A DNA stretch of 35,473 bases, from positions 1 through 35,473 of the forward strand of contig MGTS01000008.1 of assembly GCA_001799565.1 (NCBI GenBank). The letters run 5' to 3'. The notes under the pieces were generated by a model. That model saw only the letters and a program-made list of their open reading frames with translations, made no database searches and was not told where the DNA came from. A program made the position numbers and the translations under genes. Shown here in pieces: positions 1-35,473 of this stretch (position 1 is its first letter; every line of letters begins with the position of its first letter). The DNA comes from Elusimicrobia bacterium GWA2_51_34 (GTDB taxonomy: Bacteria > Elusimicrobiota > Elusimicrobia > Elusimicrobiales > UBA9959).

Positions 1-108
1 GGGGAAAATCACCAATTTAAAGTCTAAAAGTTGTACTTGGAGGTAATTCCTACTGCGTATTCACCTTAGCGGAGGATTTGGGCCTTGACAAGGCAATGAA
101 CACAATGC

Positions 109-152
109 CGCCATAAGCCATAGGCCATAAGGGCGCGGCGCCCGCCATAAGC
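109..152. repeat. GCCATAA/GCCATAG 7-bp word array
   Basis: Three heptamers (GCCATAA, GCCATAG, GCCATAA) are followed by GGGCGCGGCGCCC and another GCCATAAGC. The GC-palindrome plus GCCATAAGC unit recurs at 17586-17610 and 25958-25982. Only one arm is visible; an inverted partner may lie left of the window. Confidence 0.7.
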
Positions 153-164
153 TTTCCCGCCAAA

Positions 165-231
165 CAGCCTGCGTCAGCCTTAGGCAGACGTCCGCCTCAG
201 GCATGGCAGGTCCGCCTCCGGCGGAAAGCCA
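165..231. repeat. CCGCCAAACA / GTCCGCC-GGCGGA interspersed repeat
   Basis: The sequence CCCGCCAAACAGCC is followed by two GTCCGCC words and ends in GGTCCGCCTCCGGCGGAAA, which contains a small inverted repeat. A shorter relative with the same beginning and end is at 24177-24211. The inner GTCCGCC-GGCGGAC stem also resembles the terminator stem at 6357-6377. I infer a dispersed small repeat; function unknown. Confidence 0.5.
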
Positions 232-421
232 CAGGGTATATACGGCAACACCATATATGGGATACCCGATTTGTGTCCCGGCAGGCCCTTGTGCGGCAAC
301 CAGCGCCTGTGCCGTGAAAAATGATCAGTCCGGTATTTATATAATTACCGTAATGCCATGCGGGAGGCTAAACCTTTTCGCCCCTTCAGGCGTCAGTAAT
401 AATGTGGAAACGATAATTAAA

Positions 422-991
422 ATGATTGAAAATTTAAATCCGGCAGGACCGCCTGCTGAAATTGCGGAAGACAGGTTTCCCCTGCTGATAGACAAGCACC
501 AGCGGCAGATTTATTCACTGGCCCTGCGGCTGACCGGCAACGCGGCAGCGGCGGATGATATCACACAGGAGACCTTCATTTCCGCATGGAAGCATCTTAA
601 GGGGTTTCGCGGCGAAAGCTCTTTAAAAACCTGGCTTTTTCGCATAGCAACCAATAAGGTGCGGTCCTACTGGCGATGGAAAAAAATACGCTCATGGGTG
701 GGGTTGGGGGCCAGGAACGGGGAAGAGGATGCTCCGGCACTTGAGGATATTCTCCCTGACCGTCCGGAGGACCGTCCGGAGCAGACGGCGCTTGCCGCCG
801 ACATGGAGCGCAGGGTACAGGCGGCCATAGACATCCTGCCGCCGCGCCAGAGGGAAGTGGCAACGCTGCGGGCGCAGGGAATCAGCATGGCCGGGATAGC
901 GGACACGCTTACCATGGCCGAGGGCACTGTTAAAGCCCACTGGTTCGAGGCCAGAAAGAAGCTGACGGCTTCACTGGGGGAATATTTATGA
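422..991 (+). CDS. ECF-type RNA polymerase sigma factor (sigma-70 family)
   Basis: A 189-residue protein with the two-domain layout of extracytoplasmic-function sigma factors. Region 2 lies at about residues 20-86 and includes DDITQETFISAWKHL and the promoter-melting stretch TWLFRIATNKVRSYWR. Region 4 is at about 128-185 and includes LPPRQREVATLRAQG and an HTH ending in GTVKAHWFEARKKL. It would direct core RNA polymerase to a dedicated promoter set. I start at ATG 422 because the frame upstream (open to 203) has no sigma character; GTG 404 and ATG 353 are in-frame alternatives, and none has a strong Shine-Dalgarno. The stop overlaps the next start by ATGA, so translation is probably coupled to the putative anti-sigma gene. 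Which ECF group it belongs to cannot be read from the sequence; adjacency to a DUF3106 protein is a recurring context for such factors. Confidence 0.92.
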   Translation: MIENLNPAGPPAEIAEDRFPLLIDKHQRQIYSLALRLTGNAAAADDITQETFISAWKHLKGFRGESSLKTWLFRIATNKVRSYWRWKKIRSWVGLGARNGEEDAPALEDILPDRPEDRPEQTALAADMERRVQAAIDILPPRQREVATLRAQGISMAGIADTLTMAEGTVKAHWFEARKKLTASLGEYL

Positions 992-1296
992 AAGGTAAAG
1001 ATAAAGACGAGAAGTTGATCCTGTTGTTGGCCGCGCGAAAGCCGGATGAATTCTGGGCCAGGCAAAAAGCGGAGATAATGGCCGCCGCCGGCGAGAAACG
1101 CGGCCTGACGCGCAGCCCATGGCTGCTGGCCCCCGCCGCCGCTGTGGCCGCCGCCATGCTGGTTCTTGTGCTGGCCCGCGTACCACGCCATGCGCCGGCA
1201 GACGCGCCGCAGGCAGTAAGCACAGCCTTCCTTGAAAACCTGGACCTGCTTGACGACATGGACGTGCTTGAAGCCGTAACGGAGGAAGAATTATGA
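988..1296 (+). CDS. Putative single-pass anti-sigma factor
   Basis: A 102-residue protein with a charged cytoplasmic N-terminus (MKGKDKDEK, then RKPDEFWARQKAEI), one transmembrane helix at about residues 45-64 (Ala/Leu/Val-rich) and a short periplasmic tail rich in Leu, Asp and Glu (NLDLLDDMDVLEAV). Its start overlaps the sigma stop by 4 bp (ATGA) and its own stop overlaps the next start the same way. Position and topology fit a cognate membrane anti-sigma factor that holds the ECF factor at the inner membrane. No zinc-finger HxxxCxxC is present, so the binding mode is unknown. The assignment is by context, not by a recognised domain. Its acidic tail echoes a motif in the following protein. 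Confidence 0.7.
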   Translation: MKGKDKDEKLILLLAARKPDEFWARQKAEIMAAAGEKRGLTRSPWLLAPAAAVAAAMLVLVLARVPRHAPADAPQAVSTAFLENLDLLDDMDVLEAVTEEEL

Positions 1297-1574
1297 AAAA
1301 GAAGTTTTTAACATTCTGGCTAAGCGGCGCATTGGCGGCCGCCGCAATGGCCGCCGCCGTAATCGCGCCGGCCGAGGTGCTGGCCAATCTGGATTTCTTC
1401 AGCGACTTCGAACTGCTGACAAACCTTGAAATACTTGAAGACGGGCTCCCGGAGAACGGCTCTATCGCGGTTTCCACAGCCCCGACAGTTTCAACCGCCG
1501 CGCCTGCCGCCTTTATTTCCACTGAAACAGCAAAAATCTCTACTTTTACCTGGAGGCCTTATGAAAAACATTAA
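1293..1574 (+). CDS. Small exported protein of the sigma cluster, unknown function
   Basis: A 93-residue protein with a signal-peptide-like N-terminus (MKKKF, then an Ala-rich hydrophobic stretch to about residue 28 with a possible cleavage near VLA). The tail contains an acidic leucine motif (NLDFFSDFELLTNLEILED) followed by a Ser/Thr/Ala/Pro-rich low-complexity end. The acidic motif resembles NLDLLDDMDVLEAV in the preceding anti-sigma candidate, suggesting a shared binding partner or common origin. The start overlaps the previous stop by ATGA and the end overlaps the next gene by 14 bp, so the four genes are tightly coupled. No family recognised. Confidence 0.65.
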   Translation: MKKKFLTFWLSGALAAAAMAAAVIAPAEVLANLDFFSDFELLTNLEILEDGLPENGSIAVSTAPTVSTAAPAAFISTETAKISTFTWRPYEKH

Positions 1575-1983
1575 ATTTATACTGTTAACCTTTATGTTTA
1601 TAACATCCGGCGCGCCAAACACCCGGGCGGCTGAAGATGCGCAGGCAGATAAACAGGCGGCCTGGAATAAACTGCCCGAGGCTGAAAAAGCCAGTGTGCT
1701 GGCAAATTATGAGAAATGGAAAGGAATGGACGCGGTTAAAAAAACGGAGATTAAAGAAAAGTTCGCCCGTTTCCATGCCATGCCCAAAGAGCGTCAGGCG
1801 GAGTTGCGCGGGCGCTGGAGCCGCTTCCAAGCCATGCCGGAAGCCGCCAGGGCAAAACTTGTAAAAAAATTCCAGAAATGGCGGAAACTTTCCAAGGAGC
1901 GCCGCGAGGACTTGCGCAAGGAATACCGCCAGGAGAGAAAAGCAGAGAGGCGTTCCTCCGGCGGCGGGCGCCGCCGCAACTAA
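1561..1983 (+). CDS. DUF3106-like exported basic protein
   Basis: A 140-residue protein. Residues 1-23 form a signal peptide (MKNIKFILLTFMF, cleavage near TRAAE). The mature part has three to four tandem helical units built on W/F..-P-E..R..-L-...-W/F (NKLPEAEKASVL, HAMPKERQAEL, QAMPEAARAKLV, RKLSKERREDL), typical of DUF3106 proteins, and ends in a very basic Arg/Lys/Gly tail. DUF3106 proteins commonly sit beside ECF sigma/anti-sigma pairs; function is not established but they are periplasmic and helical. Start ATG 1561 is chosen because TGGAGG lies at 1551-1556 and the signal peptide begins there; an upstream in-frame ATG at 1426 would place the signal peptide internally. Confidence 0.85.
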   Translation: MKNIKFILLTFMFITSGAPNTRAAEDAQADKQAAWNKLPEAEKASVLANYEKWKGMDAVKKTEIKEKFARFHAMPKERQAELRGRWSRFQAMPEAARAKLVKKFQKWRKLSKERREDLRKEYRQERKAERRSSGGGRRRN

Positions 1984-1985
1984 CC

Positions 1986-2009
1986 CGAATCCTTCAGCTG
2001 AAGGATTCG
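1986..2009 (+). terminator. Perfect 24-bp palindrome just after the DUF3106 stop
   Basis: CGAATCCTTCAG followed by its exact reverse complement, 2 bp after the TAA. It has no loop bases and no T-run, so it is a weak candidate for an intrinsic terminator. It could instead be a protein-binding palindrome or an mRNA 3'-end stabiliser. Confidence 0.35.
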
Positions 2010-2023
2010 CCCAGAGGGCAGCT

Positions 2024-2203
2024 CTTTTGCCCGGTGATCGTGAATCATTGGGCAAAAGGGCTGGGTTGCCCCGCCCTTTTACGGCCAGTAGCTATTTTTG
2101 AACGCATTTTTTTGTTCGTTCCGCATTTTGCATACACCGGCGTTGCCTGCCATCGGAAAAGGGCGGCCCCTCCGGGGCAAAAGTTGCAGTCAACTGCAAC
2201 TTT
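2024..2203. promoter_or_regulatory. Two inverted repeats in the gap before the QDKLQ gene
   Basis: The 294-bp gap 1984-2277 has no gene. It contains CTTTTGCCC (2024-2032) with its complement at 2050-2058 (9-bp stem, 17-nt loop) and a tighter palindrome AAAGTTGCAGT-CA-ACTGCAACTTT at 2180-2203. The second is 75 bp upstream of the next start and could be an operator or a hairpin in the leader. A further small stem, GCGGT/ACCGC, lies at 2245-2260. Confidence 0.35.
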
Positions 2204-2277
2204 CGGGCTAAACCTTCACCGCACCTGACGCGTCTGTATGTTAGGCGGTAACAGAACCGCAAAACAATGGAGGCTAT

Positions 2278-2859
2278 ATGAACAAGAATACCTTACGCTT
2301 AGCGATACTTCTGCTGACAGTCGGCTTTACCCTGCCGACGGCTTTAAGGGCGGAAGACGCGGCTAAAGAGCAGGATAGACTGCAGACTCAGGATAAGCTG
2401 CAGGTTCAGGACAAACTGCAGACTCAGGATAAACTGCAGGCTCAGGACAAACTGCAGGCTCAGGACAAACTGCAGGCTCAGGATAAGCTGAATGCGCAGA
2501 ACTATGTCCGCGAACAAAGCAGACTGCGGGCTCAGGAGAAGCTTCAGACAAAAGAACAAGAGGGTACCAGCGCCATGAAAGGCGCTGTAAACGCGAACAA
2601 GGGGCTTGATCGCGCCGATGTGGCCGCCGGAGTTAATGGCCAGGAAGGTCGCAATATGGCACGGGAAAGAATTGGAAATTCTGGCGATGAAAAAACCTTA
2701 AAGAACCAGGAAAAATCAGGCGCAGGGGATGATAAGGCGCTGAAGAAACAGGAGCGCAAACAGGAAAAGAAATCGGCCAAAGAACGACGCCGCGCCGAAA
2801 AATCAGAGCGCCGCGCCGCCCGCTCAGAAAACAGAAAAGCTGCCGGGAAACACAAATAA
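2278..2859 (+). CDS. Exported QDKLQ-repeat protein, charged and probably disordered
   Basis: A 193-residue protein beginning with a clear signal peptide (residues 1-25, cleavage near LRAED). Residues 32-74 are about seven tandem copies of a six-residue unit (QDKLQA, QDKLQT, QDKLQV), encoded by near-identical 18-bp DNA repeats, and predicted to form a long amphipathic helix or coiled coil. The C-terminal half (from about 110) is Lys/Arg/Glu-rich low-complexity sequence ending in a basic tail like that of the DUF3106 protein. A good Shine-Dalgarno (TGGAGG, 2269-2274) precedes the ATG. The repeat number is likely to vary between strains through slippage. Family not recognised; a periplasmic or surface scaffold or cation-binding role would be guesswork. 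Confidence 0.75.
   Translation: MNKNTLRLAILLLTVGFTLPTALRAEDAAKEQDRLQTQDKLQVQDKLQTQDKLQAQDKLQAQDKLQAQDKLNAQNYVREQSRLRAQEKLQTKEQEGTSAMKGAVNANKGLDRADVAAGVNGQEGRNMARERIGNSGDEKTLKNQEKSGAGDDKALKKQERKQEKKSAKERRRAEKSERRAARSENRKAAGKHK
2371..2499 (+). repeat. 18-bp in-frame tandem repeat (seven copies)
   Basis: The unit is CAGGATAARCTGCAGGCT-like and encodes Q-D-K-L-Q-A/T/V. Copies differ mainly at third codon positions (CAGGAT/CAGGAC, AAG/AAA), showing recent expansion with some drift. Confidence 0.85.
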
Positions 2860-2871
2860 ACCAAACCGCGC

Positions 2872-2900
2872 GGCCCCCCCCGGTGTGCACAGGGGGGGCC
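2872..2900 (+). promoter_or_regulatory. C8/G7 hairpin abutting the ribosome binding site of the barrel gene
   Basis: GGCCCCCCC (2872-2880) pairs with GGGGGGGCC (2892-2900), giving a 9-bp all-GC stem with an 11-nt loop. The Shine-Dalgarno GGGAGG begins at the next base. No T-run follows, so an intrinsic terminator is unlikely; a stem here could set the level of translation of the downstream barrel gene. The C8 and G7 tracts are also slippage-prone. Confidence 0.45.
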
Positions 2901-2910
2901 GGGAGGAAAC

Positions 2911-3780
2911 ATGAAAAAACAATTAACCGCGATTCTTTTTTTAATGATTTTTGTCGTACAGGCCGGCGCCTATTTTGACGCCGGCTCCCGTTATAGCGCC
3001 GGGCCCGGCGGCTACAGCGGCTTTAATATCTTCGGCGAGGCCGGGAATGATAATTATTACCTGCGCCCATCGCTTAATACCTATATCAGCGATGGGGCGG
3101 ACCGCTATTCCACCTACTCGCTTGGCGCCGGCCTGGACAGGCCGTTCTGGCGCGGCAACGCGGAGGTTTCCGTGATGCCGGAAACCGGCGGCTATAAGAA
3201 ATCTTCCCTCTACGCGGATCTGACCTTTAATCCGCTGGGAAAACGGGCGGACGACGCCACATTGGAGGACTTAAGCCTGGGCTGTTTTGCCGGGCTGACT
3301 TCGCACGAGGACGCCTATTCACTTTCAACAACCACTGTCAGCACCGGGTACGGGAAAAAAACCAGCGTTTCGGCCCTGACAAGCTCTTTTAAACTTAAAC
3401 AGACCGATTACGGCCTGACCACCGCGGTGCGGGCTTACGGAATGCGCCTGAGCGGCCGTTTTACTAAATCAGTCTACGACACGGACATAACAGCGCTGGA
3501 CAGAAAAATCCCGTTAGACATAGGAGGGATAGGCGCCAGCGGCTACCAGGACAAGGCAGTAAGCGCCAGGATACGATTTTCCTCGCTGCCGCTCTCCCCT
3601 GAGGCCGGTTACACCAAAACATACTATCTGCTAGACCAGCCGGACTCGGAGTCTGTCAGCGCCGGGCTTTCACAGATAATAGGCGCGATTGAGGTGTCCG
3701 CGGGCTGGGAAAACCTCAACCCCGGCGGCGGTGGAGCCAAAAGCGACTACTACTCACTTGGGCTCACGCTCTCATTTTAA
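2911..3780 (+). CDS. Outer-membrane beta-barrel protein, unknown family
   Basis: A 289-residue protein with a signal peptide (residues 1-20, cleavage near AGAYF). The rest alternates short strands with aromatic and glycine residues (for example NDNYYLRPSLNTYIS, RYSTYSLGAGLDRP, YYSLGLTLSF) and ends in phenylalanine, the usual C-terminal residue of BAM-inserted barrels. About 12-14 strands would fit the length. It has no TonB box or recognisable enzyme motif, so it is probably a structural or porin-like barrel. It is the last gene of the plus-strand sigma cluster, with a strong GGGAGG Shine-Dalgarno downstream of the GC hairpin, and probably belongs to the regulon of the ECF sigma factor (inference from position). 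Confidence 0.75.
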   Translation: MKKQLTAILFLMIFVVQAGAYFDAGSRYSAGPGGYSGFNIFGEAGNDNYYLRPSLNTYISDGADRYSTYSLGAGLDRPFWRGNAEVSVMPETGGYKKSSLYADLTFNPLGKRADDATLEDLSLGCFAGLTSHEDAYSLSTTTVSTGYGKKTSVSALTSSFKLKQTDYGLTTAVRAYGMRLSGRFTKSVYDTDITALDRKIPLDIGGIGASGYQDKAVSARIRFSSLPLSPEAGYTKTYYLLDQPDSESVSAGLSQIIGAIEVSAGWENLNPGGGGAKSDYYSLGLTLSF

Positions 3781-3785
3781 CGCTG

Positions 3786-3807
3786 CCCGGCAAAATTATG
3801 TGCCGGG
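3786..3807. terminator. Stem-loop between convergent genes
   Basis: CCCGGCA (3786-3792) and TGCCGGG (3801-3807) form a 7-bp stem with an 8-nt loop in the 70-bp gap between the plus-strand barrel gene and the minus-strand TadE-like gene. A C/T-rich word array (CCCTATA, CCCCCTA) follows up to the stop at 3851. There is no T-run, so confidence as a terminator is low. Confidence 0.35.
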
Positions 3808-3850
3808 GGGCAAGGGGTTTACCGATTTCCGCACCCTATACCCCCTACCC

Positions 3851-4486
3851 TTATTTCATACCCGGCAGTATAAATTGTATGGGTCTGTCGCGGCTGGGCA
3901 CATATTTAACCACTTCAAGCTTTTTACCCCCCACACAAAGATAGTCATAGCCGTCATTGCAGGCCGTGCCGTAAGGAGCGGCGCATATGGCCTGCTTCGG
4001 ATACTTGCACAAAATCTTCACTCCCGCGGGATTGGTTTCCACCGTAAGCGTTACCACATTCCATACCTGGGTGGTTACCACGTTCACATTAAGCGCGCGT
4101 AAATTAAGGAATTTCGCAGTGGACGGGCTGTTAAAACCCATATAGGCTTTCACTTTTTTCTCTATATCCGGCCTGAGCGTGCCCTGGTCCCAGCCGGCGT
4201 AATCGGCGTTTAAATGCGATTCAAGCTGCCAGCGCCTGGCCGCGTAAAACGAGGCGATTTCCATTTTTTGTACAAGCACCAGCAGGGCAAAAATCTTTGC
4301 CGTAAGAAGAACAATTATCATAAAAAGCGGAAACAGCAGCACGACTTCGGTCATTGCTTGTCCTTTCCGGCCACGCCGGAAAGGACGCCATAAGCCGTAA
4401 GCCATAGGCCATAAGCGGGAAGGATGCCATAAGCCGTAAGCCATAGGCCATATGTTTCTGAGAAATTTACCTGTAATAACTTTCAT
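3851..4486 (-). CDS. TadE-like pseudopilin with repeat-derived leader
   Basis: A 211-residue TadE-like minor pilin. The prepilin signature is RRGRKG|Q-AMTEV, with the inferred cleavage after Gly42, followed by one hydrophobic helix (residues about 48-70) and a C-terminal globular region with four cysteines in KILCKYPKQAICAAPYG.ACNDGYDYLC that may form disulphides in the periplasm. TadE-type proteins act in Flp pilus assembly after processing by the TadV/CpaA peptidase, which is not in this window. The leader is odd: residues 14-34 contain WPMAYGLW twice, encoded by intergenic-type repeats (4389-4451). The start is uncertain. ATG 4486 has GGAG 13 nt upstream, while a nearer ATG at 4496, out of frame, would encode only nine residues and end inside this gene. 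Last gene of the promoter-6236 operon. Confidence 0.85.
   Translation of the reverse strand: MKVITGKFLRNIWPMAYGLWHPSRLWPMAYGLWRPFRRGRKGQAMTEVVLLFPLFMIIVLLTAKIFALLVLVQKMEIASFYAARRWQLESHLNADYAGWDQGTLRPDIEKKVKAYMGFNSPSTAKFLNLRALNVNVVTTQVWNVVTLTVETNPAGVKILCKYPKQAICAAPYGTACNDGYDYLCVGGKKLEVVKYVPSRDRPIQFILPGMK
4360..4386 (-). repeat. 12-bp-stem inverted repeat encoding the prepilin cleavage site
   Basis: GTCCTTTCCGGC and GCCGGAAAGGAC flank a 3-base loop. On the coding strand the pair encodes R-P-F-R-R-G-R-K-G-Q, so the processing site lies in the second arm. A near-identical 12-bp stem with a 3-base loop occupies the same place in the neighbouring gene (5732-5758). Confidence 0.85.
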
Positions 4487-4562
4487 TTTCAGTCATAATC
4501 TCCACTTAATTTCACCCGCAGTACGTTCAGGCTTATGGCTTACGGCTTAAGGCATATGGCAT
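4389..4562. repeat. GCCATAA/GCCGTAA inverted word arrays, left arm inside the TadE-like gene
   Basis: Left arm 4389-4451 holds two copies of GCCATAAGCCGTAAGCCATAG followed by GCCATA (7-bp period). The right arm 4529-4562 holds the complementary CTTATGGCTTACGGCTTAAGG words and ends just 4 bp before the stop of the upstream gene. The spacer contains the start codon of the TadE-like gene. Confidence 0.85.
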
Positions 4563-4565
4563 TGT

Positions 4566-5783
4566 TTACGGATACAGCCTTGTTTGATACTTCGGCGTGG
4601 GATTAGGCCAGACGCAGTTATTTCCACCGCCAAGGCCGGAGCACTGGCTGGCTACCATCGCGTGCACGCAGGGGCGTCCCGTTTCGTTGCATGCGGCCAG
4701 GCTGTTAAAATCAACGCCGAAATAATTTGGGGGGGCATCCCAACCCTGGTAAACCTGATAGCCGCGGCCCAGGGCAGAAAGCGCTCCCGCGGTAACAGTG
4801 GCCAACTGAAAAAGGCCGGGAGCCGACATGGGCGCTGGGGGATTCGCGCGCGACAAACACGACGACAAATGAGTCATGGGGTCACAAACTATCACACTGT
4901 CAGGGCCATATGGCTTGCCAGGCATAGTCTTAGCGAAGTAACTTATATTGTTTATGTAGTACATGGCCATGCTCTTGGGCCTTGCCATTTTATTTGCCTT
5001 GAAGCCGCCGGGGCTGTCTATGCCGTCATTGCCGCAGGATTGGGGATTATTCACGCACTCTTTGGTGTTAGCGTTTAAAAAATATGATTTACGGAAAAAA
5101 TTAAAATTTTCAGTCAGCCGCTCAAACACCGTCATCTGGGATTCCTCAACCGCGCCGAGCAGAGTATAAACTTGGAGATAAAAACCATAAATGTTGACGG
5201 CCAACTCCCAGTCAAGAATCACGTCTTTGACCTGTTCGTATGCGAAAAGCTCAAGGACATCGGATCCGTGCGGGATGTCGGTGCCGGGAGGAGGGTTGTT
5301 ATTAAGGGTGGCCATAGTTGTAGGATTTGAGTTGATGCCAGGGCGATGTCTTTCATCAAACGCTATCTCCCACTTATTACTACCGCTAAGGTCCCGCGCA
5401 GGCTGGCGCGGCACGTCACCCTTATATTTAGGAAAAGCGCCGGACTTGTAGAGCATGTCGTATGTACACTCCCTGCCGCCGTCTTCGGTTGTCCTCCAGT
5501 TTCTGTCAGGGGGGCACTCGTACTGCTCTTTGAAAATGCGGTAAGGGAAGGCGCCATTGACATACGCGGTACGGTTCAGCAGATTCGTATAATCCCCCAT
5601 TTGTATGAAAGCGGCGGAATCAACGGCGAACTGCTGGCGGATTTTTTCCCGCGAAATTTTAGTGGTTTCAAAAATAAGATAAACAAAAAGGAGCAGAGAT
5701 GGAATAACAAGAAGAGAGGGAATAAGGATCTGCCCTTTCCGGCGCAGCCGGAAAGGGCTGAATTGGTCTATTACATGTTTCAT
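4566..5783 (-). CDS. TadG-like pilus assembly protein
   Basis: A 405-residue protein with an N-terminal prepilin-type segment: MKHVIDQFSPFRLRRKG|Q, then a hydrophobic helix (IPSLLVIPSLLLFVYLIF) followed by an amphipathic helix ending in QQFAVDSAAFIQMGDY. This order (processing site, TM helix, AVDSAA motif) is typical of TadG-like Flp pilus proteins. The large C-terminal part is extracytoplasmic, Asn/Pro/Gly-rich and has several cysteines (CPPD, CTYD, CVNNPQSC, CDP, CSGLGGGNNC) suggesting disulphides. No von Willebrand A domain was seen, unlike longer TadG proteins. I prefer ATG 5783, which gives a 17-residue leader, over GTG 5813 (ten residues longer, no Shine-Dalgarno). It lies between the Flp pilin and the TadE-like gene, presumably one operon. 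Confidence 0.75.
   Translation of the reverse strand: MKHVIDQFSPFRLRRKGQILIPSLLVIPSLLLFVYLIFETTKISREKIRQQFAVDSAAFIQMGDYTNLLNRTAYVNGAFPYRIFKEQYECPPDRNWRTTEDGGRECTYDMLYKSGAFPKYKGDVPRQPARDLSGSNKWEIAFDERHRPGINSNPTTMATLNNNPPPGTDIPHGSDVLELFAYEQVKDVILDWELAVNIYGFYLQVYTLLGAVEESQMTVFERLTENFNFFRKSYFLNANTKECVNNPQSCGNDGIDSPGGFKANKMARPKSMAMYYINNISYFAKTMPGKPYGPDSVIVCDPMTHLSSCLSRANPPAPMSAPGLFQLATVTAGALSALGRGYQVYQGWDAPPNYFGVDFNSLAACNETGRPCVHAMVASQCSGLGGGNNCVWPNPTPKYQTRLYP
5732..5758 (-). repeat. 12-bp-stem inverted repeat encoding the TadG-like cleavage site
   Basis: GCCCTTTCCGGC and GCCGGAAAGGGC with a 3-base loop, coding for S-P-F-R-L-R-R-K-G-Q. It matches the repeat at 4360-4386 in ten of twelve-plus stem positions, although the two encoded loop residues differ. 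Confidence 0.85.
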
Positions 5784-5862
5784 TTTAACGAAGCTCTTTA
5801 CCTTAAATTTCACTTACAGTCCACTCCGGCTTACGATTTAAAACCTATGGCACCTGTTTCTG

Positions 5863-5899
5863 CTTATGGCTTACGGCCTACGGCCTACGGCTTATGGCA
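5863..5899. repeat. TATGGC/TACGGC 7-bp word array (single arm)
   Basis: CTTATGG, CTTACGG, CCTACGG, CCTACGG, CTTATGG in direct 7-bp register in the 90-bp gap between the pilin and the TadG-like gene. No convincing inverted partner was found; a lone CTATGGC lies at about 5846. Confidence 0.75.
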
Positions 5900-5903
5900 T
5901 TTT

Positions 5904-6173
5904 TCACTTCGGCTGCCCGGCGCCTATGATCATGCCTACCATGGTAAACAGGCCGCCGAGAATTTTCTTGTGAAACAATATGCCCATTGCAAGCGCCACG
6001 CTTGCCACTACCGCGAGCATCAGCAGATATTCAACGGTAGTCTGGCCCTTGCGAAGGGTAGAGGGTATAGGGTATAGGGTATAGGGAAAACAAAAGCGAA
6101 TAGCGAATAGCGAACAGCAGGCATCCGGAAATACACACAGGAGCAGCGCTTTCATAAAGCTTTTTATAGTCAT
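5904..6173 (-). CDS. flp: Flp/Fap-type pilin with repeat-derived long leader
   Basis: An 89-residue major-pilin-type protein. The inferred mature part begins at Gln44 after RKG: Q-TTVEYLLMLAVVASVALAMG, a Flp pilin hydrophobic domain with the conserved Glu at position 5, then a short Gly-rich tail. Its relative at 24233 shares TVEYLLMLAVV, so two major-type pilins exist in the locus. The 43-residue leader is unusually long for Flp prepilins. It is encoded by GCGAATA and GGGTATA words (S-L-F-A-I-R-F-C-F-P-Y-T-L-Y-P-I-P), with LRKG in a small CCCTT-CGC-AAGGG stem. ATG 6173 has only a weak Shine-Dalgarno; no later in-frame ATG precedes the cleavage site except 6155. Transcribed from promoter 6236-6264. 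Confidence 0.88.
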   Translation of the reverse strand: MTIKSFMKALLLCVFPDACCSLFAIRFCFPYTLYPIPSTLRKGQTTVEYLLMLAVVASVALAMGILFHKKILGGLFTMVGMIIGAGQPK

Positions 6174-6232
6174 ATTCTTAACAGCTTTCCGCTTCCGACT
6201 ATTCGCTATTTGCTAACCCCTATTCACTATTC
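6046..6232. repeat. GGGTATA and GCGAATA heptamer arrays with inverted partner
   Basis: CCCTT-GCG-AAGGG at 6046-6058 is followed by GGGTAGA and GGGTATA units to about 6088, then GCGAATA, GCGAATA, GCGAACA, GCAGGC (6096-6122). The inverted partner, CTATTCG/CTATTTG/CTATTCA words, is at 6198-6232. The left part encodes the pilin leader; the right part falls at the predicted transcript start. The same GCGAATA word recurs at 10473 and 16520. Confidence 0.85.
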
Positions 6233-6235
6233 TAT

Positions 6236-6264
6236 GTTATACCACCCAAAAGGTCTTTTTTCAA
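6236..6264 (-). promoter_or_regulatory. Sigma70-type promoter of the pilin/TadG/TadE operon
   Basis: On the minus strand TTGAAA (6259-6264) and TATAAC (6236-6241) are separated by exactly 17 bp. The predicted start, near 6229, lies about 56 nt upstream of the pilin ATG and inside the GCGAATA-type right arm, so the 5' leader RNA would begin with the repeat. It is the best promoter match I see in the window and lies downstream of the terminator at 6351-6377, which isolates this operon from the regulator genes. Confidence 0.7.
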
Positions 6265-6350
6265 GCCTTTATATTGTAACATCCCGGTGTTGCGTTATTA
6301 TTAATCGGCCATCATTCAAATAATTACGGACATTCACGCCATTCACACAT

Positions 6351-6377
6351 AAAAAAGCGTCCGCCTAAGGCGGACGC
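6351..6377 (-). terminator. Intrinsic terminator after the NarL-type regulator
   Basis: On the minus strand GCGTCCGCC, loop TTA, GGCGGACGC is followed directly by TTTTTT: a 9-bp GC-rich stem with a U-tract. It lies 114 bp past the stop of the response regulator at 6491 and ends the signalling transcript. Confidence 0.88.
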
Positions 6378-6389
6378 CTTCTGACAGCA

Positions 6390-6475
6390 GAGCAGGAGAG
6401 TTAAGAAATTGGAAAGTTGTGAGTCGGGAGTTCTGAATTCCGGCTTAACTCCAAACTCTTTAACTCTTAAACTTT
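6390..6475. repeat. GAGTTAA / TAACTCT inverted heptamer arrays
   Basis: Units GAGTTAA, GAAATTG, GAAAGTT, GTGAGTC, GGGAGTT in 7-bp register (6397-6432) face AACTCCA, AACTCTT, TAACTCT, TAAACTT (6447-6474). The centre has GGAGTTCTGAATTCCGG, an inverted relative of the GGAACTCC core. The gap 6174-6490 holds no gene; it contains this array, the terminator and the promoter. Confidence 0.75.
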
Positions 6476-6490
6476 ATAACCCTTTTGCGA

Positions 6491-7165
6491 CTAACGGCCT
6501 TCGTCCGAAGAGATAAGACCTTTTTCAATGGCTTTTACCACGGCTTCGGTCCTGTTATTTACGCCAAGTTTCTGGAAAACGCTGTTCAGGTGGTTTTTTA
6601 TGGTCTTCACGCTGCAGCCAAGCGCCTGCGCTATTTCCTTGTTTGACTTGCCCTTGCCAAGCAAAGCCATAACCTTTATTTCTGTGGCGGTAAGCGCGTC
6701 AGGCGCGCCCACATAGCCCGGCGTACCCATCTGCCTAAGGCCCGCGATAAGTTTGCCCATTATGGGCTGCGGTATCATAACCCCCTCGCTGTTGAAAGTA
6801 GTCAGCGCATGAACCAGTTCAGAAGCCGGCAGCATTTTTGAAAGGTAGCCATTGGCTCCCGCCTGTATGGCCTCGGTTATGTGCGCCTCATCTTCAAAAC
6901 TGGAAAGAATAAGCACATTGGTCTGGGGACATTCCTTGCGGATGATACGGGTGGCGGCCACACCGTCCATCTGCGGCAACTTGATATCCATTAAAATAAC
7001 ATCCGGCTTCAGCTTCTTTGCGAGAGCAACAGCTTCGGGCCCGCTTGAGGCTTCGCCCACCACCGTAACCCCTTTTTCATCCTCAAGCAGATCTTTCAGC
7101 CCCTCCCTGAAAAGCGTCTGGTCGTCGGCTATCAGCACGGTTACTGTTTTTTTAGCGCTTGCCAT
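6491..7165 (-). CDS. NarL/FixJ-type two-component response regulator
   Basis: A 224-residue regulator with an intact receiver domain (residues 8-125: Asp14-Asp15, phospho-acceptor Asp60 in ILMDIKLP, Ser88/Ser89, Lys110) and a LuxR-type HTH (about 157-218: LTATEIKVMALLGKGKSN, GCSVKTIKNHLNSVFQKL). Such proteins bind DNA as dimers after phosphorylation. A clear Shine-Dalgarno (AAGGAG, 7 nt before ATG) sets the start. It is the last gene before the terminator at 6351 and 96 bp downstream of the receiver-kinase hybrid, its most likely phosphodonor together with the sensor kinase at 8577. Regulation of the adjacent pilin operon promoter is a reasonable inference, but no operator was identified. Confidence 0.95.
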   Translation of the reverse strand: MASAKKTVTVLIADDQTLFREGLKDLLEDEKGVTVVGEASSGPEAVALAKKLKPDVILMDIKLPQMDGVAATRIIRKECPQTNVLILSSFEDEAHITEAIQAGANGYLSKMLPASELVHALTTFNSEGVMIPQPIMGKLIAGLRQMGTPGYVGAPDALTATEIKVMALLGKGKSNKEIAQALGCSVKTIKNHLNSVFQKLGVNNRTEAVVKAIEKGLISSDEGR

Positions 7166-7182
7166 AATTAGACTCCTTGCTT

Positions 7183-7265
7183 GTGATTGAGTGATGAAGT
7201 GATTGAGTGATTAAGTTTAACACGGGAAATTTCTTAAAAACTTAATTGTTCAATCGCTTAATCAC
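7183..7265. repeat. GTGATTGA / TTAATCAC inverted octamer arrays
   Basis: Left arm GTGATTGA, GTGATGAA, GTGATTGA, GTGATTAA (8-bp period, 7183-7214). The right arm CTTAATTGTTCAATCGCTTAATCAC (7241-7265 in two pieces) overlaps the stop codon of the receiver-kinase gene. About 20 of 25 positions of the arms can pair. Confidence 0.85.
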
Positions 7266-8422
7266 TGTTTACCCTTTACCGGCGCGCTCTCTGCGGACGG
7301 CGGTTCCTTGGCGAAAGGTATGGTAAACTTGAAAGCCGCACCCTTGCCCACGCCCGGACTTTCCACCCAGATCTTCCCCTCGTGCGTCTGCACTATCTCT
7401 CTTGCTATAGAAAGCCCGAGGCCGAGGCGGCCATGCGGCGACTTGCCGCCCGCCGGCTGGTAAAAACTCTGAAAAAGTTTAGGCAGCTCCACGGGGTCTA
7501 TGCCCTCACCGGTATCTTTTACGGAAACACAAACAGCGTCTTCAAGGGGATCAACATGTACCGTTATTTTTCCACCGCGCTGTGTATGGCGCACCGCGTT
7601 TTCAAGCAGGTTTAAAAGCACCTGCGTTATACGCCGCTTGTCGGCGCATACCATCCGAAGCCCGGAGGCGGCAACCTGCGTACCCACCTCTATGTTTTTC
7701 TGCGAGGCGCGGGCCCTGGGCCCTGTCACTATCTCTTCCACCATTTTATCCATCTCAAAATAATTTTTTTCAAGCCGGAACTTACCCTGTTCTATGGAGG
7801 CCCAGTCCACCAGGTCACCTATCAGGCGCGAAATCTGCACGATGCTGGTGTTGATGAAATCCATTTTCTTTTTTTGGTCTTCATTGGGCTCAATGGTGGA
7901 AGCCAGCATCTCAAAGCTTATCTGCAGCGTCATCAGAGAATTTGACAGATCATGCGAGGCCATGGACATAAACTTGGACTTCATATTGTTCAGGCGCTCA
8001 AGCTCGCCGTTATTATGCTTGAGCATGTCTATAAGACGTTTATTCTCCTGCTCCAGATAAAGTTTTTCTTCCGCTTTTTTAATGGCACGGCGCAGATAAT
8101 TAAAATCCACCGGCTTTATAAGAAAATCGTAAACGGATTCCTGTATGGCTTTTACCGCGGTATCAAGCGAGGCGTGGGCGGTCATCATCAGTATCTGGCT
8201 GTCGGTATTTAATTTGCGGATGTCTTTTATCACTTCTATGCCGGTTTTGTCGGTGAGATTAAAATCCATCAGGATAACATGAAAAAAATCCGATACCACC
8301 ATTCGCATGGCTTCAGCGCCGCTGGCGGCGTCAAAAACCTTGTAGCCTTCCATTTCAAGCAGATCGCGCAGGGTTTCCCGCAGGTGGGCGTCGTCGTCAA
8401 CTATCAAGATTTTACTTTCCAT
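7262..8422 (-). CDS. Receiver-histidine kinase hybrid (soluble)
   Basis: A 386-residue cytoplasmic protein with no TM helix. The N-terminal receiver (residues 3-118) has Asp9-Asp11, acceptor Asp53 (ILMDF), Thr81 and Lys103. A coiled-coil linker (about 115-145) leads to a HisKA domain with His157 in MASHDLSNSL and a HATPase with N-box Asn275 (LLENAVRHT), G1 DTGEGI (303-308) and G2 GRLGLGLS (331-338). A receiver placed before the kinase suggests that it integrates a phosphosignal from another kinase, probably the membrane sensor encoded upstream (8577), and passes it to the NarL-type regulator downstream. The receiver is clearly related to the lone receiver at 12096 (DDDAHLRE near the start in both). 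The stop lies in the right arm of a repeat. Confidence 0.93.
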   Translation of the reverse strand: MESKILIVDDDAHLRETLRDLLEMEGYKVFDAASGAEAMRMVVSDFFHVILMDFNLTDKTGIEVIKDIRKLNTDSQILMMTAHASLDTAVKAIQESVYDFLIKPVDFNYLRRAIKKAEEKLYLEQENKRLIDMLKHNNGELERLNNMKSKFMSMASHDLSNSLMTLQISFEMLASTIEPNEDQKKKMDFINTSIVQISRLIGDLVDWASIEQGKFRLEKNYFEMDKMVEEIVTGPRARASQKNIEVGTQVAASGLRMVCADKRRITQVLLNLLENAVRHTQRGGKITVHVDPLEDAVCVSVKDTGEGIDPVELPKLFQSFYQPAGGKSPHGRLGLGLSIAREIVQTHEGKIWVESPGVGKGAAFKFTIPFAKEPPSAESAPVKGKQ

Positions 8423-8448
8423 TGTTAATACAGTGCTTAACTATGTTG

Positions 8449-8555
8449 CTAGTAGGTTAGTATGCGGGTAGGCTGGTATGCTTAACGGCACCGATAAAAG
8501 CAGGCGGGCATGTGTTTTAGGCCTACTAGCTTACCAGCCTACAAGCCTACTGGCA
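8449..8555. repeat. CTAGTAGG / CCTACTAG inverted octamer arrays
   Basis: Left arm CTAGTAGG, TTAGTATG, CGGGTAGG, CTGGTATG (8449-8480, 8-bp period). The right arm GCCTACTAGCTTACCAG, CCTACAAG, CCTACTGG (8520-8555) is complementary. It fills the 154-bp gap between the two kinase genes. The same word family recurs at 13409-13459. Confidence 0.85.
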
Positions 8556-8576
8556 TCTCTGCTTTCTATGTTATTG

Positions 8577-10460
8577 TTACTTATTTACAGGGGAAATGGC
8601 AATAGGAAGGAAAATTTTAAAGCAGGTGCCCTTACCCACAACGCTTGATACTTCCACACGGCCTTTGTGGCGGTCGGCAATTTTTTTCACAACGGCAAGT
8701 CCGAGCCCAGTACCGCGGGCCTTGGTGGTAAAAAACGGCGCGAATATTTTTTCAAGCGTTTCTTTGGGAATGCCCGGCCCCGTATCCTCAATGTCAATTC
8801 TTACAGTGTCGGGGGCGCTGACCACGGTGCGTATAAAAATCTTCCCCTGCTCCGGCATTACTTCTATGCCGTTCTTGATAAGATTGCGCAACGCCTGCGT
8901 CATTTCGTCGGTGTCAATATTCACATACAGGTTCCCGGGCGCGAGAGTCTTTTCAAGCTGTATGTGCGCCGGAACGGGGAAAGACATAAGCAGGTCGTCT
9001 ATATAGGAGTTAAGGCAAGTGGGCTTCGCATTAAGCTCCTTTGTCCGGGCAAAACCCAGAATTTCATCTATAATGCCGTTTGCCTGCCTGATTTCCGATT
9101 CTATGATGGAGAGGTGCTTCAGCACCTTAGGCTCCAGGTTCGAGATGGTTCCTATCTTCGTCTTTATAAAGTAAGTGGAGTTGTTGATGACGGCAAGCGG
9201 GTTTCGTATCTCATGCCCAACCACGGAGGCCATCTGCCCTATGGCGGCCAGCCGCTCTTTCTTGATCAGCTCGTCCTGCGCGGATTTCAGTTCTCTGGTG
9301 CGGGCTTCCACCCTGTTTTCAAGGCTGCGGTTCAGGCGCTGAAGCTCGTCCTGAGCCGACATTATTTCGGCGGTCTTTACTTTCAGCGACTCGCTCATCT
9401 GCATGAAAGTGTGCGCGAGCTCCCCTATTTCATCGTTCGGCATTGAAAGGTCGGGCAGATAGTCAAAGTCCCCCTCTCCAAGCTTGATGGCCGCGGCCCG
9501 GAGCGCCTGTATGGGCTGGGTGATAACCAAAGAAACCGCGTAACCGAGGAAAAGCACGAAAATAGTTACCACCAGCATCATGCGCCAGGTGCGCTTAAGC
9601 ATGTCGTTTGAGGCCTGGTAAGCTATTGAAATTGAGCGCTGGATGTAAACCACCCAGCCAAGGTCGGTAACTTCGGCGAAAGCCCCCAGTACCCGCTCGC
9701 CGGTGGAATCAAGTATTATCTCCCCGCCGCCGGTTTTGGCGTCATTGCGCAGGAGGATATTTAAAATGTCGTCGGGGAGCTTGGCATCGGGCTTATAAAT
9801 TTCCTTCGCGTCCGAATGAGCTATAAGAAAGCCGGCGGAGTCAATTACAGCGGCTTGCGTGTGGGTGGTTTCCGGAAAACCGGTCTTCAGAATGCCCGAA
9901 AGGCCGGTCAGGCTCATTTTAGCCACCAGCACGCCCACGCCCTGGTTGGAAGCCGCGTTGGCTATCTGTACTCCCATGGTGATGGCGGGGTAGGAGCCCA
10001 TGTATTTTTCCAGCCCGCCCACAAATTCACCTATTTTCATTACCTTGGCGAACAGAGCGTCGTTAGAAAAATCGCGCAGCTTGTTGTCATGCACAAAACG
10101 GCCTATGCGCACCGTTTCCATGCCTGATGCGTCTATGACGGAAATTTCCAGAAAGGCGGCGTGCAGCTGCATTATGTGATTTACCAGCGCCTGCTGGCGC
10201 GCCACATTCATGGAGGAAAAGTCCTCCATGTGAGCCGCATCAAAAAGCACATTGCGGAAATTTATAATATAGCTTGAAACCGTGTCGGCAAACCCGACGG
10301 CCAGCGCTTCCTGGTCGCGCGAGATGGCTTTATTGAGGGTAATCTGGCTGAGATTTACAAGGTAATAGCCCACAATGCCCAACGGCACCAGAGAAACTAT
10401 AAGAAAAATGAAGAGGAATTTATAAAAAAGCCGGCCTTTCTTTTTTGGCGCTTCGGTCAT
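8577..10460 (-). CDS. Membrane sensor histidine kinase (CACHE-like, HAMP, HisKA, HATPase)
   Basis: A 627-residue kinase. TM1 (about 13-36) and TM2 (about 292-314) enclose a roughly 255-residue periplasmic domain with PDC/dCACHE-like features (AAFLEISVIDASGMETVRIG, QAAVIDSAGFLIAHSD, TDLGWVVYIQRS). Next come a HAMP linker (about 312-365), a coiled coil, HisKA with His416 in VGHEIRNPLAVI, and a HATPase with N-box Asn530, G1 DTGPGIP (559-565), F-box APFFTTK and G2 GTGLGLAV (583-590). All catalytic residues are present. It should sense a small periplasmic ligand and phosphorylate a regulator; nearby candidates are the hybrid (7262), NarL (6491) and the lone receiver (12096). The start codon has little Shine-Dalgarno. 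Confidence 0.94.
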   Translation of the reverse strand: MTEAPKKKGRLFYKFLFIFLIVSLVPLGIVGYYLVNLSQITLNKAISRDQEALAVGFADTVSSYIINFRNVLFDAAHMEDFSSMNVARQQALVNHIMQLHAAFLEISVIDASGMETVRIGRFVHDNKLRDFSNDALFAKVMKIGEFVGGLEKYMGSYPAITMGVQIANAASNQGVGVLVAKMSLTGLSGILKTGFPETTHTQAAVIDSAGFLIAHSDAKEIYKPDAKLPDDILNILLRNDAKTGGGEIILDSTGERVLGAFAEVTDLGWVVYIQRSISIAYQASNDMLKRTWRMMLVVTIFVLFLGYAVSLVITQPIQALRAAAIKLGEGDFDYLPDLSMPNDEIGELAHTFMQMSESLKVKTAEIMSAQDELQRLNRSLENRVEARTRELKSAQDELIKKERLAAIGQMASVVGHEIRNPLAVINNSTYFIKTKIGTISNLEPKVLKHLSIIESEIRQANGIIDEILGFARTKELNAKPTCLNSYIDDLLMSFPVPAHIQLEKTLAPGNLYVNIDTDEMTQALRNLIKNGIEVMPEQGKIFIRTVVSAPDTVRIDIEDTGPGIPKETLEKIFAPFFTTKARGTGLGLAVVKKIADRHKGRVEVSSVVGKGTCFKIFLPIAISPVNK

Positions 10461-10472
10461 ATAATAAACGCA

Positions 10473-10553
10473 GCGAATAGCGAATAGGGGTTAGCGAATA
10501 GGGGAGGAACCGGAACTTTATTTAAGGAACTCCGCCACTATTCGCTAATCACT
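10473..10553. repeat. GCGAATA inverted arrays with AAGGAACTCC core
   Basis: Left arm GCGAATA, GCGAATA, GGGGTTA, GCGAATA (10473-10500). Core TTAAGGAACTCCGCC lies at 10522-10536. The right arm ACTATTCGCTAATCACTA reaches the stop of the next gene (10552). Same word as at 6096 and 16520. Confidence 0.85.
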
Positions 10554-12099
10554 ACTTAGCGCAGCCGGCTCCGCCGGAGTCGGGCAACGACATCTTTTCA
10601 AAGCCGGGGATTTTGACAAGTTCGCCTAGCCCCACCATAAAAAACCTGCCCTCCCACACAAAAGAAGGGGACGTGCTTATGGAAAGCGCGTTAGCGATAA
10701 CCAGATCGTCAGCCAGAAGTTTTTCTCCGGCAGCGGCCGCGGAGGCGACTTTTTTTGAATTAATACCGGCCTTTGCCGCCGAATCCTCCCAGGGAACGGA
10801 GGTAATATTTTTATTCCGCTCCATAAGATACCCGTAAAATTTATCAGGGAAATCCCGCGCGATAACAAGCTGGCGCAGATTCTCCTGCCACTCCGGCGCG
10901 CCGTGCAGGCTTTGGAAATTATATGATCCGTTTTGTTTTTTTTCAGCGTCACCTATATAATGTATTTCCAGTTTCAGGCCAGCCGGCAGAAGATTCTTGT
11001 TTTTTGCCTCAAGCAAAGCGTTTTCGGCCTGCGTGCCGAACGGACAGTAGGACATTACAAAAAGTTCAAGTGTATTGGGCCGCAAGGCACGACCCGGATA
11101 CATGCCGGTGCGCTGACGGTCGTGGTAAACCAGCCAGCCCTCCGCCTCCCTGAAAATGCCGGCCTTTATTTCAGAATCCAGACGCTCTTTCGCGGCAGCA
11201 CTGGCCTCAATGGCGTAGGCGGGCGTAAAATCAAGCGAAGGAATTTTTGACGCCCTGACGGCCGAGGAATAGTCAAGGAATTCCGGTTTTATTCCCTCAA
11301 AATATTTTTCAAAAACTCCGAGCAGCGCGTCATTCTTTTGCGAGAAAGGGCCGGAACTCAGGACCACAAGCAGCTGCGGCGGTTGCACCTTAATTCTGTT
11401 AATGTACGACTTGGGCAGCGCCGCGCGGCTGTGTTCCGGCAGAACCGCGTTTACGGCCTCTAAAAGCGGCAGAAGACGCAAGGGGCCGGAATAAACTTTA
11501 CCGTTTATCAGGAAAGCCGCGCTCTTAACGCCGGCTTTTTGGGAGCGGTTATAGGCGGCCAGAAGCGCCGCCTGACCTTCAACCTCGGACTTTTTAGCGA
11601 GTTCCGCCGGGTCAAGGCCGCTAAAAACAGCGGCATCCCGCCACCCGTCGGCCATAGGGCTGAGCGATCTGGCGTTTAAATAAGTAAGCAGCTTTTCCGG
11701 ATAAACAGCGGCAAGAACCGCCAGGCGCATAGATTCAGCCAACTCCGCCTCGCCCCGTTTAGCTTCAAATTCACCCCCCGCATTCTTTACAACCAGCGGA
11801 TAGACTTTCAATTCCGGGTTCCCAACACGTTTTCGCACGGTGTCAATAAGAAAAAATTCCTGCCAGCCCTGGCCGTCCATGGCCTCAAAAAAAAGTTCAA
11901 GTTTAACCCCCGCGGTGACAGGCGCGGCCACAAGAGCACAGGAGCACAGGAGTACAAGAACGCAGGAACACAGGAGCGCAGAAACACCAGTATAAGTATT
12001 TCTTATTTGTGACTTGTGTGCCTGTACTCTTGCTCCTTGCTTGAGCCTCTTGCTTGTAACTTGTGCTCCTGTGCTCATGTGGCGCTGTAGAGTGGTCAT
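10552..12099 (-). CDS. Exported thioredoxin-fold protein with single-Cys CPFG motif
   Basis: About 515 residues. The C-terminal third begins with ELFVMSYCPFGTQAEN, a DsbA/GILT-like entry strand. The motif is C-P-F-G (Cys near residue 351) rather than CxxC, and is followed by a conserved-looking LHG..EW.EN helix and a SPSFVWEGRFF cis-Pro-type strand. The N-terminal part has a second thioredoxin-like pattern (KLELFFEAMDG, then AAFLINGKVYSGP) without cysteine, so tandem Trx folds are likely. A lone resolving Cys near the C-terminus (GGAGCAK) might pair with the active Cys. I choose ATG 12099: it overlaps the upstream stop by ATGA and follows AAGGAAAGG. The first 60 residues, including the putative signal core (ALLCSCVLVLLCSCALVA), are encoded by repeat words. 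It might reduce or isomerise disulphides in Cys-rich pilus proteins (inference). Confidence 0.72.
   Translation of the reverse strand: MTTLQRHMSTGAQVTSKRLKQGARVQAHKSQIRNTYTGVSALLCSCVLVLLCSCALVAAPVTAGVKLELFFEAMDGQGWQEFFLIDTVRKRVGNPELKVYPLVVKNAGGEFEAKRGEAELAESMRLAVLAAVYPEKLLTYLNARSLSPMADGWRDAAVFSGLDPAELAKKSEVEGQAALLAAYNRSQKAGVKSAAFLINGKVYSGPLRLLPLLEAVNAVLPEHSRAALPKSYINRIKVQPPQLLVVLSSGPFSQKNDALLGVFEKYFEGIKPEFLDYSSAVRASKIPSLDFTPAYAIEASAAAKERLDSEIKAGIFREAEGWLVYHDRQRTGMYPGRALRPNTLELFVMSYCPFGTQAENALLEAKNKNLLPAGLKLEIHYIGDAEKKQNGSYNFQSLHGAPEWQENLRQLVIARDFPDKFYGYLMERNKNITSVPWEDSAAKAGINSKKVASAAAAGEKLLADDLVIANALSISTSPSFVWEGRFFMVGLGELVKIPGFEKMSLPDSGGAGCAK
11931..12080. repeat. GAGCACAG / CTTGTGCTCCTG octamer arrays, both arms inside a gene
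   Basis: Left arm: GAGCACAG, GAGCACAG, GAGTACAA, GAACGCAG, GAACACAG, GAGCGCAG (8-bp period, about 11935-11982). Right arm: CTTGTGTG, CCTGTACT, CTTGCTC and similar words up to CTCCTGTGCTCATG (about 12013-12080). Both arms and the spacer lie in the frame of the thioredoxin-fold gene and encode its N-terminal signal region. Confidence 0.85.
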
Positions 12100-12473
12100 T
12101 TGCCTTTCCTTGTAAGAAGCTGGCGTATTCTTACGCAAAGTTCCGCAATATCAAAGGGCTTGGTAAGGTATTCGTCAGCCCCCAGGCTGAAACCCTGGGT
12201 TTTTTCCTCGGCCGACAAAAACCTGCCGGTCATCATTATAAGGACGAATTCCCTGGACATTTTGCGCAGCTCCTGACAGATTTGGAAGCCGCTTGAGTCA
12301 GGCAGCTGTATGTCCAGTATAACCACGTCCGGATTGTTTTTTTTCGCGGAATCTATTCCGCTTTTTGCGTTGCCGGCTTCAAAACAGATAAACCCCTCCA
12401 GATCCAGCACCTCGGACAGGCTCTCGCGCAGATGAGCGTCGTCGTCTATTACTAAAATCTTCTTTGCGGGCAT
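12096..12473 (-). CDS. Single-domain response regulator (receiver only)
   Basis: A 125-residue stand-alone receiver, CheY-like in length, with Asp10-Asp12, acceptor Asp54 (VILDIQLP), Thr82 and Lys105 all present. GGAGG lies 9 nt before the ATG. No output domain follows, so it must act through protein contacts or in a phosphorelay; the closely similar receiver of the hybrid kinase (7262) suggests duplication. It overlaps the thioredoxin-fold gene by 4 bp (ATGA) and is presumably co-translated with it. Confidence 0.93.
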   Translation of the reverse strand: MPAKKILVIDDDAHLRESLSEVLDLEGFICFEAGNAKSGIDSAKKNNPDVVILDIQLPDSSGFQICQELRKMSREFVLIMMTGRFLSAEEKTQGFSLGADEYLTKPFDIAELCVRIRQLLTRKGK

Positions 12474-12495
12474 AATTTAAAACCTCCGTAAAATA

Positions 12496-12599
12496 GTCAC
12501 AAGTTGCATGTCACAAGTCACAAGTATTTGGGGTCTTACCGAACTTAATATCTCCCAATATAACTCTGGCTTGTGACCTGTGACTTGAAACCTGTGACA
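12496..12599. repeat. GTCACAA / TTGTGAC inverted heptamer arrays
   Basis: Left arm GTCACAA, GTTGCAT, GTCACAA, GTCACAA, GT (12496-12525). The right arm CTTGTGACCTGTGACTTGAAACCTGTGAC occupies 12571-12598 and runs into a separate hairpin at the stop of the next gene. Confidence 0.85.
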
Positions 12600-12623
12600 A
12601 AATAACGCTACGCGTTATTTTGT
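12597..12623 (-). terminator. 12-bp hairpin containing the stop codon of the OmpR-type gene
   Basis: ACAAAATAACGC and GCGTTATTTTGT flank a 3-base loop; the TAA stop (12615-12617) is inside the arm. On the coding strand the stem is A-rich then T-rich (TTATTTT), which could act as a weak intrinsic terminator. Similar stop-embedded hairpins with a central GCGC-like part occur at 17668 and 24831. Confidence 0.5.
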
Positions 12624-13385
12624 GTTGGGCACCAGTTTATAGCCCACGCAGGGGACCGTGCGTACATACCTGGCAGCTTTGCCCATTTTGGAACGCAGAC
12701 GCCTCACATGCACATCTACAGTGCGGGGCGACCCGAAATAGTTATAGCCCCACACCCTTTCTATGAGGTACGGTCTTGAAAGAACCCTGTTGGGGGAACT
12801 GAGAAAAACATAAAGCAGGTCAAACTCTTTGGCGGTGACGGTTATTTCCCTGCCGGAAATCTTAACGGTATAACTAGACATATTAAGGTCAATCTCATTA
12901 AGCTTTAGAACCTCATCGGACTGGGTTGAAACGGTACGCCGCACCACGGCCCGTATCCTTGCCAGGCTTTCGTGCAAATCCTGGCTGTAGGCGAGACACT
13001 CGTCGGCTCCAAGCTGGAAGAACGCAAGTTTATAGGAGATCTTCGGCGCCTGACGGGCGCCCCCTGAAGCCGGGCCATGCGGAGCCAGCGTTTCAAGGTT
13101 CAGCCCCGATGGCATATGGTCAAGATAGGTGTCCGGCGACTCTAGTATGGCGATAACAGGAATATTTTTATTCTTCGCGCGCAAGTTGCGCAGAAAAGAA
13201 AGACCTTCCTCGTCGGCCAGATTCTGCCCCACCATTACAAGGTCAAAAGTCTTTTCGGCCAGCATCCCCATCACTTCCCTTGAACGATGAGCGGTGATCA
13301 CACAGTAGCCCTGCCGGGAAAGCATTTCAAGTATCAATGAAGCCCGTGACAGGTCTTTTGAGGCAAAAAGGATGTTTATTTTCAC
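12615..13385 (-). CDS. OmpR/PhoB-type regulator with degenerate receiver
   Basis: A 256-residue protein. The C-terminal winged helix (about 159-254: TAKEFDLLYVFLSSPNRVLSR, ERVWGYNY, RTVDVHVRRLRSKMG, VRTVPCVGYKL) is a normal OmpR/PhoB DNA-binding domain. The N-terminal receiver fold lacks the phosphorylation site: Gly53 replaces the acceptor Asp (DLVMVGQNL), the acidic pair is reduced to SKD, and the conserved TKP is AYS. It also has an insertion of about 30 residues at 84-116. It is therefore predicted to work without phosphorylation, perhaps by ligand or protein binding. The start is GTG 13385, supported by AGGAG 5 nt upstream. The genes on both sides are also in the pilus/regulator block. 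Confidence 0.9.
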   Translation of the reverse strand: MKINILFASKDLSRASLILEMLSRQGYCVITAHRSREVMGMLAEKTFDLVMVGQNLADEEGLSFLRNLRAKNKNIPVIAILESPDTYLDHMPSGLNLETLAPHGPASGGARQAPKISYKLAFFQLGADECLAYSQDLHESLARIRAVVRRTVSTQSDEVLKLNEIDLNMSSYTVKISGREITVTAKEFDLLYVFLSSPNRVLSRPYLIERVWGYNYFGSPRTVDVHVRRLRSKMGKAARYVRTVPCVGYKLVPNTK

Positions 13386-13408
13386 ATTGGCTCCTAAGCG
13401 ACAAGAAA

Positions 13409-13459
13409 GCTAGTAGGCTAGTAGGCTCTGAAAGCATACCAGCTTACCCGCCTACCAGC
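13409..13459. repeat. GCTAGTAG / CTACCAGC inverted octamer arrays
   Basis: Left arm GCTAGTAG, GCTAGTAG, GCT (13409-13427). Right arm CATACCAG, CTTACCCG, CCTACCAG, C (13435-13459). Short spacer. Same word family as at 8449-8555. Confidence 0.8.
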
Positions 13460-13485
13460 GATCTCCACAACTTACCAGCATAAGA

Positions 13486-13785
13486 CTATTCGTGATCGTG
13501 TACTTCTTCAAGCTCAAAGCAAACGCCTCTCATACCGAGCACCCCGGTTAAGATGTTATAAATGAAGGCTACAAAAACGAACAAAGCCATCTGAAGCAGC
13601 GCATAAAATAGCGAGAATAACCCTACCGTAAGCAGCTTCTGCGCGGCACTCGCCGGCATATATTGTGGATTTGGTATTATCATAAAAGTGATAACGCCGC
13701 CAAGTATCGCAATTACGAACATCACCAGCGGCAGTGAAGAAACGACCAGAGAGCTCACGCTGATATTTCTTATTTCAAGTTTCAT
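13486..13785 (-). CDS. Small two-TM membrane protein (DUF3566-like)
   Basis: A 99-residue inner-membrane protein: a short N-terminal segment (MKLEIRNISVSSL), TM1 at about 17-40, TM2 at about 54-82, and a C-terminal acidic end (ELEEVHDHE). The pattern FVFVAFIYNILTGVLGMRGV after TM2 resembles DUF3566-type small membrane proteins, whose role is unknown. ATG 13785 is chosen because GGAGGG lies 4-5 nt upstream; the ATG at 13797 overlaps that Shine-Dalgarno. Confidence 0.72.
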   Translation of the reverse strand: MKLEIRNISVSSLVVSSLPLVMFVIAILGGVITFMIIPNPQYMPASAAQKLLTVGLFSLFYALLQMALFVFVAFIYNILTGVLGMRGVCFELEEVHDHE

Positions 13786-13909
13786 TTTTCCCTCCACAAC
13801 CGGATAAATGGAAAGCTGACAAAACCTTAACAGGTCTTTGTCTACATATTACACTCAATTTTAGCAATTATTTGAGGAAAAGCAAGCGTGGTAATAAACG
13901 GCGGGAACC

Positions 13910-13937
13910 GGTTACTGGTTACCGGTCACTGGTTACT
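13910..13937. repeat. GGTTACT heptamer array (four units, single arm)
   Basis: GGTTACT, GGTTACC, GGTCACT, GGTTACT end 3 bp before the stop of the HAMP-PAS gene. This is the same word as the 15-unit array at 19291-19395. Confidence 0.85.
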
Positions 13938-13940
13938 GGA

Positions 13941-15056
13941 TTATACACTTATCCCCGACTTTGGAGAGAAAAGGATGAGAGTGCGGTTAATGCCCGATGA
14001 CTCGCCCACATGCAGGACTTTCGCATTCAGGTTCTGGTTCTTAAAAACTGTTTCCCCCTCCACGCTCTGGTCCGGAGTTTCGAAGGCCTGCCCTACCAGG
14101 CGCAGCAAGTTCTGCTGCTGGCTGTCCACCACGTCCAGCAGGTGTATATTTCCGGAATCCATGCCGCCGGCCAGTTCAAAGTTGGCGTAAAGGATGTTGT
14201 TGTTTTCATCCACCACTATCACATAGTTGCTGGCCGGCACAATAATGCTTAAAAGTGAACGCCACCATTTTTGCTCAGCCTCTTTATATTTTTTATCGCG
14301 GTTAGAAATTAAGTCTATCTCAGTTTTCATCTTGCCCAAAAAGCGGGAAATGGAAAGAGACAAATCACCCAGTTCGTCGGATCTAGCCGGAAAACGCAGG
14401 TCAAAATTCTTGAGCGAGATGGCCTCAACACTATCCCGCAAAGCGCCCATGGGTGAAATCACATAATGGTGGAAGAAAAAATAGAGCGGAAGGCCCAGCA
14501 GAAACAGCACGCCCAAAGCCCCGAAAACATACTTGCGCATGGCGGAACCTATAAGAACCTTGGCCCCGGCGCGCGAAACCAGCAGGTCTATTATGCCTAT
14601 AATATCTCCGCGCACGGAAAATGGAATAGCTATCTCGTAGAAAGGCTCGTCCGCCACCTGGCGGGATTTCGGCAGTTTGGAATCGTAGGCCTGCTTTATC
14701 GCGTCGGTGGGCGGCGGAACGGTTTTTTGGAATTCATCCCATGGCACTCCGATAAAGCGGGATTCTTTATGCCAGCGCACTGTTCCCTGCCGGCTGAGAT
14801 AAAGTATGGAGGTAACGCGCTCGTCTTTGGCCAGCGAAGTCATAATGTCGTACTCATCCAGAGTAAGAGCCTTCGGGCTGTTTAAAAGACCGTTACGGAT
14901 GGTGGGGGCGTAAACCTTTACAGTGTCTAGAACATCCTGTTTAAGTTTTTCATCAAAGGTCCATTTGAAAAGGTTATAATAAAAAACCCCGCCCAGGCAC
15001 ATTACATAAATGCCTATGCCGATAAACCATAATAGCCATTTAACCGTTAGTCGCAT
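13941..15056 (-). CDS. Membrane sensor with HAMP and PAS domains, no catalytic output
   Basis: About 371 residues. TM1 at 6-28, a periplasmic domain of about 145 residues (30-172) with CACHE-like strands (VTSILYLSRQGTVRWHKES, FYEIAIPFSVRGDIIGIIDL), TM2 at 175-197, HAMP at about 197-250 (ISPMGALRDSVEAISLKNFDLR), and a PAS-like domain at about 268-362 (YVIVVDENNNILYANFELAG). It then stops: no kinase, cyclase or methyl-accepting domain. Such proteins may modulate partners by direct contact. ATG 15056 (MRLTVKW) fits the TM topology; the upstream ATG at 15086 adds ten residues and neither has a strong Shine-Dalgarno. The frame reaches the stop cleanly, so truncation by frameshift is not evident. 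Confidence 0.8.
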   Translation of the reverse strand: MRLTVKWLLWFIGIGIYVMCLGGVFYYNLFKWTFDEKLKQDVLDTVKVYAPTIRNGLLNSPKALTLDEYDIMTSLAKDERVTSILYLSRQGTVRWHKESRFIGVPWDEFQKTVPPPTDAIKQAYDSKLPKSRQVADEPFYEIAIPFSVRGDIIGIIDLLVSRAGAKVLIGSAMRKYVFGALGVLFLLGLPLYFFFHHYVISPMGALRDSVEAISLKNFDLRFPARSDELGDLSLSISRFLGKMKTEIDLISNRDKKYKEAEQKWWRSLLSIIVPASNYVIVVDENNNILYANFELAGGMDSGNIHLLDVVDSQQQNLLRLVGQAFETPDQSVEGETVFKNQNLNAKVLHVGESSGINRTLILFSPKSGISV

Positions 15057-15111
15057 AGTTGTTGATAAATTATACCGGACCGGCATTTCGGAAATATTAC
15101 AAAAGGACGGA

Positions 15112-15197
15112 AACTGGAGGATTGGAGGACTAGAAGAGTAGAGGATTAGACGGGAAAAGATATGAGGAACTCATTCCTCTAATCCTCCAGTCCTCTA
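15112..15197. repeat. GAGGATTG / CTAATCCTC inverted octamer arrays
   Basis: Left arm GAGGATTG, GAGGACTA, GAAGAGTA, GAGGATTA (15116-15147). Core GAGGAACTCATTCCTC at 15164-15179, itself nearly palindromic. The right arm CTAATCCTCCAGTCCTCTA ends at the stop of the TPR gene. Confidence 0.85.
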
Positions 15198-15198
15198 T

Positions 15199-16599
15199 TT
15201 ACCGCCCGCCGGCCAGGGTCTGTTCTATACGTTTTAAGCCGGCGGCGGAGTCGGAGTCGTTGGGATCAAGCTGTCTTGCTATCAGCCACTCGTCGCGGGC
15301 CTTTTCATAATTAGCGTTCTGGAAGTACTTGAGGCCTTCCACGTAATGAAGCTGGGCGGCCAAACGATTTTCCTCTGTTACGCCCTGCGGCTTAGCCTTA
15401 GCTTCCTCAAGAGCCCCCCCTTTGCGCTTGGCCTCCTCCGCGGCCTTCTTACTTTCCTCTTCCTCTGTTTTTCGTCTGGCTTCTTCCTCTTTAACGCGGC
15501 GTGCGGCTTCTTCCGAGCGGCGGCGCTTTTCACCGGCTTCAATACTCATCTGCTCTCTGGCGCGGGCCACTAATTTGTCAAGGTAGGAACTGTTTGCGGA
15601 GTAAGGCCTCGCGTTATTCCACTCGTCCATAGCAGCGGTATAGCGGCGGGCGGAATAGAGTTTCTTCCCGCTTGAAATATAACTTCGCTCTATTTCACCC
15701 TTGACTTCGTTTAAAAGCTTGTTTGCCTTGGAATCACCAGGTTGGATTTCCAGAACCTGTGCAAGGCCTTCACAGGCTGCTTTAAGCTTCCCCTGGGCGT
15801 AAAACTCAAGCGCCGCTTTCAAACGGTCGTTGGCCCGTTCCTGCCGCAACTCATCTTCTATACGTGTAATCCACTGCACGGTAACGGTATCCCTGGGCCT
15901 GATGAACAGAGCGTTATAGAGGTTGTCAAGCGCCCCTTTTAAATCCCGCGCCTTGTACGCGGCTTCACCTTCCTGAAAATAATACTGCTTTAAGTCGTCC
16001 TTCATGCGCCCCAGCCAGTATTTGGCCTTAATATTGCTGGGAGAAAGTTTCTCCACCTCCTGCATTTTTTTATACGCCGCAATTATGCGGCCTTCGTTAT
16101 AGAACGACAGAGCGCTTTTAAAGCGGTCTTCAATCATGATTTTTTCAGACATGAACGCGCGCTGCCCCCCGCGCAGCTGGTCAGCGGCTTCGAGAAGCAT
16201 GGAAGCGTCGTTAAAATTGGGGTCTATGGAAAGTATTTTAGCGGCCAGATCATGGGCCTCTTCGTAGCTGCCCTGTCGGTAATACGCAAAAGCGTTTTCG
16301 TAAATGCTTTCCAGCATTTTCCGCTGGATTTTTTCTTTCTCTATCTGAACAGTGCCTAAAAACCGCTTTTTTTCCTCAAACTCGCTAAGCGAACCGAGGC
16401 CGGTTTTCTGCAAATTCAGAAAAAGCGATTCCTCGCTTTTCACCTTCAGTCTCTCCTGGGCGAAAAGAAGGGTAGAGGGGTTAGGGGTTAGGGTAGAGGC
16501 GAAAATCAACAACAAGAAAGCGAATAGCGAATAGCGAACAGCAGGGGTCTCCTGATTACCACTATTCACTTTCTCACTATTTGCTATTAGTTTACTCAT
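15199..16599 (-). CDS. Exported TPR protein (TadD-like role possible)
   Basis: A 466-residue protein with at least six TPR-type units (for example YRQGSYEEAHDLAAKILSID, YNEGRIIAAYKKMQEVEKL, YKARDLKGALDNLYNALFI, YAQGKLKAACEGLAQVLEI, YSARRYTAAMDEWN, FQNANYEKARDEWLIARQLD) and a highly charged Glu/Lys/Arg helical linker before the last one (about 345-405). Residues 25-48 form a signal peptide (FAFLLLIFASTL, cleavage near LLFAQE) largely encoded by GCGAATA and GGGTTAG words. TPR proteins such as TadD assist assembly of the Tad secretin and platform, and this one lies directly downstream of tadC. ATG 16599 has AGGAAG about 11 nt upstream. Confidence 0.78.
   Translation of the reverse strand: MSKLIANSEKVNSGNQETPAVRYSLFAFLLLIFASTLTPNPSTLLFAQERLKVKSEESLFLNLQKTGLGSLSEFEEKKRFLGTVQIEKEKIQRKMLESIYENAFAYYRQGSYEEAHDLAAKILSIDPNFNDASMLLEAADQLRGGQRAFMSEKIMIEDRFKSALSFYNEGRIIAAYKKMQEVEKLSPSNIKAKYWLGRMKDDLKQYYFQEGEAAYKARDLKGALDNLYNALFIRPRDTVTVQWITRIEDELRQERANDRLKAALEFYAQGKLKAACEGLAQVLEIQPGDSKANKLLNEVKGEIERSYISSGKKLYSARRYTAAMDEWNNARPYSANSSYLDKLVARAREQMSIEAGEKRRRSEEAARRVKEEEARRKTEEEESKKAAEEAKRKGGALEEAKAKPQGVTEENRLAAQLHYVEGLKYFQNANYEKARDEWLIARQLDPNDSDSAAGLKRIEQTLAGGR
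16471..16591. repeat. GGGTTAG and GCGAATA arrays inside the TPR gene signal peptide
   Basis: GGTAGAG, GGGTTAG, GGGTTAG, GGTAGAG (16471-16499) and GCGAATA, GCGAATA, GCGAACA, GCAGGGG (16520-16547), with the inverted partner CTATTCA, CTTTCTC, ACTATTTG, CTATTAG (16562-16591). All of it is in frame with the first 45 codons. Confidence 0.85.
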
Positions 16600-16633
16600 A
16601 TATTCGCCATCTTCCTATTCGTTATTCGCTTCT

Positions 16634-17527
16634 TCAAAACGGCATCCCCCCTGTTATCAGATCGCTGATCATAGGCGCGAGCATCAGAATGAATACCGTA
16701 GGAAAGATGAAGATAAAAAGCGGGATGAGCATTTTGGTGGACGCTTGGGCCGCCAGTTTTTCGGCTCTGTTAAGACGGCGGAAACGCATATCAGTAGAAT
16801 AATTCCTGAGCAGTTCCACCAGGCTCGTCCCCAGTTCGTCGGATTGTATGATGAGACCGGCAAAAGAACGCACCTCCTGAAGGCCGGTGCGAAGAGACAG
16901 GCGCCTTAAAGCGTCACGCCGTGAATATCCCAGCTGCACCTCATTAATGGTGCGTTCCATTTCAAGCTCCAGCCCTGTTTTAACCGGGGCTATCTGCACT
17001 ATGCGGGTGAAAGCCGTCATGTAGTCAAGGCCGGATTCTATCATCAAAGCCGAAAGGTCCACGAAAGTGGGAAAGTTCCTGATTATATCTTCCTGGCGGG
17101 CGCGTATTTTCCTGGAATAGTAGGCGGCATCGGGCAGAAGAAAACCGAGAGGCACAAAAATAAGCACGAACGGCGACTGGGTAGGCACGAAAAGCAGCGC
17201 GGGCAGGAGCACGGCCAAAACCTGTTTTAAATGCAGCATCTTTAACGGATCGGTATTTCTGGGGCTGCCCAAAAGCATGTAGGTTTGCTCAAGTTTTTTT
17301 TCCTGGCCCATGCCCCGGACCAGCAGCAGGTCCAGCCTGTCCCAAAAATTCTTACTACCCTCAAGCTTGTTGAAAACTGAAGTTTCCTTGCCCTCCATGT
17401 CGCTGACATCCGAAATCGGAGAGCGCTCATCTTCTCTTGGGGAAAAGAACCTCTGGACGGCCGAGAAAACCGCAAAAGAACCCACTACCGAAACCACCAG
17501 AAGAAGAATGCCGGTAATTTTATCCAT
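16634..17527 (-). CDS. tadC: Tad pilus inner-membrane platform protein TadC
   Basis: A 297-residue type II secretion F-domain protein. TM segments lie at about 6-26, 105-130 (a pair of helices) and 270-292. The T2SSF domain spans about 145-265, with NFPTFVDLSALMIESGLDYMTA, ELERTINEVQLG-type and LIIQSDELGTSLVELLRNYS motifs. Ends GGMPF. TadC and TadB form the inner-membrane platform through which the ATPase energises pilin extraction. Directly downstream of tadB in the standard order CpaF-TadB-TadC. Confidence 0.93.
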   Translation of the reverse strand: MDKITGILLLVVSVVGSFAVFSAVQRFFSPREDERSPISDVSDMEGKETSVFNKLEGSKNFWDRLDLLLVRGMGQEKKLEQTYMLLGSPRNTDPLKMLHLKQVLAVLLPALLFVPTQSPFVLIFVPLGFLLPDAAYYSRKIRARQEDIIRNFPTFVDLSALMIESGLDYMTAFTRIVQIAPVKTGLELEMERTINEVQLGYSRRDALRRLSLRTGLQEVRSFAGLIIQSDELGTSLVELLRNYSTDMRFRRLNRAEKLAAQASTKMLIPLFIFIFPTVFILMLAPMISDLITGGMPF

Positions 17528-17575
17528 ATCAAGCGCCTGTAATAACCCTTATTAAAACGCGGAACGTTCGTTTGC

Positions 17576-17667
17576 CATAGGCCGTAAAGGCGCCGCGCCC
17601 GCCATAAGCCATATGCTTTTGGGGAGTTTCCTTACAAGCCTATGGCTTACAGCTTAAAGCTTATGGC
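17576..17667. repeat. GCCATAG/GCCGTAA inverted heptamer arrays with GC palindrome
   Basis: Left arm GCCATAGGCCGTAAAG, a GGCGCCGCGCCC palindrome, then GCCATAAGCCATATGC (17575-17615). Core-like GGGGAGTTTCCTTAC at 17621-17635. The right arm CCTATGGCTTACAGCTTAAAGCTTATGG runs to 17666. The GC palindrome unit also occurs at 129-152 and 25958-25982. Confidence 0.85.
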
Positions 17668-17692
17668 AATCATAGCGCTTTGCGCTATGATT
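17668..17692 (-). other. 11-bp hairpin overlapping the tadB stop codon
   Basis: AATCATAGCGC and GCGCTATGATT are a perfect stem with a TTT loop. The tadB stop (17691-17693) lies in the arm. No T-run follows, so it is more likely an RNA-processing or stability element than an intrinsic terminator. Confidence 0.7.
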
Positions 17693-19250
17693 ACACCCTT
17701 ATCTTGCCGAGACTTGAAACCACTTTCATGCCTATGGAAATCCATATGGCGCAGCCTATGAAGGTCACCATTCCAAGCGGGCTGCCGTAAAACTTTATCA
17801 TGGTTTCGGGCTGGAACAGGAACATAACGCCAACCATGATCCAGGGCATGATGCCCACCACTATGGACTGTATCTTCTGCTGGGCGGTCATAGCCTTGGT
17901 CTTTTCTTCAAGTTTCGACTCTTCTCTTATATCCACCACTATTCTTTCAAAAACCTTGGTAAGGTTGCCGCCCATCTGGCGCTGAAGAACGATGGCGCGT
18001 ATCATGTAGGCCAGCATCCTGCTTTCCACACGCTCTTCCATAACACCCAGGGCTTTTTCGAAAGTCATGCCCAGCTGATAATTTTTTATAACAAGCGCGA
18101 ACTCGTCGGATATCGGCGGGATGAGGTCCTTGGAAACCATTTCAAAACCCTGCACCACGTCAAGCCCCGAACGCAGACAGTTGGAGAGCAGTATAAGCCC
18201 GTCCATCAACTGACCGTCAATTTTTTTTCCGCGCCTGACTTTCATATAATTCAGCACAAAATTGGGCATACGCATGCCCACAAAAACTCCCAGCCCGGAT
18301 AAAAAAAGGAAAGCGAACGGATTAAAGGTGAGCAGGCCGATAAACGCGAAAATCCCGATCGGCACGCCTACCAGATATTTTACGTTTATCGCGATAAACT
18401 GGCGGGAAAAAGCGTCGGTCCACTTGACTAACTTTTTGGAATAGTCGCCCATTATTACGTTTGTTTTTTCACCGTTCAGGGCGAAGAAAAGGCGCACCGC
18501 CAGAAACATCAGAAGCACGCCTAACACAGTAAGCGCCGAACCCAATACCTGGTCGGCTTTTGATTCTCTCGGCGGAACCGCATATTTTCGCGGCTCCTTG
18601 AACAGCATGAAAAAAGAATCCTGCGTGAACACCGCCGTGGCGGTAATGGCGGCGGCGTAACGCGCGGAATTGCCGCTTGAAATGGCGTCGGCTATAGACT
18701 CCATTTCCTTCAGGATCAGGTTAAACTCCGCCATCATCGCTCGGCCGCGTCCGTCCATGGAATCGCCCATGGAATAGTCCCGCGTACGGGCCCGGTAAAG
18801 GCGGTCAAGAGACATCTGGAAGCGGATGCGTATGTCGGCGTATTCCTTCACCAAAAGCACGGGCTGAATTTCAGCGCCTCCGGCCTCAACCGGAAAGGTT
18901 TTGCGGGTAAGCTCAAGATACTCGTACAGGATGGATACCGGCGTCTGCCAGAGGGCGGCTTCGCTGATATCCCCTTCTTCCGGATCACGCCAGACTTTTC
19001 TTGAAACCATCGCCGGCACAGCGGAGTCAAGCCATTTCGGCATTTTGACTTCAGAAGACACGCCGCCGCATTTTATCGCGTAGTTGAGTATTTTGGGATC
19101 CTTTTCGGGGGCGAGATAATAATAAAAAAGCTGCATTTTTAACGCGGCGCAGGACACCTCGGACATCTCCGCTTTGGTCAAAACACCCGCTGAAAGGGGG
19201 CTTTCAAAAAAAGCCGCCAGGAAAATAAAAATCAGTATAAATCTTTTCAT
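17691..19250 (-). CDS. tadB: TadB with an extra N-terminal exported domain
   Basis: A 519-residue protein. The C-terminal half is TadB: TM helices at about 238-262, 293-330 and the two last helices, with the T2SSF domain at about 345-470 (MDGLILLSNCLRSGLDVVQG, LVIKNYQLGMTFEKALG, VLQRQMGGNLTKVFERIV). The N-terminal 235 residues are not part of normal TadB (about 300 residues). They begin with a signal peptide (MKRFILIFIFLAAFFE, cleavage near LSAGVL) and are followed by a helical region with two cysteines (SCAALK, IKCGG). The domain would face the periplasm, where it might contact the secretin or pilin. No Shine-Dalgarno is visible before ATG 19250, and the 15-unit GGTTACT array lies 41 bp upstream. 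Confidence 0.88.
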   Translation of the reverse strand: MKRFILIFIFLAAFFESPLSAGVLTKAEMSEVSCAALKMQLFYYYLAPEKDPKILNYAIKCGGVSSEVKMPKWLDSAVPAMVSRKVWRDPEEGDISEAALWQTPVSILYEYLELTRKTFPVEAGGAEIQPVLLVKEYADIRIRFQMSLDRLYRARTRDYSMGDSMDGRGRAMMAEFNLILKEMESIADAISSGNSARYAAAITATAVFTQDSFFMLFKEPRKYAVPPRESKADQVLGSALTVLGVLLMFLAVRLFFALNGEKTNVIMGDYSKKLVKWTDAFSRQFIAINVKYLVGVPIGIFAFIGLLTFNPFAFLFLSGLGVFVGMRMPNFVLNYMKVRRGKKIDGQLMDGLILLSNCLRSGLDVVQGFEMVSKDLIPPISDEFALVIKNYQLGMTFEKALGVMEERVESRMLAYMIRAIVLQRQMGGNLTKVFERIVVDIREESKLEEKTKAMTAQQKIQSIVVGIMPWIMVGVMFLFQPETMIKFYGSPLGMVTFIGCAIWISIGMKVVSSLGKIRV

Positions 19251-19290
19251 AAAAAAAGCTGTTAACCGCGCATTCTATCAACCGGTAACC

Positions 19291-19395
19291 GGTTACTGGT
19301 TACTGGTTACTGGTTACTGGTTACTGGTTACTGGTTACTGGTTACTGGTTACTGGTTACTGGTTACTGGTTACTGGTTACTGGTTACTGGTTACT
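19291..19395. repeat. Fifteen perfect GGTTACT heptamers between cpaF and tadB
   Basis: Exactly fifteen uninterrupted copies (105 bp), preceded by a partly inverted GGTAACC. The array ends 4 bp before the cpaF stop codon (19400). Period 7 is not a multiple of three, but the array is non-coding here. Perfect identity means recent expansion; variable copy number between strains is expected. Confidence 0.97.
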
Positions 19396-19399
19396 TCCT

Positions 19400-21628
19400 C
19401 TACCTGCCAGCCCTCTGCTTCTTCTGCTCCTCCGTCCAGAACATATCTATCGGCACGTTCATACCGTTTGCCTGAAAATCATTAAAGAACTTGGGCGGAT
19501 CACCGGTGGCGTTAAATTCGCCGATAACCTTTCCGCTTTCATCCACCCCTGTCTGTTTGTATTTGAAAAGATCATGGGTCTGTATCTGGGTTTCTTCCCG
19601 GCCGGTTATTTCAGTAATGGCGGTAATTTTCCTGGTGCCGTCGGAAAACCGGGTCAGCTGCACGATCAGGTGCACAGCCGAGGTTATCATCTCGCGAAGC
19701 GCCCAGATAGGCAGGTCGGCGCCCGCCATAAGACACATCGCCTCCAAACGGGTAAGAGCGTCGCGCGGAGTGTTGGCGTGAATAGTGGCAAGCGATCCCT
19801 CATGGCCCGTGTTCATAGCCTGTAACATATCCAAAGCTTCGGAACCGCGGACTTCGCCGACCACTATACGGTCGGGGCGCATACGCAGGCAGTTCTTTAC
19901 CAGATCCCGTATGCTGACCTCGCCTTTGCCTTCTATATTGGGTGGACGACTTTCAAGGCGCACCCAGTGGTCCTGCTGAAGCCTCAATTCAGCCGTATCC
20001 TCCACGGTAACAATGCGCTCCTCTTCGGAAATATAGCTTGAAAGCATATTAAGGAAAGTGGTTTTACCGGTGCCGGTGCCGCCGGAGATGATGACGGCCT
20101 TGCGAAGCTTCACGCAGGCTTTTAAAAAGTCCACCGCGGTCTGGGAAATACTGCCTTTTCTTATAAGTTCTGTATCGGTAAAGGGTTTAGCCGAAAAGCG
20201 CCGTATAGTGAGAGTCGGCCCCGAAATCGCAAGCGGCGGGATAATAGCGTTTACGCGCGAGCCGTCCTTCAAGCGCGCGTCCACTAGCGGCACGGATTCG
20301 TCTATGCGCCGGCCAAGAGGGGCGACTATCCTTTTAATAACCTGCATGATCTGGTCATCGCTCCTGAACCGGTATTTAGTGAGCGTCAGCTTGCCAGCCC
20401 TTTCTATAAACACACGGTCAGCCGAGTTTACCATGATTTCGGTTACTGCCGGGTCGCGCATCAGCTCTTCCAGCGGGCCAAGGCCCAGGATCTCGTCAAG
20501 AAGCTCATTTATAAACTTAACCCGCTGCTCCCTGGTAAGAGGGTTGGAAGTTTCTTTTTGAAGGAGCCCGTTGATGATAAGGTCCACTTTTTTGCGGGTT
20601 TCCGCGTTGACGGCCACATCGTCGCTTATTTTTACGCGCTCAGTTTCAAGCGCCGCCACCACATTGCGGTGCACCGACATTTTCAATTCTTCCCAGAAAG
20701 GCGGAACATCCACTCTTAAGGCGTTGGATTGATAGGTTCCGGATTCCCGCTTTTCGGGAGCCGCCGGACCGGTTTTTTCCAGTTGGCGCCAGAGCATGTC
20801 GGAACCGTGCGCGAATTCCTGGGAAGAAACGTTTGAAACCCACTGTTTTTCAGAAGGCTTCAGTTCGGTCAGGCGGCCGAGCAGCACGCGCAAAACATGC
20901 ACCCACTGGGTATTTGGCTGTTCAGTTATTAACAGCTTGTTCCGGTTCGCGCAACCGGGCATGGCGTCTTCCCAGGGCATGAAGGCAAGGGGTTGCCGGC
21001 CCAGCTGCGTGAAGAATTTTTCCACTTCTTTGGGCTCCACCGCTCCCGGCATGTCATAGAGGTTCACCACCGGCTCGAACCTGTTCATCGGAAAATGAAG
21101 TTCATTTATCTCGCGGAAAGTGGCGGCGGAAGCGTTCAGGGAATTGACATTTGAATTAGTTACCCAGAAAACCAGATCTGAAATATCAAACGCGAAAATC
21201 TGCATGGGAAAATAGGAGTCAACGTCTATAAAAATGTCAAAAGACTGGTTGAGCCGTGAAAGTATGGGCAAAATCAGCTCGGGAGACATCTTTGAGACAT
21301 CCTGGCGTTTTTTGCTCAGCGGCAGCACACCCACGCCCCACTGTGAAATAGGTATTTTCCCCCGAAGCAGCGCGCCCACGGCCCCCACGGATTCCCGCCC
21401 CATCAGTTGGACAATTTCGGACAACGACGGCGGATTGACGCCCAACAGGGCGGCATGCTCCTGACGGCACAACGGGTCCAAAGGCACTATAAGGACATTG
21501 CGTTTCTGATGACTGGCCCAGGCGAGGGCAAGGTTAAGGGCAATGGAGGTCTTTCCCACGCCCTCTTTGGGACCCGAGAAAGCTATAACTCTGGAAGCGG
21601 TATTCTGCTTTTCCATGGTTTCCGCCAT
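19400..21628 (-). CDS. cpaF: CpaE-CpaF fusion: ParA/MinD-like ATPase joined to Tad pilus ATPase
   Basis: A 742-residue fusion. Residues 1-255 are a CpaE/MinD-like domain with a deviant Walker A ([10 protein letters not shown], 19-28), the IDVDS motif at 134-138, and NVNSLNASA. Residues about 300-742 are a full CpaF/TadA type IV secretion ATPase: the N-terminal domain ([15 protein letters not shown]), Walker A GGTGTGKT (516-523), Asp box VEDTAEL, Walker [10 protein letters not shown] and the His box [13 protein letters not shown] (607-619). CpaF powers pilus assembly with TadB/TadC; CpaE localises it. In most Tad loci these are two genes. I annotate ATG 21628, supplied by a GTATGGC word of the flanking repeat; ATG 21616 is an alternative. 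All catalytic residues are intact. Confidence 0.94.
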
Positions 21629-21629
21629 A

Positions 21630-21708
21630 CGCCTTAAGCCCTAAGCCATAGGCCATAGGCTATAAGGAACTCCTCAAACTTATGGCTTATGGCATACGGC
21701 CTATGGCA
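21630..21708. repeat. GCCATAG inverted arrays with AAGGAACTCC core
   Basis: Left arm GCCTTAA, GCCCTAA, GCCATAG, GCCATAG, GCTATA (21632-21664), core AAGGAACTCCTCAAA (21664-21678), right arm CTTATGG, CTTATGG, CATACGG, CCTATGG (21679-21706). About 23 of 30 arm positions pair, with the core as the loop. The clearest example of the family. Confidence 0.9.
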
Positions 21709-21723
21709 GTACACTGTTGTCAC

Positions 21724-22446
21724 TCACTTTATAATATCGAACGTCACGAACAAAAACAGCGAGCTCTGCTCTTCCACTATGTCGGTTGAACTGAAAAGAG
21801 CTCCCAACAGCGGGATGCTGCCGAGTACAGGAACTCTGTTCTTTGACACATTGCGGTTACTACGCTTCAGGCCGCCTATAACAAGAGTTTCCCCGCTCTT
21901 CAGCTCAACCTCGGTCTGTATCTGACGGGTTATCATGGACGGGATGGTGGTTCCGGAAACAGTCACCGGTTTTGAATAGTCGGGGTTTGAAACCTCCAGC
22001 TGCAGCTGCACGTCCACTGTATCTTTTTTATCGGCGAGTATCACGGGCAGCACGGTAAGAATAACGCCGAATTTCTTAAACTCCGCGCCCACGCCCTGGT
22101 TGTTGGCGTAGGGAATCGGCACTTCCCCGCCCACGGTGAAATTAGCCTGGGTGCCGCTTTTGGTGATGATCTTCGGGTTTGAAAGCATCTGTGCCTTACC
22201 CTCGGTTTCAAGCAGTTTGAGCGAAGTGCTCAAAGCGGTTTTACGCTCAAAATTGCCGACGGTCATTATGCCCGGAATGCTCTTCTCAGTGAAATCAAAG
22301 AACTGGTTCCAGGAAAAGCCGCGCGTCTTCTGCAGTGAGCCGCTGATTTCCACGATATCGGCTGATACCGCCACCATCTCGGCCTTCTGCGCCCAAGCGG
22401 CAGGCGCAAAAGCCAGGGTCGCCACTAAAAAATAAAATTTTCGCAT
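21724..22446 (-). CDS. cpaC: Short outer-membrane secretin (CpaC/RcpA-like)
   Basis: A 240-residue protein. Signal peptide 1-20 (cleavage near AWAQK), then one secretin domain: LSNPKIITKSGTQANFTVGGEVPI at about 88-111, TRQIQTEVELKSGETLVIGGL, and the closing VPVLGSIPLLGALF, which includes the conserved VPxLGxIPxxGxLF motif. Normal CpaC proteins are about 450-550 residues with POTRA/BON-like N-domains, which are missing here. The N-terminal domains may be supplied by another protein, perhaps the extended TadB or the TPR protein. Start ATG 22446 is fixed by GAGGAG 6 nt upstream; the ATG at 22452 touches the Shine-Dalgarno. Confidence 0.88.
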   Translation of the reverse strand: MRKFYFLVATLAFAPAAWAQKAEMVAVSADIVEISGSLQKTRGFSWNQFFDFTEKSIPGIMTVGNFERKTALSTSLKLLETEGKAQMLSNPKIITKSGTQANFTVGGEVPIPYANNQGVGAEFKKFGVILTVLPVILADKKDTVDVQLQLEVSNPDYSKPVTVSGTTIPSMITRQIQTEVELKSGETLVIGGLKRSNRNVSKNRVPVLGSIPLLGALFSSTDIVEEQSSLFLFVTFDIIK

Positions 22447-22469
22447 AGCCATCTCCTCAATGTTAGCGG

Positions 22470-22551
22470 CGAGTGGTTAGTGACTAGTGGCTAATGATTA
22501 AAAATATAAAGAACTCCTACACTAGCCACTATCCACTAATCACTAGCCACT
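22470..22551. repeat. AGTGGTT / AACCACT-type inverted heptamer arrays with AAAGAACTCC core
   Basis: Left arm AGTGGTT, AGTGACT, AGTGGCT, AATGATT (22471-22498), core AAAGAACTCCTAC (22508-22520), right arm CACTAGCCACTATCCACTAATCACTAGCCAC (two phased parts, 22521-22551). 20 of 24 compared positions pair. Confidence 0.88.
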
Positions 22552-23306
22552 TACTTTATCAGCCGCTTGAAACTCGCTATCTCCATGGGGTGCAGTTCCA
22601 CGTCGCCAAGACCGCGCACCGCCACCGAAACATCTCCCTGCCTCATTGAAAGCGCGAGGTACTGCGCTTCGTTCGGATTAAGCGCCAGGCTCAAAGCCCC
22701 TTTTTCTGAAAAAGCCTGATCCGCCGCTTCCTGGCCGGACTTGGCCTTGGCCTGTGCCGCGGACAGACCCTGCCCCAGGTTTACGCCGACTCCCAGCACC
22801 AGCACATTCTGCAGTATGGTAGCCGTAACCTTTTCCTTGCGGTTATCGCCCATAACGGCGTCAAAGGTGACAAGCACATCTATTTTGTCGCCGGGCTTAA
22901 TAAGGCGCATCAAGTCGTTTTCCAGGGGCATCATACAACCGCGGTATCCCGGCGGCACCTTAACACTTAAGCCCGCCTCGGGGCTTAACGGGATCAGCGC
23001 CGACTGCGTTATCTGATTGCCTTTCGGGATCCTTATGGCGGTCACAAGGTTATTGACCAGCTTAATATCGGAATTACTGCGTATTTCATAGGCGTCCTGC
23101 TGCATATATATACGCGGAATTCTAACCACCTCAACCAGGTCACTCTTCAGAATAGTGCGCGCCGGCAATTCGTAATTAGCCACCAGCACCGAGGCTTCCT
23201 CGTGCGCCTGGGCAAGCGCGCGCTCCTTAGAGGTAAGCACAAACCAGTAAATAGCGGACGCGGCCAAAGCCAGTATCAAGGGTAAAAGCACGCCTTTCTT
23301 TTCCAT
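22551..23306 (-). CDS. cpaB: Flp pilus assembly protein CpaB/RcpC
   Basis: A 251-residue protein. A single N-terminal TM helix (about 5-24) is followed by an SAF-like domain (ASVLVANYELPARTILKSDL, about 39-105) and the RcpC/CpaB domain with GCMMPLENDLMRLIKPGDKI DVLVTF and a second strand region ending in GDVSVAVRGLGDVE. CpaB is a periplasmic partner of the CpaC secretin. Start ATG 23306 is chosen because AGGAGAA is 7 nt upstream; an upstream ATG (23351) would add 15 non-conserved residues. Its stop is in the arm of the neighbouring repeat. Confidence 0.92.
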   Translation of the reverse strand: MEKKGVLLPLILALAASAIYWFVLTSKERALAQAHEEASVLVANYELPARTILKSDLVEVVRIPRIYMQQDAYEIRSNSDIKLVNNLVTAIRIPKGNQITQSALIPLSPEAGLSVKVPPGYRGCMMPLENDLMRLIKPGDKIDVLVTFDAVMGDNRKEKVTATILQNVLVLGVGVNLGQGLSAAQAKAKSGQEAADQAFSEKGALSLALNPNEAQYLALSMRQGDVSVAVRGLGDVELHPMEIASFKRLIK

Positions 23307-23352
23307 AATATATTCTCCTAATAAAACGCAGATATTGTAAACCTTAACCACA

Positions 23353-23439
23353 AGCTGCGGGCGGCAGGTTGCAGGCCGAAATAAGATGTAACTTGAATCT
23401 TTAATCCACTTCTGCCCTCCGCCTATAACCTGCTACCTG
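23353..23439. repeat. GCGGGCGGCAGGTTGCAGG / CTGCC-CCTG inverted heptamer arrays
   Basis: Left arm AGCTGCG, GGCGGCA, GGTTGCA, GGC (23353-23376). Right arm CTGCCCT, CCGCCTA, TAACCTG, CTACCTG (23412-23439). Spacer lacks a GGAACTCC core. Confidence 0.75.
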
Positions 23440-23453
23440 TTTTCTTTTCCTGC

Positions 23454-24089
23454 TTACTGACGCAATGGCGTCTCTATAGGCATCATAACCGTCACCTTTA
23501 TCGTTTTTACGCGCTTAGTCCTTGGCGCATCGGATAAAAAAAAACTTGAGCCTGGAAAAATCAGTTTTGCCGGATAAACAAGCGTCACCACCAGGTCCTG
23601 CCCCCGCTGCCTGGACTGCCTATCATAGAGAGTTTTTTCCGTTGAAGCCGAGAGCTGGATACTTGAGGAATTGGGGAACATCTCTTTAAGCACGGCGTTC
23701 ATTTTTGACAACTGATTTCCACCTCCGGAGCCACCGCCACTCGGGCCCGCCACCAGGGAGCCTATACGAGCCAGTTCATAGGCACAGTGGTGGGCCAGAA
23801 TGGTCTGATAAGCGAGGTTACCTACTTCCATGATGAAAAAAAGCATCAGCATGAAAACCGGCAGTACCAACAGCAGTTCCACTGTAACCTGTCCAGCTCT
23901 TTTGGCTGAGTGACGGATGTTATGTAAGCCGGACATAAACCTGGAACCCAACCTCTCCAGCCAAAAGGGCTGGATCTGCCCGGCTTTCATTATTTTCAAA
24001 GAACATTTACCCGCGGCGTTGCGCACTCTATGCGCGAAAGCGCCTGTAAAAAGCTCAAAGAAGCCTATTGGAGCTTCCATGACAATCAC
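23454..24089 (-). CDS. TadE-like pseudopilin with very long leader
   Basis: A TadE-like minor pilin whose core is HSAKRAG|QVTVELLLVLPVFMLMLFFIM: prepilin site, conserved Glu at +5 and one hydrophobic helix. The mature part has a Gly/Ser-rich loop and a C-terminal strand region ending near PLRQ, about 145 residues. GTG 24089 has a perfect GGAGG 5 nt upstream and would give an unusually long 66-residue leader. ATG 23936 would give a typical leader of 15 residues (MSGLHNIRHSAKRAG) but has only weak CAGG. It lies in the loop of an inverted repeat (23893-23973) whose second arm encodes AKRAG. If translation starts at 24089 the extra sequence should be cleaved off. Confidence 0.82.
   Translation of the reverse strand: MIVMEAPIGFFELFTGAFAHRVRNAAGKCSLKIMKAGQIQPFWLERLGSRFMSGLHNIRHSAKRAGQVTVELLLVLPVFMLMLFFIMEVGNLAYQTILAHHCAYELARIGSLVAGPSGGGSGGGNQLSKMNAVLKEMFPNSSSIQLSASTEKTLYDRQSRQRGQDLVVTLVYPAKLIFPGSSFFLSDAPRTKRVKTIKVTVMMPIETPLRQ
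23893..23973 (-). repeat. 17-bp inverted repeat around the TadE-like cleavage site
   Basis: CCAGCTCTTTTGGCTGA (23893-23909) and CCAGCCAAAAGGGCTGG (23957-23973) are inverted copies with two mismatches. The arm nearest the core encodes S-A-K-R-A-G. The alternative ATG 23936 and its weak Shine-Dalgarno are in the loop. Confidence 0.75.
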
Positions 24090-24110
24090 GAACACCTCCC
24101 CTCCACAATA

Positions 24111-24179
24111 GGTTAGAGGGGCAAAGGCAGAGGGTACAGAAACAAGGAACTCCTTACCCTAAAACCCCAGACCCTGCCC
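24111..24179. repeat. GGTTAGAGGGGC / CCCTA-CCCTG inverted arrays with AAGGAACTCC core
   Basis: Left arm GGTTAGA, GGGGCAA, AGGCAGA, GGGTA (24111-24136), core CAAGGAACTCCTT (24143-24155), right arm TACCCTAAAACCCCAGACCC. A GTCCGCC-type repeat (24177-24211) follows, related to 165-231. Confidence 0.8.
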
Positions 24180-24232
24180 GCCAAACAACCGGCGGGTCCG
24201 CCTGTGGCGGAAACTCTCTACCTCGTTAAAGC

Positions 24233-24424
24233 TTAATTGTTGCCTTGGGAAGCGCCAAGAGAGTTGGCCGCACCGGTAATCATACCCTGTATCTGGCCGA
24301 ACAGGGCCGGCATATATTTTTTAAGCGCGATGCCGGCTATAAGAACAACGCCCACCACAACCGCCAACATCAACAGATATTCCACGGTATTCTGGCCGAG
24401 CCTGTTCTTGAATATTTTTTTCAT
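24233..24424 (-). CDS. flp: Flp pilin (classical short leader)
   Basis: A 63-residue pilin. Leader MKKIFKNRLG is cleaved before Q-NTVEYLLMLAVVVGVVLIAG, with Glu5 present, then a short tail ending in SLGASQGNN. Its leader has the typical length and no repeat sequence, unlike the pilin at 5904, so it is the reference for normal processing here. GGAGG is 11 nt upstream of ATG 24424, slightly long; an upstream frame to 24490 looks non-coding. Followed by the TadE-like gene. Confidence 0.92.
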   Translation of the reverse strand: MKKIFKNRLGQNTVEYLLMLAVVVGVVLIAGIALKKYMPALFGQIQGMITGAANSLGASQGNN

Positions 24425-24504
24425 TTTTACTTTATCCTCCGGTTTGTAACTAATCAGTTTGTCCAGGCTATAGGATATCCCCCTGAACAATCATGATTGC
24501 TTAT

Positions 24505-24735
24505 CTAATTTGGGGACTGTTTGTACATCCTCATCACGACAATTCCGCCCGCTCTGAACTCCTTTTTGAGATACCACTGCAGGGATCGGTAAAGACCCAC
24601 AAAAACAACCAAAAGCGCGACGGTAACCAGTATATACTCTACGGTCGTCTGGCCGTAACGACGCCGTAAGCCGTAAGCCTTAGGCAGAAAGATTGCCATA
24701 GGCTTTAGGCCGTAGGCTGTACGCAGAAACCTCAT
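24505..24735 (-). CDS. Flp-like small pilin with repeat-derived leader
   Basis: A 76-residue pilin-type protein. The inferred cleavage site is RRRYG|QTTVEYILVTVALLVVFVGLY, with the TVEY signature and Glu5, then a charged amphipathic end. It has one hydrophobic helix and no extended globular part. Residues 6-23 of the leader contain TAYGLKPMA and PKAYGLR, encoded by GCCATAG/GCCGTAA words. Two possible starts: ATG 24735 (28-residue leader) and ATG 24699 (16 residues). Neither has a good Shine-Dalgarno; AAGGAG of the repeat core is 18 nt from the first. Located just upstream of the flp pilin (24233) and possibly co-transcribed. Confidence 0.8.
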   Translation of the reverse strand: MRFLRTAYGLKPMAIFLPKAYGLRRRYGQTTVEYILVTVALLVVFVGLYRSLQWYLKKEFRAGGIVVMRMYKQSPN

Positions 24736-24826
24736 ATTGTAGGCCGTAAAGAACTCCTTACAAGTCTATGGCCTAAAGCATACGGCCTATGGCGATAGCC
24801 GTATCTAAAACTTACGGCTTATGGCA
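24656..24826. repeat. GCCGTAA/GCCATAG inverted arrays with AAAGAACTCC core
   Basis: Left arm (24663-24723) has GCCGTAA, GCCGTAA, GCCTTAG and later GCCATAG-type words and encodes the pilin leader. Core AAAGAACTCCTTAC at 24748-24761. The right arm CTATGG, CCTAAAG, CATACGG, CCTATGG (24766-24793) continues in a second segment, CTTACGGCTTATGGC (24811-24825). Confidence 0.85.
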
Positions 24827-24830
24827 ATTA

Positions 24831-24848
24831 TAGCGCATTGCGCCGCTA
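24831..24848 (-). other. Small hairpin at the stop of the PorV-like gene
   Basis: TAGCG (24831-24835) and CGCTA (24844-24848) pair, with GCGC-ATT-GCGC as an alternative inner stem. The TAG stop (24846-24848) is in the arm. This is the third stop-embedded hairpin (others at 12597 and 17668). Confidence 0.45.
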
Positions 24849-25859
24849 AAACTGAAATTTAAGCGCCAGCTGGCTCGCCTTGCCCAAAGCTCCGTAAGGC
24901 ACCATAGTGTAATCCAGGCCCATGCCATAACCCAGCGCCTGGGCGCTAAAAATGCCTATGCCGAAAGCCCAGCCGGAGGTGTCTTTCATTCCCAGGGTGT
25001 CCAGGGTCTTGTCATCCATGTTTTTACCGTGATTGTCCGCCGCGGTATAACCGGCGCGAAAGCTGACACGCCCCACCTGAAGCACTTCCTCCGGCAAATT
25101 GAACTCCACTCCGAAGCCGGTCTTCGCGCCGCTGTCCGAATATATTTTTTGTTCAAGCGCGGCGGTAAGAAAAGAATTAAAAGAATACGCAAGCCCAAGG
25201 CGCTGTACTTTTACCACCTCTTTGGCCTTGCCGGAGAAATTCTGACCCGCCCAGCCCAAAGAAAACTTGCGGCCAAGCTTAATCACCGCGCCCGCGTCAA
25301 AAACCAGGTTCTGATATTTTTTAACGTAGTTATCCTCCATTACCTCTTTCGCGCTCACGCCGACCAGGAACTTTTCAAGAAAGAAACTCTTGGCGAGCGT
25401 AAGCGCCGCGTAGCCATTGCGCACTTTAACATCGGTACCGTACTGGGGCACGCCTTCCTGATCGCGCACATCAAAATTTTTAGTGCCGTAGTACTCCACG
25501 CTAAGCCCCACCACCGATTGGCCTACGGGGTGCACGTAGCCCAGATACTGACCGCCGTAATCCTGAAGCCAGCTAAGGTAAGAAAAAGAAACCTCCCTCA
25601 TCTGCGAGGAGGCGATACCAGCCGGGTTTACGCCCATGGCTTCCGCGCCCTCCACCAGGGAAACGCCGCAGTTCCCAAGAGCCTGCACCCGGGAACTGCT
25701 GGTGGGAATTTTTAAAAACACCGCGCCATAAGTGCCGACGTTATTGTCCGAGGCTAAAAGAAAAGATGAGGGCAGAGGGTAAAGGGTAAAGGCCAAAACG
25801 AACAGCAGAACATATCTGTTTTTGGGTGTTCCGGCCGCCGCGTTTTTTTTCCTTCCCAT
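24846..25859 (-). CDS. PorV/PorQ-like outer-membrane barrel protein
   Basis: A 337-residue barrel. It contains SSRVQALGNCGVSLVEGAEAMGVNPAGIA near the start of the mature protein, the PorV/PorQ-family N-terminal hallmark (short version of GARAAGMGNAFAAVADDPSAVYWNPAG), then repeating strand pairs ending in LALKFQF. Related to the gene at 31511. In type IX secretion PorV holds the A-LPS-linked cargo, but many phyla carry relatives without a known T9SS. The signal peptide (residues about 17-36) includes AFTLYPLPSSFLLAS, encoded by GGGTAAA and GGCAGAG words. Weak Shine-Dalgarno. Confidence 0.85.
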   Translation of the reverse strand: MGRKKNAAAGTPKNRYVLLFVLAFTLYPLPSSFLLASDNNVGTYGAVFLKIPTSSSRVQALGNCGVSLVEGAEAMGVNPAGIASSQMREVSFSYLSWLQDYGGQYLGYVHPVGQSVVGLSVEYYGTKNFDVRDQEGVPQYGTDVKVRNGYAALTLAKSFFLEKFLVGVSAKEVMEDNYVKKYQNLVFDAGAVIKLGRKFSLGWAGQNFSGKAKEVVKVQRLGLAYSFNSFLTAALEQKIYSDSGAKTGFGVEFNLPEEVLQVGRVSFRAGYTAADNHGKNMDDKTLDTLGMKDTSGWAFGIGIFSAQALGYGMGLDYTMVPYGALGKASQLALKFQF

Positions 25860-25952
25860 ATACCTATTTTAGGTTTTACATGTTTCATAAATATTTCCTA
25901 AACATGACGCATTAACTACAATTCGGACCGCCGGGCCACTTGGCTTTCCTCT

Positions 25953-26087
25953 GCCATAAGGGCGCCGCGCCCGCCATAAGCCCTAAGTTTTAAATACGGC
26001 TATTGCCATAAGCTTTAAGCAATAGGCCGTACGCATAAACCTTAAAAAGACCATGGCCTATGGCATATGGCTTACGGCCGATGGCAG
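25953..26087. repeat. GCCATAA inverted arrays with GC palindrome
   Basis: The left part (25953-26036) has GCCATAA, GGCGCCGCGCCC, GCCATAA, GCCCTAA and GCCATAAGCTTTAAGC-type words; the right part, CATGGCCTATGGCATATGGCTTACGGCC, is at 26052-26080. The GC palindrome unit (25958-25982) is the third copy. The right arm ends 6 bp before the stop of the large FlgD-Ig gene. Confidence 0.85.
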
Positions 26088-26092
26088 ACAGT

Positions 26093-29000
26093 TCAAGGAA
26101 TAAGTATCTTCTTGACCACCTGGCACACATCACGCGTGCCCGAACTTGCCTCAAACCTGATTACAGCAAAATAGACGCCGCCGGCCACCGTCTTGCCATA
26201 CGAATTCACCTTGGGCCAGAGGTACACTATGCCCTTAGGATCGTCACCCGCGCCCTTTTCCCCGAAATCATGCTTATACACCAAATCCCCGGCCAGGTTG
26301 TAAATCTTCAGGGTTATCCTGCCGTTTATAATGACCGGAATATGGAACCATCCGGCTTTCCCCTCGTAGGGGTTGGGCGCGAAGAAAGAACCGCCGCTGA
26401 AATCACCGCACAGATCCGCCGTGCCGCCGCTGGTTAAAGGGATGTTCGCGGTTACCACATCGTCGGCAAGGCAGGAATTACCGGGACACAGCGTGGCGGA
26501 CAGGTCCCCGTCTAACGTGCTTATCGCGTCCGAATTGGTGGAGGCGTAAAGCTTGAACACATAATTACCGTCGGGCGCCTTGGACAAAGTCAAATCAGTG
26601 CCATCCCAGTATTCGGAAATCTGCGTGCGCGGCGGTCTTACGCCTATTATCCGCTTCACAACCGAACCCGGCTCCAGCGGATGGGCTTTACCGGAACTGT
26701 CAAAAGAAGTGCCGGGGTAAAACACTTTCGTTACAACTTTCATAGGCTCCGATATCTGATACGATATGACCGCCGGCTGGTCCAGCGTCAAAGGCGTTAT
26801 GGCGACATCGTATATCCGCATGGGATATACGTCTATGGTCTGCTGCGCCGTGGTGCGCCCTGTAAGTTTCCTGGAAATATCCTGCGCCGTAACGCGGACA
26901 TCATACTGCCCGCCCGGAACAAAACTGCCCAGGTCCGTCTTTCCGTCCCAGAAATCTTTATACACCATGTTCGCGTCCCTGGTCTGACCGCTGATAACGT
27001 TAGCCACCACTCGGCCCTGGGCAGACTGGTCGTAAGCGAGCACCTGCACCGTCACGGAAGACTGCCGCGTCAGCACATAGGAAATCTCATAAGGCGGCAG
27101 CTTAACTACGTCGGAAGAATTGTACATAGTGGGGATGTTGGGTATTACCTCAAACTGCAAAAATGCTATCTGACCGCGCGCTATATTAATAGCGCCATAC
27201 ACCTTGTCCACCGCGTATATAGTCTGCGTCGTACCCGTGGTGTAAGCCACCAAAGTAAACGGGTAGCTGCCGTCCGGCAATAGCTGCCCGTCTTTATCGC
27301 GCCCCTCCCAGGGTTGTGTTATCCTATAGCGGCCCGGCCCCATACCCGTCATCCTGTACACAGGTACTCCCGGCGACTGCGCGCCCGTCCAGGGCCAGCT
27401 GGATGGATTTACAACAACATTCGTGTCATACACGCTAAAATCCGTATACAGCGACTGCGAGAGTTTATACTCAATCATTGCTATATCGGTACTGCCGCTA
27501 AGCAAGGGAGAGACTTTAACATCCGTTATGCGGAACATGTCGACTGAAAAGCCCATGGTTGTTACGGTTGATATCCTGTTCCACGCGCACTGCAGCTGAT
27601 CGTTGGTTATAAGCTGGGCCTGGTAGATGCCTCCTGGCACATATTTACCGTCATCACCGCGCCCGTCCCACATTTCACGGACGGAGATATTTGTCCGCGT
27701 GGCGCTGCTGATAAGAGTGCGCACGGAGTTATTGCCGGCGTCAAGAATATTAAGTGTTACAAGAGTGTCGCGCTTTGGCGTGTAGCGAAAATAGAAAGGG
27801 TCCAGATTCATAACAGTAGGAGAAGAACCGATCAAGGTTGAAGTGTTTTCCACAAACGGAACCACACGGCCGCGCATCACCGTCGCCGTCCCCACCCTGG
27901 TGCTCCGCGTCCAGATCAGCCCGCCGGGAACATAATCGGCGCCGGACGGCAGAGAGGCGTATATCGCGTACACATAATCCCCGTCACAAACGATGTTTCC
28001 CTGACTGTCTCGGCCATCCCAGGCGGTTACAGCCGTCACTCTTCTCTCTTTTACCTCAATATAGCGCCTCACAAGAGTACCGCCGATGGGGGCGCTCGGA
28101 GGCGATATATTTGTGTTGTCGAAGGATGTCCCCGGCGTATAAATATCCACGTATACGGTAGCTGCTTCGGTGAGTATATAGCTTATAACGGCAAGCTCCG
28201 TTGAAGAGGGGCCCAGAGGCTTTGAGCCCACATCGGTAATCTGCAGGGGGTCAAGGCCGATTTGTACGGTTTGCGGCCAGGCATGATCCGCGCCCTCTGA
28301 ATCATCACGCCGCCACAGATCATTTGAAGCGGCGGTTATCTGAGCCAAAAAGTTCCCGGAGGGCACGATATCCCCGTGAGAATCGCGGCCATCCCAGAAA
28401 TCCCCGTTTGTAAGCGTCCCGTCAGGAATGCCCTCGCCTACACGCGGCGCGCTGCTTATTACGCTGCGCACTAAGGGCATTACAGACCCCCCTATCAGAT
28501 GCGCGGCATCGGCGTCATAGATATTTATGGTCGTAGTGGCGTCTTTTGAAAGCCTGTAAAGTATATTGTACGGCTGGGCGGCCACACCGGTCACTTTACC
28601 CACCACCGTGGGGCTTGAACGCACATCATGAATGTTTGTGACATTTATCTGTATGGGGATCTGGTTCATTCCCGGATAGGCCGACGTCTGCTCTATGGAA
28701 ATGTTGCCTGCCGTCGGGCTTACCTGGTTGGTTTTCACGTGTGCCCTGAAGCCGAACTGGCCGTTGCTCTTGCCGAACATGCCCCTCAGGTTGTAGGAAC
28801 CGTCCCACGCCGCGCAGAACCAGGGGAGGTTGGTGATGGGATTGACTATGGTATAAAGACTGTTGCCGGTGCTCTTACACTGGCCGATATTATACATGGA
28901 AATAGTTTTGATCGGCGGCGAGCTGGAGGGGTCAAGGGGATTGGTGCCTTCCTTGAACTTAAAAATCTCATAAGTCAGTTCATCTATACCGAACCCTTCA

Positions 29001-29323
29001 GCGCCGGACGTGCTTATGCAGACCAGCTGGACGCACAGGCCGAGACAAGCGCCCGGATACTGCGTCCGCGGCCTTTCAAATTCAATAAGCGAGGAGTCCT
29101 TCCACACATTGCCGCTGGCCGTCAGGAATGCAACCGAACCTTCCGATGCGCTGCTATCGCCTCTTACGTCATTACAGAAGCCGGTACTGCCGGGGGCGTT
29201 GGCGCCCACCCCTTTGGACCTTACATCCATATTGGACACATAAAGGTTCTGGGCAGAAGCATTCAAGGTAAAAAACTGCCCAAGAGCGAGAGCGGCAAAA
29301 AACCAAATTTTTTTATTTACCAT
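26093..29323 (-). CDS. Giant secreted protein with FlgD-Ig repeats and C-terminal sorting-like domain
   Basis: A 1076-residue secreted protein with a signal peptide (1-25, cleavage near ASAQN). Six units of about 117-125 residues carry WDGRDSHGDIVPSGN-type motifs at about residues 309, 434, 551, 671, 791 and 905 (all W-D/E-G-R/K/T-D), the signature of FlgD-type Ig domains, in which the loop is followed by a G-N/Y-F/Y-strand. The last 85 residues contain NPYEG, IYNLAGDLVYK and GGVYFAVIRFE, resembling a C-terminal sorting/anchoring domain. It probably forms an extended extracellular stalk or adhesin. Located between two PorV-like genes. Shine-Dalgarno GGTGGAT before ATG 29323. Confidence 0.85.
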   Translation of the reverse strand: MVNKKIWFFAALALGQFFTLNASAQNLYVSNMDVRSKGVGANAPGSTGFCNDVRGDSSASEGSVAFLTASGNVWKDSSLIEFERPRTQYPGACLGLCVQLVCISTSGAEGFGIDELTYEIFKFKEGTNPLDPSSSPPIKTISMYNIGQCKSTGNSLYTIVNPITNLPWFCAAWDGSYNLRGMFGKSNGQFGFRAHVKTNQVSPTAGNISIEQTSAYPGMNQIPIQINVTNIHDVRSSPTVVGKVTGVAAQPYNILYRLSKDATTTINIYDADAAHLIGGSVMPLVRSVISSAPRVGEGIPDGTLTNGDFWDGRDSHGDIVPSGNFLAQITAASNDLWRRDDSEGADHAWPQTVQIGLDPLQITDVGSKPLGPSSTELAVISYILTEAATVYVDIYTPGTSFDNTNISPPSAPIGGTLVRRYIEVKERRVTAVTAWDGRDSQGNIVCDGDYVYAIYASLPSGADYVPGGLIWTRSTRVGTATVMRGRVVPFVENTSTLIGSSPTVMNLDPFYFRYTPKRDTLVTLNILDAGNNSVRTLISSATRTNISVREMWDGRGDDGKYVPGGIYQAQLITNDQLQCAWNRISTVTTMGFSVDMFRITDVKVSPLLSGSTDIAMIEYKLSQSLYTDFSVYDTNVVVNPSSWPWTGAQSPGVPVYRMTGMGPGRYRITQPWEGRDKDGQLLPDGSYPFTLVAYTTGTTQTIYAVDKVYGAINIARGQIAFLQFEVIPNIPTMYNSSDVVKLPPYEISYVLTRQSSVTVQVLAYDQSAQGRVVANVISGQTRDANMVYKDFWDGKTDLGSFVPGGQYDVRVTAQDISRKLTGRTTAQQTIDVYPMRIYDVAITPLTLDQPAVISYQISEPMKVVTKVFYPGTSFDSSGKAHPLEPGSVVKRIIGVRPPRTQISEYWDGTDLTLSKAPDGNYVFKLYASTNSDAISTLDGDLSATLCPGNSCLADDVVTANIPLTSGGTADLCGDFSGGSFFAPNPYEGKAGWFHIPVIINGRITLKIYNLAGDLVYKHDFGEKGAGDDPKGIVYLWPKVNSYGKTVAGGVYFAVIRFEASSGTRDVCQVVKKILIP

Positions 29324-29403
29324 AAATCCACCCGGTAAAGGAGCGCTCCTCGTATTTCCCGACTTGCAATTCTGCCATTTTATGAACAGCGAATCAACAT
29401 TGA

Positions 29404-29488
29404 AGGCTATAGGCTGTAGGCTATTAGGCTGTTAGCCAATTGTGTTTCTACTTCTTACCTGATAGTCTAACTGCCTACAGCCTATCCA
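29404..29488. repeat. AGGCTAT / ATAGCCT inverted arrays
   Basis: Left arm AGGCTAT, AGGCTGT, AGGCTATT, AGGCTGTT (29404-29433). Right arm CTGCCTACAGCCTAT (29471-29485). No GGAACTCC core. Confidence 0.8.
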
Positions 29489-29507
29489 CCTGAACAATTG
29501 CCTTTCC

Positions 29508-31235
29508 TTAGTACGTCTTAAGCGCGTATTTCTTTAACTCATACCCGCCGATAATTCCCACTTTTTCCACAGTCCATAAATCCGCGTCCTCCGCCCTGAA
29601 AGCCAGCGCCGGATTTTTAAGTTTCTGGCTTGAAATCAGGCTGAAAGCGCCGTCTTCAAAGTTGTGGCGCGTAAGGATACTGCGCGAATCCAGCGTCCAT
29701 AGCTCGGAGCCGCGCCACTGCATGGCTAAAAGACTCTTCAGACCCGGAATTTCAAAGCTGGCCGACACTCCCGCCTTCGGATCAAGGGAATACTTATAAA
29801 GCAGGCCGCTTGCCGCGTCAAAAGACCATAGGTTATATCCGTCATAAGCCAGAGCCTGCGGAGCGGGGCCTGGGGTCTTAACCGATTCAAGCGCGGCTCC
29901 GCTTCCAAAGTCTTCTTTAACGAAACGGAGCTGGGCCATATCAAGAGCCCAAAGCCCGTCAGCCGCGGCCGCAAGGGCCGCCGGCCGGAACGGCCCCCCC
30001 CCCGCGCCGTTAAAAATTTTAAGGGTAGACAGGTCTTTAATATCCTTAAGTATCAAACCCTTGTTCCAGTCAGCCACCCAAAGCCCGTCTTTTGAAACCG
30101 CGAGTGCCGAGGGACTCGCCGCGTCAAGGGCATAACTGCCGATAAGCTTTAAATGGACCCGGGCCCTGAAATTAAACAGCCACCAGGCGCCGGAGCCCAT
30201 AATTAAAACGGCGGCAAGGGACGCGGCCGCCATTCTTGTAAAAACTTTTTTTGGCATGGTGTTTGCCGCAACCGAGGACGACACAAAAGTCTGCGGCAGC
30301 TGTACGCCTTTTAAAGCGTAAAGTTTCAATATCCGGGTTACTTTCTCAGACCACTCAGTGGTGTCCTTCAGCAGGTTTGAAAGGCCGGAAGCGGCCTGGA
30401 CCCCTTTATTTTCCTCTTCGCGCATCCTGGCTGTCCAGGCCTCGCGCTCAGAGCGCAGGCGCTCCTCCCACACGGCGAATTCCTGGCGATGTGTTTCCCA
30501 AACCGAGCGTTCACGATCCCAAAGCTCACGCCACTGCGTTCTTTCAGCATCCCAGTTGGTTTTGGCGGTTTCAAGAGAAGCTGAAAGTTCTTTTGTGTTT
30601 TTTTCAAGCGCCTTTATTTTATTTTCAGCGTCCTGATGGTCCTTGCGTTCGCTTAAAAGCTCGGAAAGCGTACGCTCCACGGCTTCTTTGGCGTCGCCAA
30701 GTTTATGTTCAAGACCAGCCGCCTTGTCTTTGGAATCAGCCTCCGAAACGGAAAGCGCGCAAAATTTTTTCTGCCAGTCATCGCGCTCGCGCCGCAAAGC
30801 GTCCAGCCGCTCGCCGAGCGAAAGAATTTCAGTTTTAGCGCGTTCCAGCACTTCTTTTAGAAGAGCTATTTCTCCGGCGTGATTTTTTTTCTGCACAGCC
30901 AGGGTCTTTTTAGACTCTTCCAGGTTAAGGGCCGTGGAAAGTTCCTCGCTTATCAGTTTCTCCCGCGCCAGATCGTAATGCTGTTTAATTTCCCCCAGGT
31001 GCGCCTTGGTTTCTTCAAGCTGGGCCGCCACATCGCGCAGATTGGCTTCTTTCATTTCAAGCAGGCGCCGCCATTCGCCCTCGGCTTTTGAAAAGTTGTC
31101 TTTCATCAATTTCAGCGTGTCAAAATTCGAAACCCCGGCGGCATGAGGCACAGAAGGAGCGTCCGGCGCGTAACTGCGCCCGGAAACTTTTTTCCACACT
31201 TCCTCCAGCTGACGGTCTATTTCTTTAGGGTCCAT
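29508..31235 (-). CDS. Coiled-coil, single-TM protein with a propeller-like periplasmic domain
   Basis: A 575-residue protein. Residues about 35-300 are one long coiled coil (Lys/Glu/Leu-rich heptads; WDAERTQWRELWDRERSVW shows a Trp/Arg-rich patch). A TM helix lies at about 333-353 (ASLAAVLIMGSGAWWLF). The C-terminal part (about 360-575) has five repeats of ALAVSKDGLWVADW, ALAAAADGLWALD, ALAYDGYNLWSFD, AMQWRGSELWTLD and AFRAEDADLWTVE type: a beta-propeller-like pattern with LWxxD at each blade. The coil is in the cytoplasm and the propeller outside. No enzymatic motif. It may be a structural or signal-coupling protein of this surface-protein locus. Family not recognised. Confidence 0.78.
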   Translation of the reverse strand: MDPKEIDRQLEEVWKKVSGRSYAPDAPSVPHAAGVSNFDTLKLMKDNFSKAEGEWRRLLEMKEANLRDVAAQLEETKAHLGEIKQHYDLAREKLISEELSTALNLEESKKTLAVQKKNHAGEIALLKEVLERAKTEILSLGERLDALRRERDDWQKKFCALSVSEADSKDKAAGLEHKLGDAKEAVERTLSELLSERKDHQDAENKIKALEKNTKELSASLETAKTNWDAERTQWRELWDRERSVWETHRQEFAVWEERLRSEREAWTARMREEENKGVQAASGLSNLLKDTTEWSEKVTRILKLYALKGVQLPQTFVSSSVAANTMPKKVFTRMAAASLAAVLIMGSGAWWLFNFRARVHLKLIGSYALDAASPSALAVSKDGLWVADWNKGLILKDIKDLSTLKIFNGAGGGPFRPAALAAAADGLWALDMAQLRFVKEDFGSGAALESVKTPGPAPQALAYDGYNLWSFDAASGLLYKYSLDPKAGVSASFEIPGLKSLLAMQWRGSELWTLDSRSILTRHNFEDGAFSLISSQKLKNPALAFRAEDADLWTVEKVGIIGGYELKKYALKTY

Positions 31236-31260
31236 AAAAAAGTGTCAACAGTTATTGGAT

Positions 31261-31398
31261 GCGTAGCAGTTTAGCAACTTGGAGGCATAGCAGCTTAGCA
31301 ATTCAGAGGCGCAGCAACATGGCAATTTAGGGGCTGGGAACCACGTTTCCTCTTCCCTGCGCCTCTACGCATCTACGCCTCTACGCATCCACCCTTCC
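31261..31398. repeat. Ten-unit octamer array GCGTAGCA with inverted partner
   Basis: Left arm in strict 8-bp register: GCGTAGCA, GTTTAGCA, ACTTGGAG, GCATAGCA, GCTTAGCA, ATTCAGAG, GCGCAGCA, ACATGGCA, ATTTAGGG, GCTGGGAA (31261-31340). Right arm GCGCCTCT, ACGCATCT, ACGCCTCT, ACGCATCC, ACCCTTCC (31359-31398). Best example of the 8-bp period. The rest of this gap to 31510 shows no further feature. Confidence 0.92.
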
Positions 31399-31510
31399 TT
31401 AGTTTAACAACAGGGTATTAACCGTACGTGAACTAAATGTTAACAAAAGGTTGCAGAAAAACCCGGGATTGACCGGACCGATACCGGAAAACATTTACTT
31501 TTTAGTTATC

Positions 31511-32440
31511 TCAAAAATCAATTGACAAGCTTATTTTATGGGTATTGCCAAGGCCGCCAAAAGGAACGAAAGCGTAATCCAGAGCGAGCCCTTCGCAATT
31601 TCCGCCGACACCGGCAGCGAATCCGGCCAGTCCGCCCAGATCTTGCGTCCAGTTGTTATAACCCGCGCGCCAGGAGATCGTTAACCCGCCGCCCAGCTTC
31701 ATGCCATACTCGCTTCCGAGGCTGAAGCGTAAAGCGCTGTCGGAAGGCATATCGGTATCAGCGGACACAGTCCAGTTGTTTCCCGGTTTATAGGCCGTTC
31801 CAATTTTTAAATTGAGCGGCAGAGGGTCGCTTTCCGAAACATATTTTATTTTTCCGCCGATATTCTGTAGGACAAAACCCAGCGAAAAACCGCCATCCGG
31901 TGAAATACCGTATTTCCCGCCTATATCCGCGGCGATCGCCGAGGCGGACTTTTTGATTTTGCCCGATATATATTTAAGGCTGGCGCCGAAACCGAAATTA
32001 CCGGAACCGACGCCGTACGACAATGTCCCGGCCGTTTCACCTGGCGTAAAATTTTCCGCGTCAAGGCCGGTTTCATCAGTTTCCATAATATCGCCGTAGG
32101 AAAGGCGCTGAATTCCCGCGCCGAATGTCCCGGCGGAGAGCGGCTGGACATAAGCCAGCCAGTCGTATGAAATATCTTCTATCAAAATGGCGTGCATAAA
32201 CGACACAGATTCTTTCTTCACCCCGGCAAGCCCCCCGGGGTTCCAATACACCGCCGAGGGGTCGTCCGCAACCGCGGCAAACGCGTTCCCCATCCCGGCC
32301 GCCCTGGCGCCGGCTCCCAGTTTCAGGATCTGGGACGAAGCGGTTCCCACGCCGTCTTTTGAAAAGCCGGCATGAACATAAGGCGCGGGCATATTGCAGG
32401 CGCAGAACAAAATTAAACACACTGAAATTTTATAAGCCAT
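31511..32440 (-). CDS. PorV/PorQ-family outer-membrane protein
   Basis: A 309-residue barrel. The signal peptide is about 1-24 (cleavage near YVHAGF). It carries the full family hallmark, ILKLGAGARAAGMGNAFAAV followed by ADDPSAVYWNPGGLAG, then repeated short strands with glycine-rich turns, ending in HKISLSIDF. In other phyla such proteins are linked to type IX-like or other surface-protein export. It lies between the IPT-repeat gene and the propeller gene, and is a paralog of 24846. The MITE-like element is 17 bp upstream of its start. No strong Shine-Dalgarno. Confidence 0.88.
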   Translation of the reverse strand: MAYKISVCLILFCACNMPAPYVHAGFSKDGVGTASSQILKLGAGARAAGMGNAFAAVADDPSAVYWNPGGLAGVKKESVSFMHAILIEDISYDWLAYVQPLSAGTFGAGIQRLSYGDIMETDETGLDAENFTPGETAGTLSYGVGSGNFGFGASLKYISGKIKKSASAIAADIGGKYGISPDGGFSLGFVLQNIGGKIKYVSESDPLPLNLKIGTAYKPGNNWTVSADTDMPSDSALRFSLGSEYGMKLGGGLTISWRAGYNNWTQDLGGLAGFAAGVGGNCEGLALDYAFVPFGGLGNTHKISLSIDF

Positions 32441-32457
32441 TTTCTAATTCGTTTTCC

Positions 32458-32773
32458 GTTAGGGTTCGTGACAGAATAATATGGACATTTGGAGGCCCAG
32501 ATTTGAGCCGGATGCAAGGCGCGACGAAGGAGTCCGCCTTAGGCGGATGACTGAGGAGCAACGCGGCAGCCGGTTCAGTCGCGGACAGCGCCAGAGGCCC
32601 GCGACAGGCCAGTGTCACAAAGATGGGCCTCCCCCGGGGGGCTGGCCGCTTTTGGGCTGCGCCTTTGCGGCGTTCCGCTAACGTACATGTAGTACGTGTC
32701 GCTTCACGCCGCTTCGGCTCGCTCCAAAATCGATTCAGCCAAATGTTCATATTATTCTGTCACGAGCCCTTAC
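32458..32773. mobile_element. MITE-like element with 35-bp terminal inverted repeats
   Basis: A 316-bp unit bounded by GTTAGGGTTCGTGACAGAAT... (32458-32492) and its inverted copy (32739-32773), with 32 of 35 matching positions (three mismatches). The interior is GC-rich with further short inverted repeats (GTCCGCCTTAGGCGGAT at 32533; ACGTACATGTAGTACGT at 32681-32697) and no credible gene. The right end includes the last codons and the TAA stop of the IPT-repeat gene. No target-site duplication was found by eye, and no transposase is near. Confidence 0.75.
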
Positions 32774-35473
32774 TTCTCCACCGCGATCTTGATTCTCCTG
32801 ACGCCGCCGGAAGCTTTTATCAGGGCAATATAAACTCCGCTAGCCACCTTCCTGCCTGCCTCATTTTTGCCGTTCCAAACGGCTCGGCCGCTCCGGGTAG
32901 CGTATTCAACTTTTTTCACAAGCTCCCCGCCCACGGTAAATATCCTGATTTCCGCCTCGGGCGTAAGGTTATCAATTGTCAAGCCCTGTGTATGTTTGTT
33001 GGGGTTGAACGGATTGGGAAAAACTTTTATAGAACTTAAATTTGAAGCCGCCTTAAGCTGTATTAAACTGAAAACGGAAAAATGGTCCGTTGTTCCCGTG
33101 ACCTTGTTCTCGTAGGGATAAGCCGTGGAAGGCAGCGGCAGCCATCTGGAATTCACCGGGTCATACCTGCCCAGGACTAATTTAGTTTCATCAAGTCCGG
33201 CGATATCGCTCGGGCGGTAATAAATGGTTATTGCCGGGTGTTTGACGGGCTGCAACCCGCTATTATTGCTGATTTGCACTCCGATGCCGGATACCGCGAC
33301 TGTTTCCCTGTCGGCAGCCGGAACCGAAGCCGTTGAAACTGTCAACGAGATATCCCGGATGAACGCGCCGGCGGGTATTTCAATATGAACATCACCACTT
33401 TCCAGTTTAAGGGTGACTGACGAATCGATCATCGTGTCAACCGCCACCGTTTCGGTTAACGGAAATGAAACTTCAAAAGCGTGCGCCAGAACGGCGGAAA
33501 GCGAACCGGGACCGCCTGTGCTGACCTCCACATCCCAATACCCCGGCGCTTTTCCCATAATATCGAATGAACAGGCAATTTGAGACGAACTTATAACGTT
33601 CACCCCTGTGGCGGTAATGTCGGATTCCCCTGCCATGACCAGTTTTACCGAAGCTCCAGCCAAAAATCCCCCGCCGTGCAGGTCGGTAACGCTGACGGGA
33701 CCGGAATTATAACCGGAAGCGGGCGTTATGGACGCGACATTGAAAGAACTCACAAAAAAACCGTTTGCCAGAGCGGCGGCAAGCGAGCCGGAACCGCCCG
33801 TGCTTACAACCACGTTCCAATAACCCGTCGTTTTTCCCGTAATGTCGAATGAACAGGCGATCTGAGAAGGACTTACAACAGTTATGCCTGTAGCGGGAAT
33901 ATCGGCCTCCCCGCTTTTGGCCAGCTTTACCGAAACGTCAGCCGTAAATCCGCCGCCATGGAGGTCGGTTACGCTGACGGAAGAATAATTATTGGCGGAA
34001 TCGGGTGTTATGGACGAAACGTTGATTGAATTCACCAAAAACCCGTTTGTGAGGTTAGTGGAAAGCGAACCGGGGCCGCCCGTGCTGGCCACCACGTCCC
34101 AATAACCTGACGCCTTTCCCGTAATATCAAACGAACAGGCGATTTGAGAAGAATTCACAACAGTTACGCCCGTCGCGGGAATATCGGCCTCCCCGCTTTT
34201 GGCCAGCTTTACCGTGACGCCGGCAGCGAATCCTGTCCCGTGCAGATCAGAGATATCCGCCTGGACGGCATTATATCCCGAATCCGGGGTGATAGAGGCG
34301 AGAGTCAGCGAATTAACAAAGAAACCGCCGGCCAGTGTGGAATCCACCGAATCGCTGGTAATTACGACATCCCAGTAGCCGGTGGCCTTACCTGTCAGAT
34401 CGAATGTGCAGACCGCGTGCGTGGCGGCCGTAATATTCACATCAGTTCCGTTTATGTCGGCCTGGCCGCTCCGGAAGAGCTTGACAGTGGAACCGCTCAA
34501 CAATCCGCTCCCTGCCAGTTCCGTTCTCACCAGGCCGCTGTTGTAACCCGAGTCCGGCGCAATTGAGGTAATTGTCATCGGTTTGATTTCAAAACCGTTA
34601 TCAAGCGTATAGATAAACGCGCCGCTTGTCACTGTAACATTCCAGTAGCCCGTCGCTTTTCCAGTCAAATCGAACGCGCACGTGATTTGAACTGAATTTA
34701 CAACATTAACGCTGCCGGCGATTATATCCGGCTGGCCCGTTTTGGAAAGCGTAACTACGGAACCGCTGAGAAACCCGTTCCCGGAGATGACCACGTTTGA
34801 GGGACCGAGATTGGAATCAAAAGCAGGCGTGATTGAAGCAATACTCCCCAGTTTAATATTGAAGCCGTTCATCAGGGAGTCGGAAAACGCGCCGCTCGTA
34901 ACCACAACATCCCAATAACCCGTCGCTTTACCGGTTAAATCGAACTTACAGGTAATTTTGTTCGGGCTTACGACATGAATATCTGTCGCGGTTATAGTTG
35001 ACTGGTTTAGACGCACAAGCTTTACCAAAGTTGTATAGCTGGCAAACCCCCCTCCTTCCAAATCAGTGATAACCACCGGTCCGGTATTGTATGCGGAATC
35101 AGGCGCTATTGAGTTAATGGTAACCCCATTCACAAAAAAACCGTTCGGCAAAGTGGTAAAAAGCGAGCCCGGACCGCCAGTGGTCACCACCACATTCCAT
35201 TGGCCCGTAGTTTTACCGGTCAGATCGAACGCGCAGGTTACCCGGGTGGAACTTACCACATTCACATCGGTAGCCGGAATATCCGCCTCGCCGTCGCGGG
35301 TAAGCGCCACGGTAGACCCGGCCACAAAACCTGCCCCGTGCAGGTCGGTGATATTAACAGAACCGGTGTTATAACCGGCCGAAGGCGTAATAAAGTCTAC
35401 CTGCATCAGCTGAATCGTGAAACCGGCGTTCAAAGTCTGGCCAAATGCCCCGGTGGTTACCACCACGTTCCAT
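32770..35473 (-). CDS. Secreted multi-IPT/TIG-repeat protein, 5' partial at window end
   Basis: An open frame runs to the window end, so the N-terminus and signal peptide are outside; GTG 35466 is internal (W-N-V-V-V-T-T-G reads through). Visible: the end of one repeat, then seven complete repeats of about 90 residues, each with ITSIAPDSGYNSG-like strand, ITDLHGxGF, SGEADIPATGV, ACSFDITGKATGYWDVVVST and LxNGFFV. They look like IPT/TIG Ig-like domains. Next follow a ZU5-like or similar beta domain (VHIEIPAGAF to the FSVFSLIQ region, about residues 670-800) and a C-terminal FlgD-like/sorting domain (VFPNPFNPNKH, IFTVGGELVKKVE, WNGKNEAGRKVASGVYIAL, about 815-898). Probably a surface adhesin. Its stop lies in the MITE-like element. 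Confidence 0.88.
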   Translation of the reverse strand, partial: WNVVVTTGAFGQTLNAGFTIQLMQVDFITPSAGYNTGSVNITDLHGAGFVAGSTVALTRDGEADIPATDVNVVSSTRVTCAFDLTGKTTGQWNVVVTTGGPGSLFTTLPNGFFVNGVTINSIAPDSAYNTGPVVITDLEGGGFASYTTLVKLVRLNQSTITATDIHVVSPNKITCKFDLTGKATGYWDVVVTSGAFSDSLMNGFNIKLGSIASITPAFDSNLGPSNVVISGNGFLSGSVVTLSKTGQPDIIAGSVNVVNSVQITCAFDLTGKATGYWNVTVTSGAFIYTLDNGFEIKPMTITSIAPDSGYNSGLVRTELAGSGLLSGSTVKLFRSGQADINGTDVNITAATHAVCTFDLTGKATGYWDVVITSDSVDSTLAGGFFVNSLTLASITPDSGYNAVQADISDLHGTGFAAGVTVKLAKSGEADIPATGVTVVNSSQIACSFDITGKASGYWDVVASTGGPGSLSTNLTNGFLVNSINVSSITPDSANNYSSVSVTDLHGGGFTADVSVKLAKSGEADIPATGITVVSPSQIACSFDITGKTTGYWNVVVSTGGSGSLAAALANGFFVSSFNVASITPASGYNSGPVSVTDLHGGGFLAGASVKLVMAGESDITATGVNVISSSQIACSFDIMGKAPGYWDVEVSTGGPGSLSAVLAHAFEVSFPLTETVAVDTMIDSSVTLKLESGDVHIEIPAGAFIRDISLTVSTASVPAADRETVAVSGIGVQISNNSGLQPVKHPAITIYYRPSDIAGLDETKLVLGRYDPVNSRWLPLPSTAYPYENKVTGTTDHFSVFSLIQLKAASNLSSIKVFPNPFNPNKHTQGLTIDNLTPEAEIRIFTVGGELVKKVEYATRSGRAVWNGKNEAGRKVASGVYIALIKASGGVRRIKIAVEK

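Follow-up and report, generated by a model that had tools for sequence, protein, structure and literature searches.

Hairpins over the cleavage-site codons of minor Tad prepilins in one clade of Elusimicrobiota

The leader DNA of minor Tad prepilins (TadE-like, TadG-like and some Flp-like paralogues) contains, in a single elusimicrobial clade, a perfect hairpin of 11–14 bp with a 3-nt loop, the 3′ arm of which consists of the codons of the basic cleavage motif R/G-R-K-G|Q (the bar marks the cleavage). The hairpin is real, exceeds what codon-aware chance would yield and turns up in the same position across differing genes, genera and sequences, and its pairing is kept through two-sided, mostly silent changes. 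The reading that we favor, and to which we give about an even chance of being right, is that of a clade-specific RNA hairpin in the leaders of minor pilins, probably born by template switching, kept by compensatory change and perhaps damping minor-pilin translation. One and the same stretch holds two codes, a protease-site peptide and a paired nucleic acid, and compensatory changes that are mostly silent keep both.

The Tad locus and its two leader hairpins

The window, i.e., the whole stretch of 35,473 nucleotides that was analysed, belongs to a genome of 2.63 Mb in 43 contigs (G000) and holds a Tad pilus locus, Pfam searches having identified a TadA-type ATPase, a T2SSF protein, a secretin, RcpC/CpaB and TadE, the components by which such a locus is recognized, along with Flp-like prepilins (Table 1). 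The proteins P0001 and P0002, which fall under the Pfam cut-offs, were assigned by their cleavage motif, hydrophobic segment and gene order. Homologues of the TadG-like protein occur in 77 of the 81 genomes searched, its named relatives all being Elusimicrobiota or bacterial MAGs. TadE- and TadG-like proteins are taken here to be minor pilins and the conserved Flp the major one, as is generally assumed for Tad pili. The window also encodes a PorV-family-like protein (24846-25859) and, within a gene for a large repeat-domain protein, a 282-bp tandem repeat in 2.6 copies (33485-34221).

Table 1. Prepilin genes, leader hairpins and inverted-repeat arms in the window
Feature	Position	Strand	Remarks
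TadE-like minor prepilin gene	3851..4486	-	Pfam TadE under cut-off
Perfect 12-bp stem, 3-nt loop, TadE-like leader	4360..4386	-	3′ arm encodes G-R-K-G|Q
Downstream heptad-repeat arm in TadE-like leader	4424..4449	-	pairs with 4530-4555 around the ATG at 4486
Upstream heptad-repeat arm	4530..4555	-	partner of 4424-4449
TadG-like minor prepilin gene	4566..5813	-	probable start ATG 16 codons ahead of cleavage site; Pfam Tad under cut-off
Perfect 12-bp stem, 3-nt loop, TadG-like leader	5732..5758	-	3′ arm encodes R-R-K-G|Q
Flp-like prepilin gene	5904..6173	-	contains 5-bp stem 6046-6058, within chance
Second TadE gene	23454..24095	-	Pfam TadE over cut-off; without local cleavage-site hairpin
Downstream arm of wide inverted repeat, second TadE leader	23892..23908	-	A-K-R-A-G codons
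Upstream arm of wide inverted repeat, second TadE	23958..23974	-	49-nt spacer includes ATG
Conserved short-leader Flp pilin	24233..24424	-	without hairpin; negative control

An earlier, sequence-only reading had credited four pilin-type genes of the window with cleavage-site stems. Two of these, the 12-bp stems with 3-nt loops in the TadE-like and TadG-like leaders, lie exactly where they had been placed. The former has the letters GTCCTTTCCGGC-CAC-GCCGGAAAGGAC, its mRNA reading GTCCTTTCCGGC-GTG-GCCGGAAAGGAC (RPFRRGRK|GQ), and the latter the letters GCCCTTTCCGGC-GCA-GCCGGAAAGGGC, with GCCCTTTCCGGC-TGC-GCCGGAAAGGGC in the mRNA (SPFRLRRK|GQ); the coding of R-R-K-G by the second arm, proposed for both, is thus correct for the TadG-like stem, the TadE-like arm encoding G-R-K-G. 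Of the four genes, these two remain in the window. The 5-bp stem of the Flp-like gene is within chance (codon null p about 0.10, fold z = -0.6), and the 17-nt arms at the second TadE gene do exist and are 94% complementary, but are held apart by their spacer and are absent from the predicted fold. These arms flank the ATG of MSGLHNIRHSAKRAG|Q, and two relatives (G001 and G002) keep the CTTTTGG / CCAAAAGGG core of this wide repeat, for which the conserved residues FW and KR could account.

Perfect stems of at least 12 bp with loops of 3–8 nt number 3 in the window as against 0.07 expected under a first-order Markov model of the window, the third being a non-coding hairpin at a stop codon. RNA folding of the TadE-like and TadG-like hairpins yields z = -4.8 and -4.9. 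When the amino acids were held fixed and the codons drawn by usage, the TadG-like hairpin was equalled in 2/40000 draws (p 5e-5) and the TadE-like one in 29/40000 (p 7e-4); the structure of both stems goes beyond what protein and codon usage demand. An Rfam covariance-model search of the window gave no match, hence no known RNA family. An intrinsic terminator was rejected, the stems being followed by GGGCAGATCC and GGACAAGCAA with no T-run on their 3′ side. A dispersed palindromic repeat of the REP, MITE or RPE type was likewise rejected, the genome holding two copies, both in prepilin leaders; indeed, CCTTTCCGGCNNNGCCGGAAAGG occurs in the 2.63 Mb in these two leaders only, with one further match that has three mismatches.

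The TadE-like leader also contains two copies of a 39-bp unit (4377-4452) that end in the left arm of the hairpin, and the same two-unit layout is seen in the Flp leader of G010, another gene in another genus, as if leader cassettes moved between prepilin genes.

Occurrence of the hairpin in related genomes

From about 47 genomes of the family, 125 leaders were taken (cluster-1 TadG, TadE and Flp, plus some paralogues); perfect stems of at least 10 bp were found in 9/125 leader windows as against 0/1340 windows in the TadE/TadG gene bodies. Stems of 11–14 bp at the same place are present in a minority of genomes, mainly in the TadE, TadG and Flp-like genes of one Tad cluster, most relatives being without a stem. 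Nine leaders have codon-null p values between about 5e-5 and 1e-3, namely TadG and TadE of the genome under study, TadG of G010 and of G019, TadE of G004, G038, G001 and G002, and an Flp paralogue of G015; furthermore, a 14-bp stem is found in TadG of G004 and a 12-bp stem, with a weaker p (181/40000), in Flp of G010.

The core palindrome has three sites in G010, corresponding to TadE, TadG and Flp of one cluster, and a single copy, at a prepilin, in both G019 and G015; in G004 it is located at TadG, TadE and a further Flp paralogue, a different palindrome occupying four other sites. Apart from these four copies, matches of the shorter pattern TTTCCGG-N5-CCGGAAA outside pilin genes are sporadic in the other genomes. 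Three types of stem sequence can be distinguished: CCTTTCCGGC, CCCTTGCGCC and CTGCCC[C/T]CGCC. The first two may be homologous since they encode the near-identical peptides RPFRRGRKGQ and RPLRRGRKGQ, whereas the third (CPRRRRGQ) is not homologous to either, so that at least two, perhaps three, independent stem sequences exist. Within the genus, a TadE stem of 11–12 bp is present in 3/3 species, being of the first type in the species under study and of the third in both sisters, and no comparable stem is found in TadG of the two sisters.

The hairpin is specific yet lineage-limited. Once the hairpin-bearing leaders are taken out, no clear excess of structure remains at the cleavage site across the family, and a family-wide structure was accordingly rejected. 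A general prepilin feature was rejected as well: no hairpin of 11–14 bp occurs in cluster-2 TadE and Flp (except the Flp paralogue of G004/G015), in the type IV (N_methyl) prepilins of the genome or in the conserved Flp, whose leader ends in NRK|GQNTVEY; for the window's own copy, this absence confirms what had been read from the letters. Relatives outside the family have short leaders with no strong stems. Finally, N-terminal palindromes are not a general trait of the genome: in a survey of sampled stretches, about 390 kb, or 425 kb with the window, only two of about 350 other genes have N-terminal stems of at least 11 bp, one inside a membrane protein and the other at an ORF's 5′ end, where the true start may be further in.

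Compensatory changes and the nature of the mismatches

In the register common to these hairpins the center falls on a third codon position, which sets third positions opposite each other and allows paired changes to be silent. Thus, the TadE stems of G001 and G002 differ by CCC:CGG vs CCT:CGA, silent on both sides, and those of G000 and G038 have different letters at three facing pairs of third positions, with one Phe-to-Leu replacement and five silent changes among the six. In 12 leaders 96.5% of the cells pair and two-sided changes affect four pairs; the covariation score of these 12 related leaders, from which the structure itself was derived, is 0.215 vs 0.098 after shuffling and was matched in 0/500 shuffles.

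Since the hairpin of some relatives occupies the corresponding position with both arms spelled differently, the pairing itself seems to be kept. The earlier proposal that pairing rather than protein sequence is conserved therefore finds support from both of the checks suggested for it: two-sided changes do exist among the relatives' leaders, in few and related rows, and codon preference for Arg-Lys-Gly fails to explain the stems of 11–14 bp.

The type of mismatch bears on the level at which pairing takes place, in that DNA-only pairing would leave G·U and A·C about equal. The non-Watson-Crick cells of 15 leaders number 12, i.e., 7 U·G, 4 C-C, 1 G-A and no A·C, and the resulting G·U : A·C ratio of 7:0 (p = 0.016, or less significant should two of the seven go back to a single event) suggests that the pairing occurs at the RNA level.

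Inverted repeats in the intergenic gaps

Arrays of 7–8 bp units lie between the genes of these genomes, with an inverted counterpart built from the same unit close by. Co-directional gaps reach a self-complementarity score of 14.0 vs 9.0 when shuffled and 7.9 between different gaps, the latter difference indicating that a heptad unit is largely private to its gap. The arms of 90 such gaps of the genome show 155 G·U vs 160 A·C mismatches, a strand symmetry by which the intergenic repeats show no RNA-level selection.

Ahead of genes with a leader or signal peptide, the repeat often has its second arm within the leader and the start codon in its loop, as with the heptad arms of the TadE-like gene and with 24663-24717/24771-24825. 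The repeat loops that hold start codons of such genes span 4424-4555, 6092-6214, 16518-16631, 23892-23974 and 24663-24825, and the repeat arms supply part of the leader-peptide codons (e.g., for MAYGLW and RYSLFAF), likewise in G001, G002, G010, G015 and G048. The left arm of the leader hairpin is preceded by, or consists of, the last heptad unit in several genomes and could plausibly have come from the arrays.

Arrays with an inverted partner occupy most gaps of the window (e.g., 7190-7266, 8459-8551, 10472-10554, 12495-12598, 15113-15197, 21624-21707, 22459-22557, 24663-24825 and 29404-29485), and perfect hairpins with 3-nt loops adjoin such arrays at two stop codons (12597-12623, 12 bp, the non-coding one mentioned above, and 17668-17692, 11 bp). 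A perfect run of GGTTACT x15 separates two genes at 19291-19395. A conserved palindromic core, TAAGGARYTCCTTA, sits between two heptad arms (e.g., G000:C4:7676 and G000:C9:3795), related forms being found at 24144 and 24747 of the window; it has both a Shine-Dalgarno-like and an anti-Shine-Dalgarno-like half. Its exact copies number 18 in G000, 12-13 in the sisters, 39 in G004 and 27 in G015, with none in most other relatives, and the reversed control has 0 in G000, the sisters, G004 and G015. A 12-mer count detected about 61 copies of a repeat with GTTCCCCACACGTGTGGGGATGAACCG, probably a CRISPR array, in stretch L078 (G000:C7:1-20000).

Origin and possible role

The hairpin probably arose when template switching duplicated the cleavage-site codons in inverted orientation within a leader whose protein sequence is weakly constrained, the inverted copy being tolerated because the leader is cut off, and the pairing would afterwards have been retained at the RNA level. 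The weakest step of the reconstruction is the last, by which the mRNA hairpin might make early translation lower or slower for the minor pilins than for the conserved Flp, in which no such hairpin was ever seen. That cleavage-site codons doubling as a stem, with wobble facing wobble, tune minor- versus major-pilin output in this way is a tentative suggestion, and one that we hold to be rather doubtful. The patchy spread, the few and related rows and a G·U test on 7 events all count against the favored reading, and the Flp hairpin of G010 blurs the minor-pilin rule.

The alternative that survives best, a serious one although we consider it less probable than the RNA hairpin, is a by-product at the DNA level: template switching would continually make and repair inverted repeats with no RNA function, and these would survive in prepilin leaders only because nearly every sequence is acceptable there as long as it ends in basic residues and G|Q. 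Such an origin agrees with the patchy distribution, with genomes rich in intergenic inverted repeats that have private heptad units and strand-symmetric mismatches, with a left arm that often continues the last heptad unit and with the known ability of template switching to produce and preserve perfect stems whose changes look compensatory (PMC8794818). On the other hand, the leader stems show G·U and no A·C, the same place and geometry are kept with unrelated sequences, and the surveyed genes are nearly free of N-terminal stems, though signal peptides should tolerate them. One genome thus offers a natural contrast between leader hairpins with G·U only and strand-symmetric intergenic inverted repeats, and with it a direct way to test whether RNA selection or DNA template switching is at work.

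A pause in translation where the membrane segment begins, aiding co-translational membrane targeting, had been put forward together with the first description of the stems and would fit their distance, which is fixed relative to the cleavage site and membrane segment and not to the start codon. A ribosome meeting the stem would, given established ribosome spacing, stall ahead of membrane-segment translation, when no targeting signal is yet exposed; the pause is therefore the least likely of the functional versions. Furthermore, a hairpin of this size is absent from most TadE/TadG homologues, from the conserved Flp, from the second-cluster TadE and from the type IV prepilins tested, all of which need the same targeting, so that the hairpin is no general prepilin or membrane-targeting signal and the proposal is very unlikely to hold. 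More improbable still is a dyad-symmetric site bound by a sequence-specific pilin-gene regulator: within one genome a perfect dyad is indeed common to several prepilin genes, but its letters differ between sister species while the pairing is kept, and its distance to the start codon varies. Least probable of all is chance or codon preference for Arg-Lys-Gly, which accounts for the weak stems that GC-rich Arg/Ala/Pro codons yield, such as 6046-6058 and the RPAARAG hairpins of genus g4 (p 0.06-0.14, not above codon bias), but which the codon-aware nulls, significant in several unrelated sequences, and the empty control windows refute for the stems of 11–14 bp.

Comparison with known systems

A limited search of the open-access literature found no published description of a coding hairpin in prepilin leaders. 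Rickettsia palindromic elements and related in-frame palindromic repeats constitute one dispersed family inserted in many unrelated genes. Like these, the leader hairpin is a small palindrome within an open reading frame; unlike them, it is confined to prepilin leaders and its sequence varies between relatives.

The nearest described cases are the coding palindromes of Nematomorpha (PMC6649704) and the hairpins made by template switching (PMC8794818). In the mitochondrial genes of Nematomorpha the coding palindromes reach 284 bp and are spread over the genes (PMC6649704); they have in common with the leader stems that perfect inverted repeats reside in coding genes and that protein and pairing are kept together, whereas the leader stems, 11–14 bp in length, occupy one functional site of one bacterial gene type. 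Template switching during replication (quasipalindrome correction), described for RNA genes, creates and maintains hairpins (PMC8794818), and its perfect stems and multi-base compensatory changes resemble those of the leaders, for which it represents a plausible origin; on the other hand, the leader stems lie in protein-coding leaders and their mismatches are G·U-biased. The intergenic 7-bp arrays of the genome, finally, recall the short tandemly repeated heptanucleotides of cyanobacteria and the TAACTGA repeats of Beggiatoaceae, 7-bp intergenic units that are often near start codons (PMC4679880), from which they differ in that each gap has its own unit, an inverted array is nearby and the arms enter leader-coding sequence.
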